DNA of 64,000 nt, taken from assembly GCA_949152475.1 (NCBI GenBank), contig OX424559.1:20367809-20431808 (forward strand). Reading direction: 5' to 3'. Every line of letters starts with the position of its first letter. Position 1 is the first letter of the stretch. The notes beneath the pieces were generated by a model that was not told the DNA's origin, did not search any database, and saw only the letters and a list, made by a program, of their open reading frames with translations. This document shows, piece by piece, positions 1-64,000 of this stretch. The stretch is from Terebella lapidaria. Its lineage: Eukaryota; Annelida; Polychaeta; Terebellida; Terebellidae. A program made the position numbers and the translations under genes.

Positions 1-278
1 ACTGGCCTTTACCAGAACAGGGACAAGGAGCTCATGGCGTGAGCTCACCTGTCGTGCTCAGTCTCTGGACAACTCCGGCCACACAAAGTGCGGCCACAGG
101 ATTTATACTAGGGGCGAGAGCACGAGAGATTACGTAAGCAGCCAGTATTCAGTACAGTGGATAAGAGGATTAGAGAGTGTTGCTATGCAATGCTCGTGCT
201 TCGAACATGAAGGCGGCCAGAAACAAGAAAGTGTTTAGAAAGAATCTCCTGCCGCGATCTTTGGGCAAAATCGCCACA
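1..278 (-). repeat. Family C LTR, fragment cut by window edge
   Basis: This stretch matches 7,090-7,375 over nearly its whole length and ends in the same CCACA (minus-strand TGTGG). A TATA-like box at 102-109 reads on the minus strand, as in the more complete copy, which sets the LTR orientation. No internal retroelement sequence is attached on its right side, so it is a solo LTR or the end of an element that extends out of the window. Confidence 0.7.
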
Positions 279-367
279 GTAATATGAATACAAAACTAAC
301 TTGGAATGTTTTCTCCAAGGAAAAAGAAAACATAAAAAAGTATTCAGAACACGTTTCCTTTTCCCAG

Positions 368-1082
368 TGCTCCAGCTTACGATCTGCAGCAGCTCCTGAC
401 CAGTGATGCACAATTGACCCAGGTGTCTAGTTGTATTGGTTATTTCGATTTGATTGTTGTCAAAATTTTGCAATAACCATTAACATTCTAGCTGCCAGTT
501 AGTAACAGCTACTAGCTATGTATTCTGCACTGTTTTATCGTTTGACAAGGTGATTTGTGTATATTTAAAGGAAAAGGAAATCATGAAAGAAGATCCTGGT
601 GCTTATTTTTATTTCAGTACGGTTTGGGGCGTTTAGAACTTATCAAATAAATGATACTATCTTTCTGTATTTATCAATACTAAATGTATTCACCAAAACT
701 GTACTCTGCATTGTTCTAGGATTTTCGTTGTAGTCATTGCGACTATAGATCTACATTTTGGCTGGGATGTATGTTCGAACAATTGTTTTTTTAAATATAT
801 CATAATTATGCATGTAAACAATAATTTATTATTCTGCCAACGAATATCACAGGTATTTGGTGCAATAGCTGCTGCTCCACTTCTAGATGATGAGTGTGAT
901 GTACGGCTGGTCCAGGTAAACAGCTACATTCAGAATCCAATATTGTCATTCAGTTTGGTAGCCTGATCTTTTCGCATTTTATGCATTAAGTGGGTTTATT
1001 TACAGCACTACAATTCGCATTCATTTATATCCAACTAATAATTCTGTGATTTTAATTTTCGAAACAGGCTGTGCAGGTGTAA
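368..1082 (+). CDS. Last three exons of an unrecognised host gene
   Basis: Three exons can be read in one consistent frame: 368-422 (acceptor TTTTCCCAG, donor CAG|GTGTCT), 853-915 (acceptor ATATCACAG, donor CAG|GTAAAC) and 1,068-1,082 (acceptor CGAAACAG), the last ending in TAA at 1,080-1,082. Exon 1 starts with one carried base followed by 18 codons (APAYDLQQLLTSDAQLTQ), exon 2 is exactly 21 codons (VFGAIAAAPLLDDECDVRLV plus Q), and exon 3 is AVQV-stop. The lengths keep phase 0 across both introns, which is hard to get by chance three times. The residues look helical and amphipathic, like the end of an alpha-solenoid or helical protein, but I do not recognise the family and name no function. 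The 5' part of the gene lies outside the window, beyond the family C LTR. Alternative: spurious exons. An RNA alignment would settle it. Confidence 0.55.
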
Positions 1083-1393
1083 GAAATGACACCAGAGACT
1101 GCAATCCAGTCCTCACAAGGTGCTAAAGCATAGGGTGACACAGCATGAATACAGTCACGCTCCTTGCAGTACCCACAGCCGATACATTCCCATTTCAATT
1201 TCAGTGGGTGTACGGTGTACACCAATTACAGTGGTACATGAACACTATAATGGTTCACTTGTGACTGGTTTCCATTCAATGTTTTTGACATGTTTGTCAT
1301 CACATGTGTCAATTGGTTCTTTTGTGCATTGCCAAGTAGTGTACTAATTATTTATAATTCATCTTAATTACAAATGAAATTTGATTATTATAT
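1083..1393. other. 3' flank, no gene seen
   Basis: AT-rich sequence, presumably the 3' UTR and flank of the gene ending at 1,082. Short open frames here have no recognisable protein character. Confidence 0.5.
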
Positions 1394-1395
1394 TA

Positions 1396-1572
1396 CAGTG
1401 GTCCCCCTCAGATAAGACCTACCCTTCTGCCACAAAATTAAGGTCTTATCTAAGGGGTTGTCTTATTAGAGGGGTTCCTTTACATGTTAAAGTCATTCTA
1501 GCGCCACAAGAAAAAGTCTTTACAGAGGGGGAAGTCTTTCTTGAGGGGGGTCTTATTTGAGGGGGACCACCG
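1396..1572. mobile_element. 177 bp MITE with TA duplication
   Basis: The ends are terminal inverted repeats: CAGTGGTCCCCCTCAGATAA at the left and, on the other strand, CGGTGGTCCCCCTCAAATAA at the right (18 of the 20 shown match). TA dinucleotides flank both sides (1,394-1,395 and 1,573-1,574), as expected for the Tc1/mariner/pogo superfamily. There is no coding capacity. The interior is itself rich in inverted AAGTCTT/AAGGTCTTAT-like segments. Confidence 0.75.
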
Positions 1573-1982
1573 TATTTGATTTGATTGTTATATCACGCCG
1601 CCACCGCAGGACATTTGGATCCCTTAGTCTCGCCCAACTTTCCGATGGCAAGACAAAAAACATCATATGAGTCATATACCCCTATTACACAACCCACTGT
1701 AACTCATAGTTTAAGAACACAGGGATTACTAATAAATTAACTATATGTTCACAATTATTATAGTTTCCATGATGGCAGGAAACAAACCAGCAATCTCTTC
1801 CATCCACCGCGCACAACTCAAAACCATACGAACTCGATCTTTGAAATTCAAATTTTAGCTTCATGAGGGGTCAAGTAGCATTGATCAGGAACGCACATGT
1901 ACTTTTAGCATACACTATTTTTAGCATACATCCATTTATCAAGGTAAGTACAATGAAGTAGATCGTATTGTAAATGGCCTAC

Positions 1983-2063
1983 CACGATCTGGCCCAGAGT
2001 GGCGTGTCCTGAGAGAGTCCTAGGCAGCGAGTGCTTCAGATTGTCGGCTGAGGTTGTCAAGTT
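1983..2063 (-). repeat. Exon-like repeat unit, copy outside the palindrome
   Basis: The minus strand carries an acceptor-like end, a body starting near AACTTGACAACCTCAGCCGA, and a donor GTAGGCC. It is clearly homologous to the exon-like segments at 19,021-19,109 and 18,664-18,771 that lie downstream of the tyrosine recombinase gene. Here it stands alone next to repeats, so it is either a dispersed remnant of the same gene family or a repeat that happens to contain splice-like borders. Confidence 0.5.
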
Positions 2064-2160
2064 CTGGAAATTTCAAACAGCAAAGGATGTCAAAACTAGC
2101 GGCCCAAAGAAGAACAATTCTGAAAAAACCATAAAGGCATTTCTCCCGAAATGCCCTAAA

Positions 2161-2267
2161 AAAACTAGACGTAAAGGCCTAGAGGCCTTGGGGCATTTCG
2201 ATCCACAACACAATCACATGTGAACTGTTAATTACTGACAACTCTGCAAATCGAAATGATTACGTAT
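2161..2267 (+). repeat. Direct repeat flanking the hairpin block, left copy
   Basis: About 107 bases starting AACTAGACGTAAAGGCCTAG recur at 3,482-3,590 with few differences. The two copies bracket the array-hairpin-array segment. Just upstream (about 2,119-2,159) lies a short inverted repeat, AAGGCATTTC...GAAATGCCCT, which also recurs at about 17,196-17,220, 18,173-18,197 and 52,118-52,143. Confidence 0.7.
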
Positions 2268-2394
2268 ATATATTAAAAAATATCACAAATTTATTATTCC
2301 AATTACTACAATATGAAATATTATACTTATTCTTTCAATACACAATAATATGGTGGCTCATAGTCGCCAGATGGAGGAATGCACTTTTTTCTTT

Positions 2395-2573
2395 ACAGCG
2401 TTATAATGCTGTAATACAGCGTTATAACGCTGTAATACAGCGTAATAACGCTCTAATTTACAGCGTAATAACGCTCTAATCTACAGCATAATAACGCTCT
2501 AATTTACAGCGTAATAACGCTTTAATTTACAGCGTAATTACGCTTTAATACAGCGTTATAACACTGTAATATA
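2395..2573. repeat. Tandem array of palindromic 21-23 bp units
   Basis: Units vary around CAGCGTTATAACGCTGTAAT. Their core AGCGTTATAACGCT is a perfect palindrome, so every unit can fold on itself. About eight units are visible. The same unit recurs in 3,151-3,481 and 17,221-17,500. Confidence 0.85.
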
Positions 2574-2696
2574 GGGTTATTGCACAATATGGGGTTTTAT
2601 GCCCGAGGGCCAAGTCTTTGAGAAGCCCGACGCGAAGCGGAGGGCTTCTTGAAGACTTGGCCCGAGGGCATGAAACCCCATATCGTGCAATAACCC
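2574..2696. repeat. 123 bp near-perfect hairpin
   Basis: The left arm begins GGGTTATTGCACAATATGGG and the right arm ends with its inverse complement, CCCATATCGTGCAATAACCC (one mismatch). Pairing continues through CCCGAGGGCCAAGTCTT and GAAGCCC to a loop of about 14 bases around GACGCGAAGCGG. It is probably a foldback MITE sitting between two arrays of palindromic units. No clear target duplication is visible. Confidence 0.85.
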
Positions 2697-3150
2697 GTTT
2701 ATCATATGTCAGTGCATGTCGGGGACATTTTAGTATGTTTCAAATGACCGAATCATATCCGATTAGAAAGAAATAAGCAAGAAATACAGCTTTTATTCAC
2801 ACATTTTTTCGATTCACAGGCCATTTCAGAGTTCCAAGAGCATCAGCGTAAAACGTAAATTGGCGACAAAAACGTCAAACATAACGGAATCGGGCCAGGA
2901 GAGCGACCATGTGCTTTTGTTTACCCTTCAAAATAATGATGTTTTCTTGAACTGGGAGCCACCCGGGCAAGTGTGGAATTTACAGCCCGCCAGGCAGAAG
3001 TTTGTTATTGGAAGAATAGGCACAGCTATTGAAAAACAAAATACATAGAAATGGTGTATTTTCAGGTCTAAGTTTGTTGATAGTAATTTAAATTACTGTA
3101 TAATAGCAATAACTACGCTATTCGCATCGACTGTCATTTTGGCATATGAT
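2697..3150. other. Spacer without a supported gene
   Basis: Unremarkable AT-rich sequence between the hairpin and the second palindromic array. An open frame at 2,860-3,048 has no recognisable features and no codon-level support. Confidence 0.5.
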
Positions 3151-3481
3151 AATACAGCGTATTAACGCTGTAAATTAGAGCGTAATTACGCTGTAAATTA
3201 GAGCGTCATAACGGTCTAATACAGCGTTATAACGCTCTATTACAGCGTTATAACGCTCTAATTTATAGCGTAATTACGCTTTAATTTATAGCATTATTAC
3301 GCTCTAATTACAGCGTTATTACACTGTATTAGAGCATTATTACGCTGTAATTTAAGCGTAATAACGCTCTAATACAGCGTAATTACGCTGTAATTTACAG
3401 CGCAATTACGCTCTAATTAACAGCGTTATAACGCTCTAATACAGTGTAATAACGCTCTAAATTACAGCGTAATAACGCTTT
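3151..3481. repeat. Second array of palindromic 21-23 bp units
   Basis: Some 15 units of the AGCGTTATAACGCT type occur with variable linkers (CTAATTTA, GTAATA). The spacing is loose, and both AGCGTTATAACGCT and AGCGTAATTACGCT forms are present, both palindromic. The array ends exactly where the second direct-repeat copy (3,482) starts. Confidence 0.85.
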
Positions 3482-3590
3482 AAACTAGACGTAAAGGCCT
3501 AGAGGCCTTGGGGCATTTCGATACACAACACAATCACAGGTGCATTGTTAATTACTGACAACTCTGCAACTAAAATGATTACGTAGATAC
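3482..3590 (+). repeat. Direct repeat flanking the hairpin block, right copy
   Basis: Second copy of the ~107 bp sequence at 2,161-2,267. The intervening 1.2 kb (array, hairpin, array) may have arrived as one composite unit, or the repeat itself may mark a tandem duplication. Confidence 0.65.
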
Positions 3591-4310
3591 ATCCATTTCA
3601 ATCCAAGACAAAGGTTTCTGAGATATAAATGAAAATAAATGAGACCTGGCCAAAAATGAAAAATGCTGAATTTTTGGCCCAGGCACAATTTCACCCAATT
3701 TGGCCCAGGATCAAGTTGACCCAACCTACCCATAAGACATAATTGCCTAGTGCCACGAGTCCGAAAATAATGTCCGTTTCGCTCTACGACGCACCGTTTC
3801 CGAGATATGGCCAAAAATGAAAAACGCCAACTCAGCAAAAAAAAATTTGGAACATGAACCAAGTTCACCCAACATACCCCTCAGACATGTTTGTCTAGTA
3901 TCACGAATCCGAAAATGACGTCCGTTTCGCTCTACGACGCAGCGTTTCCGAGATATCGACGAAAACGAAAAATGCCGATTTGGCGAAAAATTTTGGGTCA
4001 AGGTCAAAGTTCATCCATAATACCCCTAAAGCATGTTTGTCTAGGTCGACGAGTCCGAAAATAACGTCCCTTTCGCTCTACGATGCACCGTTTCCGAGAT
4101 ATCCACAAAAAAGGAAAATGCCGACTCGGCAAAAAAATTTCGGGTCAAGGTCAAAGTTCATCCATAATACCCCTCAGACATGTTTGTCTAGGGTGACGAG
4201 TCCGAAAATAACGTCCGTTTCGCTCTACGATGCACCGTTTCCGAGATATATCCGGCAAAGAAATTTCGGGTCAAGGTCAAAGTTCTATCGTTGGCCAAGT
4301 CCGTCATAAC
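3591..4310. repeat. ~147 bp tandem repeat, about four units
   Basis: The landmark GTCCGAAAATA (or one-base variants) occurs at 3,759, 3,907, 4,053 and 4,200, a spacing of 146-148 bases. Each unit also holds CGTTTCGCTCTACGA, CCGTTTCCGAGATAT and a GGTCAAGGTCAAAGTTCAT segment. Open frames on both strands here are by-products of the repeat. The family recurs at about 16,580-16,830, 17,580-17,830 and, inverted, 52,540-52,910. Confidence 0.85.
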
Positions 4311-4625
4311 TAACATTTGAGCGCGCTGAAATGCATTTCTGGCGCGCTGAAATAAATAATTCTGGCGCGCTGAAATTATACCCAATAAAACCTTCACAAT
4401 ATCAGCGCACCTAAATTACAATTTGACATGGCCAATGATACAGCACGTTTTTGTGCGCGCCTGAATCAAGCTGAGCCCACTGCAATAACATCCAATCAGA
4501 GTAGACTTGTTTCCAGCGCACCGAAATTGTACCCAGTCAAAAATTATTATCAGATTATATTTGTGCGCCTCAAATTTCTAGCCATCTGAGCGAATTTAAT
4601 TCAGGCACACCTAAATTAAATCAAT
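4311..4625. repeat. GCGCGCTGAAAT-rich dispersed repeat
   Basis: The short motif GGCGCGCTGAAAT and variants (GCGCACCTAAATT, GCGCGCCTGAATC) recur every 20-60 bases on both strands. The same block, always abutting the ~147 bp repeats, occurs at 16,339-16,560 and 52,920-53,150, so the two form a composite repeat. Confidence 0.75.
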
Positions 4626-5667
4626 CAACCAATCAATTTATTCAACAAAATATAATAGTACATAATAATCGGAACATGCATAGTCCGTCAGCTGGGGGGG
4701 GGGGGGGGGTCATCGTGAGCATCCCCCCCTCCCCATGATCCTCCATGAGTGGTATCATTTTCTTCAGAAACATCACTATATCCATCTTAGCGGATAAAAA
4801 TGGGACTCACTACCCCTAACGCCCATATTTCAAGATGTCCGAGGCGAAAAATCAATATTCTGTTATCGCGCTCAATTATTTCTTTTTTATGTGATCTGTG
4901 TGTCAAATCTGGACAAATGAGCCATAACTATTTTAGTAAGCATATAAAGCAACACAATATACCATAGGTTTTGGTTGTAAAAAAAATTAATTAAAAACAA
5001 AATGTTTGCCTCAGGAACATGATTTTTTCGTAAAATTTGCAATAACTTTGTTTCTATTCCACTTACTCTGATAATTTTGGTGTCTATTTATGGATTTTCA
5101 TATGTGCCGGATCCAGTGGGGCAAAAATAAATACCTCTGAGGCAAGTGTAAAATATACTTGCGAATATAACGAAATTTGCAAAGATACGAAAAACGTAAA
5201 ATTTCGCAACAATTCTTATGTTGCAATTCTTACAATTCTTACCATGGTCAATAATATTATGCCATCATATCAACAAAGTGATCCATAGGCGCCTGCAGGC
5301 ATATGCTCTATACGCACGTGCGTATAGTAAGTTTTCAGAAAAAAATTGTAATTAAAATATAAATCAGGTTAAAATATCGTGATTTTTTTTACCAAATGAA
5401 CGTGAATACTTAAATTGAAGTTATCTTTCAAATCCAGATAAGATTTACATAGGCATATCACGACTCTAAATGTTACATTTGAGACCCAGATGAAGACTTC
5501 ACGTATTACTTTGAGTATTTAATTTACTTGATACAAAAAACCCATTATTCTAAAAAAAAAACATTAAAAAATAGGAAAAAGAGAGATTTTCATCATACTT
5601 TGGACTCAAGCATGTTTCAATACTAAAACGTACTTGATTCAGAAAAAATGGGTAAATTTATTATATA
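4626..5667. other. AT-rich stretch, no gene seen
   Basis: Nothing coding is visible. A run of 16 G residues lies at 4,694-4,709. The stretch ends at the LTR start at 5,668. Confidence 0.6.
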
Positions 5668-6367
5668 TGTGACGTTTGTAGGTATGACTTTGTTGTTGTG
5701 TTTTTGTCTGCCCAAAAACCCTGCCTCTTGATCGTATAGACTTTGGTAACTCCCGCTCGTTGTGATTCGAGAGCCGTCACTAAAAGGTGCTCACTATTTC
5801 TGGTGCATCATCACTCAGTAGCTTACCGGCTTACTTCAGGCAAGAATTAACTCAGACGTAAATAAATGAAGATTTATCAACATCAATTCATCAACTTACA
5901 ATGGAATTGTCGGTCACCCACGTGACGTACAGATATGAAGTTCAAACATGGAGCTCTGTATGATCACGTTAAAAATAATAGTGCACGAGGGCACAACTAA
6001 AAAGAGTTCTTCGCCGAAGGCTTCTCTCCATCCCTTCCCGTTGAATTTTCCTGTCCCGTTTAGTCGATTGGTTTCTCCAGGTAGTTAGTCGAAATCCCGC
6101 TGACTCAAAGGCCCTGAAGAAGGAGTCACTTGGTTGTGGCGGTGACGATCTCCCCACGGTCGATGTCGCTGTTGCAGTGCTCACTGAGCGGCCGTCCGCT
6201 CTCCCTTTTATATAGCCAGAGTGGCTGCGCGCGCATCCTCGTCCGCGAACTTTTCTTTCGTGCTCATCACCACGTGGAGAAGGCTGCATCCGCAAACGGT
6301 GCCTCCGCCAGTAGCCTTCCGTTCCTAACGAACGTTTTGCGCGGGCGGTTGTACGGATTTTGTTACA
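5668..6367 (-). repeat. 3' LTR of the family A relic
   Basis: 700 bases from TGTGACGTTT to TTTTGTTACA, homologous to the 880-895 bp LTRs of element A. A TATA box reads on the minus strand at about 6,209-6,216, next to the same CTCTCCC...GCCAG context. The repeated TTCCGCGAACG array seen in element A is reduced here to a few degenerate units (6,238-6,320). The inner border is followed by the same ACTCCACCCTTTCTGGAG tract as in element A, the likely polypurine tract. Confidence 0.85.
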
Positions 6368-6504
6368 ACTCCACCCTTTCTGGAGATCAACGTCCTTGTT
6401 GATCCGTCTTCTCACGGTCTTCTTCCTCCTTCTTCATCTCTTCTGTAAAGTTCGGCGCCCGCTACAGGGCGTCGCTCTCTATGGTAACAACTACAACCAG
6501 GTAA

Positions 6505-6760
6505 CAGTACATCCGGAACGGATCCAGTACATCCGGAGCGGGTTCCACACATCCGGAACGGGTCCCACACATCCGGAACGGGCTCCGGAACAACCAGGTA
6601 ACAGTACATCCGGAACGGATCCAGTACATCCGGAGTGGGTTCCGCACATCCGGAACGGGTCCCGCACATCCGGAACTGGCTCCGGAACGAGTCCCGCACA
6701 TCCGGAACGGGACCCCGCACATCCGGAACGGGCCCCGCATATCCGGAACGGGTCCGGCCG
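6505..6760. repeat. ~18-20 bp tandem repeat with a ~97 bp superrepeat
   Basis: Eleven copies of ACATCCGGAACGGGTCC-type units occur between the polypurine tract and the solo LTR. A block beginning AACCAGGTAACAGTACATCC is itself duplicated (about 6,495 and 6,592). All six frames are therefore open for long stretches, which does not indicate a gene. Element A lacks this array at the equivalent place. Confidence 0.85.
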
Positions 6761-6836
6761 TCGTGCATCACAACATAACACATATCATCATCATCACCTT
6801 ATCTATAACATGCACATTATACATTCGTTATGGTAA

Positions 6837-7375
6837 TGTAGCCGTGTGTAGAGCCCGAGGAGCCATGGAGCGGCTCCACGGAGCACAAACACGTGGGCAT
6901 GTTGCTGGCCGGACTCGCCGAAGGCACTGTCGCAGAGATAGAACTCTGAGCCAGCCCGACGGTCTGTCAGAGCCTGTGTCACACTATCCCGGGTGGGAAA
7001 AGACTGGCGATCCACAGGGCTTGCGCCCCCGAGTCAGCAACTGTCTCTCCCCAGCCCTGGCCCCCTAGGGAAGTCGTCCGTGAGGCCTGACTGGCCTTTA
7101 CCCGAACAGAGACAAGGAGAACATGGCTGCGCTCACCTGTCGTGCTCAGTCTCTGAGACAACTCCAGCCACACAAAGTGCGGCCTTCGTATTTATACTAG
7201 AGGCGAGAGCACGAGAGATGACGTAAGCGGCCAGTGTACAGTATAATGGATAAGAGGATTAGAGAGCGTTGCCGGGGCGACACTCACCTCGAGCCGAGGC
7301 TTGTCAAAACAAAGGCCGTAAAACTAGAGTGTTTAAGAAAGACACCTGCCGTGATCTTTGGGCAAAATCACCACA
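6837..7375 (-). mobile_element. Solo LTR of family C
   Basis: 539 bases whose minus strand runs from TGTGGTGATTTTGCCC to GGCTACA, with a TATA box (TATAAATA) at about 7,190-7,199, in the promoter position for a minus-strand LTR. It interrupts the relic of family A between its 3' untranslated array and ORF3, so it is younger than that copy. Flanking bases (GGTAA on the left, CTTCC on the right) do not show a target duplication. Confidence 0.75.
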
Positions 7376-7426
7376 CTTCCTTTCTTGGTCTTCTCTTCTC
7401 TGCGTCCGGGGCCCTATCCCTCCACC

Positions 7427-8527
7427 TCACTGACGCTCCACCTCACTCTTAGAGGTCTCGGCGAGCCTGTCACATGCGTCTGTGTACGCCCGTAGTTGCT
7501 CCCGGAGCAGTCTGTTCTCCTTCACCTGGGCCCGTAACTCCCCCCTGTGGATCTTCTCCCGTTGAGAGGCCTCCTCCTTGAGCTGTTGGACCTCCGCCTC
7601 GAGACGTCGCTGCTCTGCCTTGGCCTGTAGCCGAGCCTCCGCCTGGCTCAGTTGATGTCGACCGGTCGCCAGGGTTGACGCCAGGTCTTCCAGGGCCCTC
7701 TCTCCGGCAGTGACGGCTCTGCCCAGGCCCTTGACGTACGGCCGCAGCTGGTCTTCTGTCTCTGGAACTGGCTTGAGGAACCAGCTCAAGTCCAGGGGCT
7801 TGTAAGCTGGTACTGAGTCCCTGGGAGCGGGGGTCCGTCGTCCTCGGGGGTGGGGGCCTCCGGGGATTCCGTCTCTCGCCACTCCTGCTTGGACTCCGGC
7901 TCCTCCTCACTGTTTGGTGGGTCGTCCTCATGGCTTGAGGCGTCCTCCTGCCTGGGGGCGTCCTCCTGCCTGGGGGCGTCCTCCTGCCTGGGGGCGTCCG
8001 CCTGACTGGGGGCGTCCTTTCGGGGGCTCGACCGCTGGGGGCTGGTCGTCTGGCTGGCCGCAAAGCTCACGGTCTCCAGCTCGAGGGCAGGCACAGTGGA
8101 CGGGCCATCCCAGGGGCTTCAAGGTGTTGCCGCTGACATGGGATACTTCATGCCGGTCCCTGTCGGCTCTGCGAATGAACCACTGGGTGCAAAGCTTGCA
8201 CAGGTGCCGCCCCTCCTTCTGGCTGTGTTTGGTCGCCACGTGTCTACTGAAGTTGGACGCCGTCACGTGGATCCGGCAGGGGCTGCACCAGCGTCGTCCT
8301 CTCTCTAAGGAAGGCTTCCTGGCAGGGGACCGTCGGCTACCTCGGGGCTCCTCACGACGCTCCCGGCTCCTCGACCTTTCTCCCTTTAGGTCAGGTTTGT
8401 CGACCTTGTCGCTCATCTCGTCGACGTCAATCGGCAGGAAGTCGGCGAGATCAAAATCAGGCACTTCTCCGAAGTCTTCTCCTGCAAATACCGGTGTTTC
8501 AATAATTTGCAGAGGTGGCGTATTCAT
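7427..8527 (-). pseudogene. ORF3 of the family A relic: two-finger C2H2 protein
   Basis: The start ATG is at 8,525-8,527 and the stop at 7,427-7,429, giving 366 codons if the first and last parts are read in one frame. Residues 1 to about 145 include an acidic N-terminus, an Arg/Ser-rich segment and two C2H2 fingers (CSPC...HVATKH and CKLC...HEVSH). The middle part is readable in a shifted frame (8,094-7,786) and contains an 18 bp repeat giving DAPRQE units. From about 7,882 the original frame resumes into a charged, coiled-coil-like C-terminus. Two compensating indels thus keep overall length, although pol is largely deleted in this copy. It is the same protein as 41,258-42,355. Regulation is presumably from the element LTR. 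Function is unknown. Confidence 0.75.
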
Positions 8528-8635
8528 GGTTGAAGTGATGACGGAATCGTAGGCCAGCCTGTTTAAATAAGAAAGGCGCGGACCCGGGATCTATGGGAAA
8601 AGGCATTGTTTAAAACGTAATAATGTTTTTCGCTC

Positions 8636-8790
8636 CCTTCCGTGAACGGTTCTTCCGCGAACGATGCTTCGGCGAACGTGCTTCCGTGAACGGTACCTCT
8701 GCGAACGGTGCTTCCGCAAGTGGTGCTTCCGCGAACAGTTCTTCCGTGAGTGTTGCTTCCGCGAAGGGTTCGTCCGCGATCGCTCCCGTT
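8636..8790. repeat. 15 bp CpG-rich array between pol and ORF3 (relic)
   Basis: Ten or so degenerate units of GCTTCCGCGAACGGT with a 15 bp period. It lies directly upstream of ORF3 in transcription order, as in element A (42,468-42,590). Confidence 0.85.
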
Positions 8791-8829
8791 TCCTTTCACA
8801 TCATTATGACTGCTTTCTGGCTGGTTTTT

Positions 8830-9790
8830 ACTCGTCCCTCGTCATCGCTCCAGAACATCCATGGCCATCCTTTCTAGCCGATGGCCCACCGGTCATGGGA
8901 GGCTCTGGTCTTCGAGCATGGGCTCCTCGGCCGGCTCTGTAGTCGGTTCTGGGTCCTCCCGGCATGGCACCTCCCAGATCCTGAACATCCCGGCTCCATC
9001 TCCGCAGTAATGGTCCTCCATCCAGGGCTCCAAGGGGACCTCTCGTATGATGTTGACTTGGGGTCCTCCGGGGCTCCATTTTTCTACGTTGATTGGCGGA
9101 AGCAGATCCTCGTCTGAGAGGTCCTCCAGGGGTAGGGGACACTCCTCCTGAGTCGGACAGGCCTCCTCTTCTCCTTCGGGTCTTATCACGGTTCATATCA
9201 GGGCACACCAGCAGGGGGTGCTCGGTCAGAGGTTGACGCAGTGCCTCAAATGCCTGCTGATGAGCCTCGCTCCAATGGTAGTTGACTCCCTTCTTTCGTT
9301 CTCCTGATAAGGTGTCAAAACTTTCGTCGACTCGAGGCAAAGGGTACGCATCCTTCCGGGTGACATCATTTAAACGGCGGTAGTCGACACAGAATCTCAG
9401 CGCACTGTCCTTCCTCTTCACCGGTGTGATTGGGGACGACCATGGACTGTCGCTGGGCTCCACAACGTCGGCTTTCAACATCTCGTCGACCTCATCCTCG
9501 ATCAGCTCCTGTTGGTAGTACGGGGCTCTCCGCAGAGGCTGCTTGATCGGGGGGTGATCTCCCGTGTCGATGATGTGTTTTGCCAGGGACGTCCGGCCCA
9601 ATCTCCCGTCTGGTCCCATGAAGACCTGTTGGTGGCGTCGAAGGAGATCGCTAACGACCTCCACCTCCTTCTCCGTCAAGTCTGGATGCATTCCCTCCAG
9701 GAGCGGCTGTAGATGCTCCGGGCACTCTGGTGTCTTTGTCAACGGTTCTGTTTGCATGGCGTGCACTCTGGTTTCGGGCTGCTCAGGCAT
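8830..9790 (-). pseudogene. pol remnant: RT N-terminus joined to linker
   Basis: From 9,790 downward the minus strand encodes the spacer before RT and the first RT blocks (SPWSSPI, RFCVDYRRLNDV, DAYPLPRVDESFDTLSG). It then jumps, at about 9,300, to the RNase H-proximal segment (NYHWSEAHQQAFEAL), skipping the palm with the YLDD site. At about 9,190 it jumps again to the linker before integrase (EEACPTQEECPLPLEDLSDE), and near 8,860 to a short piece of integrase DNA. These deletion junctions remove all catalytic residues of RT, RNase H and integrase, so the copy could only have moved in trans. Confidence 0.85.
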
Positions 9791-10021
9791 CCGGTTCCGC
9801 CACTTGGTGGAGTTTTGAGTAAGGGGCTCATGCTCCCTCCCTTGCTCCTACCGGTACCACTGCTCCCTTCCAGGCTCGTCCTGGGTTGTCTTCCCGCCAT
9901 CGGGACGAAATCCTAGGCCGATCATGGCCTCTATCCCGTGAAGCTCAGCTAAGATGGTCCCCATCAGCACAGTGCGGACTCCAGCGCCAGCGTTCAGAAG
10001 TACTACTGGTACCAGGCGTCC

Positions 10022-10843
10022 TCAGGGTCGTACAAGGGCTCGTCCCACTACTAGGGGGTCGTCCTCCATCGGCTCTCTTGCGGACTGCACGAGGCCGGCC
10101 TTCGGAACTCCTCCCTCACTTCCCGTCAGTTTGAGGTCCACCGTCATTTCTGGAAAGGGTGGCAAGACGACCGTTTCCTCCATCACCAGTGTGTAGGCAG
10201 CGTCCTCGTGGCCCGAGCTCATCACTACGGTAGTGTCGCCCACCTGCCACTCGCCCTTACGCAGATCCAGCTGTCCCCCAATCTGTTGAAGTACATCAAG
10301 CCCCAGCACACCCGGGATTCCCAGCTTGGCTACCAATACGTCTGCCGACACGAGTCGTGTGACCAGTAGAAGTTGTACTGTCATTTCACCTCGAACCTGT
10401 AAGTAGTCTCCGGTTGCTGCCCGTAACCTTATTCTCGTCTGCCTTATCGTCGCTTTATGTTCGTCATCCAATTGGTCGAAGAGACACTCGTCCAGAACGG
10501 TGGAGGAGGCACCCGTGTCCACCAACATACGAGTCACCGTCCCCATAACATGGCATGCCACATACCACGCCAATGTGCCTCGGGAACCGGCTGGCAACGA
10601 CACCACCTGGCCATTTCTGTCAATCTTAAGAGAGCTGCCACTCTGCTCAGGGACACTGCCCTGGATAAGTACTGAATCGTCCAACCACAGTGATGCACCA
10701 CCCTGGTCCTCTCTGTCAATCTTTAGGGATGCTCCCCCCTCGGAACTGCCGCTCCGGATAAGTACTGAGTCGTCCACCAGCAATGGCTGCTGCGCTGGCC
10801 GCTTGGTCATTTCGTTCACCCGGCCCTCCGTCTCCTCTTTCAC
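10022..10843 (-). pseudogene. Retroviral-type aspartic protease region (relic)
   Basis: The reading frame contains the protease active site VDTGASSTVLDE (coded near 10,500-10,530) and the later VLGLDVLQQIGG motif, typical of a pepsin-like retroelement protease embedded in pol. It corresponds to the middle of the 42,595-47,667 pol of element A. Frame breaks separate it from the RT remnant. Dead copy. Confidence 0.85.
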
Positions 10844-11252
10844 GGCCGCTTTTGGTTCAGTTGAATGGGGGGGGGGGATGGTCCCTGCTGTTTCGCAGCC
10901 ACTAGCCTCAAGGTTGTAACTTGCTGGCCTTCCTTGCTGCTAGCAGAAACCTCGTTGACGTCTCCGTGGGTCATTAGACGCTCCACGGCTCCATCGGTCT
11001 GCATTTCGTCGACGTCTCCGTGGGTCATTAGACGCTCCACGGCTCCATCAGTTTGCTGTACATTGGCACTCCCGTCTGTGTTGACTCTAAATAGTCGAGA
11101 ATTCGATCCTCGAGCTCCTCTTGTGCCCATCCAGTCACTTCGGATGCACACCTGAAAAGCCTATTAAAAATCTGTGAAACTAAAAATTCCCCACTGACGA
11201 TGTGTTCTTCACGTCTTCGTTGTGCTTCCCGCCTGTGAAGCCGTGCAAACAC
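10844..11252 (-). pseudogene. N-terminal pol segment with repeated QTDGAVERL (relic)
   Basis: Two overlapping broken frames (11,252-11,028 and 11,151-10,840) match the pol N-terminus of element A, including two tandem copies of a QTDGAVERLMTHGDV-type unit (element A has three). A run of G residues (10,866-10,874) marks one frame break. Confidence 0.75.
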
Positions 11253-11290
11253 CTGTCACTGGCCCATACGGTTGGGGGCGGGTATGAGCC

Positions 11291-11593
11291 CTACCAGTTT
11301 TCCGACTCTTCGTCTGCTGAACCGTTGTCCTCACCAATCTCCTCGATTAGTTGACGCAAGCGCTCGTCCTTGGTCCGAGGTGGCGGCCGGTCTGGACACT
11401 GGAACTTTCGATGACCCGGTTTTCCGCAGTACCAGCAGTCATCTGGTCCCGGCCTAGCACTTGGTCCCTTGTTCTCAGCAGTGGCGGCCCTCGGTTTGAT
11501 AGACAGCACCTGCTCACACAGCTCGATTAGTCGACCCAGCTTCCTGTCCTGGCTCTCAAAGAGCTCCTTGAAGTAGGGAAGTCTGGGTAGACC
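11291..11593 (-). pseudogene. Nucleocapsid end of gag (relic)
   Basis: It contains the CCHC knuckle CWYCGKPGHRKFQC and ends SADEESENW-stop just before pol begins, as in element A. Homology to element A stops at GGGTAGACC (11,593), where family C LTR sequence follows. The open frame continuing to 11,686 is a chance fusion into that LTR. Confidence 0.85.
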
Positions 11594-12144
11594 AATTTTT
11601 GCCCAAAGATCACGGCAGGATATTCTTTCTGAACACTTTCTTGTTTCTGGCCGCTTCATGTTCGAAGCACGTGCGGTGCTTAGCAACGCCCTCTAACTCT
11701 CTCGCCCATTATACTGTAACAATGGTCTTATCTCATTTCCCTCGTATCTCGTGCTGCAGAGCTATTAATACTCTGGAGCCCTGTTGTTCAGTGGAGTTGT
11801 CTGAGAGCTGAGCAAGGCGAGAGAACGACGGAGGGCTCGACCATGAGTCCAACGTCCTCACTCTTCGGCTAAAGCCCACGAGGGCCCTGGGGACAATTCT
11901 CATAGGGGGCCCAGGTCGGGGAACCGTGCTGACTCGGGGGCTCACGCCCTGTGGATCACCAGTCTCCCGCCTGGGATGGTGCAAAACAGGCTCTGGCAGA
12001 CCGTCAGGGGTTGTATCCCCGTGGTGGACTGCGGCGAGCCGGCCTCACAAGTTAACACCATGGTGATGATCCTGTATCTCAGTGGTGTCCATATGTCTGG
12101 GCTCGCTTGGCGGGCTGCTCCTGGTTAACGATCTGAAGTAAATG
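11594..12144 (+). repeat. Degenerate family C LTR (probable 5' LTR)
   Basis: From TTTTTGCCCAAAGATCACGG onward this is the inverse complement of the solo LTR at 6,837-7,375, with identity falling off after about 12,000. Segments such as GTGGATCACCAGTCTCCCGC and GCGGCGAGCCGGCC remain alignable. Its + orientation agrees with the + strand pol relic that follows, so the two probably belong to one old element. The exact right border and primer site cannot be fixed by eye. Confidence 0.55.
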
Positions 12145-12260
12145 CTGCGCCCGCAGTGACCCTCGGTGAGCGGACTATCCGCGAGGATCCGAGGATAGCG
12201 GGTGCGCGTCCGCCGTGACCCACGGTGAGCGGCTTATCCGCAAGGATCCGGGATAGTGGA
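12145..12260. repeat. Two tandem copies of a 58 bp unit
   Basis: The unit TGCGC.CCGC.GTGACCC.CGGTGAGCGG..TATCCGC is present at 12,145 and again at 12,203. It lies just inside the presumed LTR of the family C relic. Confidence 0.75.
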
Positions 12261-13870
12261 CGACGTCAAAATATACACATACTTGCTCACGATTGCAAAC
12301 GAGTATGAGTAAATGCACTGACCTGGACTCTCATTCAGTCAGGTCAACAGTGACGCACCTGCCAAGCCAGCCAAGAACGCAACAGTGGGTATGAGAGTCA
12401 GACAATGTAACAAAATTCGTGCCGTCGAGCACCTATCCGGTGACTTCCCGCCAATTACACTGACGTGACACGAATAACTGCCGCAGATGTAGACCTCCGA
12501 CCCAGCCAAGAGAAATCGCCTGCAGAGACCATCCCAGCGACGACTGACAACATCACCACAGCTCCACCGATCGCCACAATTACGACCACGCCACACATGA
12601 CGACATATACACCCGACACTCCCTGTGTCGAGTCATCCTCAGCCTGACCCAGGAGCGTATATCTCTGGCAATAGTGTCACTGCACACTCCAGATATCAGC
12701 CATCGATTGATGTCACCATCTCCAGATGTCACCATCGTGCAACCTCCACTTCCTGCCACGCCACAATCTCAAGTTGTCTCATTGATCCTAGTTGAATACC
12801 AAGTGCCACAGATCGGACCTCCAAATGTGCCACCAAACGGAATATAACGGAGTGCTGAAAATTGCTGGTACACATCAGTGGATGAACCTTCAAGGCAGTT
12901 CTAGAATCTGGAACTCAGATATCGCTGCTCCGCCATGATATGCTCTGATATGGGAATGGGGACCCAAGTCCTATTGATGGATACCTGGACCTCACAATCC
13001 AAGTTGGAATGTAAGAAATGATGGTGACATTCTGTGTGGCAGCCATTCATGACGAGATGATTATCGGTATGAATTTCTTCAGACAGGTGAATGCCGTTGT
13101 GAATTATGGTGAAGGAACAATTCAGGTGAACAAGGAGATCATGTTTGCGCACGAAGACCTTGAGGCCAATGTCGTTTGAATGGCCTTACGTCGAAACGTC
13201 ACTGTGGCACCTCGCAGTGAAGCTGTCATCTAGCTAGTATCTATCTTAAAGATTCGAGTACGCCAACACCCGCGTCTATTATAACCACTGACGAATTTTT
13301 CTGAGGAGACAGGTCTCGTCATGGGTCAAACACTGCAAAGGTGTGAAAGTGACAGTAGTCAATCCAGCGTATACAGGAGTGACCCTGACACGCTCCGACC
13401 CCCTCTCTGTTGCCAGCCCAATCAAGAGAATTGTCAGTGCTCTGTCCAAGCCAGGAGCTGATCCAGATCTGTCACAAACATGCGCCGATCACTACGGCGA
13501 CCTTAATCGCCGTAGTATCTTTAAGAAATGGTGGATCGTGCCGGACTCGAAACAGAACAGCAGCACTGCTGCGCCAACTGTACCAATACAAGGACACGTT
13601 CATTAGCTCAGACGGACAACTGGGTTGGACACACGTTGAGCAAGACCGGATCGACACCAGAAACTCCATGCCAAACATCAGCGTTGCATGCCACAAGCCC
13701 AGCAACAGATCATCGACGAAGAGGTCGACAAGATGCTTCGGTTGGGATGCATCGAGCAATGTGCTATTGGCAGGTCGAGGTTTCTGTGGAAATTGGTAGA
13801 TTTTGTCGCCATGGCATCCTGAAATGCCATTGTACAGCCACTGAAAATGGCTGTAAAACCGCACCACTCA
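12261..13870 (+). pseudogene. Decayed family C gypsy polyprotein
   Basis: No long frame is intact, but pieces are recognisable. Near 13,020-13,180 a protease C-terminal part reads DEMIIGMNFFRQVNAVVNYG. At 13,343-13,430 a VVNPAYTGVTLTRSDPLSVA segment resembles the protease-RT spacer. At 13,560-13,770 the order is LLRQLYQYKDTFISSDGQLG, then a shifted frame with QQQIIDEEVDKML, the block preceding RT in elements A and B. At about 13,770-13,800 YWQVEV of the RT fingers appears after a deletion. The rest of RT, RNase H and integrase is absent. No function is likely. Confidence 0.7.
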
Positions 13871-13919
13871 CGGTGATAATGGAATTAGCCCATCACTGAT
13901 ATAAAAATTACCCCAAGGG

Positions 13920-14274
13920 CTAAGAAAGTTTACCGGACAATATGTGTTTTATACTTTAGATAATAGCCATTTTGTCCCAAGACCTTGAAAGTACTGTCAT
14001 TGGTCAAATTGGTCATTGGTCAAAGGTCAAAGGTCATCAGAATATTTAGCATGTATCATTTTCTATATGTGCACAATTGATTGCTAAGCTGTAAACTCAA
14101 CAATAAGTGAGATATTAGCCATTTTTTGCCCTGATCTTGAAAATGAGGTAAAAATTCAAATTCAAGGTCATGACAATATTCAGCATATATCATTTCCTAT
14201 ATGTTCACAATTAATATCTAAGCTGTAGAGTCGACAATGAGCGAGATATTAGCCATTTTGAGCGAGATATTAGC
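13920..14274. repeat. ~140 bp tandem repeat rich in AGGTCA half-sites
   Basis: Units contain GATATTAGCCATTTT, CTTGAAAATGAGGT, CAAGGTCATGACAATATTCA and CATATATCATTTCCTATATG in fixed order, repeating about every 140 bases. The array resumes at 14,763-15,060 after the LINE insertion. Single units recur in the palindrome arms (about 22,930-23,050 and 25,730-25,830). Confidence 0.75.
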
Positions 14275-14762
14275 CATTGGTATAGCGCTCATTTATACAC
14301 ATATATATATATATGCAATCAGCGGCGCTGAACAATGAAATAAAAAGAAATATGGAGTACATAAAACCAGACACAATGAAATTATTGGAATGCTCCGGCA
14401 AAGTAATGAACTTGTTCCTCATGACTTCCAATAGGACGTCATGATCGACTGTGTCGAACGCGGCCGAGAGATCTATGCTCACTAGTGGTGTAAGGCGTTG
14501 GTGTTCCATGTTACACAAAATATCGTTAGCTAGTTTGACCAGTGCTGTCTCCGTGCTGAAGCCTTTCCTGTAGGCAGACTGGTACTGAGGAAGTAGGGTA
14601 TGTTCCTCCAAATAGGCCATAAACTGGTGGAGACATGCTCTCTCGACAATTTTGGAGAGAAATGGCAAATTGCTCACTGGACGGTAGTTCTGAAGAACAC
14701 AGTCAAGGCCATTTTTCTTTAGAAGTGGCTTGATGATTGACGTTTTCCACAAGTCAGCGAAA
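14275..14762 (-). pseudogene. LINE reverse transcriptase fragment
   Basis: A 160-codon frame (14,752-14,270) has the fingers/palm order of non-LTR retrotransposon RT: NYRPVSNLPFLSKIVERACL, then LLPQYQSAYRKGFSTETAL, then LVSIDLSAAFDTVDHDVLL, where the first palm aspartate lies. The catalytic FADD block is missing. Motif style suggests the CR1/L2/Jockey group, which I infer from wording of the motifs only. It interrupts the ~140 bp repeats. An AT-dinucleotide run at about 14,302-14,315 lies at its 3' side, consistent with a microsatellite tail. Truncated and inactive. Confidence 0.8.
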
Positions 14763-15060
14763 ACACCATTTTGTAGCGAATCCCTTTAAAATGAGATTAA
14801 AGTCAAATTCACGGTCATCAGTATATTCGGCATACATCTTTTTCTATGAGTCCACAATTTATTCCCAAGCTGTAGTCAATATCAAGCAAGATATTAGCCA
14901 TTTTATGCTCTGACCTTGAAAACTAGGTCCAAGGTCAAATTCAAGGTCATGAGAATATTCAGCATATATCATTTCCTCTATTTCCACTATTGATTCATAA
15001 TCGGTAATCTCAATTTTGATGAGATATTATGAGATATAATGAGATATCAGAAATAATGTG
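14763..15060. repeat. ~140 bp AGGTCA-rich repeats, continued
   Basis: Two further units, the last (from about 14,893) passing into the left palindrome arm. The window's last bases match this unit in inverse orientation, so the arm may extend further than can be seen. Confidence 0.75.
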
Positions 15061-15084
15061 TCCCATTATAAAGCATAGGGATAT

Positions 15085-16338
15085 TTAACATGGTGAAGTA
15101 CATTTGGGACCCGTCGAAAAAATTTAAATGGTCATGCATGCACAGACCAGCGATTCAAGGGCAACAAAACTTATACACATCACAGAGGTATATAAGAAGT
15201 TTTGAAATCAAAATCTCAATATTGTCTGAACAATTTTTAAGAAAATGGCCGCCAAGGTCAGAAATTGGCCGTTTTTCGACGAAAATGGCCGCCATTTTGA
15301 AAATATCGCAGAGATCAAAAGACTAAAAACACCCCCCCCCCCGCCTGAATATTTTTAAGATATTTTTGTGCAAAATTTCAAAAAGATTTGATCGTAAACT
15401 TTACAGATAAACATGTAGACGGACGACGACGGACGCAACGCCACGGCAATAGGTTCTTGGACCAAAGGTTCCGTAACCTAAAAACACACAAACAAGGTTC
15501 GGTAACCTAAAAACACAAAACAAGTTCTGATGTATCTCTGGTGGTATTTTTCAGATGAAAAGTCGAATTATTTCAGAGTTATGAGATAGGACGCGTCCCT
15601 CCAAATTTAGTGACAATTGAATATTGCAATCACATTAGAACGGTTCTCATCAGATTTCCATGGAAACGGGACATTTCCAAGGCAATGAATAATGCTTCCC
15701 ATTCTTTAATTTTTGAAAAGATTGAATTGAATCTTTTCAAGTCATTGACGTTATGTGCTCAGAAACACGCATACAAACGTACACATTCTTTGACCACATT
15801 AAAAATATCTTCGCGAGCAGGGAGAATGAAAAACTGTGGATATTAATGAGGCTCCAGCCCCAAGCGTGTCCCCCAAAATCACTGATCTCAATCACAGGGT
15901 CCGATCCTGTATGATCTCACTATAGGGCTGGAAAGTGATATTTAAAACGTCGCGTTATGTGATTTCGTCAATCTGGGGACAAAACAATTTTCTGCCAAAT
16001 AGAGAAAAGTTTCTGCTGAATTGAGAAAATGCTACATGTTCTGTTTCACCTAACATATTGGGTATTGAATTTATGTATATACACTAATATGATGTATTCT
16101 ATCCCAGGGATGTTGTGTTTATTAGTCAATATTTCCGAACTATAGCCTAACTATACAACTTAATTATCAAAATAGTCATGCAATTCTTAGCGCATTAAGA
16201 GCCAATTAAGGCTCTTGAAACCAAAATACGGTTAACCATTGTTTAATATCTAAGAAGTGGCGGCTATGATATGGGTGTAGTGACAGCTATAACTGGAGCC
16301 ATACTAGTTAAACCTGATCTTAAGATAATGACTGGGTG
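15085..16338. other. Dispersed-repeat DNA, no gene
   Basis: It includes GACGGACGACGACGGACGC (about 15,418-15,436) followed by CAATAGGTTCTTGG and two CGGTAACCTAAAAACAC-like ends, a layout common in repeats of marine invertebrates. A run of C at 15,332-15,342 is longer (13) in the right arm. Open frames at 15,090-15,326 and 15,610-15,846 are mirrored at 63,603-63,839 and 63,082-63,318, but only because the arms are copies. They show no protein features. Confidence 0.6.
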
Positions 16339-16790
16339 GAATTTCGGCGCGCTGCAAAGGAGTTTACCCTGATTGGATGGTATTTCAGTGGGCTCAGCTT
16401 GATTCAGGCGCGCACAAAAACGTGTTGTATCATTGGCCATGTTAAAATGTTATTTAGGTGCGCTGAAACGATAAAAGTTTAATTGGGTATAATTTCAGCG
16501 CGCCAAAATTATTTATTTCAGCGCGCCAAAAATAATTTCGGCGCGCATGAATGTTAGTTATGATAGACTTGGCCAACGAAAAAGTTCATCCATAATACCT
16601 CTAAGACATGTTTGTCTAGCATGACGAGTCCGAAAATAACGTCCGTTTCGCTCTACGACGCACCGTTTCCGAGATATCGACGAAAACGAAAAATGCCGAC
16701 TTGGCAAAAAAATTTCGGGTCAAGGTCAAAGTTCATCCATAATACCCCTTAGACATGTTTGTCTAGGGTGACGAGTCCGAAAATAATGTC
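16339..16790. repeat. GCGCGC repeat plus ~147 bp units (left arm)
   Basis: The same composite as 3,591-4,625 but inverted: GCGCGC motif block 16,339-16,560, then ~147 bp units with GTCCGAAAATA at about 16,627 and 16,774. Its mirror in the right arm is at about 52,560-53,150. Confidence 0.8.
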
Positions 16791-17220
16791 CGTTTCGCTC
16801 TACGATGCACCGTTTCTGAGATATGCAATCAGCCTCAAGGATGACTCACCAAAATTGTTTTCGGCCCCTGGGTCAAAGGTCGTTTGTGGGATTGACTTCA
16901 TAATCGATAGGTTTCCTCCGAGACACTATATCAACGTACATGTCAAGTTTCAGAATGGTAGCACAAGTACTTTTCGAGTTATCATCCAGAAACCATTTGA
17001 CACAAAATTCATCCTCACGGACTAACCGGACCTCGGAGCCGGCTCCAAAACAATAGGGTTCATCTATGTAATATATCTGATAACTGGTGAAAATTTCTCG
17101 AAGATTCGTCAAGGCGTTCTCGAGTTATCGTCCGGAAACCAAAAAGTGAAAATAGAAAAAAGAAAAAGAAAAAAAAAAATTCTGACAAAACCATAAGGGC
17201 ATTTCGTGCCGAAATGCCCT
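16791..17220 (+). repeat. ~420 bp direct repeat, first copy
   Basis: From CGTTTCGCTCTACGATGCAC to the hairpin GGGCATTTCG...CGAAATGCCC. A second copy begins 997 bases downstream (17,788). The right arm has only one copy (about 52,120-52,545). Confidence 0.85.
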
Positions 17221-17787
17221 AATTACAGCGTAATAACGCTCTAATTTACACTGCCAGAGACATCATCAGACCTGTTGTTTCATCAGCTCAATCATATGTA
17301 GGTAAATCTCAAAATTACTCTGATCTAGATATGTTTATTACAAATCACGACAATGGAAATATGATAGGAAGGTGAACAGTTTAATTTAGAGCGTAATAAC
17401 GCTCTAAATTAGAGCGTTATAACGCTCTAAATTAGAGCGTTATAACGCTGTATTACAGCGTTATTACACTGTAATTAGAGCGTTATAACGCTCTAAAAAA
17501 ATATCTCGTTCCTCTATGTGGCGAATATGAGCTTCCGTACAATAACAATTGTAAAGAACATGTTACCATCAATGTTGGAAAATAACGTCCGTTTCGCACT
17601 ACGACGCACCGTTTCCGAAATACATGAAATATGGCCGAAAATGATTGCACTAAGAGGCACCGTTTCCGAGATATGGCCGAAAATGAAAAACGCCGACTCA
17701 GGAAAAATAAATTTGGCCCAGGGCCAAGTTCACACAAAATAATCCTAAGACATGTATGCCTAGTGTCACGAGTCCGAAAATAACGTC
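17221..17787. repeat. Palindromic-unit array and repeat debris
   Basis: AGCGTTATAACGCT units occur at 17,221-17,250 and 17,380-17,500, followed by degenerate ~147 bp units. This whole segment is absent from the right arm. Confidence 0.75.
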
Positions 17788-18197
17788 CGTTTCGCTCTAC
17801 GATGCACCGTTTCTGAGATATGCAATCAGCCTCAAAGATGACTCACCAAAATTGTTTTCGGCCCCTGGGTCAAAGGTCGTTTGAGGGATTGACTCCATAA
17901 TCTATACGGTTCCTCTGAGACACTATATCAACGTACATGTCAAGTTTCAGAATGGTAGCACAAGTACTTTTTAAGTTATCATCCGGAAACCATTTGACAC
18001 AAAATTCATCCTCACAGACTAACCGGACCTCGGAGCCGGCTCCAAAACAATAGAGTTCATCTATGTAATATATGTGATAACTGGTGAAAATTTCTCAAAG
18101 ATTCGTCAATGCGTTCTCAAGTTATCGTCCGAAAACCGAAAAGTGAAAAAAAAAAATTCTGACAAAACCATAATGGCATTTCGTGCCGAAATGCCCT
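17788..18197 (+). repeat. ~420 bp direct repeat, second copy
   Basis: Second copy of 16,791-17,220 with scattered differences. Its right border continues into the same AAAAAGTGCCTCCCTACCCA sequence that follows the single copy in the right arm. Confidence 0.85.
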
Positions 18198-18660
18198 AAT
18201 AAAAAGTGCCTCCCTACCCAATTTTCTTTTGAGCTGAAGTCGGCATTTTTGGCAAAATAAAAAATGAAAAATAAAAAAATAAAAAGTCCCTCTATACCAA
18301 GTTTTGAAAAAATAGGAGGACGAGAAACAGAAAATTAATTTTTTTAGGCTTTAAATCGAAATTTTGTGTTTTTAAAGAACCATGTAGCGTTTCGGAAGCC
18401 ATGTTTATGAAAATCTATTGCCGTTTGCATCATAGACATGTAGTATTCAGTTAAATAGTTCGCTTGAAATAATTTGACTGAAACCAAGGCAATAAAGGGT
18501 GTAAACGAGTCAGAAAAATCAGAATATACATATGAATTTAGTTCAGTATCCGGTCACATTTTGCAATTCCTCTAAGCTGGTCTTGGTCAAACACACACTG
18601 TCTTAAACCCTTAAATTATTTCACATTTGGTCATGTTAGTGTAAATCAAGGTAAATTGCC
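18198..18660. other. No gene seen
   Basis: AT-rich, partly homopurine sequence. Mirrored at 51,665-52,118. Confidence 0.5.
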
Positions 18661-18663
18661 CAC

Positions 18664-18771
18664 CACATTTCTGTCCAGAGTAGCGTGTGCTGGTACTGTG
18701 CTGGGCAGGTCAGCTGAAGTGGACGCATGTCTTGATCGCTTGTAGGGAGGGTCATCCGAGGTTGACAAGTT
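18664..18771 (-). other. Exon-like segment 2 downstream of the recombinase
   Basis: The acceptor TTTACAATTTCCAG precedes AACTTGTCAACCTCGGATGA, and GTGGGC donor-like bases follow. It is a diverged duplicate of 19,021-19,109. In the phase that would continue from that segment it stops at TGA within seven codons. It is mirrored at 51,540-51,645. Confidence 0.4.
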
Positions 18772-19020
18772 CTGGAAATTGTAAACAGCAGAGGATGTAA
18801 CCAAATAGACTCAAGGATCCCATAAGTTCTCATTCCAGGGAATAAATTCATTATGCGTACATAAAATTAATTTGGCTCACTTTTTGCAAATTGGTTAATA
18901 GGCTAAACAAGATATGAATGACACAAAATTTCAGCTGAGTGCACATGGAAACTGTCAACTAAAATTCAATTATCATTTCAAGCATAATCAATGCAAACTC
19001 AAGGCATGCGTATGGCCTAC

Positions 19021-19109
19021 CACGATCTGGTCCTGAGTGGCGTCTCCTGAGAGGCTCCTGGGCAGCGAGCGCTTCAGCTTGTTGGGAGGGTCGGCTGAGG
19101 TTGACAAAT
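19021..19109 (-). other. Exon-like segment 1 downstream of the recombinase
   Basis: Acceptor TTTGCACTTTCCAG, body of 89 bases, donor GTG|GTAGGCC. If spliced to the donor at 19,310 of the recombinase exon, the frame stays open through it (starting EFVNLSRP). In the right arm the acceptor AG is changed to CG (about 51,206) and element A lies in the intron, so only the left copy could splice this way. Confidence 0.45.
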
Positions 19110-19205
19110 TCTGGAAAGTGCAAACAGCAAAGATTGTTACAGGAATAGGCTCACATATTCTCCAGTGTCCCTGGCAATGTACAGTATATTTAGGAGATTT
19201 TGATA

Positions 19206-20624
19206 TCACACTGAAATTTCAATGACACACAAGGAAATCAACATATCGACATTCACGCAAAAAGACCTTTTAACTGTACAGTTGCAACAAATTTGCAGTA
19301 AGTATTCACCTGGTACATTGTGGGTCATAAGTGGCCCGACCTGGCAGATTTCTTTTATCGCTGGAGGCACAGCATAAACGTTACGGCTCATTGTTTCCTT
19401 GTGCCCCATGTGTTGTAAGAAGGTATCCAACACTCCGGGCTGCACTTCCTCTAACCCCCCAAAAAAGGTCGAGGCACGGTGCCGTACATCCGTGGCAGTG
19501 ATGACAGGAATCCCAAGTTGCATACATAATCTTCTGATGTCATTATAACCCGACACATTGTCTTGTGATCCTGTTGTATACGGGAAGAGATAATTATTGT
19601 CAAGTGACACGCCTGCTTTCAATCGATTTTCAGGGTCTGCCAACAACAAGCATGCGGCTTCGCAGTCTTTTGGCAGAAGCACTGGTACCAAAGAAAGACC
19701 TTTCCCCATGATATAAATGACAGAAAATTTACTCCGAGTGGTATGGTCTTCTTGGGTCATCTGTTTCGCCCTTTTTGGATCTATCCATGATGATCTTTCT
19801 GCAAAGTCTGTCAAAGATATTTTTGCGGGTTCACTGCCTCTTCGAGCATTCAGAATGGTTAGTTTGGCTAGCACAAGCATTCTGAGTTGGACAAACATGG
19901 CCTGGTTTGTCACTTCTTTCACAGCCTGAATCTCATTGTCAACGTGATGACGTAACTTGTCTAGATTTTGTTCATTTGGTAGAAAAGTCGGTTTCCTATT
20001 CTCCCTCTGTCGTTTTTCCATTAATGCATACTCTGCCCAACCGAAATTTTTTGACCATCTGTTGTGAAGTGTGTCGCGGAACTGTTTTATTTTGTTTACT
20101 AGTTCCTGATCTTTTGACAGGGACAGGTCACCTGGCAGATCTTTTGTAATTTTCTTCAAAAGATTCCCTATGGCCACAGCCAGGCCAGCCAATGATTTAA
20201 CATCTTTGTCATTTGTTTGACACACCACACTGATTGCTTCCTCCAATGCTTCAAAATTCTCTATATCAAACAAATCTCTAAGGCTCGATACGTTTGATGT
20301 TTCTAAGACCAGACGGGCTAACCTTCGCATCGCCGTGCGGGATTTTGTCCGGGCTTCTTTCTCCTTGTTTGGTTTTCTCCCATCATAAATAATTTGCCCA
20401 ACAGTTAGTATCAGATCATCTTTCCTCAGGTACAGGCCGATATCATCGGTGTCCATGTCACTGACAATTTTTTTCAGGAAATCTTCATTTCTTGGGGATG
20501 TTCTGTTTTGCTCCGAAATATCGCTAATATCGGTCCCTTTCACTGGTTTGCTTGGATGTAAACATATTTTCGCGTGTTTTCGAAAGGTGTCACATTTATA
20601 AAATCCACAGCAATTCGGACACAT
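19206..20624 (-). CDS. Zinc-finger tyrosine recombinase-like protein, left copy
   Basis: A 472-codon frame. Residues 3-21 form a C2HC finger (CPNC...H18...C21). After a helical region (about 55-260) comes a tyrosine recombinase/integrase-type catalytic domain: Arg261-Arg262 in LTILNARRGSEPA, Lys309 in MGKG, a second Arg in TATDVRHRAST (Arg381), His408 in LQHMGHKE, and Tyr417 in SRNVYAVP at the nominal nucleophile position nine residues after the His. The usual His of the H-x-x-R box is Thr here. Crypton-type elements and many invertebrate repeats encode such proteins. I infer a mobile or domesticated recombinase, activity unknown. The true protein probably starts upstream on spliced exons, and an in-frame stop lies about 37 codons before this ATG. 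A donor CAG|GTGAAT at 19,310 suggests the last codons are intronic. Confidence 0.75.
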   Translation of the reverse strand: MCPNCCGFYKCDTFRKHAKICLHPSKPVKGTDISDISEQNRTSPRNEDFLKKIVSDMDTDDIGLYLRKDDLILTVGQIIYDGRKPNKEKEARTKSRTAMRRLARLVLETSNVSSLRDLFDIENFEALEEAISVVCQTNDKDVKSLAGLAVAIGNLLKKITKDLPGDLSLSKDQELVNKIKQFRDTLHNRWSKNFGWAEYALMEKRQRENRKPTFLPNEQNLDKLRHHVDNEIQAVKEVTNQAMFVQLRMLVLAKLTILNARRGSEPAKISLTDFAERSSWIDPKRAKQMTQEDHTTRSKFSVIYIMGKGLSLVPVLLPKDCEAACLLLADPENRLKAGVSLDNNYLFPYTTGSQDNVSGYNDIRRLCMQLGIPVITATDVRHRASTFFGGLEEVQPGVLDTFLQHMGHKETMSRNVYAVPPAIKEICQVGPLMTHNVPGEYLLQICCNCTVKRSFCVNVDMLISLCVIEISV

Positions 20625-23600
20625 GACTGCTTTTCCCCCCGTTTCTCTCTGGCGTATGATAGATGGGGACTCCTCTAGTACTCTCTCACGGTTGATTTTG
20701 AAAATTCCGTCTTTTCTTAGTTGGGCAAAAGTTTAGCTTTTTGCATTTCTGTCTGAGCAATCTAAAATCTTTTGAATTTCCGGTTCATCTCTATGTTTCA
20801 GAGAAATGTGTCTTCTGACGTTAGTGAAAAACAGAGAGCAAAATTTGCAAGGCCTTGATGGTCTCTTTGGTTTTGGTTTGGACGAGGTCGTATTCTGGGC
20901 TTCATCAATGTACGTAGAGCCACTATCCTGCTGAAAAACAAGGCAACTTGTCAGCCAACATCTCCCACCACATTACTCGCTAGCATTAATATTGGTCAGC
21001 AATATACTCAATTTCATTGTGTGTTGTTGACCCCATAAAGTTCAGATTGCATAATGTTTTGCTGAGGGAAGGAGACCAAAGAAATAGGACCAACAGTCCT
21101 GTACATTAGCAAACCTAAAACCCAAAAGTAAATGCTTCTTGTCCTACCTACATTTATCGTGGTCAATAATCGACTTAACTGGCAAAAATAGTGTTAAACT
21201 ATCGGGTCACAGCCATGAAATATCTACAGGATAATGCTTCACCCAGTGATCCTAATAATAAATGTCTTTCATCTTAACTATTTTTATTGTGGTCAAAAAT
21301 AGACTTAACTAGTGCAACTAATGTTACCCTATTCTGTTACAGCCATGGAATATCTACTGGAAAGAACTTCACCTTGTTGAGCCCAATAATAAATGTTTCT
21401 TGTCTTAATTGTGGTCAATAGTAGACTTAACTAGCAAAAATAATGTTAACTCATTTGGTTACAACCATAAAATCTTTACTGGATAGAACCTTTACCTTGT
21501 TGAGCAAAATAATAAATATTTCTTGTTTTAACTATTTTTATTGTGGCCAATAATACACTTAACTAGTAAACATAGGCCCAAGGGACCTGTAGCTTTCCGG
21601 CTAGACAATAGGTGATCGGACCGATGGTCTGGTAACATCAAGTTTACAAGTACAGTGGATCCTGTATTTTATGACCACCCAAGGGACCCCAAAAAGGTGA
21701 TCTTGATTGACAGGTGGTCTCTCATTACAGGTCCATTTACACAATAAAAGGCCACTGGGGACCAAGTGGAAGGGCTTTGAAATACATACAGGGTGGTCTC
21801 TCAAACCAGGTGGTCTTTAACACAGGATCCATTGTATATTCAGCATATATCATTTCCTACCGTATACGTCCTAATAGAAGGGCTGGGCGCGTTGCAAAAG
21901 CTAAGGAAGTGCATCTATTATGTTACGATATTCCTGAAATTCATACGTCGGCCTTGTGACCATAATCATCTACTATCATCATAGTGCAAACATGCACTGC
22001 AAAATCGCTTCCCATTGGGGTTCTTCCAGGCGATGCACATTGTCTTGTGATCCTGTTGTATACGGGTAGAGATAATTGTTGTCAAGTGACACGCCTGCTT
22101 TCAATCGATTTTCAGGGTCTGCCAACAACAAGCATGTGGCTTCACAGTCTTTTGGCAGGAGCACTGGTACCAAAGAAAGACCTTTGTAACGATCAACATT
22201 TGTGTGCATAATGATTAGTGCATGGACTCGGTCCTGAAATCAGGGATCGATTAATCGGTCCTCTCGAGCGATCGATCATTGATTAATAATCGCCGTTTGG
22301 TAAACAAGTGTGGCAGGCTAAAAAATATCTATTTTACCACATTATCGCTCAAAATTTCGAGAAACCAAGAGATCCCCTGAGATTTCATCAACAACCACAC
22401 TTTTATTATTTTCTGATTTCAAGAACAGTCTGTTGGGTTGAACATTTGCTTTCAACTTTGTGTTATGCTAAGTTATATAATGTTGCGATACGGAAATGGC
22501 ATCAGTTATTCATTGTTATGCCACAACAACGGCAAACGTATGGTCATCATGAAGTTTTGTTGAGCGCGAAATACTGATGTAAAATGCTGAAATTACTGAT
22601 GCTGAGACCGGAAAACACTTTGACTGTGGCTGTCCATAAAATATTGTATTTGATGGACTGGATTGTTGTCAAAATTGCGAGGTTCAGACTTGAAAGTTCA
22701 CTCGTGTGTCTGGTTTATTAACTATGAAAAAAATTGATCATCTAATCAGGGGATCGAATAATCGGTTGAGACCGCTAATCGACCGATTAATCAATCAATC
22801 GATTAATCGTCCATGCACTAATTATGATATATTTGCCGATTCAAAGCCTCGATCGTTGTGGTCAAATATTGTCTTTGTTTATTTTTGTCAGAAAAAAAGG
22901 GGGGCACATTTATTAGGAACGGTGCGTCTATTAGGGCATACACGGTTTATGTCCACAATTGATTCGTAAGCTGTGAAGTTGACAACAAGTGAGATATGTG
23001 CCATTTCGTGCTCTGACCTTGAATATGAGGTCAAAGGTCAAATCCAAAGTCACGAGGGTATTCAGTACCGTATTTATGCAATTAGTTCGAACAGCTAAAA
23101 ATAATTAAATTTTGAAATGTTTGAATTATTAGATTCACGACAAAATCACCCATCAAAACAGAAAAACCAATAACCAAGAATCGGCGAACGGGCCGACACG
23201 AAAGTTGACAGATGCCACCATGACCCATGATGGTTTGAAAAAGGCCCTGCACGATTAATAGGTTAACCGCATACGGTTACCATGTTTGAAATAACTTTGA
23301 ATAATTGGATACTAAATCGCCGGCTTTTTGTCATTTATGACCTGACATTGATACTTGATTTCAGTGATTTTACACGCACACTCGAGTCACTTTTGCCGGA
23401 AAACCCGAGCTGCGTGCCACTTAGGAGTCCGCGCTTTACTTCTATACATAATCCCAAGACGTCATTGACTATTGTTCACATAATTGACATAATCGCAAAT
23501 ACTGCCACCTGGCGAATGATATCGCTAATAATTCATTCCTTAGTGCTGCCGCCTGGTGAGTTGTAAGTTTTGGCAGCTGACAAGTTGATTTCGTTCGTTG

Positions 23601-26600
23601 TTTCAATCGAAACATCGATCGTAAATTTGCGTGTTCGAACTAAACGAGTCAATTTAACAAGGGCCACTGGCCTCAAAGGAAGAGCTTTGAAAATGTTTGC
23701 ACATACTGTAACTATTTAAAAACCCTTGAATACTGTATTTGATTTGGTAGGCCTACATATATGTTGTGGCCATGATTTGCTTATTGTTAATTCGGCCTAA
23801 TATCAAATGAATTAACACAAAATGATACCATTATTAAGGTACTGATTCCATCTACTCTCATCTTCCAAACTTGTAACCCGTCCAAATATATATCAAAATT
23901 TGAATGCTAGTCACTGGAGCAATTTGTAACACGTAAATGTTAGACATCAATCTTTGACACATATCATTTGTTTCTTCTGTGTTTATTTTCAAGTTTGAAA
24001 GAGATTCCTTGTCATTACTGTGATTTTACTAGTTTTTATCACAAATATTCAAAACAAAAATATCAATATCTTTATAAATTCCGACCCAGGTAATCGTATG
24101 ACCCGCCCCGAATATACTCGTCAACTCGTCTGGGCCCTAGAACCTTTACATCGTTGAGCCCAATAATAAATGTTTCTTGTCATAACTATTTTTATTGTGG
24201 CCAATGAGACTTAATTAGTAAAACTAGTGACTTACAGCCATGAAATCTCGAAGTAAGCTTCACTTTGATGAGCCCGTATAAATATCACCCGAGTATAATT
24301 TGACCAATGTGTGAGATTTCCAAGGTTCTGAATATGTTTTTTCTTTTTAGGAGGCACCAATCTATCAGAAATGTTTTTTTTTAGCTATATCTAAATCTTT
24401 TTTTTATGGATTTTTTCAGTGTTTTGATTTATACTGCAGATTGAGACATTTCAGCAGTTACATGTATGCATTCCCAATAATTTATGACATGCATGAAAGT
24501 TTTCATTACTGCTAAAAATTTGCGAACATGTTTTTCCCTTGCCTAAATGCTGGTTTCAATTGAAGATCACCGTAGACGTGTGTTTGAATGAGTGTCAGCT
24601 GTCAGTGAATTAGCCCGAATAGCTGCTCGCATGACTGCCATCAAAATCAGCACTGACAATTCTCGTCGGCAATATATAACTATCATGAACATGATAAATG
24701 ATCCAGTATCCATTTGTTTCCGCTTATTTCAGGAGGAAACTAAGTTTTTTCCTCGACAAAGTGTAAAACTTTAACTTCGGCAAAGTTTTGTTGTTCCGAT
24801 TCTAGTCCAATCTCGTGAAATCTCGCTTCACTTTATTGGGCATTTCTGATTTAATTTCCCCATAGAAAGCTTTGTATGGTGGAATTTTTATTAAGTATTA
24901 CCAGTGAAGAAGAAAAGAATCATAGGAAAGACCATTTATTGGGGTCGTAACAAGTATTTCCACAAGTACCGCACTGACTCAGTTCGACTATCTCATGGCA
25001 GCCTTTATGGGGCATTTTGACCTTGACCCGCAAGGCGCAAGTATTTATCGCTAATTGGCGGGACTTGCTCACGTGGTAATTTGCATATAATTATATCCAC
25101 GTGTAGTTCATAAACATGTGGGTGTGTCTGTCAAGACAGCTTTCCGATTGGACAATTCAGTGACTGCACGGGATTTGAAGGGTCCCGGGGTGGTCACAGG
25201 CGAATTGAAATTGCCTACTGGAATATGGCATACCACCACTAACACATAATTATTATGTTGCCGTTTCAACTTGTTTTTCATTTTTGCAACAGCATACTGT
25301 ATCTATATATTGTACGGAATGTATATCCAAAATTTTGAGTGCATATGATTGCAAGAAAGCACTGTTTCAGTGAATATCAAAACGGGATAGGTGATGGGTA
25401 TGAAATGGTGAAATACACAAAAAACGGTCGGAACACACGTCTCCTGGGATTATTATCTCTAATAACTTATTACATTAACCATTATTAGGTATACGGGCAT
25501 CATTTTCCTGCCAATGGGCCCCGGGCCCTCCCAATTAGCCACAGTTGAATGGCCTGTTGTGGTTCCAAGTGGCACTTTCAAGAATGTAAACAAAGGGAAA
25601 TTTTCAAAAATCAAAAAAAAACCAACATCATAGAGGAAGAGCTCTGCTCTTCCTAAAAAATATTATCTTGAATAATTTTTGGTGTTCGAATTATCAGTGT
25701 TCGAACTAATTGAATAAATACGGTATATATTATTTCTTATATGCCCACAAATGATACCCAAGCTGAAAAAGTAATAAATAAGGGAGATATCAGCCATTTT
25801 ATGCTCTGACCTTGAAAATGAGGTCCGGTAACCTAAAAATTACAAGAAATGTCCTTCTAAAAAATTATCGTAATCGGTTTCGAATTTGCAACCTGTAGAC
25901 GTTCACAAGAAAGTGTCTGCGGCAGTGGACAGGGAGCGACGATCACAAATGCATAGCATCTACTGAACTTCGTTCGGGGGATACAACAATTACCTTTTAC
26001 ATGTCATTGCCCACATTTCATACTCATTATCAATGCTCAGCTGCAAAAACTCTCTTCCCACACATGACCCATACAGAGATGAAGAATTGACAATTGGAAG
26101 TAAAATTTTTCTCGAATTATTTACACTCAAAGAATTATATTCATACTTGAAGGGTTACCTTTGGTTTTGATGTTAGTTCATTGGTCTGAACCTTTCCAAC
26201 GTCCATAGAGGTGCATATCTCTGGAGTTTCATCACCCTACATGTACATGGGAGGAAGATTTATACTTGACAGTCCTCAATAACTATGACAGAGCAACACT
26301 AGGCATAAATGAATAGTTCTATATTTGGGTAACTTTTGCTTGAAGCCTTGAATGTTCAACAGCTACATATAACACATCCTTACCAAAGTAACTGGTTCAA
26401 TACTGTTGGTTTCATCTTGGATTCTAGTCCGTGGACCTGTAGGGTTACAAAAATAATGTATAGAAAAAAGAACATTAGCCCAAGGGCCCCAAGGGTTAAT
26501 ATAGGTTACCGGACGGTTTTGGTTTGAAGCATCCTTGCTTTCTTCAATGTCATCATTATGTGATGTGTCCTGCATAGCACTTTCTATATTTGTAGAAAAA

Positions 26601-27484
26601 TTTCATCATTATCGGCACATATGAGCCGGTAAGCTAGAAATAGTACTTGCCGTCACATGGCGGCTCCACAAATGAAAGAATACAGTATTTTCCGCAGAAT
26701 TATTACAGTAAAGCAGCCTAATTTCGGACACCACCAGAAATCGGACACTTCATGATTTACTACCAAATATCTATATCAGTTTTAATGTTGCAAACAAATC
26801 TTCTCAAGCACTGAACCGAGCCAAGTGTCTGTGGTCTTCGCTGATTTGAAGAAATTTCTGCAAAGTGTTAGCAGAGGTATCTAGTTTGATAAGTTCCACA
26901 ATGTTAGCTTCCCTGTTAGTGTTAGTGTCCGAAAACTGTCTAGTGTACTCTTATGATCTCCCTGTCCTCAGAGCTGTTTAATTTTCTTTCATATCTATCT
27001 TTAGCCTTGCAACAACCACCGATTGACAGCGTCATGTATATCCTAAAATTAATGATATAGTTGTTATTCTTAGACACAGAAAGTGTCAGATTTCTATCTA
27101 GAATATCCGATTACTGTCACTTGAACTCACAGTTCATAATTCACCAATATCAAAGTCAGGGCAAAATAATATTTCCATACGACTTTATAACTTTTACCAC
27201 ATTTATGTGCATATGAGGTTGCATGTATAATAAATCATCTAGTATTTTTCTTTACAGTCATTATTGAGATTTCACCGTAAGTGTCCGAAAACTGTATAGT
27301 TTACTCTACTGGGATAAAAAGCAGCTGTCGCAAGTTAATGTTACATAGTGAATAATAGTATTCTCAAAGTACCTCGTCCTGGAATATGAATCACTTCTGA
27401 CATAATTGAGTCATCAGATTCTTCACTATCTGACACTACATAGAAGAGGTCGTCCGTGCTGTCATCATCTCCACAGTCCATGTC
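19310..27484 (-). CDS. Multi-exon recombinase gene, left-arm exon model
   Basis: Exons inferred on the minus strand are 27,484-27,373 (112 bp, ATG then an acidic run MDCGDDDSTDDLFYVVSDSE), 26,583-26,384 (200 bp), 26,236-26,159 (78 bp, GDESPEICTSMDVGKVQTNE) and 20,930-19,310. Phases agree: exon 1 ends in phase 1, exon 2 is 2+198 bases, exon 3 is 26 whole codons, and the last exon starts in phase 0 with QDSGSTYIDEA. The last exon opens with a C2H2 finger (CKFCSLFF...HISLKH) before a TAA, then the C2HC finger and recombinase. The TAA is in the same place in both arms. Either the gene is a pseudogene that was duplicated, or translation starts at the internal ATG (20,624). Exon 2 might be two exons, since a repeat lies in its middle. 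Confidence 0.5.
20631..21600. other. 5' part of the recombinase exon and repeat-like intron
   Basis: 20,631-20,930 holds the upstream part of the recombinase exon (C2H2 finger). 21,020-21,580 consists of about four diverged units with CTTAACTA..AAAATA.TGTTA, TGAAATCT.TACTGG and AATAATAAATGTTTCTTGTC, spaced roughly 115-120 bases, an intronic tandem repeat. A further partial unit lies near 24,150-24,250. Confidence 0.6.
21653..21834. mobile_element. 182 bp MITE with TA duplication, left arm
   Basis: Ends CAGTGGATCCTGT and ACAGGATCCATTG form inverted repeats (12 of 13 match) with TA on both sides (21,651-21,652 and 21,835-21,836). GACCACC and GGTGGTC copies lie inside. Non-coding. Mirrored at 37,549-37,730 with the same borders, so it predates the arm duplication. 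Confidence 0.8.
21979..22209 (-). pseudogene. Displaced ~150 bp fragment of the recombinase
   Basis: The minus strand repeats recombinase residues 308 to about 357 (KGLSLVPVLLPKD...TGSQDNV) almost exactly, then diverges. Homology starts at AAAGGTCTTTC and ends at ACAATGTG on both sides, without the flanking parts of the domain. It lies upstream of the intact domain in transcription order. It could be a duplicated exon-sized piece or the remnant of another copy. Mirrored at 37,174-37,404. Confidence 0.75.
22214..22820. mobile_element. 607 bp hAT-like MITE, left arm
   Basis: Terminal inverted repeat TAGTGCATGGAC / GTCCATGCACTA. Flanking 8-mers ATAATGAT and ATTATGAT differ at one base, fitting an 8 bp hAT-type target duplication. 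Both ends are rich in GATTAATCG palindromes. No transposase. Mirrored at 36,563-37,167. Confidence 0.75.
23068..25723. mobile_element. 2.66 kb DNA transposon remnant, left arm
   Basis: Terminal inverted repeats CCGTATTTATGCAATTAGTT (continuing CGAACA) and the inverse at the right end match at 25 of 26 positions. TA flanks both ends. This fits a Tc1/mariner/pogo-type element. No transposase frame is recognisable: the open frames at 23,282-23,566 and 24,592-24,774 have no DDE-like blocks. The mirrored copy (33,756-36,315) is shorter by about 100 bp, mainly because of one ~120 bp indel near 24,672-24,795. Confidence 0.75.
26706..27311. mobile_element. ~606 bp TIR element in recombinase intron
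   Basis: The left end CAGTAAAGCAGCCTAATTTC precedes a TCGGACAC motif. The right end, inverted, reads CAGTAGAGTAAACTATACAG before TTTTCGGACAC. TA precedes the left end. Further copies of GTGTCCGAAAACTGTCTAG lie inside. Likely a degenerate mariner-like MITE in the intron between exons 1 and 2. Mirrored at about 32,170-32,775. Confidence 0.6.
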
Positions 27485-28788
27485 CTATTGAAATTTATCA
27501 TATGAATGGCATTAATGAAACTTTCATTTTCTGTCATGTGGTTTTGTGAGGTAACAATATACAGTGTATGTAAATCTTTCGTTCTAAATTAATGCAAATA
27601 TTACTTGTAAAAATTTCACAGAAAAAAGCTGAATTTTAAAATCTCAAATATCACCTAGTATGGAGTAGTCCTTGAGTTGCATTACACTGTTTGAACAACA
27701 CATATTTGCAATTTAATAAAAAAAAATGCAGAAGAATGCAGATAGTAAATATAGTCCCAAAATTACTGTTTTGACCTTTCAAGGTTACCAAAGGTCAAGT
27801 TCAAGGTCACCAGTAATAGCAGTATATGTTACTTCCCATTTTAATGTGTCAATATATGAGCTCTATTTATATATATTACTTCATATAGCTCCCATAATTG
27901 CGATGGAAAAGTCGATGAAATATTGTATGTCTAAAAAATTTTTCAGTGGTGAAAACACCTTTGACCTGATTTGACCGATCGAAAAATTGAAATAGCCACT
28001 GAAACTTATAGTACATTCGTACATGAAGGAAAATAATTTGAAACAAAAGTAGTCATACAGTTTTCGTGAAAAATGGCCAAAATTTTTCGTCGAGAAAGGT
28101 TTTCATTTTGAAAAAAAAATAGCCCAGAGGGCAAGGGCTAAAAAAGGTTACCAGAGGAAAGTACAATGATAGACATAAAATTTTAATCAAATTCATTAAG
28201 GTTAAATTCAATTTACCACCTGATGTGACTGTCTACCACCTGATGTGACTGTCTACATGCTCATGAAACAAACCTAAACTTCTTCTACAAGAATGTTACC
28301 TCGACAAATATCACTTAGCAAGGTCATCTCAGGTCAAATTCAAGGTCACCAAAAGACACTCCATATAAGATTCCATATAAGATTCCCTCAGTTATGATAT
28401 GCATGATATTGCATATCAGAAAACTGTCTGAATAGATTTTGGGAAAATGGCCACCAAAGACAAAAATCATTATTTTTTCGACAAAAAAGATTGTTATGAC
28501 CTTCCAAGTTCATTGAAGGTCAAATTAAAGGTCAAATTTAATGGGGAAATTCATCATGTCAAAAAAATTACAAACCTGGATGGACGACGGATGGATGATG
28601 GACGAAAAACCACGACAATAGCTTATGGGCCCAAATGGGCTGTTCAGCTAAAAACATCCTTCCTTCTGAATTATTTTTAGGCAGTAAGTGCAAAATTTCC
28701 AAGCAATTTGACTGTAAACTGCAGATGACGACGGACAATGATGAGCACAACACCATGCCAATAGGTTATTAGATCAATGTGAGGTAAC
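27485..28788. other. Non-coding repeats upstream of exon 1
   Basis: AT-rich DNA with AAGGTCAAATTCAAGGTCA-type segments and short GGTTACC/GGTAACC-bounded pieces. The frames at 27,726-27,974 and 28,447-28,680 are mirrored by arm symmetry only. This would hold the promoter if exon 1 is first, but no core promoter is evident. Confidence 0.5.
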
Positions 28789-29340
28789 CTAAAAATCTTT
28801 CCATACCTTATAAGAGAATATCGGTCTTCTTGGTTTCAAGTATCTGTCTCTCTGGTTTCCTGGGTGAACAAGCTCTCCTCTCTTGCCATCGCTCCCACTG
28901 GTACCTGATGGTCCTGGAGAGCCTGTTTCTCTAGGTGACCCTTGTATTCCACTTGGTCCAGGTTGGTCTGTTGCTCCCAGGCTTCCATCTCGGACAGCAC
29001 CGCCTGGGACTCCAGCTTTGCCACGTGTTCCTCGCTCTCGGATGGGTCTTGCACGTTGTCTTCTATCAGTTTCACCTCGAGGTCCAGGTGATTCGAGTAA
29101 ACCTGGTTGATCAGCATATCCTCTCTCTCTTCTTTTCAGCCTCATGTGACCTTCCACCTTTTCCTGACTCATCACAGCTGCCATGTGGAACAGCCTCCCC
29201 GATGTGTCCAGATCCATCTCTTCCGGGTCATCTCAAAAGACCCGGGCCTCCAGATAGACCTCCACTCCTTTGTTCTCTAGCAGGTCCGTTAAGTCCTGTC
29301 TCATCCGAAGGACGTGGGCTTCCAGTTTGACCTCCACTCC
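28789..29340 (-). pseudogene. Collagen-like exons, left (inverted) copy
   Basis: The minus strand from 29,217 to 28,789 encodes Gly-X-Y triplets (GTRGKAGVPGG, GPSGIQGSPRETGSPGPSG) in which several expected glycines are replaced by Glu, Asp, Arg, Gln or Val, each explainable by one base change. 29,224-29,340 continues with the 72 bp Gly-X-Y unit found at 29,481-29,768 on the other strand, joined here without the intron seen on the right. Decayed copy. Confidence 0.75.
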
Positions 29341-30234
29341 CTGGCTCTCCATCTGGAACCAGTATTGTCTAAAGTGGGGATACCCCTGGACCCAGTCCAT
29401 GATACCGCCGGAGCCAGGATATTACAAGGAAGCAAAGTATAGTGGCCTTTGGAGGTCTATCTGGAGGCCCGGGTCTTTTCGATGAGACACGACTTCAAGG
29501 ACCTGATGGAGAACGAGTTAGTGGAAGTCAAACTGGATTGCTAGCTCCTGTGGATGAGACAGGACTTCAAGTACCTGATGGGGAGCACGGGAGTGCTGGG
29601 CAAACTGGAAGGCTAGGTCCCTCGGAAGAGAGAGGACTTCAAGGAACTGGTGGAGAGCAAAGGAGTGCTGGTGAAACTGGAGGCCCATGTCTTTTGTATG
29701 AGACGGGACTTCAAGGACCTGCTGGACAGCGAGGGGGTGCCAGTCAAACTGGACACCCAGGCTCCATTGGATCAGCATTAGCCAGTGTATTTTTTGGGGA
29801 GCCAGATGAACAAGAAGAGCAAAGAAAAGTTGGTGGTCCTGGATCTATGGAATCAAGGTAATGTCATGATTCTCAATTAAAAAGTAGCTTATTACTGTTG
29901 CTGATAATAATGTAATTGTAGTAAATAATTACAATAATTTTATTTTTGTAGTAAAGGTAAGGATAATGGTGTACTTATTCATCTAGCTTGAGTATTGATT
30001 ATTATCTGCAAGTATACATGCCATTTCATAAGGTATCACTGCATGGCTGACAGCAATTGCATAAATCTATGTATGCATAAAAATATAATCAGCCATTTTG
30101 TGGTCATTGCAGAGGTCTGCGAGGTCATGCTTGCTGCCGAGGTACTGATGGAGAACCAGGTGGTCTTGATTCTACTGGATCAGCAGGCTCAATAGGTGAC
30201 CGAGGCCCATATGGACAAAAAGGGACACAAGGGC
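29224..30234. other. Palindrome centre
   Basis: About 1 kb between the two arms. It is not a simple loop: the 72 bp collagen-like repeat occurs on both strands (minus at 29,224-29,340, plus at 29,445-29,768), so inverted homology continues in broken form into the centre. Confidence 0.8.
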
Positions 30235-30652
30235 GAAGAGATGGATCTGGACACATCGGGGAGGCTGTTCCACATGGCACCTGTGATGAGTCAGGAAAAG
30301 GTGGAAGGTCACATGAGGCTGAAAAGAAGAGAGAGAGGATATGCTGATCAACCAGGTTTACTCGAATCACCTGGACCTCGAGGTGAAACTGATAGAAGAC
30401 AACGTGCAAGACCCATCCGAGAGCGAGGAACACGTGGCAAAGCTGGAGTCCCAGGCGGTGCTGTCCGAGATGGAAGCCTGGGAGCAACAGACCAACCTGG
30501 ACCAAGTGGACTACAAGGGTCACCTAGAGAAACAGGCTCTCCAGGACCATCAGGTACCAGTGGGAGCCATGGCAAGAGAGGAGAGCTTGTTCAGCCAGGA
30601 AACCAGAGAGACAGATACTTGAAACCAAGAAGACCGATATTCTCTTATAAGG
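29442..30652 (+). pseudogene. Collagen-like two-exon fragment, right copy
   Basis: Exon 1 (about 29,442-29,857) has four 72 bp (24-residue) Gly-X-Y units starting at 29,481, 29,553, 29,625 and 29,697, for example GLQGPDGERVSGSQTGL. It ends TCAAG|GTAATG. A 255 bp intron follows, then exon 2 from 30,113 (ATTGCAG|AGGTCTGCG). Splicing keeps both the frame and the Gly-X-Y register. Near 30,325 the register changes frame within an A/G-rich run, and the second part runs to TATAAG|GTATGG at about 30,652. Interrupted glycines and the frame break (shared by both arms) argue for a decayed collagen gene piece. In phase 0 exon 2 could splice to recombinase exon 1 (31,996), which is unproven. Confidence 0.65.
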
Positions 30653-31995
30653 TATGGAAAGATTTTTAGGTTACCTCACATTGATCTAATAACCTATTGG
30701 CATGGTGTTGTACTCATCATTGTCCGTCGTCATCTGCAGTTTACAGTCAAATTGCTTGGAAATTTTGCACTTACTGCCTAAAAATAATTCAGAAGGAAGG
30801 ATGTTTTAAGCTTAACAGCCCATTTGGGCCCATAAGCTATTGTCGTGGTTTTTCGTCCATCATCCATCCGTCGTCCATCCAGGTTTGTAATTTTTTTGAC
30901 ATGATGAATTTCCCCATTAAATTTGACCTTTAATTTGACCTTCAATGAACTTGGAAGGTCATAACGATCTTTTTTGTCGAAAAAATAATGATTTTTGTCT
31001 TTGGTGGCCATTTTCCCAAAATCTATTCAGACAGTTTTCTGATATGCAATATCATGCATATCATAACTGAGGGAATCTTATATGGAATCTTATATGGAGT
31101 GTCTTTTGGTGACCTTGAATTTGACCTGAGATGACCTTGCTAAGTGATATTTGTCGAGGTAACATTCTTGTAGAAGAAGTTTAGGTTTGTTTCATGAGCA
31201 TGTAGACAGTCACATCAGGTGGTAGACAGTCATATCAGGTGGTAAATTGAATTTAACCTTAATGAATTTGATTAAAATTTTATGTCTATCATTGTACTTT
31301 CCTCTGGTAACATTTTTTAGCCTTTGCCTCTTGGGCTATTTTTTTTCAAAATGAAAACCTTTCTCGACGAAAAATTTTGGCCATTTTTCACGAAAACTGT
31401 ATGACTACTTTTGTTTCAAATTATTTTCCTTCATGTACGAATGTACTATAAGTTTCAGTGGCTATTTCAATTTTTCGATCGGTCAAATCAGGTCAAAGGT
31501 GTTTTCACCACTGAAAAAAATTTTAGACATACAATATTTCATCGACTTTTCCATCGCAATTATGGGAGCTATATGAAGTAATATATATAAATAGAGCTCA
31601 TATATTGACACATTAAAATGGGAAGTAATATATACTGCTATTACTGGTGACCTTGAACTTGACCTTTGGTAACCTTGAAAGGTCAAAACAGTAATTTTGG
31701 GACTATATTTACTATCTGCATTCTTCCGGTAACATTTCTTAGCCTTTAGGCTAATTTTTTTTATTAAATTGCAAATATGTGTTGTTCAAACAGTGTAATG
31801 CAACTCAAGGACTACTCCATACTAGGTGATATTTGAGATTTTAAAATTCAGCTGTTTTCTGTGAAATTTTTACGAGTAATATTTGCATTAATTTAGAACG
31901 AAAGATTTACATACACTGTATATTGTTACCTCACAAAACTACATGACAGAAAATGAAAGTTTCATTAATGCCATTCATATGATAAATTTCAATAG

Positions 31996-34900
31996 GACAT
32001 GGACTGTGGAGATGATGATAGCACGGACGACCTCTTCTATGTAGTGTCAGATAGTGAAGAATCTGATGACTCAATTATGTCAGAAGTGATTCATATTCCA
32101 GGACGAGGTACTTTGAGAATACTATTATTCACTATGTAACATTAACTTGCGACAGCTGCTTTTTATCCCAGTAGAGTAAACTATACAGTTTTCGGACACT
32201 TACGGTGAAATCTCAATAATGACTGTAAAGAAAAATACTAGATGATTTATTATACATGCAACCTCATATGCACATAAATGTGGTAAAAGTTATAAAGTCG
32301 TATGGAAATATTATTTTGTCCTGACTTTGATATTGGTGAATTATGAACTGTGAGTTCAAGTGACAGTAATCGGATATTCTAGATAGAAATCTGACACTTT
32401 CTGTGTCTAAGAATAACAACTATATCATTAATTTTAGGATATACATGACGCTGTCAATCGGTGGTTGTTGCAAGGCTAAAGATAGATATGAAAGAAAATG
32501 AAACAGCCCTGAGGACAGGGAGATCATAAGAGTACACTAGACAGTTTTCGGACACTAACACTAACAGGGAAGCTAACATTGTGGAACTTATCAAACTAGA
32601 TACCTCTGCTAACACTTTGCAGAAATTTCTTCAAATCAGCGAAGACCACAGACACTTGGCTCGGTTCAGTGCTTGAGAAGATTTGTTTGCAACATTAAAA
32701 CTGATATAGATATTTGGTAGTAAATCATGAAGTGTCCGATTTCTGGTGGTGTCCGAAATTAGGCTGCTTTACTGTAATAATTCTGCGGAAAATACTGTAT
32801 TCTTTCATTTGTGGAGCCGCCATGTGACGGCAAGTACTATTTCTAGCTTACCGGCTCATATATGCCGATAATGATGAAATTTGTCCAAAAATATAGAAAG
32901 TGCTATGCAGGACACATCACATAATGGTGACATTGAAGAAATCAAGGATGCTTCAAACCAAAACCGTCCGGTAACCTATATTAACCCTTGGGGCCCTTGG
33001 GCTAATGTTCTTTTTTCGATACATTATTTTTGTAACCCTACAGGTCCACGGACTAGAATCCAAGATGAAACCAACAGTATTGAACCAGTTACTTTGGTAA
33101 GGATGTGTTATATGTAGCTGTTGAACATTCAAGGCTTCAAGCAAAAGTTACCCAAATATAGAACTATTCATTTATGCCTAGTGTTGCTCTGTCATAGTTA
33201 TTGAGGACTGTCAAGTATAAATCTTCCTCCCATGTACATGTAGGGTGATGAATCTCCAGAGATATGCACCTCTATGGACGTTGGAAAGGTTCAGACCAAT
33301 GAACTAACATCAAAACCAAAGGTAACCCTTCAAGTATGAATATAATTCTTTGAGTGTAAATAATTCGAGAAAAATTTTACTTCCAATTGTCAATTCTTCA
33401 TCTCTGTATGGGTCATGTGTGGGAAGAGAGTTTTTGCAGCTGAGCCTTGATAATGAGTATGAAATGTGGGCAATGACATGTAAAAGGTAATTGTTGTATC
33501 CCCTGAACGAAGTTCAGTAGATGCTATGCATTTGTGATCGTCGCTCCCTGTCCACTGCCGCAGACACTTTCTTGTGAACGTCTACAGGTTGCAAATTCGA
33601 AACCGATTACGATAATTTCTTAGAAGGACATTTCTTGTAATTTTTAGGTTACCGGACCTCATTTTCAAGGTCAGAGCATAAAATGGCTGATATCTCCCTT
33701 ATTTATTACTTTTCAGCTTGGGTATCATTTGTGGGCATATAAGAAATAATATATACCATATTTATTCAATTAGTTCGAACACTGATAATTCGAACACCAA
33801 AAATTATTCAAGATAATATTTTTTAGGAAGAGCAGAGCTCTTCCTCTATGATGTTGGTTTTTTTTTTGGATTTTTGAAAATTTCCCTTTGTTTACATTCT
33901 TGAAAGTGCCACTTGGAACCACAACAGGCCATTCAACTGTGGCTAATTGGGAGGGCCCGGGGCCCGTTGGCAGGAAAATGATGCCCGTATACCTAATAAT
34001 GGTTAATGTAATAAGTTATTAGCGATAATAATCCCAGGAGACGTGTGTTCCGACCGCTTTTTTTTTGTATGTCACCGTTTCATACCCATCACCTATCCCG
34101 TTTTGATATTCACTGAAACAGTGCTTTCTTGCAATCATATGCACTCAAAGTTTTGGATATACATTCCGTACAATATATAGATACAGTATGCTGTTGCAAA
34201 AATGAAAAACAAGTTGAAACGGCAACATAATAATTATGTGTTAGTGGTGGTATGCCATATTCCAGTAGGCAAACTCAATTCGCCTGTGACCACCCCGGGA
34301 CCCTTAAAATCCCATGCAGTCACTGAATTGTCCAATCGGAATACTGTCTTGACAGACACACCCACATGTTTATGAACTACACGTGGATATAATTATATGC
34401 AAATTACCACGTGAGCAAGTCCCGCCAATTAGCGATAAATACTTGCGCACTGCGGGTCAAGGTCAAAATGCCCAATAAAGGCTGCCATGAGATAGTCGAA
34501 CTGAGTCAGTGCAGTATTTGTGGAAATACTTGTTACGACCCCAATAAATGGTCTTTCCTATGATTCTTTTCTTCTTCACTGGTAATACTTAATAAAAATT
34601 TCACCATACAAAGCTTTCTATGGGGAAATTAAATCAGAAATGCCCAATAAAGTGAAGCGAGATTTCACGAGATTGGACTAGAATCGGATTGCCGACGAGA
34701 ATTGTCAGTGCTGATTTTGATGGCAGTCATGCGAGCAGCTATTCGGGCTAATTCACTGACAGCTGACACTCATTCAAACACACGTCTACGGTGATCTTCA
34801 ATTGAAACCAGCATTTAGGCAAGGGAAAAACATGTTCGCAAATTTTTAGCAGTAATGAAAACTTTCATGCATGTCATAAATTATTGGGAATGCATACATG

Positions 34901-37900
34901 TAACTGCTGAAATGTCTCGATCTGCAGTATAAATCAAAACACTGAAAAAATCCATAAAAAAGGATATAGATCTAGCTAAAAAAACATTTCTGATAGATTG
35001 GTGCCTCCTAAAAAGAAAAAAACATATTCAGAACCTTGGAAATCTCACACATTGGTCAAATTATACTCGGGTGATATTTATACGGGCTCATCAAAGTGAA
35101 GCTTACTTCGAGATTTCATTGCTGTAAGTCACTAGTTTTACTAATTAAGTCTCATTGGCCACAATAAAAATAGCTATGACAAGAAACATTTATTATTGGG
35201 CTCAACGATGTAAAGGTTCTAGGGCCCGGACGAGTCGAGGAGTATATTCGAGGCTGGTCATATCGATTACCTGGGTCGGAATTTTGTTACCCGTACCCAA
35301 GAACGAATAAAGATATTGATATTTTTGTTTTGAATATTTGTGATAAAAACTAGTAAAATCACAGTAATGACAAGGAATCTCTTTCAAACTTGAAAATAAA
35401 CACAGAAGAAACAAATGATATGTGTCAAAGATTGATGTCTAACATTTACGTGTTACAAATTGCTCCAGTGACTAGCATTCAAATTTTGATATATATTTGG
35501 ACGGGTTACAAGTTTGGAAGATGAGAGTAGATGGAATCAGTACCTTAATAATGGTATCATTTTGTGTTAATTCATTTGATATTAGGCCGAATTAACAATA
35601 AGCAAATCATGGCCACAACATATATGTAGGCCTACCAAATCAAATACAGTATTCAAGGGTTTTTAAATAGTTACAGTATGTGCAAACATTTTCAAAGCTC
35701 TTCCTTTGAGGCCAGTGGCCCTTGTTAAATTGACTCGTTTAGTTCGAACACGCAAATTTACGATCGATGTTTCGATTGAAACAACGAACGAAATCAACTT
35801 GTCAGCTGCCAAAACTTACAACTCACCAGGCAGCAGCACTAAGGAATGAATTATTAGCGATATCATTCGCCAGGTGGCAGTATTTGCGATTATGTCAATT
35901 ATGTGAACAATAGTCAATGACGTCATGGGATTATGTATAGAAGTAAAGCGCGGACTTCTAAGTGGCACGCAGCTCAGGTTTTCCGGCAAAAGTGACTCGA
36001 GTGTGCGTGTAAAATCACTGAAATCAAGTATCAATGTCAGGTCATAAATGACAAAAAGCCGGCGATTTAGTATCCAATTATTCAAAGTTATTTCAAACAT
36101 GGTAACCGTATGCGGTTAACCTATTAATCGTGCAGGGCCTTAGTTCAAACCATCATGGGTCATGGCGGCATCTGTCAACTTTCGTGTCGGCCCGTTCGCC
36201 GATTCTTGGTTATTGGTTTTTCTGTTTTGATGGGTGATTTTGTCGTGAATCTAATAATTCGAACATTTCAAAATTTAATTATTTTTAGCTGTTCGAACTA
36301 ATTGCATAAATACGGTACTGAATACCCTCGTGACTTTGGATTTGACCTTTGACCTCATATTCAAGGTCAGAGCACGAAATGGCACATATCTCACTTGTTG
36401 TCAACTTCACAGCTTACGAATCAATTGTGGACATAAACCGTGTATGCCCTAATAGACGCACCGTTCCTAATAAATGTGCCCCCCTTTTTTTCTGACAAAA
36501 ATAAACAAAGACGATATTTGACCACAACGATCGAGGATTTGAATCGGCAAATATATCATAATTAGTGCATGGACGATTAATCGATTGATCGATTAATCGG
36601 TCGATTAGCGGTCTCAACCGATTATTCGATCCCCTGATTGGATGATCAATTTTTTTCATAGTTAATAAACCAGACACACGAGTGAACTTTCAAGTCTGAA
36701 CCTCGCAATTTTGAAAACAATCCAGTCCATCAAATACAATATTTTATGGACAGCCACAGTCAAAGTGTTTTCCGGTCTCAGCATCAGTAATTTCAGCATT
36801 TTACATCAGTATTTCGCGCTCAACAAAACTTCATGATGACCATACGTTTGCCGTTGTTGTGGCATAACAATGAATAACTGATGCCATTTCCGTATCGCAA
36901 CATTATATAACTTAGCATAACACAAAGTTGAAAGCAGATGTTCAACCCAACAGACTGTTCTTGAAATCAGAAAATAATAAAAGTGTGGTTGTTGATGAAA
37001 TCTCAGGGGATCTCTTGGTTTCTCGAAATTTTGAGCGATAATGTGGTAAAATAGATATTTTTTGGCCTGCCACACTTGTTTACCAAACGGCGATTATTAA
37101 TCGATGATCGATCGCTCGAGAGGACCGATTAATCGATCCCTGATTTCAGGACCGAGTCCATGCACTAATCATTATGCACACAAATGTTGATCGTTACAAA
37201 GGTCTTTCTTTGGTACCAGTGCTCCTGCCAAAAGACTGTGAAGCTACATGCTTGTTGTTGGCAGACCCTGAAAATCGATTGAAAGCAGGCGTGTCACTTG
37301 ACAACAATTATCTCTTCCCGTATACAACAGGATCACAAGACAATGTGCATCGCCTGGCAGAACCCCAATGGGAAGCGATTTTGCAGTGCATGTTTGCACT
37401 ATGATGATAGTAGATGATTATGGTCACAAGGCCGACGTATGAATTTCAGGAATATCGTAACATAATAGATGCACTTCCTTAGCTTTTGCAACGCGCCCAG
37501 CCCTTCTATTAGGACGTATACGGTAGGAAATGATATATGCTGAATATACAATGGATCCTGTGTTAAAGACCACCTGGTTTGAGAGACCACCCTGTATGTA
37601 TTTCAAAGCCCTTCCACTTGGTCCCCAGTGGCCTTTTATTGTGTAAATGGACCTGTAATGAGAGACCACCTGTCAATCAAGATCACCTTTTTGGGGTCCC
37701 TTGGGTGGTCATAAAATACAGGATCCACTGTACTTGTAAACTTGATGTTACCAGACCATCGGTCCGATCACCTATTGTCTAGCCGGAAAGCTACAGGTCC
37801 CTTGGGCCTATGTTTACTAGTTAAGTGTATTATTGGCCACAATAAAAATAGTTAAAACAAGAAATATTTATTATTTTGCTCAACAAGGTAAAGGTTCTAT

Positions 37901-40072
37901 CCAGTAAAGATTTTATGGTTGTAACCAAATGAGTTAACATTATTTTTGCTAGTTAAGTCTACTATTGACCACAATTAAGACAAGAAACATTTATTATTGG
38001 GCTCAACAAGGTGAAGTTCTTTCCAGTAGATATTCCATGGCTGTAACAGAATAGGGTAACATTAGTTGCACTAGTTAAGTCTATTTTTGACCACAATAAA
38101 AATAGTTAAGATGAAAAACATTTATTATTAGGATCACTGGGTGAAGCATTATCCTGTAGATATTTCATGGCTGTGACCCGATAGTTTAACACTATTTTTG
38201 CCAGTTAAGTCGATTATTGACCACGATAAATGTAGGTAGGACAAGAAGCATTTACTTTTGGGTTTTAGGTTTGCTAATGTACAGGACTGTTGGTCCTATT
38301 TCTTTGATCTCCTTCCCTCAGCAAAACATTATGCAATCTGAACTTTATGGGGTCAACAACACACAATGAAATTGAGTATATTGCTGACCAATATTAATGC
38401 TAGCGAGTAATGTGGTGGGAGATGTTGGCTGACAAGTTGCCTTGTTTTTCAGCAGGATAGTGGCTCTACGTACATTGATGAAGCCCAGAATACGACCTCG
38501 TCCAAACCAAAACCAAAGAGACCATCAAGGCCTTGCAAATTTTGCTCTCTGTTTTTCACTAACGTCAGAAGACACATTTCTCTGAAACATAGAGATGAAC
38601 CGGAAATTCAAAAGATTTTAGATTGCTCAGACAGAAATGCAAAAAGCTAAACTTTTGCCCAACTAAGAAAAGACGGAATTTTCAAAATCAACCGTGAGAG
38701 AGTACTAGAGGAGTCCCCATCTATCATACGCCAGAGAGAAAGGGAGGGAAAAGCAGTCATGTGTCCGAATTGCTGTGGATTTTATAAATGTGACACCTTT
38801 CGAAAACACGCGAAAATATGTTTACATCCAAGCAAACCAGTGAAAGGGACCGATATTAGCGATATTTCGGAGCAAAACAGAACATCCCCAAGAAATGAAG
38901 ATTTCCTGAAAAAAATTGTCAGTGACATGGACACCGATGATATCGGCCTGTACCTGAGGAAAGATGATCTGATACTAACTGTTGGGCAAATTATTTATGA
39001 TGGGAGAAAACCAAACAAGGAGAAAGAAGCCCGGACAAAATCCCGCACGGCGATGCGAAGGTTAGCCCGTCTGGTCTTAGAAACATCAAACGTATCGAGC
39101 CTTAGAGATTTGTTTGATATAAAGAATTTTGAAGCATTGGAGGAAGCAATCAGTGTGGTGTGTCAAACAAATGGCAAAGATGTTAAATCATTGGCTGGCC
39201 TGGCTGTGGCCATAGGGAATCTTTTGAAGAAAATTACAAAAGATCTGCCAGGTGATCTGTCCCTGTCAAAAGATCAGGAACTAGTAAACAAAATAAAACA
39301 GTTCCGCGACACACTTCACAACAGATGGTCAAAAAATTTCGGTTGGGCAGAGTATGCATTAATGGAAAAACGACAGAGGGAGAATAGGAAACCGACTTCT
39401 CTACCAAATGAACAAAATCTAGACAAGTTACGTCATCACGTTGACAATGAGATTCAGGCTGTGAAAGAAGTGACAAACCAGGCCATGTTTGTCCAACTCA
39501 GAATGCTTGTGCTAGCCAAACTAACCATTCTGAATGCTCGAAGAGGCAGTGAACCCGCAAAAATATCTTTGACAGACTTTGCAGAAAGATCATCATGGAT
39601 AGATCCAAAAAGGGCGAAACAGATGACCCAAGAAGACCATACCACTCGGAGTAAATTTTCTGTCATTTATATCACGGGGAAAGGTCTTTCTTTGGTACCA
39701 GTGCTTCTGCCAAAAGACTGCAAAGCCGCATGCTTGTTGTTGGCAGACCCTGAAAATCGATTGAAAGCAGGCGTGTCACTTGACAATAATTATCTCTTCC
39801 CGTATACAACAGGATCACAAGACAATGTGTCGGGTTATAATGACATCAGAAGATTATGTATGCAACTTGGGATTCCTGTCATCACTGCCACGGATGTACG
39901 GCACCGTGCCTCGACCTTTTTTCGGGGGTTAGAGGAAGTGCAGCCCGGAGTGTTGGATACCTTCTTACAACACATGGGGCACAAGAAAACAATGAGCCGT
40001 AACGTTTATGCTGTGCCTCCAGCGATAAAAGAAATCTGCCAGGTCGGGCCACTTATGACCCACATGTACCAG
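31996..40072 (+). CDS. Multi-exon recombinase gene, right-arm exon model
   Basis: Mirror of the left gene: exons 31,996-32,107, 32,897-33,096, 33,244-33,321 and 38,453-40,072, with donors GTACTT, GTAAGG, GTAACC and GTGAAT and acceptors CAATAG, ATATAG, TGTAG and TTTTTCAG. The shared in-frame TAA is at 38,648-38,650. This copy also has a one-base deletion near the end of the last exon (CACATG instead of CACAATG), a lost downstream acceptor and element A inserted 170 bp beyond the last donor, so it is more damaged than the left copy. Read outward from the centre, divergent from the left gene. Confidence 0.5.
33756..36315. mobile_element. DNA transposon remnant, right-arm mirror
   Basis: Inverse copy of 23,068-25,723. 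Its left end is CCATATTTATTCAATTAG (one change from the consensus). TA flanks both ends. Confidence 0.75.
36563..37167. mobile_element. hAT-like MITE, right-arm mirror
   Basis: 605 bp inverse copy of 22,214-22,820 with the same near-identical flanking 8-mers. Confidence 0.75.
37174..37404 (+). pseudogene. Displaced recombinase fragment, right-arm mirror
   Basis: Inverse copy of 21,979-22,209. It differs by a few residues (for example LFPY instead of LYPY, RLAEPQ instead of RLEEPQ). Confidence 0.75.
37549..37730. mobile_element. 182 bp MITE, right-arm mirror
   Basis: Inverse copy of 21,653-21,834 with TA at 37,547-37,548 and 37,731-37,732. Confidence 0.8.
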
Positions 40073-40129
40073 GTGAATACTTACTGCAAATTTGTTGCAA
40101 CTGTACAGTTAAAAGGTCTTTTTGCGTGA
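38759..40129 (+). CDS. Zinc-finger tyrosine recombinase-like protein, right copy
   Basis: 456 codons, matching the left copy except for about six substitutions in the shared part (Glu122 to Lys, Asp139 to Gly, Phe214 to Ser, Met307 to Thr, Gly389 to Arg and Glu410 to Lys among them) and a frame change at the C-terminus caused by a one-base difference near 40,063. Arg261/262, Arg381, His408 and Tyr417 are all retained. A Glu-to-Lys change lies beside the catalytic His408 and a Gly-to-Arg change just after the HxxR-like box, so activity may differ between copies. Both copies keep a long open frame despite 1-2% divergence. That is consistent with selection on one of them or with too little time for decay. 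Confidence 0.75.
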   Translation: MCPNCCGFYKCDTFRKHAKICLHPSKPVKGTDISDISEQNRTSPRNEDFLKKIVSDMDTDDIGLYLRKDDLILTVGQIIYDGRKPNKEKEARTKSRTAMRRLARLVLETSNVSSLRDLFDIKNFEALEEAISVVCQTNGKDVKSLAGLAVAIGNLLKKITKDLPGDLSLSKDQELVNKIKQFRDTLHNRWSKNFGWAEYALMEKRQRENRKPTSLPNEQNLDKLRHHVDNEIQAVKEVTNQAMFVQLRMLVLAKLTILNARRGSEPAKISLTDFAERSSWIDPKRAKQMTQEDHTTRSKFSVIYITGKGLSLVPVLLPKDCKAACLLLADPENRLKAGVSLDNNYLFPYTTGSQDNVSGYNDIRRLCMQLGIPVITATDVRHRASTFFRGLEEVQPGVLDTFLQHMGHKKTMSRNVYAVPPAIKEICQVGPLMTHMYQVNTYCKFVATVQLKGLFA

Positions 40130-40238
40130 ATGTCGATATGTTGATTTCCTTGTGTGTCATTGAAATTTCAGTGTGATATCAAAATCTCCTAAATATACCG
40201 TACATTGCCAGGGACACTGGAGAATATGTGAGCCTATT

Positions 40239-40242
40239 CCTG
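40239..40242. repeat. Target-site duplication of element A (left)
   Basis: CCTG, repeated at 51,172-51,175. The left palindrome arm shows the empty site, ATTCCTGTAAC (inverse at about 19,135-19,146). Confidence 0.9.
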
Positions 40243-41137
40243 TGTGACGTTTGGTAATGACTTGTTTTCGGTGTGGCCCAAAAAACCTGGTTCCTCTGAT
40301 CGTATAGACTTTATGTAACTCCCGCTCGTTGTGATTCGAGAGCCGTCACTAAATTGGTGTTCCCCAACGCTGGTGTATCATCACTCCGTAGCTTACCGGC
40401 TTCACTTAGGCAAGAAGCAACTCAGATGTAAATAAATTGAAGATTTATATACATCAAATCAACTTACAATTGTATGGCTGGTCACCCACGTGACGTACAA
40501 ATATGAAGTTCAGACATGGAGCACTGTATGATCACATTTCAAAAATAAATAGTGCACGAGGGCACAACTAAAAAGAGTTCTTAGCCGGCGGCGTCTCTCT
40601 GTCCCTTCCCGTTGAAGTTTCCCGTCCCGTTTAGTCGAATGGTTTCTCCAGGTAGTCGGTCTAATCCCGGTTGACTCTAAGGCCCTGAAGAAGGAGTCGT
40701 CCGCACGGAGTTCGTCGAGTCCCTTGGCTGTGGCGGTGACGATCTCCCCACGGTCGATGTCGCTGTTGCAGTGCTCTCAGAGCGGCCGTCCGCTCTCCCT
40801 TATATAGCCAGGGTGGCTGCGCGCGCATCTTCGTCCGCGAACGTATCTTCCGCACTCTTCTCCACGTGGTGAAGACTGCGTCCGCGAACGGTTCTTCCGC
40901 GAAGGCTCCTCTTCCGCGAATGGTGCTTCCGCGACTGATGCTTCCGCTGACGATGCTTCCGCAATCGTGCTTCCGCGAACGGTTCTTCCGCGAACGATGC
41001 TTCCGCTGATGATGCTTCCGCAATCGTGCTTCCGCGAACGGTTCTTCCGCGAACGGTGTCTTCGCAAGTGGACTTTGTAGATCACGTGACCGTTCCTAAC
41101 GAACGTTTCAGCGCGGCAGTTGCATGGTTTTGTTACA
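40243..41137 (-). repeat. 3' LTR of element A (895 bp)
   Basis: On the minus strand it starts TGTAACAAAACCATGC. The TATA box is at 40,800-40,807 (minus-strand CTATATAA), with the TTCCGCGAACG array (40,832-41,067) immediately upstream in U3. It is 15 bp longer than the 5' LTR because of one extra array unit. Confidence 0.9.
40832..41067. repeat. 15 bp CpG-rich array in U3, 3' LTR
   Basis: Nine or more CCGCGAACG-type units with variants (CCGCTGACG, CCGCAATCG) at a 15 bp period. The array ends about 25-30 bp upstream of the TATA box on the transcribed strand, an enhancer-like position. Confidence 0.9.
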
Positions 41138-41153
41138 ACTCCACCCTTTCTGG
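41138..41153 (-). promoter_or_regulatory. Polypurine tract of element A
   Basis: Minus strand CCAGAAAGGGTGGAGT directly abuts the 3' LTR, the expected position of the plus-strand primer in reverse transcription. Confidence 0.8.
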
Positions 41154-41257
41154 AGATCAACGTCCCCGTTGATCCTTTCTCTCTCTTCTTTTCTCTTCTT
41201 CCTCCTTCTTCGTCTTTTCCTGCCTGTCTGTTGTTTACAGGGCTCTCTCCCTCCACT

Positions 41258-42355
41258 TCACTGGCGATCCACCTCGCTTTCGGACGTCTCCGCCAGCCTG
41301 TCCCGAGTGTCTGTATATGCTCGGAGCTGTTCCCGGAGCAGCTTGGTCTCTCGGACGTGGGCTCGCAGCTCCTTCCGGTGGCTCTTCTCTCGTTGAGAGG
41401 CCTCCCCTCACAGCTGCAGCACCTCGGCCTCGAGCTGTCTCTGCTCCTCCTTGGCTTGGAGCCGAGCCTCCGCTTGGGTGAGGTGGCGTCGTCCCATGGC
41501 TATCGTGGACGCCAGGTCCTCCAGGGCCTTCTCTCCGGCAGTGACCGCTCTGCCCAGGCCCTCCACATACGGTCGCAGTTGGTCCTCCTCCTCCGGAACG
41601 GGCTTGAGGTACCAACTCAGGTCTAGGGGCTTGTAGGTAGGGGCCGAGTCTCTGGGAACAGGGGGTCCGTCGTCCTCGGGGGTGGGGGCCTCCGGGGATT
41701 CCGCCTCTCTCCGCTCCTGCTGAGACTCCGGTTCCTCTTCGCTATTCGGGGGGTCGTCCTCGGGGTCTGGGGCGTCCTCTGACCTGGGGGCGTCCTCCCG
41801 GGGGCTTGACGGCGTGGAGCTGGTCGTCCCGCTGGCCGCAAAGCTGACAGTCTTCAGCTCAGGGGCAGACACAGTAGTCGGACCATCTCGGGGGTCGGAC
41901 ACGGGCGTGTCGGTCGTCGTCCTCCTCCGTCCTGGCTTGAGGGTGTTGCCGCTGGCATGCGACGTCTCATGCCGGTCTCTGTCAGCTCGGCGGGCGAATC
42001 GCTGGCTGCACATCTTGCAGAGGTGCCGCCCCTCCTTCTGCGTGTGTTTGGTCGCCACGTGTCGGCTAAAGTTGGATGCCGTCACGTGGATCCGGCAGGG
42101 GCTGCACCAGCGTCGCCCTCTCTCGGTGGACAACTTCCGGGCAGGGGACCGTCGACCTCCTCGGGGCTCCTCACGACGCTCCCGGCTCCTCGAGCGCTCC
42201 CGCTTTCGGTCAGGCTTGTCTATCTTGGTAGGTGGGTCGCTCATCTTGTCGACTTCAAGGGGCAGAAAGTCAGCCAAGTCGAAATCTGGAACGTCCCCGA
42301 AATCTTCGTCTGCAAATGCGGGTATCTCAATGATCTGCAGAGTTGGTGTGTTCAT
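41258..42355 (-). CDS. ORF3 of element A: two-finger C2H2 protein in env position
   Basis: ATG at 42,353-42,355 and final stop at 41,258-41,260, 366 codons in one frame with a single internal TGA at 41,408-41,410. Residues 1-40 are acidic and hydrophobic (DVPDFDLADFLP), resembling an activation-type segment. Residues 50-82 are Arg/Ser-rich and basic. Finger 1 is C84-x2-C87-x11-H99-x4-H104 and finger 2 C113-x2-C116-x12-H129-x3-H133. A Pro/Glu/Ser-rich linker leads to a charged helical region after LDLSWYLKPV (about 248 on), including heptad-like LQAKEEQRQLEAEVLQL. No signal peptide or membrane segment is seen, so this is not an envelope protein. The same design occurs in element B and in the relic at 7,427-8,527. 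Inferred to be a nuclear DNA-binding regulator of the element. Its real role is unknown. Confidence 0.8.
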
Positions 42356-42462
42356 GGTTGAAGTGATGACGGAATCGTAGGCCGGCCTGCTTATATAGAA
42401 AAGGCGCGGACCAGGGATCTGGGGGAAAAAGCATTGTCGTGGAATGAAATAACGTTTTTCGC

Positions 42463-42590
42463 TTGCTTCCGCGAACGGTTCTTCCGCGAACGCTGCTTCC
42501 GCGAACGTGCTTCCGCGAACGGTACTTCCGCGAACGCTGCTTCCGCGAACGCTGCTTCCGCGAACGCTGCTTCCGCGAACGCTCCCGTCA
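42463..42590. repeat. 15 bp CpG-rich array between pol and ORF3
   Basis: Eight units of CTTCCGCGAACGCTG-type sequence with almost no variation. On the minus strand a 66-codon frame reads FAEAA repeats through it, starting at an ATG four bases after the pol stop. This is probably incidental, because the unit is a multiple of three. Confidence 0.9.
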
Positions 42591-42594
42591 TCGT

Positions 42595-45500
42595 TTACAT
42601 CGTTTGGACTGCATTCCCGCTGTTTTCCACTCGTCCCTCGTCATCACTGGGGGTCCGGACTGGGGTCACATCGTCCGGATTGGGTATCCAGGCGTCGGTT
42701 TCAGGGGTAAACCAGCACCTTTTTATATTGTCAATGTGGACATCTTTAATCTTGCCACCGGGTCGATCTTGTATGGACACCATCCATCCGAGATGAGACT
42801 TCACAACGAGATAAGGTCCCGTCCATCCTAGTCCTAGTTTTGGTCTAGCCTTTGGAGGGTACCAATACATCACCCAGGTGCCCACCGGAAAATGTCGAGC
42901 GGCTGATTTTACGTCATGATGGCGCTTTTGTCGCACCGTAGCCGTCTTCAGGCACTCTCGGGCAGTCTCGTGAGCTTGTATGGTGGCTCCCTTCACCCAT
43001 TCGACGTATTCGGACGCACACTCGGGGACTGGTCCTCCCAAATCGTCCGGTTTCGTCCGGTACCTCAGGTCCAATGGGGTGGTTGCCTCCCGTCCCATCA
43101 TCATTCGAAATGGTGTACACCCGGTGCTTTCGTGTACTGATGTTCTATAAGTCGCCATCACGTAGGGCAGATGGTCGTCCCAGTCGTCATGGTTCTCGTC
43201 CACGACCACGGCCAGAAGGTTCAGCAGGGTCCGGTTGAATCACTCGACCATCCCGTCTGATTTGGCGTGATAAGGGGTCGTCCGAGTCTTCTCCCCTCCT
43301 AGGATCTTGATCATCTCAAGGAAAAGCTTACTCTCGAACTCTCGTCCCTGGTCGGTGTGTATCTTGGCTGGCATTCCCAAGCGGCATACGAACTCAGTCA
43401 CAAAGACGTCCGCCACCGTCTGAGCCTCATGGTTGGGTAGAGCGTAGGCCTCAGTCCACTTGGTGAAATAATCACCCACGACCAGTATATACCGGTTCCC
43501 AGAATTGGTGATCGTTCCAGGCTCCAAAATGTCCATGGCCACCCTTTCTAGCCGATCGCCTACCGGTAGATTTCCCATGGGGTGGTACTTGGGCCCCGGT
43601 CGCGGCTTTCTCCCACTACACTTCAGGCACTCCCGGCACCAACGCTCCACGTCCTTCGTCATACCCGGCCAGTACATTCTCGCTTTTAGTCGGTGGACTG
43701 TTTTGGTGACTCCCTGGTGGCTCATCAGCTTGCCGGTGTGGACCTCCTTCATGACGGCGCGTCTCAGGACCTGTGGAACGACCAGTTGATGGATTGGTGC
43801 GTTCTGGCAAGCCGCTTGGTACCGCCGGTACAGAAGCCCATCACGTAGCTCCAGCTGGTCCCACTGTTGCCACAGAGTCTTCATTTGCTGACTTTTTGTT
43901 CTGACTTCGGGCCATGCAGGTCTCTCAGTGAAAATATTCTTCCACCCGAGGATGCCTCCAATTTCAGGGTCGGCTCGTTGAAGGGTCACTAGGTCCTCCT
44001 GGGAATAACCATTCAGGACCTGGGCCTCCTGGGCTCCCTCCATCGGATTCCGGCGTCCTCTCGTAGCCATAGCCCGCGTGACAGCTAGCATTTGTTTGTC
44101 TGGATCTCGGATCACAGGGTTGGGGCATGGGTCCAGGAAGGGCTCCCCTCGGCAGCGCATCCACACGTCGGCCATCGCGCCGATCGCTGCTCCGGCCACA
44201 ACCTCCGGTCCCAAACCATGCGGTGCGAGGAGCATCATCAGGAGAAACCAAACCCAGGCAGAGGGGCGGAGCTGATGCAGGGTTCTGCAGACGCTCCTGG
44301 CTCCTTCCTCCGTCTGTGGGGGGCTCCGGTCAGGCAGGCATTCCTCGGTCGGCTGGGTAGTCGTCCTCGGGTCCTCCTGGCAGCGCACCTCCCAGATCCG
44401 GAATATCCCGACTCCATCTCCGCAATAGTAGTCCTCCGTCCAGGGCTCCACAGGGACCTCCCGCAAGATGTTAACTTGAGGTCCTCCGGGGCTCCATCCT
44501 TCTCCGCTGATCGGTGGAAGCAGATCCTCGTCAGAGAGGTCCTCCAGGGGTAGGGGACACTCCTCCTGAGTCGGACAGGCCTCCTCTTCTCCTTCGGGTC
44601 TTGTGGTGTGGCGAGGGGCGGGACAATCCGGTCTCCGGCACTGTCGGCATCTGGACATCCCGTCTGCATTCCCGTGTTGTACTCCCGGTCGGACCTCACA
44701 CCTGAAGGCGTAGCTGGCGATGCGAGCTGCCCATCTAGCGATCATTCCTTCCACATCCCGAAAGTTCAGTAGCCACTTGAGAGAGGCGTGGTCGGTTCGT
44801 AGTAAGAACTCTCTCCCCCACAAGAAATGTCTGAAATGGTGTATCATACTGACGACGGCCAGGAGCTCCCGCTTGGTGGTGCAGTAATTCCGCTGGGTGT
44901 CCCTCAGGGTTCTGGAAGCATAGGCGATCACCCGCTCTCGTCCGTCCTGCACTTGGGATAAGACGCCTCCCACTCCGTAGCCGCTAGCATCAGTATCTAA
45001 AATAAATTCTTGGTCCATGTCAGGGTACACCAGCAGGGGGTGCTCGGTCAGGGGTTGACGCAGCGCCTCGAACGCCTGCTGATGAGCCTCGCTCCAATGG
45101 TAGTTGACTTCCTTCTTTAACAGGTGGTTGAGGGGTCCCGCTCGGGTGGCAAAGTCAGGGATGAATCTGCGGTAGTACCCCACGAACCCAAGGAAGCTCC
45201 TTAGTTCTGTCAAGGTGGTCGGAGGAACCATTTTTGTTACAGCTTCGACCTTGGCAGGGTCGCACTGGATGCCTCGGTCGGACACGACATGGCCCAGGAA
45301 GTTGACCTGTTGTCGAAACAGCTCACACTTGGCGGGTTTCAGCTTCAGCCCGGCAGCCTGCAGTCTCCGGAACACGTCCTCGAGGTTGTCCACGGCTTCT
45401 TGGAAAGTCTTTCCAAGACAGACGACATCGTCCAAATAAATTAGACAACGCTTCCATTGGAGTCCCCTCAGTGCCAGCTCCATTAGACGTTCAAAAGTAG

Positions 45501-47667
45501 CCGGGGCCGTCGCCAATCCAAACGGCATCACTTTAAATTGATAGAGTCCACTACGGGTAGTGAACGCCGTCTTCTCCTTGTCCCTGTCGTCCATCTCGAC
45601 CTGCCAGTAACCACTAGCCAAGTCTAGCGTCGAAAAATATCGTCCTCCTGACAAGGTATCAAAATTCTCGTCGACTCGAGGCAGGGGGTACGCATCCTTC
45701 CGGGTGACATCATTTAGACGGCGGTAGTCGATGCAAAATCTCAGTGCACCATCCTTCTTTTTCACTAGCACGATGGGAGACGACCATGGACTGTCGCTTG
45801 GCTACACAACGTCAGCTTTCAACATTTTGTCGACCTCGTCCTCGATCAGCTCTTGTTGGTAGTACGGGGCTCTCCTCAGAGGCTGCTTGATCGGGGGGTG
45901 ATCTCCCGTGTCGATGACGTGTTTCGCCAGGGACGTCCGGCCCAACCTCCCATCTGGTCCCATAAAGACCTGTTGGTGGCGTCGAAGGAGATCGCTGACG
46001 ACCTCCACCTCCTTTTCCGTCAAGTTCGGATGCATTCCCTCCAGGAGCGGTTCTAAATGCTCCGGGCATCCTGGTGTCTTCGTCGACGATTCTGCGTGCA
46101 TGACGTGCACTCTGGTTTCGGGCTGCTCAGGCGTCCGGTTCCGCCACTTGGTGGAGTTTGGTGTAAGGGGCTCATGCTCCCTCCCGCTCTCCTCCCGGTA
46201 CCACTGTTCCCTTTTAGGTTCATTCTGGGTTGTTTTCCCTCCATCGGGACGAAATCCTAGGTCGATCACGGCCTCTATTCCGTGAAGCTCGGCTAGGATG
46301 GTCCCCATCAGCACAGTGCAAGCTCCAGCGCCGGCGTTCAGAAGTACCACTGGTACCAGGCGTCCTCGGGGTCGTACCAGGGCTCGTCCCACTACGAGGG
46401 GGTCGTCCTCCAACGGCTCTCTTGCGGACTGCACGAGGCCGGCCTTCGGAACTCCTCCCACACTTCCTGTCAGCTTGAGGTCCACCATCATCTCTGAAAA
46501 GGGTGGCAAGACGACCGTCTCCTCCGTCACCAGTGTGTAAACGGCGCCCTCGTGGCCCGAGCTCATCACTACGGTAGTGTCGCCCACCTGCCACTCGCCC
46601 TTACGCAGATCCAGCTGTCCCCCAATCTGTTGAAGTACATCAAGCCCCAACACTCCCGGGATCCCTAGTTTGGCTACCAGTACGTCTGCCGACACGAGTC
46701 GTGTGCCCAGTAGAAGTTGAACTGTCATCTCTCCTTGAACCTGTAAGTAGTCTCCGGTTGCTGCCCGTAACCTTATTCTCGTCTGCCTTATCATTGCTTT
46801 ATGTTCGTCATCCATTTGGTCGAAGAGACACTCGTCCAGAACGGTGGAAGAGGCACCCGTGTCCACCAACATACGAGTCGCCTTCCCCATAACGTGGCAC
46901 GCCGCATACCACGCCAATGTGCCTCGGGCACCGGCTGACAGCGACACCACCTGGCCATTTCTGTCAATCTTAAGAGAGCTGCCACTCTCCTCAGGGACGC
47001 CGCCCTGGATAAGTACTGAGTCGTCCACCCACAGTGATGCACCACCCTGGTCCTCTCTGTCAGTCTTAAGGGAATCACTCCCCTCGGAACCGCCGCTCCG
47101 GATAAGTAATGAGTCGTCCACCAGCAATAGCTGCTGCGCTGGCCCCTTGGTCATTCCGCTCCACCGGCCCTCCGTCTCCTCTTTCACGGCCGCTTGTGGT
47201 TCAGTTGCATAGGGGGGTCCCTGCTGTTTCGCAGCCTCCAGCCTCAAGGTTGTAACCTGTTGGTTCTCCTTGCTGCTAGCAGAAACCTCGTTGATGTCTC
47301 CGTGGGTCCCCAGACGCTCCACGGCTCCATCGGTCTGCATTTCGTCGACGTCTCCGCGGGTCATTAGACGCTCCACGGCTCCATCGGTTTGCATTTCGTT
47401 GACGTCTCCGCGGGGCATTAGACGCTCCACGGCTCCATCGGTCTGCTGTACATTGGCACTCCCGTCTGTGTTGACAGGCTTGCCCTCCATATAGTCGAGA
47501 ATTCGATCCTCGAGCTCCTCCTGCGCCCATCCAGTTACTTCGGATGCACACCGGAAAAACCTATTAAAAATCTGTGAAACTAAAAATTTCCCCCTGGCAA
47601 TGTGTTCTTCACGTCTTCGTCGAGCTTCTCGCCTGTGAAGCCGTGCACACACCTGCCAATGGCCCAT
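42595..47667 (-). pseudogene. pol of element A: PR-RT-RNase H-IN, two stop codons
   Basis: A single 1,691-codon frame from ATG 47,667 to the stop at 42,595, broken by TAG at 45,802-45,804 and TGA at 43,240-43,242. Order: N-terminal segment with three QTDGAVERL units, aspartic protease (VDTGASSTV, later VLGLDVL), RT (FCIDYRRLNDV, PFGLATAPATF, catalytic YLDD), RNase H (ILDTDAS, CTTKRELLAVV, RTDHASLKW), linker, and integrase with an HHCC zinc domain (CRECLKC), the catalytic Asp residues in VAMDILEP and KIHTDQG, Glu in GMVE directly before the TGA, and a GPY/F module (GWTGPYLVV). No chromodomain. The TGA is a CGA-to-TGA change at the expected Arg, a CpG-type transition. Pol starts 24 bases after the gag stop in another frame. 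Confidence 0.9.
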
Positions 47668-47690
47668 ACGGTTGGGGGCTGGTATGAGCC

Positions 47691-48143
47691 CTACTGGTTT
47701 TCCGACTCCTCGTCTGTCAAACTGTTCCGCTCACCAATCTCCTCGATTAGTCGACTCAAGCGCTCCTCCTTGGTCCGAGGTGGCGGCCGATCTGGACACT
47801 GGTACTTCCGATGACCCGGCTTCCCACAGTACCAACAGTCATCTGGTCCCAGCCTAGCGCTTGGTCCCTTGTTCTCAGCAGTGGCGGCCCTCGGCTTGAT
47901 GGATAGCACCTGCTCACACAGCTCGATTAGTCGATCCAGCTTCCTGTCTTGGCTCTCAAAGAGCCCCTTGAAGTAGGGAAGTCTGGGTAGACCCGCTACG
48001 TTCGGCTGGTTGCTCTGCTGCCCACTGGTGGTAATCTCGCCTCCCTGCTGGTTCTTTAATAGCTGTAGGACCCGTCCTAGAGCTGGCCGGAGTCCTCCGA
48101 CTCTATGGACATCACCGGCTTCCCAGGCTTGGGTTTGACACAT
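47691..48143 (-). pseudogene. gag of element A, nucleocapsid part
   Basis: Third gag segment, with the CCHC knuckle CWYCGKPGHRKYQC and the end LTDEESENQ-stop. It is out of frame with the capsid part by an indel near 48,080-48,100, where the capsid frame stops at SGQL. Confidence 0.85.
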
Positions 48144-49390
48144 TCGTACTGGGTCACGAACGCTATGGCCTCCTCCATGGTCTTCATCTTCCTCATGAGC
48201 GCCATCACCTTCATGTCCCCATCTGGATGGCCCTTCCAGAAGTGGTCTAAGGCGATAGCCTCCTGAGCTGCGGAGTTCAGATCCGGATAACCACGGCCGG
48301 CCAGTCGCTGCAACTCATAGCCGTACTGCTGGGGTGTCTCTGCCTTCCTGCGGGTTCTCTGTCCCAAGGTCGCCTTGTAGGACTCCTCCTGACAGTCAGG
48401 GTCGAATCGTAGGGTCAGCTTGTTGGTCAGAACGTCGATGTCCCTCCGGTCTGCAGGACTCAGGCTGGTCAGCATTCGTCGCGCCTCTCCTGTCAAGCTC
48501 CCGGCTAAGTAGACGCCCTGTTCCCGCTTGCTCCATCCGTTGACCTCTGCGATGACGTCAAAGTGGGCCCGGTACACCGGCCACTCTATGGAAGTCCCAT
48601 CGAACTTGTCAGGGGTCAGCATCTTCCGGTTCCTTCTGCCGTTCTGATTCCAGGCTGTGCTGTCCTCGGACGACGAGTCCTCCTGCCTCCGTCTCGGCCT
48701 AGGGCTTCGTCGGTGCAGCGGCGGTCCCCGCCTCGGTGGTCTCCTCCCCCGTCCTGGGTAACCATGGCTGCTGTCGGTCCCTCCATCAGATGAAGGCCCC
48801 TCATCGCCCGATGATGAGAAAGGGTGCTGTCTCCGGCCTCCCTGGGTGACTGAAATAGAAGCTGGATTTCTCCAGGAGGCTGGCTGTCTCGGTTGTCGAC
48901 TGGGTGAAGACCTCTCTCTTCCGCGAACGCTGTCTTCCGCGAACCCTCCGCGAACACTGTCTTCCGCGAACCTTCCGCGAACGGACTCCTCCGCCAACAG
49001 CTCCCGAAGAAGTTCTTCCGCGAACAGGCCTCCTCCGCGAACGCCGTCTTCCGCGAGTCTTCCGCGAACGGGCTCGTCCGCCAAGATGTCTCGGAGACGT
49101 CCCTCCACAAAAGATGTACGTCCGCGAACGCCATCTTCCGCGAGTCCTCCGCGAACCGGCTCATCCGCGAATGGTCTTCCCCGTCTATTCTGAAAAACTG
49201 GAAAGGAAGATTGGTCGCCTGGATCACTCCTTTCGTCGAGCCGCCGTCTGGGTGAAGACTCCTCTCTTCCGCGAACACTCTCTTCCGCGAGTCGTCCTCG
49301 TCCGCGAACGTGGTCGTCCGCGAAGGGCCCTCCCCGGTCACAAGCGTGCTCGTCACCAAAGACTCCCCCCTCGCCCACGAGCCCGTTCAT
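48077..49390 (-). pseudogene. gag of element A, repeats and capsid part
   Basis: The first half is made of units such as RLAEDGVRG and RFAEDSVRGG coded by the TTCGCGGAAGAC motif, that is, the 15 bp array motif in coding form. From about residue 262 comes a gypsy-type capsid: LTPDKFDGTSIEWPVYRAHF, GWSKREQGVYLAGSLTGEAR, LRFDPDCQEE and ETPQQYGYELQRLAGRGYPD. It is separated from the N-terminal part by a frameshift near 49,360-49,390. Confidence 0.85.
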
Positions 49391-50228
49391 CCACGAAGGA
49401 TCCCCGGCTGCAAGCGTCCCTGTCGCCGAAGAATGCCTCTCGTCCGCGAATGTTCTCTTCCGCGAAAAGTCCTCTCCCTCTCGAGCTGCTCTCTTGGGTC
49501 GGAGCCCAAGTAACCCGTCCTCCAGTCACTCCCGTTTGTCGACTCGTCACACCAGACCGCTGCCCTGTTGCACCAGACTGCTGCTGGGACTGGTCCCAAA
49601 GCCGTCTCAATGCTGCATTCTCTGGAGGTGCCACACTTGGACTCTGCTCCGGTAGCTGTAGCCGATCCCTCCTCGCCCAGATTTCGCCGTCCTCCCCGTC
49701 CAGATTGACGTACTCCGGTCCCAGCACTCGTCGGAACTCGGGGCCCCTCCTAACGCTCTCAAGGTAGGTTGACCTCTCCCTGTCTCGATCGTGCTGCCAC
49801 CCAGAGTCGTGTCTGAAAAGAAAACGGTTGTCGGGTGTCTGGCTCCGGGGTCTCTGTTGACTCGTCGACTGGCCCATGGAAGGTCTCGACCTCCCTGGTT
49901 GCTCCTCACTCGTTGAAACGTCCCGTCTACCCCTGGCTGTGAAGCTGCTCTTCCGCGAACGGTCGTCTTCCGCGAACATTGTCTTCCGCGAACGGTCGTC
50001 GGCCTCTTCCGCCAAGGTCGTCTTCCACGAACGGTTGTCGTCCGCGAACGTCTTCCGCGAACGGTCGTCTTCCGCGAACGTCTTCCGCGAACGGTCGTTT
50101 CCCTCTTCCGGAAAGGTCGGCTTCCGCGAACCGCTGTCTTCCTCGTCCGCAAGTGAGGCCGTCCGCGAAGAGTCTTCCTCTTCACCCCCTGTCTTCCCTG
50201 GGGCAGTTTCGTCGTTTTCGCTGGACAT
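49353..50228 (-). pseudogene. gag of element A, N-terminal part
   Basis: The start is chosen at the ATG at 50,226-50,228 (MSSENDETAPGK), 40 bases after the primer site; upstream codons would run into the LTR. Residues 20-100 are repeats of DDRSRKTFAE type, coded by CGTTCGCGGAAGACG, the array motif again. The function of this low-complexity, highly charged part is unknown. Confidence 0.75.
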
Positions 50229-50268
50229 GAGTGATGCTGAGGTTCGTTCCCTGGCAGTAGACCCTCGG

Positions 50269-50288
50269 GGATCCTGGTCACGGCACCA
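50269..50288 (-). promoter_or_regulatory. Primer binding site of element A (tRNA-His-like)
   Basis: Minus strand TGGTGCCGTGACCAGGATCC, three bases after the 5' LTR end CGTCACA. It is complementary to the 3' end expected of tRNA-His (…GGTCACGGCA plus CCA). Identity of the tRNA is from memory of the family. Confidence 0.8.
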
Positions 50289-50291
50289 AGT

Positions 50292-51171
50292 TGTGACGTT
50301 TGGTAATGACTTGTTTTCGGTGTGGCCCAAAAAACCTGGTTTCTCTGATCGTATAGACTTTATGTAACTCCCGCTCGTTGTGATTCGAGAGCCGTCACTA
50401 AATTGGTGTTCCCCAACGCTGGTGTATCATCACTCCATAGCTTACCGGCTTCACTTAGGCAAGAAGCAACTCAGATGTAAATAAATTGAAGATTTATATA
50501 CATCAAATCAACTTACAATTGTATGGCTGGTCACCCACGTGACGTACAAATATGAAGTTCAGACATGGAGCACTGTATGATCACATTTCAAAAATAAATA
50601 GTGCACGAGGGCACAACTAAAAAGAGTTCTTAGCCGGCGGCGTCTCTCTGTCCCTTCCCGTTGAAGTTTCCCGTCCCGTTTAGTCGAATGGTTTCTCCAG
50701 GTAGTCGGTCTAATCCCGGTTGACTCTAAGGCCCTGAAGAAGGAGTCGTCCGCACGGAGTTCGTCGAGTCCCTTGGCTGTGGCGGTGACGATCTCCCCAC
50801 GGTCGATGTCGCTGTTGCAGTGCTCTCAGAGCGGCCGTCCGCTCTCCCTTATATAGCCAGGGTGGCTGCGCGCGCATCTTCGTCCGCGAACGTATCTTCC
50901 GCACTCTTCTCCACGTGGTGAAGACTGCGTCCGCGAACGGTTCTTCCGCGAAGGCTCCTCTTCCGCGAACGGTGCTTCCGCGACTGATGCTTCCGCTGAC
51001 GATGCTTCCGCAATCGTGCTTCCGCGAACGGTTCTTCCGCGAACGATGCTTCCGCAATCGTGCTTCCGCGAACGGTTCTTCCGCGAACGGTGTCTTCGCA
51101 ATTGGACTTTGTAGATCACGTGACCGTTCCTAACGAACGTTTCAGCGCGGCAGTTGCATGGTTTTGTTACA
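50292..51171 (-). repeat. 5' LTR of element A (880 bp)
   Basis: TATA box at 50,849-50,856 on the minus strand, array at 50,881-51,100 upstream of it. The R/U5 region includes GAGCGGACGGCCGCTC, an inverted repeat just downstream of TATA. Confidence 0.9.
50881..51100. repeat. 15 bp CpG-rich array in U3, 5' LTR
   Basis: Same array as in the 3' LTR, one unit shorter. Being in the 5' LTR, it is the copy that would face the element promoter. Confidence 0.9.
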
Positions 51172-51175
51172 CCTG

Positions 51176-53191
51176 TAACAATCTTTGCTGTTTGCACTTT
51201 CCCGAATTTGTCAACCTCAGCCGACCCTCCCAACAAGCTGAAGCGCTCGCTGCCCAGGAGCCTCTCAGGAGACGCCACTCAGGACCAGATCGTGGTAGGC
51301 CATACGCATGCCTTGAGTTTGCATTGATTATGCTTGAAATGATAATTGAATTTTAGTTGACAGTTTCCATGTGCACTCAGCTGAAATTTTGTGTCATTCA
51401 TATCTTGTTTAGCCTATTAACCAATTTGCAAAAAGTGAGCCAAATTAATTTTATGTACGCATAATGAATTTATTCCATGGAATGAGAACTTATGGGATCC
51501 TTGAGTCTATTTGGTTACATCCTCTGCTGTTTACAATTTCCAGAACTTGTCAACCTCGGATGACCCTCCCTACAAGCGATCAAGACATGCGTCCACTTCA
51601 GCTGACCTGCCCAGCACAGTACCAGCACACGCTACTCTGGACAGAAATGTGGTGGGCAATTTACCTTGATTTACACTAGCATGACCAAATGTGAAATAAT
51701 TTAATTGTTTAAGACAGTGTGTGTTTGACCAAGACCAGCTTAGAGGAATTGAAAAATGTGACCGGATACTGAACTAAATTCATATGTATATTCTGATTTT
51801 TCTGACTCGTTTACACCCTTTATTGCCTTGGTTTCAGTCAAATTATTTCAAGCGAACTATTTAACTGAATACTACATGTCTATGATGCAAACGGCAATAG
51901 ATTTTCATAAACATGGCTTCCGAAACGCTACATGGTTCTTTAAAAACACAAAATTTCGATTTAAAGCCTAAAAAAATTAATTTTCTGTTTCTCGTCCTCC
52001 TATTTTTTCAAAACTTGGTATAGAGGGACTTTTTATTTTTTTATTTTTCATTTTTTATTTTGCCAAAAATGCCGACTTCAGCTCAAAAGAAAATTGGGTA
52101 GGGAGGCACTTTTTATTAGGGCATTTCGGCACAAAATGCCCTGATGGTTTTGTCAGAATTTTTTTTTTCACTTTTCTTTTTTCACTTTTTGGTTTCCGGA
52201 CGATAACTCGAGAACGCCTTGACGCATTTTCGAGAAATTTTCACCAGTTATCACATATATTACATAGATGAACCCTGTTGTTTTGGAGCCGGCTCCGAGG
52301 TCCGGTTAGTCCGTGAGGATGAATTTTGTGTCAAATGGTTTCTGGATGATAACTCGAAAAGTACTTGTGCTACCATTCTGAAACTTGACATGTACGTTGA
52401 TATAGTGTCTCAGAGGAACTTTATCGATTATGAAGTCAATCCCACAAACGACATTTGACCCAGGGGCCGAAAACAATTTTGGTGGGTCATCCTTGAGGCT
52501 GATTGCATATCTCAGAAACGGTGCATCGTAGAGCGAAACGGACATTATTTTCGGACTCGTCACCCTAGACAAACATGTCTAAGGGGTATTATGGATGAAC
52601 TTTGACCTTGACCCGAAATTTTTTTGCCGAGTCGGCAATTTTCGTTTTCGTCGATATCTCGAAAACGGTGTGTCGTACAGCGAAACGGACGTTATTTTCA
52701 GACTCGTCACCCTAGACAAACATGTCTAATGGGTATTATGGATGAACTTTGACCTTGACCCGAAATTTTTTTGCCAAGTCGGCATTTTTCGTTTTTGTCG
52801 ATATCTCGGAAACGGTGCGTCGTAGAGCGAAACGGACGTTATTTTCGGACTCGTCATGCTAGACAAACATGTCTTAGAGGTATTATGGATGAACTTTATC
52901 GGTTGGCCAAGTCTATCATAACTAACATTCATGCACGCCGAAATTATTTTTGGCGCGCTGAAATAAATAATTTTGGCGCGCTGAAATTATATCCAATTAA
53001 ACTTTTATCGTTTCAGCGCACCTAAATAACATTTTAACATGGCCAATGATACAACACGTTTTTGTGCGCGCCTGAATCAAGCTGAGCCCACTGAAATACC
53101 ATCCAATCAGGGTAAACTCCTTTGCAGCGTGCCGAAATTCCACCCAGTCATTATCTTAAGATCAGGTTTAACTATTATGGCTCCAGTTATA
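51176..53191. repeat. Right-arm mirror of 16.3-19.13 kb
   Basis: Contains the inverse copies of the two exon-like segments (about 51,209-51,297 and 51,541-51,648, now on the plus strand), one copy of the ~420 bp repeat (52,120-52,545), ~147 bp repeats (to 52,910) and the GCGCGC block (52,920-53,150). No new gene. Confidence 0.85.
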
Positions 53192-53195
53192 GCTG
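53192..53195. repeat. Target-site duplication of element B (left)
   Basis: GCTG, repeated at 62,647-62,650. The empty site TTATAGCTGTCACT is preserved inverted at about 16,284-16,297. Confidence 0.9.
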
Positions 53196-54150
53196 TGTAG
53201 CATTTTTAGTCCAGTCTCACGGTTCACATTCATACAAATGTCCTCTCGTTGTGTTTGCGCTACAAATCCCGATTGGCGGAAATAAACAACTCTTCAAGTT
53301 AATAAACGGCGAATTTATATTAACCTTGAATTCGTCAATCGATTTACAGAGCTAGAGCAAATCATGTTTAACGTCAACATTGTGTTCATTGGCTTACGTG
53401 ATGGGTACTGTGATTTTAATCCTATAAACTTAATATCCAGTTCAGAGTACTCTGAATGTTATCCAAAGCCTGTCAAAGTCTCCGTTTGGAGCAGTAATAA
53501 TCCGGTTTACCGAGTCCCGCTCAAAATCCCCGGTTTGAACGGTAAGTGCCCAGGAAATCAAGTTGAATTGTGGAGGCCATCAGGGCTTGGGTTGTAAGGC
53601 TCTTCCCTGTGGAAGAGACCAGTCGGTTTACAGTTTGGTGCTGAGCACAGGAAGGTAAACGTGTGTCAGACTTCAAAGTTCCCAACACCGGTTTGTAGAT
53701 ATTCCCGTCCCGCTGTCACCGGTTTGCCATGCTCCTAAAGCCCGTGGAGACTGGCTCTCATGACAGGGTCCCGCCAAAAACAGTCCTGCCTAGTCCTGGA
53801 GAATAGGTGTGTATCCCTGACTGTCTCTGGAAGAACTGAATGTACTGCTAAGTATCTCCGGGACCCCAGTGGGTACAGCGTCCCCTGTTGGCAGTTATAG
53901 TAACCAAAGTTGTTCAGTCCACCGGCCGGTTGACACCGGCAGACGCCCGGTTGACAGTCTCCATAGTTACTGACGTTGTTTACAAAACAAGTCCCTCAAC
54001 ATGTAATCCTGTAGGTATTGAGTATATCCCCCTGGCTATATCCAGGAGCTGTTATCCCTTATTGTATCCAGAATGTCTGCAGCACCTTCAACCCGTCAAC
54101 CCAGGAATGAACCCATAAACTATAAAGTCGATAAAACTGATAATCTTACA
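53196..54150 (-). repeat. 3' LTR of element B (955 bp)
   Basis: Minus strand from TGTAAGATTATC to AAAAATGCTACA. It contains ACCGGCCGGTTGACACCGG and CGCCCGGTTGACAG (53,921-53,956), a motif that recurs in gag of the same element. Confidence 0.9.
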
Positions 54151-55273
54151 ATCCCCCCTTTGTTGGTGTGAATGTCCCCATTCCCCTTGGAGTGGCCCCA
54201 ACTCCCGACAAAAAGGCTATTATTTTCCCCCTATCCTGTTGCCAGCGCTCGCGCTCCTGCCGGAGCTGCTGCAGCTCACCCAACAGTTCTGCTGGGCTCT
54301 GTCCGTCGAGACTTTGGAGGGCGGACAGGCGGGCCCGAGCGACCAACTGGGCTGACCCAGCGCGGTGCAGCACATCTGTAAGCTGGTCATGGAGCCTCCT
54401 AATCCGCAAGAGCTCGCTAAGCTGGCGAGCGGCGTACTCCTCCAGGTTGGGCGCACTCCAGGTGGCGGGCGCCTCACACAACCAGTCCAGGCCCTCCGGG
54501 GGTGCCAGCGACCGCACGTCCACGGTGGGGCCACAGGCAGTAGAGAGGCCCAGCTGTTGCTGCTGTTGTTGTTGCTCCTCCGCAGCCGTGACTACCACGT
54601 AGGTCACCGGCTCCTCGGCGTCCGAGATGGCCTCGTACACGGTCTGTTGACTGCAGTCTGCTGGCTGCTGGCCCTGGGGAGAGACGGGCTGCTCCACGTC
54701 GTCTACCGACTGGACGGAAGCTAGCGCAGTCTAGGGAGGGGTCGGCCCCGCCTGCTTGGTTTCACTAACGGGAGCCTCCTCGTCGCTGGAGAGTATGGCA
54801 CAATCAGAGGAATGGCAGGGGGTATCCTCGATGGATATGTCCTTCATCGCAACTCTCGCCCCGCTGGTGTGGTTCTGGGCCGGGGACTCCGATGCTGTCT
54901 GCTGCGGGTGGGACACTCTGGGCGACCCCACAGCCCCTTGGTGGCATCTGAGTCGGTGCACGTTCCTGTCACCGGCCCTAGAGAACGCTGCTGGGCAGTA
55001 TCCACAGGCATGTTGCTGGGGAGGACGTGGCAGCCCGTGCACATCTCGCAAGTGCCGTTTAAGTGAGCGTGCCTGAACCTTCTTGTTGCAGACCTCGCAG
55101 CTCGTGGGCAGCGTCGAGCAAGAAGCTGTTTCGAGTCGATCACTGCTACCAGACAGAAAACCTTCCAGCCGGCTGAAGTCGTCCGGCGTCGACATGTCTG
55201 TACAGTATTGATCAAAGACGTGAAGTGACCGCCGTATCTCAGCGGTCAGCACAATGTCACTCAAAAACGTCAT
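54146..55273 (-). CDS. ORF3 of element B: two-finger C2H2 protein in env position
   Basis: ATG at 55,271-55,273 and final stop at 54,146-54,148, 376 codons in one frame with one TAG at 54,731-54,733. Finger 1 is C59-x2-C62-x11-H74-x4-H79, the same unusual spacing as finger 1 of element A. Finger 2 is C90-x2-C93-x12-H106-x4-H111 and shares an F-x-R-A-x-DR-type core with A. An acidic, Ser/Glu-rich linker follows (SIEDTPCHSSDCAILSSDEE). After the stop come a Gln run, then EGLDWLCEAPATWSAPNLEE, comparable to the LDLSWYL block of A, and Leu-rich helices to the end. No signal peptide or membrane helix. The start lies 130 bases after the integrase stop. The last codons overlap the polypurine tract and the first bases of the LTR. 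Confidence 0.8.
54151..54162 (-). promoter_or_regulatory. Polypurine tract of element B
   Basis: Minus strand CAAAGGGGGGAT abuts the 3' LTR start TGTAAG. Confidence 0.8.
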
Positions 55274-55405
55274 TTTACGTCAATAACACAGGAACTGGAC
55301 CGCACGATTTACGTCATTGATAAAAAGTTACTCTGCCCGAGAAAATGACGCTGATATTCACATGACATGTATTTAGTCAACTGCATGCCCATGTATCCGT
55401 GTTAG

Positions 55406-58400
55406 TTAGTTTTTTATTCCAGTTTCAGGGGAATGTTGCATATTTATCCAAAGTGGGACATCTGGTGGGTCATGATACACCTTCAGAGTGTCTATGTGTA
55501 CCTCTTTGACCCGGGATTGGGGAGAGGCCTGAATGTAAACTTTCCATCCCATGCGAGCGTTTACCATGAGATAGGGCCCAGTCCACCCCAGCCCTAACTT
55601 TTTCCTCCCCTTCGGTTGATACCAGTGCCGCACCCACGTGCCCTCAGGAAACATCCTCTCGGCAGCTCTACAGTCAAAATTTTGTTTTTGTCTTTGGATG
55701 GCTTTGCCCATGCGGATTCTGGCATACTCATGAGCCCGGGTTGTGACATATTTCAGCCATGCAACATACTCATTGGGGCACTGCGGAATGTTATCCCACT
55801 GTTCAGCATTGACGGGGTATATTAAATCCACCGGCGTTGTATTTTGCCGCCCCAACATCATACAGTTTGGTGTTAATCCCGTGCTATCATGAACAGAGGA
55901 GCGATACGCGGCCATGACATACGGCAAATGTTCATCCCAGTCATTTTGCTGTTCATTTACTACCGCGGAAAGCATGGCCAATAGCGTTCTATTCGCCCGT
56001 TCCGTCATTCCGTTCCCCTGTGGTCGATAAAAGCATGTGTTGGTTTTTTGAATCCTCAGTAATTTCGTGAGTTCCTGCATTAGTTTTGATTCAAATTCTG
56101 TCCCGTTATCTGTGTGAATTTTGGCGGGTATTCCAAACCGGCAGATAAACTGTGTCATTAGGGTATCTGCCACTGTTTGTGCTGTATGGTCTTTGATAGC
56201 ATATGCCTCTGTCCATCGTGTGAAAAGATCCACTACTACTAGTATGTAACGATTCCCGTTCTCACTCACAGCCCCGGGTTCTAGTATATCCAATGCGATA
56301 CACTCCATTCTGTCACTCACAGGCATGTGTCCAAGTACCTGATGTTTTGGTCCGGACCGCGGTTTACGGGCTGAACACTTCACACACCGTTCACACCAGC
56401 GTTCAATGTCCCGCGTTATACCAGGCCAGTACATGCGCGTTTGCAGTCGTTTGAGTGTACGTGTTACTCCCAAGTGTCCACTCAAACGACCGGCGTGTAT
56501 TTTTTTGGAAAATATTCCTCTGGATGCTATCGGGAACTAACATCTGGAGGAGAGTAGTACCCTGCCAGTTTCCCGTTACCTGACGATACAATATTCTGTC
56601 CTGCATTATCAAACAGTCCCATTGCTGCCATAAAGTACGAACAGGTTGAGAATAATTTCTTACTTCCCTCCACTCGGGCTTCTCATCACTGTCGGTCTTC
56701 CACTGAATAATCGGAGACAGAGCGGTATCTTGCTTTTGTAATTCAGATATCCTGTCTTTATCATATCGCTGTAGAAAGTTATCCATAGAAGTTTCTTGAC
56801 TTCCATCAGTGCCATTGACAGACACTGGTGAATCAGCAACTCTGCTTCCTTCGATGTCGTGTTTTCTCATTTGACGAGTAACCACTCTCAAATCCAGGTT
56901 CCGTATTTCAGAGTCAGAAGGGGGTGTTAGCCTCTATCACCGGTTGCATCTTCATCGGTATCCGCACTTGATATCTCCGTCATGATGTCAGGCAGATTCC
57001 CCTGGTTCGCCTGACCCGTGGCCCTGCTGTGGGTCAACTCGTGGTGATTTTGCCCCCTTTGTTGGACTGGTGTCGGGACGGGTTCCTCGGGGGATTTTAC
57101 AGGATCAAACACCGTGTTACCGACCCCATTACCGATGACTGAACTAGTTCTGTTCTGTCTCTGTTTTTGCTGATTATTTGCTGGCAAATAGAGACACAAT
57201 TTTCTATGTCCCAGTGTTTGAATGTACCTTGACCATCACCACAGAAATCGTCATTATCCCAGTTTTTATCCAAAGAAGCAACAATTTTCATCACACGAAA
57301 ATCATCGCTCCAGTCTTCCCCACTCAGAGGCGGTAGCAATTCATCGTCAGATAGCACCTCCTCCGTTATCTTCTTGCCGTCGGCGGGGCAGCCTTCCCGA
57401 TGACACTGTAGACATCGAGACATCCCGTCAGCATTACCATGCTTGCTGCCGGGTCGAATTTCAATGCTGAATTTTAGCTCGCTATACGTGCAGCCCATCT
57501 TGCTATCATTCCCTCAGCGTCTTTGAAGTTGAGTAGCCATTTTAAGGATGCATGATCAGTTCTCAGGAGAAACCGATGTCCCCACAAATAGTTACGGAAG
57601 TGATGAATCATGCTAACCACCCCCAGCAGTTCACGTTTTGTGGTACAGTAATTTCGCTGGGTATTCCGCAGAGATTTGCTTGCATAAGCAGCCACACGCT
57701 CGGTTCCCCCTTGTACTTGTGATAATACCCCTCCCACTGCATACAGGCTGGCGTCAGTATCCAGAATAAAGTCCTTTTTCATATCCGGATACACCAAAAT
57801 TGGTTCACTGAGAAGTGGTTCTCTCAGTTGCTCCCAGGAACGTTGCTGTTCATCTGTCCATTTGAATGGCACGTTCTTTTTCAACAGTGCATTGAGGGGT
57901 TGGGCTTTTTCAGCAAACGATTTGATGTATCGCCGAAAATATCCCACAAATCCCAGGTAACTCCTAAGTTCAGTCAGATTAGTCGGGGGTTTCGTTTTCC
58001 TCACAGCTTCGATTTTTGATAGGTCACATTGTACTCCACTTTCAGAGATCACATGTCCAAGGAAATGTACTTCCTTTTGAAATAAGTGACACTTGCTCGG
58101 CTTCAGTGTTAATCCAGCCTGTCGTAGACATCCAAATACCGCTGCTACATTGTAAATGGCTTCTGTCAATGTCCTCCCAACACAGACGACATCATCTAAA
58201 TATACTAGGCACTTAGTCCATTGCAGACCCCTCAGCACCAATTCCATCAACCACTCGAATGTAGCTGGGGCTGTGGCCAGCCCGAATGGCATCACACGGA
58301 ATTGATAGAGCCCACTTCTGGTTGAGAAGGCTGTTTTTGGCCGATCGTCCTCGTCCATTTCCACTTGCCAGTATCCACTTGCGAGATCAAAGGTTGAGAA

Positions 58401-59750
58401 GAATTTCCCACCACTGAGTGTATCCAGACAATCGTCAATTCGGGGTAGTGGGTAAGCGTCTTTCAGGGTCACGTTGTTTACTTTCCTATAGTCCACACAG
58501 AAGCGGAGAGAGCCGTCCCTTTTCCGTACCAGCACTATTAGTGAAGACCATGGACTGGCACTCTCTTCGATAACTCCCGCCTCTAGCATCTTCTGCACCT
58601 CCTCTTCTATAATGGCGTGTTGGTGGTACGGCACACGCCGGAGCGGCTGTTTTATGGGTGGATGCATCCCAGTGTTGATTTGATGTTTAACCACACGAGT
58701 GCACCCCAGTCTTTCCCCTGGGCACAGGAAGAGGTCCATGTTCTGTTTCAGCATCCTCTTGATATCCATGCGTTCCTGCTCCGTCAGTTCTGGAGGCAGT
58801 CCCTCCACCAACGAAGTCAGGTGCTCTGGCAGTTGTAGGTCATCCTCTCCAGATTGCACCGAGTTCAGGGTATGTTCCTGAACCTCCTCAGTGTCAGTCA
58901 TTGATTGGGAAAACATGGTGGTAATCTCGTCGATCTGATGAAATTCTCCCACCACTTCTCCCTTTTTTATGATAACATCCGTGTCAGATAAATTCATAAC
59001 GTTCATAGGGGCCGGATTTTGGGTGGTGGAAATCAGTGTTCTGCCCACCAATAGATTATTTCTCTTGCCGAAATTTTCATGTCCTTGCAATACTCCGACC
59101 TTGGGGATCTGGGGATCTGGGTGGATAACCTCTGTGGATGTTATTATTTCAGTTCTGGCTGGGATATGGATATCCACGGAGCTTACCACTGGATAGACAC
59201 CAGGTGATGTTTCATTACGAAGAAACACTGTACAATTTCCCATGTTCAACTTCCGGTTCTTCAAGTCTAGATTGCCCCTACACGCACAGAGAATATCCAT
59301 CCCTAAAACGCCAGTTTGTCCGATTTCAGCCACGACGATTGTAGCTGTTATCTGTTTATTTCCGAGCCCCACAGTTAGCTCAATTTCACCCTCTACCCGA
59401 AGATATTGTCCATTGGCCACTCGTAGTTTGATCGGTGAAGGACTGAGCTTACTCTGGAACTCCGTCGGTAGCTGGGAGAATTGTCCTTTGTCCAGCACTG
59501 TGGCGGAGGCCCCAGTATCCACCAACATACTGACAGGCCGTCCCGCGATGTGACACGTCACATACAACGTCCGAGCGTCTTCTTTGCCTGTTGCCAACCA
59601 GATTTCCTGCTCCAAGTTCTCTAGCGGTGTCACTCCCGGCCGGTACAATGACAACTCATTAATCCCTTGACTGTCGAAATCGGTGTTTTCAGTACTTCCC
59701 GCACTATTCATGTTCCCAGTGTCTGTCAGGCTCACAGAGTTGGTGATCAA
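55406..59750 (-). pseudogene. pol of element B: PR-RT-RNase H-IN, several frameshifts
   Basis: First frame 59,750-57,474: protease (VDTGASATVL, VLGMDIL), RT (FCVDYRKVNNV, PFGLATAPATF, YLDD) and RNase H (ILDTDAS, CTTKRELLGVV, RTDHASLKW). The frame breaks at 57,474 (RIAS-stop) and continues in 57,498-57,097, 57,199-56,927, 56,891-56,403 and 56,485-55,406. The last contains integrase: zinc part with CERCVKC, catalytic Asp residues in LDILEPG and IHTDNGTEF, Glu in GMTERANR, and the GPY/F module GWTGPYLMV. The break near 56,505 falls in a run of seven A, where a sequencing error is possible. The pol frame opens overlapping the gag stop (59,747-59,749), in another frame, so expression would need frameshifting or reinitiation. 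Confidence 0.9.
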
Positions 59751-61618
59751 TGTGAGCCCGGGTCGTTTTCCGGCGTTTCTGGGGGTATTGCTTCTGGCTC
59801 TGCAAGGCTCTCATATTCCAGCAGGCTCATCACCTGCTTGACTTTTTCTAGTGTCTGCCTCCTCAGAGGACATTCCCTGCTGAAGTGTCCAGCATCTTTG
59901 CAATTCCAGCACTCGCCAGAAAATTGTCTCTGCGACCTCTGGTCAACCGCCCGGTTGATTCCAGTTGACTGGTTGGATGTCAACCGCCCGGCTGACGGAT
60001 TGGATGTCAGCCGCCCAGCTGAAGGATTGGATGTCGGCCGCCCGGCTGACGGGTTGGATGTCAGCCGCCCGGCTGGCGGGCTGGATGTCAGCCGCCCGGC
60101 TGAGTCGTGATTGGCCAGCTGGCCATGCGTATGAGCCAGTTCTGGCACGTTCTCACTGCTTTTCCTGCCAAGCAGCTGGGCGAGTAACTCGAGAACTTGG
60201 TCCACTTTGCGATTCTGTTCCTCCAGCAGCACTCTGAATTCTGGTGGCTCATGGCTTCGGAAGGTCGTGTCCCTCTTCTGTGATGACTCAGAAGCAATGT
60301 ATGAAACCTGTTCTTCAGGGTGACAAACGTCCGGTTGCTGGACACTGATATAGTTCACAGGTTTTGTGATGCGTGCTGGCTGAGTACTTTCATATTGTGT
60401 GACAAATGTGACAGCATCCTCAAGTTTGGTGATCCCCTTCATCAGCGCTAGGGTCTTCATCTGTCCATCTGGCTGACCCCTCATGAAATAGGCCAGGGCC
60501 AGAGTCTCTCGACCTTCCTCTGGAAGGGTGGGGAAAGCTCTAGACAGCAAGCGGCGAATAGCATAGCCATATTCCTGTGGAGTCTCTCCTTTCTTCCTGT
60601 TGCGGGACTCCAGTGCTGCGCGGTGTGCGAATTCTTGACCACTGGGTTCGAAGCGTCTTTTCAGCCTTTGGACGAGAAGGGACCATTCCCTGTACTCCCC
60701 GGGTGCTAAGTCCGCCAACACTCTTCTTGCCTCCCCAGTCAAGCTTGCCGCCAGATATTTCGCTCTGTCGGCGTCTGACCAGCCGTTCACATCTGAAACC
60801 ACCATGAAGTGACATAGATACTCTGACAGTTCCACAGAAGTCCCGTCATATTTGTCTGGTTTCATATACTGGTGACTTCGACTGGGTGCAGCTCGGCCAT
60901 CACTCCATGTACCGGAAGCAATTCCCTGAGGCACAACAGCTGATGGACGAGTCAGAGCCGCTGGGGACTCCGCCGGTTCCTGTGCTGGTTGCCAGGCTCG
61001 ACCCATGTAGTCAACGTAACCCTCAATTGGCCTTGGGGGCCAATTCCAGTAATTCCCGGGACCGTCGAATTGTGATTGCCTGGTGCATGGGATAGGCTCT
61101 GACTGGGTACCATGAAGCTGTGGAGGGTTTGACCAATTATCCAGTCGTGGAGGCGGCTGCTGTCGCCCGAGTTCCTGTGCCGGCGCTGACTTGATCCGTC
61201 GGGGTTGATATGCAGGACCTGGCCCAGGATGTTGAGCCTGCAGAATGTGCTGAAGGGCAGGATCCCGTTGCAAGTCCCGAAGATACCTTGTTTGGCTTGA
61301 GAACCTTTGATCGGGACCCGCCTGCAGTTGAGTTGGTCCGGTTGGCTCAGGAGGACTCCGGCTGCCTCCGTGAACTCCATGGGATTCTCCAGGGGCTTCA
61401 TGCCAGCTGGAGCCGGCTGGCAATGGTGGGTCGCTGGGGACACCCATCCCGGAGTCGGCCGCATGAGAAGGTCGGTTTGACTCTGGAGACTCCATATTGT
61501 CTATGTAATCCCTGTCAACAACACGATTCCTAAGCTCTAGAGGGTTACTCCAGTTTTCTGCAGCCTCGCCAGATGACACTGCTGTATTAATTTGCTTTCC
61601 AGCGTCACTTTCCGCCAT
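59747..61618 (-). CDS. gag of element B, intact
   Basis: 623 codons from ATG 61,616-61,618 to TGA 59,747-59,749. A low-complexity Pro/Gln-rich N-terminus (1 to about 250) is followed by the gypsy capsid region: MKPDKYDGTSVELSEYLCHF, GWSDADRAKYLAASLTGEAR, RRFEPSGQEF, GETPQEYGYAIRRLLSRAFP. Next comes a helical segment (LLEEQNRKVDQVLELLAQLL), five 9-residue AGRLTSNPS-type repeats coded by a 27 bp unit, then the nucleocapsid knuckle CWNCKDAGHFSREC. It would form the particle in the cytoplasm. This is the only uninterrupted large ORF of elements A and B. Its upstream leader from the primer site is about 50 bases. Confidence 0.9.
   Translation of the reverse strand: MAESDAGKQINTAVSSGEAAENWSNPLELRNRVVDRDYIDNMESPESNRPSHAADSGMGVPSDPPLPAGSSWHEAPGESHGVHGGSRSPPEPTGPTQLQAGPDQRFSSQTRYLRDLQRDPALQHILQAQHPGPGPAYQPRRIKSAPAQELGRQQPPPRLDNWSNPPQLHGTQSEPIPCTRQSQFDGPGNYWNWPPRPIEGYVDYMGRAWQPAQEPAESPAALTRPSAVVPQGIASGTWSDGRAAPSRSHQYMKPDKYDGTSVELSEYLCHFMVVSDVNGWSDADRAKYLAASLTGEARRVLADLAPGEYREWSLLVQRLKRRFEPSGQEFAHRAALESRNRKKGETPQEYGYAIRRLLSRAFPTLPEEGRETLALAYFMRGQPDGQMKTLALMKGITKLEDAVTFVTQYESTQPARITKPVNYISVQQPDVCHPEEQVSYIASESSQKRDTTFRSHEPPEFRVLLEEQNRKVDQVLELLAQLLGRKSSENVPELAHTHGQLANHDSAGRLTSSPPAGRLTSNPSAGRPTSNPSAGRLTSNPSAGRLTSNQSTGINRAVDQRSQRQFSGECWNCKDAGHFSRECPLRRQTLEKVKQVMSLLEYESLAEPEAIPPETPENDPGSH
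59945..60110. repeat. 27 bp repeat inside gag of element B
   Basis: About five in-frame units of the GATGTCAGCCGCCCGGCTGA type. The core CGCCCGGTTGA is also found in the LTRs (53,943-53,953 and 62,440-62,450). Confidence 0.85.
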
Positions 61619-61667
61619 ACTGTTGATCGGGAGTCAGATTCTTTATTCCTGACAATATGTCCACTCG

Positions 61668-61687
61668 GGATCCTGGTCACGGCACCA
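61668..61687 (-). promoter_or_regulatory. Primer binding site of element B (tRNA-His-like)
   Basis: Minus strand TGGTGCCGTGACCAGGATCC, identical to that of element A, four bases after the LTR end GCTACA. Confidence 0.8.
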
Positions 61688-61691
61688 TTTT

Positions 61692-62646
61692 TGTAGCATT
61701 TTTAGTCCAGTCTCACGGTTCACATTCATACAAATGTCCTCTCGTTGTGTTTGCGCTACAAATCCCGATTGGCGGAAATAAACAACTCTTCAAGTTAATA
61801 AACGGCGAATTTATATTAACCTTGAACTCGTCAATCGATTTACAGAGCTAGAGCAAATCATGTTTAACGTCAACATTGTGTTCATTGGCTTACGCGATGG
61901 GTACTGTGATTTTAATCCTATAAACTTAATATTCAGTTCAGAGTACTCTGAATGTTATCCAAGGCCTGTCAAAGTCTCCGTTTGGAGCAGTAATAATCCG
62001 GTTTACCGAGTCCCGCTCAAAATCCCCGGTTTGAACGGTAAGTGCCCAGGAAATCAAGTTGAATTGTGGAGGCCATCAGGGCTTGGGTTGTAAGGCTCTT
62101 CCCTGTGGAAGAGACCAGTCGGTTTACAGTTTGGTGCTGAGCACAGGAAGGTAAACGTGTGTCAGACTTCAAAGTTCCCAACCCCGGTTTGTAGATATTC
62201 CCGTCCCGCTGTCACCGGTTTGCCATGCTCCTAAAGCCCGTGGAGACTGGCTCTCATGACAGGGTCCCGCCAAAAACAGTCCTGCCTAGTCCTGGAGAAT
62301 AGGTGTGTATCCGTGACTGTCTCTGGAAGAACTGAATGTACTGCTAAGTATCCCCGGGACCCCAGTGGGTACAGCGTCCCCTGTTGGCAGTTATAGTAAC
62401 CAAAGTTGTTCAGTCCACCGGCCGGTTGACACCGGCAGACGCCCGGTTGACAGTCTCCATAGTTACTGACGTTGTTTACAAAACAAGTCCCTCAACATGT
62501 AATCCTGTAGGTATTGAGTATATCCCCCTGGCTATATCCAGGAGCTGTTATCCCTTATTGTACCCAGAATGTCTGCAGCACCTTCAACCCGTCAACCCAG
62601 GAATGAACCCATAAACTATAAAGTCGATAAAACTGATAATATTACA
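61692..62646 (-). repeat. 5' LTR of element B (955 bp)
   Basis: Same length as the 3' LTR with about nine substitutions. The motif pair CCGGTTGAC / CGCCCGGTTGAC lies at 62,421-62,452, within the 5' third of the LTR on the transcribed strand. Confidence 0.9.
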
Positions 62647-62650
62647 GCTG

Positions 62651-64000
62651 TCACTACACCCATATCATAGCCGCCACTTCTTAGATATTAAACAATGGTT
62701 AACCGTATTTTGGTTTCAAGAGCCTTAATTGGCTCTTAATGCGCTAAGAATTGCATGACTATTTTGATAATTAAGTTGTATAGTTAGGCTATAGTTCGGA
62801 AATATTGACTAATAAACACGACATCCCTGGGATAGAATACATCATATTAGTGTATATACATAAATTCAATACCCAATATGTTAGGTGAAACAGAACATGT
62901 AGAATTTTCTCAATTCAGCAGAAACTTTTCTCAATTTGGCAGAAAATTGTTTTGTCCCCAGATTGACGAAATCACATAACGCGACGTTTTAAATATCACT
63001 TTCCAGCCCTATAGTGAGATCATACAGGATCGGACCCTGTGATTGAGATCAGTGATTTTGGGGGACACGCTTGGGGCCTCATTAATATCCACAGTTTTTC
63101 ATTCTCCCTGCTCGCGAATATATTTTTAATGTGGTCAAAGAATGTGTACGTTTGTATGCGTGTTTCTGAGCACATAACGTCAATGACTTGAAAAGATTCA
63201 ATTCAATCTTTTCAAAAATTAAAGAATGGGAAGCATTATTCATTGCCTCGGAAATGTCCCGTTTCCATGGAAATCTGATGAGAACCGTTCTAATGTGATT
63301 GCAATATTCAATTGTCACTAAATTTGGAGGGACGCGTCCTATCTCATAACTCTGAAATAATTCGACTTTTCATCTGAAAAATACCACCAGAGATACATCA
63401 GAACTTGTTTTGTGTTTTAGGTTACCGAACCTTGTTTGTGTGTTTTTAGGTTACGGAACCTTTGGTCCAAGAACCTATTGCCGTGGCGTTGCGTCCGTCG
63501 TCGTCCGTCTACATGTTTATCTGTAAAGTTTACGATCAAATCTTTTTGAAATTTTGCACAAAAATATCTTAAAAATATTCAGGCGGGGGGGGGGGGGTGT
63601 TTTTAGTCTTTTGATCTCTGCGATATTTTCAAAATGGCGGCCATTTTCGTCGAAAAACGGCCAATTTCTGACCTTGGCGGCCATTTTCTCAAAAATTGTT
63701 CAGACAATATTGAGATTTTGATTTCAAAACTTCTTATATACCTCTGTGATGTGTATAAGTTTTGTTGCCCTTGAATCGCTGGTCTGTGCATGCATGACCA
63801 TTTTAATTTTTTCGACGGGTCCCAAATGTACTTCACCATGTTAAATATCCCTATGCTTTATAATGGGACACATTATTTCTGATATCTCATTATATCTCAT
63901 AATATCTCATCAAAATTGAGATTACCGATTATGAATCAATAGTGGAAATATAGGAAATGATATATGCTGAATATTCTCATGACCTTGAATTTGACCTTGG
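62651..64000. repeat. Outer part of the right palindrome arm
   Basis: Inverse of about 14,929-16,285. Contains the G run at 63,585-63,597 and the dispersed repeats described for the left arm. No gene. Confidence 0.85.

What the first reader, a model, noticed from the sequence alone, without database searches (positions are those of the whole stretch)
41258..42355. Conserved two-finger C2H2 protein encoded in the env position of gypsy elements
Seen: element A (41,258-42,355), element B (54,146-55,273) and the old relic (7,427-8,527) each have a 365-375 codon frame between integrase and the polypurine tract. All share an acidic N-terminus, two C2H2 fingers, an acidic linker, an LD-x-W-type block and a charged helical end. 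Finger 1 has the same C-x2-C-x11-H-x4-H spacing in A and B although the sequences and LTRs are far apart, so ORF3 is an old, retained part of the lineage. No signal peptide or membrane segment is visible, so it is not an env gene. Inference: a self-encoded nuclear regulator, functionally comparable to anti-silencing or transcription proteins of other transposons. I know of no described gypsy lineage with exactly this ORF, but cannot search.
Basis: partly seen in the sequence, partly recalled or inferred. Interest (0 to 1): 0.88.

Follow-up and report, generated by a model that had tools for sequence, protein, structure and literature searches.

The report
Gypsy elements carrying their own regulator
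A jumping element in an animal genome carries, where its retroviral cousins keep their coat gene, a conserved two-finger DNA-binding-type protein, and repeated DNA motifs stand in front of both the element's promoter and what looks like that protein's own promoter, which suggests a self-run genetic switch that still has to be tested in the laboratory.

Summary
Element A (40243-51171), element B (53196-62646) and a relic each carry an ORF3 between integrase and the 3' LTR: two C2H2 fingers, an acidic middle and a helical end. No membrane segment is predicted, so it is not env. The window copies are broken, but uninterrupted copies exist elsewhere in the genome. Family C extends the pattern (ORF3 homologous to B over nearly its full length); D and E do so less securely. 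In the A lineage ORF3 is under purifying selection (dN/dS 0.14-0.22); within B none is detectable.

New: in A, the 11 LTR and 8 pre-ORF3 copies of GCGGAAG are all sense-strand and lie just upstream of a TATA box, so ORF3 seems to have its own promoter with the LTR's repeats. Family C has the same layout with another repeat (CGGTGCC). The recalled zinc-finger code applied to A gives GCG-GA, the top-ranked 5-mer of A's LTR. B lacks the pre-ORF3 array; D and E show no LTR array.

Best reading: a self-encoded DNA-binding regulator of LTR and internal promoter, working like foamy-virus Tas; no kinship claimed. Conservation is shown; binding is inferred.

The parts
41258..42355 (-). ORF3 of element A, 365 codons, premature stop at codon 316 in this copy
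   Evidence: database protein P0001 matches it without that stop; 126 genomic matches to residues 1-315 scored
41957..42106 (-). two C2H2 fingers of A ORF3 (residues 84-133)
   Evidence: sequence; AF2 beta-beta-alpha units; similar to B fingers, E=4e-4
41264..41587 (-). C-terminal long helix of A ORF3 (residues 257-364), probable coiled coil
   Evidence: AF2, pLDDT above 90 for most of it
42391..42397 (-). TATATAA box 42 bp upstream of the ORF3 ATG
42466..42576 (-). array of 8 GCGGAAG-bearing 15-bp repeats upstream of ORF3
   Evidence: sense 8, antisense 0
42419..42431 (-). splice-acceptor-like CTTTTTCCCCCAG upstream of ORF3
   Evidence: pattern match only
40243..41137 (-). 3' LTR of element A, with 12 GCGGAAG copies and TATATAA at 40806
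50292..51171 (-). 5' LTR of element A
50896..51084 (-). array of 11 GCGGAAG copies in the 5' LTR
50849..50855 (-). TATATAA box of the LTR, 47 bp after the last GCGGAAG
48918..50127 (-). 19 further sense GCGGAAG copies in leader and gag N-terminal region, in all three reading phases
50271..50288 (-). primer-binding site TGGTGCCGTGACCAGGAT (same in B)
   Evidence: tRNA-His as primer is recalled, not tested
42595..47730 (-). [quoted passage not shown]
   Evidence: Pfam PF13975, PF00078, PF17917, PF17921, PF00665; the last piece 42595-43239 has no Pfam match and is placed by similarity to B integrase
54146..55273 (-). ORF3 of element B, 375 codons, stop at codon 181 in this copy; its end runs into the polypurine tract
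   Evidence: uninterrupted 377-aa frames in four sister copies
54941..55099 (-). two C2H2 fingers of B ORF3
   Evidence: PF00096 24.0 bits, just under its 25.2 cut-off
53196..54150 (-). 3' LTR of element B, 6 sense AACCGG copies
61692..62646 (-). 5' LTR of element B, 6 sense AACCGG copies
7427..8527 (-). broken ORF3 of the old relic
8652..8762 (-). decayed GCGGAAG array (4 exact copies) upstream of relic ORF3

Best explanation
ORF3 is a retained accessory gene of this gypsy lineage that most likely encodes a nuclear, dimeric, sequence-specific DNA-binding regulator. Proposed mechanism: the fingers bind a short site repeated in the LTR just upstream of the LTR TATA box and, in families A and C, also upstream of a second TATA-like box directly before ORF3. 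The acidic N-terminus then activates (or relieves silencing of) both the LTR and the element's own ORF3 promoter, giving positive feedback. Shown: position, conservation, selection in the A lineage, finger and helix layout, the paired repeat/TATA layout in A and C. Inferred: nuclear location, dimerisation, DNA binding to the repeats, activation, promoter activity of the second TATA box.
For: A-relic ORF3 dN/dS 0.14, A versus an older copy (A-old) 0.22 over 359 codons. ORF3 homology, single comparisons: A-B fingers E=4e-4, B-C over 358 residues E=8e-20, C-D 2e-6, D-E 2e-5. GCGGAAG sense/antisense: 5' LTR 11/0, before ORF3 8/0, ORF3 0/0, pol 0/0 (55); no copy in any of 391 windows across 42700-48900. 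A-old keeps arrays in both LTRs and before ORF3, and TATATAA in the 5' LTR and 42 bp before ORF3. Family C, copy L039: CGGTGCC 9/0 in the LTR, last copy 39 bp before TATTTAAG, and 3/0 before ORF3, then CTATAAG 45 bp before the ATG; 0 of 5000 first-order shuffles of that stretch reach 3. Recalled finger code for A gives GCGGA: rank 1 of 512 5-mers in the A LTR, rank 4 before ORF3, rank 392 in window DNA outside the elements. For B the code gives nCGG(T); CCGGT is rank 1 of 512 in the B LTR (66). For C it gives nCGGn(G/T); the shared [A/T]CGGTG fits. AF2 layouts of A and C agree.
Against: No binding or expression data. The code is recalled, the A motif had been seen before the code was applied, and B fails at the last base (A predicted, T found; CGGTA ranks 158 of 512). 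B has no AACCGG before ORF3 and no TATATAA or TATAAA there, and AACCGG also occurs in B's gag (4/0) and pol (2/1). D and E show no tandem array in their first 3.5 kb of LTR and leader (D has one 27-bp unit twice in gag); their pre-ORF3 stretches were not examined. A's repeats also fill the gag start, and A-old has one copy inside ORF3 and no TATATAA in its 3' LTR (125). The relic's remaining LTR has no GCGGAAG (58). All repeats in A and C are sense-strand and lie within the transcribed RNA, so an RNA-level role fits too. GCGGAAG resembles an ETS site and AACCGG a Grainyhead site (recalled). Within B, dN/dS is near 1 on few changes. A-C ORF3 similarity is not significant directly (E=0.041, 117).
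Confidence: 0.5

Rival explanations
1. ORF3 acts on RNA: a nuclear export or packaging factor for the genomic RNA, with the sense-strand repeats as its RNA target, working like Cer1 CERV.
For: CERV sits in the env position of a Ty3/gypsy element and is needed for genomic RNA export (PMC10309623, abstract and passages). All repeats counted in A and C are in one orientation and lie inside the genomic RNA. A splice-acceptor-like site precedes A's ORF3.
Against: In A and C the arrays lie directly before TATA-like boxes at both places, which an RNA role does not explain. Tandem duplication alone keeps orientation. Only one GTRAGT donor-like site was seen in 48900-50855.
Confidence: 0.2
2. The repeats are bound by host factors (ETS-like for A, Grainyhead-like for B) and ORF3 does something else, such as anti-silencing, integration tethering or capsid-associated work.
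For: CGGAAG and AACCGG resemble those host sites (recalled). D and E seem to keep an ORF3 without LTR arrays.
Against: Does not explain why the same family-specific repeat stands before ORF3 in A and C, nor why A's predicted GCGGA is the top 5-mer of its LTR.
Confidence: 0.2
3. The 15- and 21-bp arrays are minisatellites that expand by replication slippage and are spread by reverse-transcription template switching, without function; ORF3 function is independent of them.
For: Tandem and somewhat variable in number (18-20 per copy in eight A copies); 19 copies fill the gag start in all reading phases.
Against: Zero copies in A's pol and ORF3. Unrelated repeat sequences occupy the same two promoter positions in A and C, and the older A-like copy retains both.
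Confidence: 0.15
4. ORF3 is a captured host zinc-finger gene carried as a neutral passenger.
For: Host C2H2 genes are plentiful (L043, L046, L047); within B dN/dS is near 1.
Against: Purifying selection in A, B-C homology over 358 residues, same position in several families.
Confidence: 0.03

Closest known systems
Foamy virus Tas (Bel-1/BTas)
   Same: Self-encoded transactivator near the 3' end; binds both LTR and an internal promoter that drives its own gene; dimerises; separate DNA-binding and activation domains (PMC4929722, abstract and passages).
   Different: Vertebrate retrovirus with an env gene; different domain order; here the DNA-binding part would be C2H2 fingers and binding is unproven. 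No Tas sequence was compared.
Cer1 CERV (C. elegans Ty3/gypsy element)
   Same: Env-position ORF that is not env; nuclear regulator; helical, multimer-forming parts (PMC10309623, abstract and passages).
   Different: CERV acts on RNA export, is made from a spliced mRNA sharing gag peptides, has a possible C4-type Cys loop and a G-like domain; no C2H2 pair or promoter arrays in the passages seen.
Plant aORFs, such as Grande gene23 and Retand ORFs
   Same: Extra ORF between pol and 3' LTR; gene23 has its own promoter (PMC7264820, passages) and encodes a nuclear protein (title of the Grande paper in a reference list).
   Different: Plant elements; gene23 is antisense; the word 'zinc' does not occur in that review.
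Drosophila gypsy insulator with Su(Hw) sites (recalled)
   Same: Array of C2H2-protein sites near the 5' end of a gypsy element.
   Different: The binding protein is a host gene, not encoded by the element.
Tramtrack finger pair (PDB 2drp)
   Same: Best solved-structure sequence match for A's fingers; shares SNF-x-RH in finger 1.
   Different: E=0.029, not significant; a host developmental regulator (recalled).

Membership tests
Ty3/gypsy LTR retrotransposon (Metaviridae) | LTRs, PR-RT-RH-IN order, target-site duplication | tested here: met
   Pfam domains in order in A; 4-bp duplications for A and B; empty sites in the other arm
Ty3/gypsy, Mag-lineage clade | RT phylogeny with reference elements | not tested
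   no reference set at hand; clade not assigned
Retroviral or errantiviral Env | transmembrane segment | tested here: not met
   19-residue hydropathy maximum below 1.2 in A, B, C, D, E
Retroviral or errantiviral Env | signal peptide | tested here: inconclusive
   no predictor run; only short-window hydropathy of the first 30 residues
C2H2 zinc-finger protein | C-x2-C-x(11-12)-H-x(3-5)-H with beta-beta-alpha fold | tested here: met
   A, B, C: pattern; C passes the Pfam zf-C2H2 cut-off (36.3 against 25.2 bits), B (24.0 and 21.3) and A do not; AF2 for A and C
C2H2 zinc-finger protein (ORFs of D and E) | same | tested here: inconclusive
   fingers with insertions read by eye; the script's pattern found none, Pfam none in D and none among the 25 of 32 families shown for E
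Foamy-virus-Tas-like regulator (works like) | same sites at LTR and at an internal promoter before the regulator gene | tested here: inconclusive
   families A and C: shared repeat plus TATA-like box at both places; family B: no; promoter activity itself not testable here
Foamy-virus-Tas-like regulator (works like) | the protein binds those sites and activates | not testable with these tools
   needs binding and reporter assays
Tas family (member of) | sequence homology to Tas | not tested
   no Tas sequence was compared; no membership claimed
CERV-like RNA export factor | spliced mRNA; nuclear RNA binding | tested here: inconclusive
   acceptor-like site in A, one donor-like site; no RNA data

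The most novel reading that the evidence does not exclude
A lineage of animal gypsy elements evolved, independently of retroviruses, a complete self-regulating circuit: its own two-finger transcription factor plus family-specific arrays of its binding site at the LTR and at an internal promoter for the factor, with fingers and arrays co-diverging between families.
Probability: 0.38. Interest if true: 0.82.

Novelty: new variant of a known kind. Interest (0 to 1): 0.66.

Why it matters
If true, a transposon lineage outside the retroviruses carries its own transcription factor and matching sites, a Tas-like circuit built from C2H2 fingers. It would show one way in which elements free their promoters from host control, offer a natural series of finger-site pairs, and show that env-position ORFs in animal gypsy elements need not be envelope genes. 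Two surveys of mollusc and annelid LTR elements classify them into clades and contain neither 'ORF' nor 'zinc finger' in their main text (PMC6238403, PMC8556966; word counts and passages).

Tried and rejected
Viral contigs: no relatives of A ORF3, A pol or B pol. Protein database: only P0001 for A; nothing for the B C-terminal piece; the A+B+C profile added two proteins with many finger domains, P0002 (named as a fish protein) and P0003, which I take as generic finger matches. Foldseek of the A model against PDB: best E 1.2. Env rejected by hydropathy. CpG decay as the cause of high ORF3 divergence rejected: 16 and 12 of 187 differences are CpG-type. Host polydactyl genes L043, L046, L047 were set aside as not element-linked. 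L041 first looked like counter-evidence (family-C-like ORF3 without the array), but no integrase was found in its 3.2 kb and nothing outside ORF3 and its first 50 bases downstream matches L040 by BLASTN, so I do not treat it as a whole element. Troyka was considered: its CG..CG termini and 3-bp duplications (PMC12440569, abstract) do not fit. Splicing as the route to ORF3 mRNA: undecided. In my notebook I wrote 5 intact B frames; the calls show 4 of 377 aa and one of 347.

Full report
Anatomy. Elements A and B lie on the minus strand. A spans 40243-51171, B 53196-62646. Each sits in one arm of a large inverted repeat whose other arm keeps the empty site, giving exact ends and 4-bp duplications, CAGG and CAGC. 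Both share the primer-binding site TGGTGCCGTGACCAGGAT; that it fits tRNA-His is recalled. A's LTRs differ at 4 of 880 aligned positions (indels apart), B's at 9 of 955.

ORF3 is real. A, B and the relic carry it after integrase and before the 3' LTR. The window copies of A and B have premature stops. Uninterrupted copies exist: protein P0001 is A's ORF3 without the stop. A search of the host genome (761.6 Mb) scored 126 of 1557 candidates; the 126 rows match residues 1-315 at identity rounding to 100 percent with no stop inside; residues 316-365 were not part of that query. In the 3 copies whose two LTRs I compared, 2 pairs were identical over 896 bases and 1 had one difference, so family A is very young and recently active. 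Family B has 7 matches by its N-terminal piece, window copy included: 4 have an uninterrupted 377-aa frame, one 347, two are broken.

Selection. A against relic: dS 0.71, dN 0.10, ratio 0.14, bootstrap 0.10-0.20, 338 codons; codon-position differences 43, 31, 113. A against A-old: 0.22 over 359 codons; relic against A-old 0.24; C (L040) against L041 0.36. B window copy against the six others: 0.76-1.11 with 5-8 silent and 15-19 replacement changes; three of the other pairs were also counted (1/1, 1/3 and 3/10 silent/replacement). So no constraint is visible within B. ORF3 differs more between A and relic (17.9 percent) than the LTR (9.5) or gag/PR (8.2), not through CpG decay, and the same trend holds for A-old. 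ORF3 may therefore be exchanged between lineages by template switching; this is inference.

Wider lineage. Family C (L039, L040 uninterrupted; L042 truncated) has a 370-aa ORF3; in L040 it follows integrase. B and C align over 358 residues at E=8e-20. A and B share only the finger pair (E=4e-4), while 362 residues of RT-RH are 71.5 percent identical. A and C do not match significantly (E=0.041). In 200 kb left of the window lie an A copy, A-old, and three further gypsy elements. Two of the three (D, E) have an env-position ORF that I read as two long Cys-His fingers with a coiled-coil end; D's is split in two frames by a stop. The fingers of D and E are by eye: the script's pattern and Pfam do not find them. 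D resembles C (E=2e-6) and E (E=2e-5). The third element (i) shows no finger ORF. These E-values are for single comparisons.

Protein layout. AlphaFold2 without relatives gives A two finger units (pLDDT about 78), disorder, and a helix 257-364. With three sequences, C gives an N-terminal helix in an acidic stretch, two finger helices, low confidence over 80-267 and a helix 280-366. Mean confidence is low for both (64 and 57), carried by fingers and helix. Hydropathy shows no membrane segment.

Promoter arrays. In A, GCGGAAG occurs sense/antisense 11/0 in the 5' LTR, 12/0 in the 3' LTR, 19/0 in leader plus gag start, 8/0 before ORF3, and 0/0 in ORF3 and pol. The LTR array ends 47 bp before TATATAA; the ORF3 array ends 75 bp before another TATATAA, which stands 42 bp before the ATG. 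The 8 copies inspected (of 126) keep 18-20 sites in the ORF3 region plus 3' LTR; for three of them the split could be read, 7-8 before ORF3 and 11-12 in the LTR. Three 5' regions hold 34-36 sense copies and no antisense. A-old keeps arrays in both LTRs and before ORF3, TATATAA in the 5' LTR and 42 bp before ORF3, but not in the 3' LTR, and has one copy inside ORF3. Family C has the layout with an unrelated 21-bp unit: in L039 CGGTGCC 9/0 in the LTR, 39 bp before TATTTAAG, and 3/0 before ORF3, with CTATAAG 45 bp before the ATG; L040 has 8 and 2; L042 has 3 before ORF3 and none in the 3' stretch held; L041 none. B has AACCGG 6/0 in each LTR, 4/0 in gag and 2/1 in pol, none before ORF3, and no TATATAA or TATAAA there; six sister copies keep 5-6 in the 3' LTR. 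D and E show no array in their LTR and leader (first 3.5 kb read; D has one 27-bp unit twice in gag).

Finger code. By the recalled helix code, A's finger 2 (-1 R, 3 D, 6 R) reads GCG and finger 1 (-1 T, 3 N, 6 R) reads GA-any; the joint site GCGGA is rank 1 of 512 5-mers in the A LTR, rank 4 before ORF3, rank 6 before the relic's ORF3, but rank 392 in window DNA outside the elements. B reads any-CGG-(T)-A: CCGGT is rank 1 in its LTR, but CGGTA only rank 158. C reads any-CGG-any-(G/T), and its shared core is (A/T)CGGTG. Caveats: the A repeat had been seen before the code was applied, the code is approximate, the C reading was not written down before its array was seen in a call, all three predictions share a CGG core, and CGG in a 21-bp GC-rich unit is likely by chance. 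This is suggestive, not proof.

Mechanism. The simplest circuit consistent with A and C is positive feedback: low LTR or internal-promoter activity makes ORF3, ORF3 dimers bind the arrays, and both promoters rise. Foamy virus Tas acts on its LTR and internal promoter in this way (PMC4929722, abstract and passages). Cer1 CERV shows that env-position ORFs of gypsy-type elements can be nuclear regulators acting on RNA (PMC10309623, abstract and passages), the main rival. Papers: I saw listings for the nine searches, and abstract or passages only for those cited.

Noticed in passing
14929-29223 and 30235-64000: Large inverted repeat (95-99 percent identity between pieces) with elements A and B only in the right arm; the left arm preserves both empty target sites.
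   Followed up: partly
38651-40129 and 19206-20732: Paired copies of a 492-508 aa frame resembling a tyrosine-recombinase/Crypton-type protein with its own Cys-His motif (recalled resemblance, not tested).
   Followed up: no
48924-50127: GCGGAAG repeats lie in the leader and gag N-terminal region in all three reading phases, so the repeat is not kept as a peptide.
   Followed up: yes
L041 (G000:C13:22233881-22234975): Family-C-like ORF3 (84 percent) with stops, no integrase in the 3.2 kb held and no flank shared with L040 beyond about 50 bases; possible captured or relocated ORF3 relic.
   Followed up: partly
L020 and L027 (elements D and E): Gypsy elements with long (up to 899 codons) env-position ORFs that seem to bear two Cys-His fingers with insertions and a coiled-coil end.
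   Followed up: partly
L045: Family-C copy at C9 lies beside a 158-bp satellite of about 25 copies in the stretch held.
   Followed up: no
3697-4539, 16579-17946, 52504-53150: 147-bp repeats in several places of the window.
   Followed up: no
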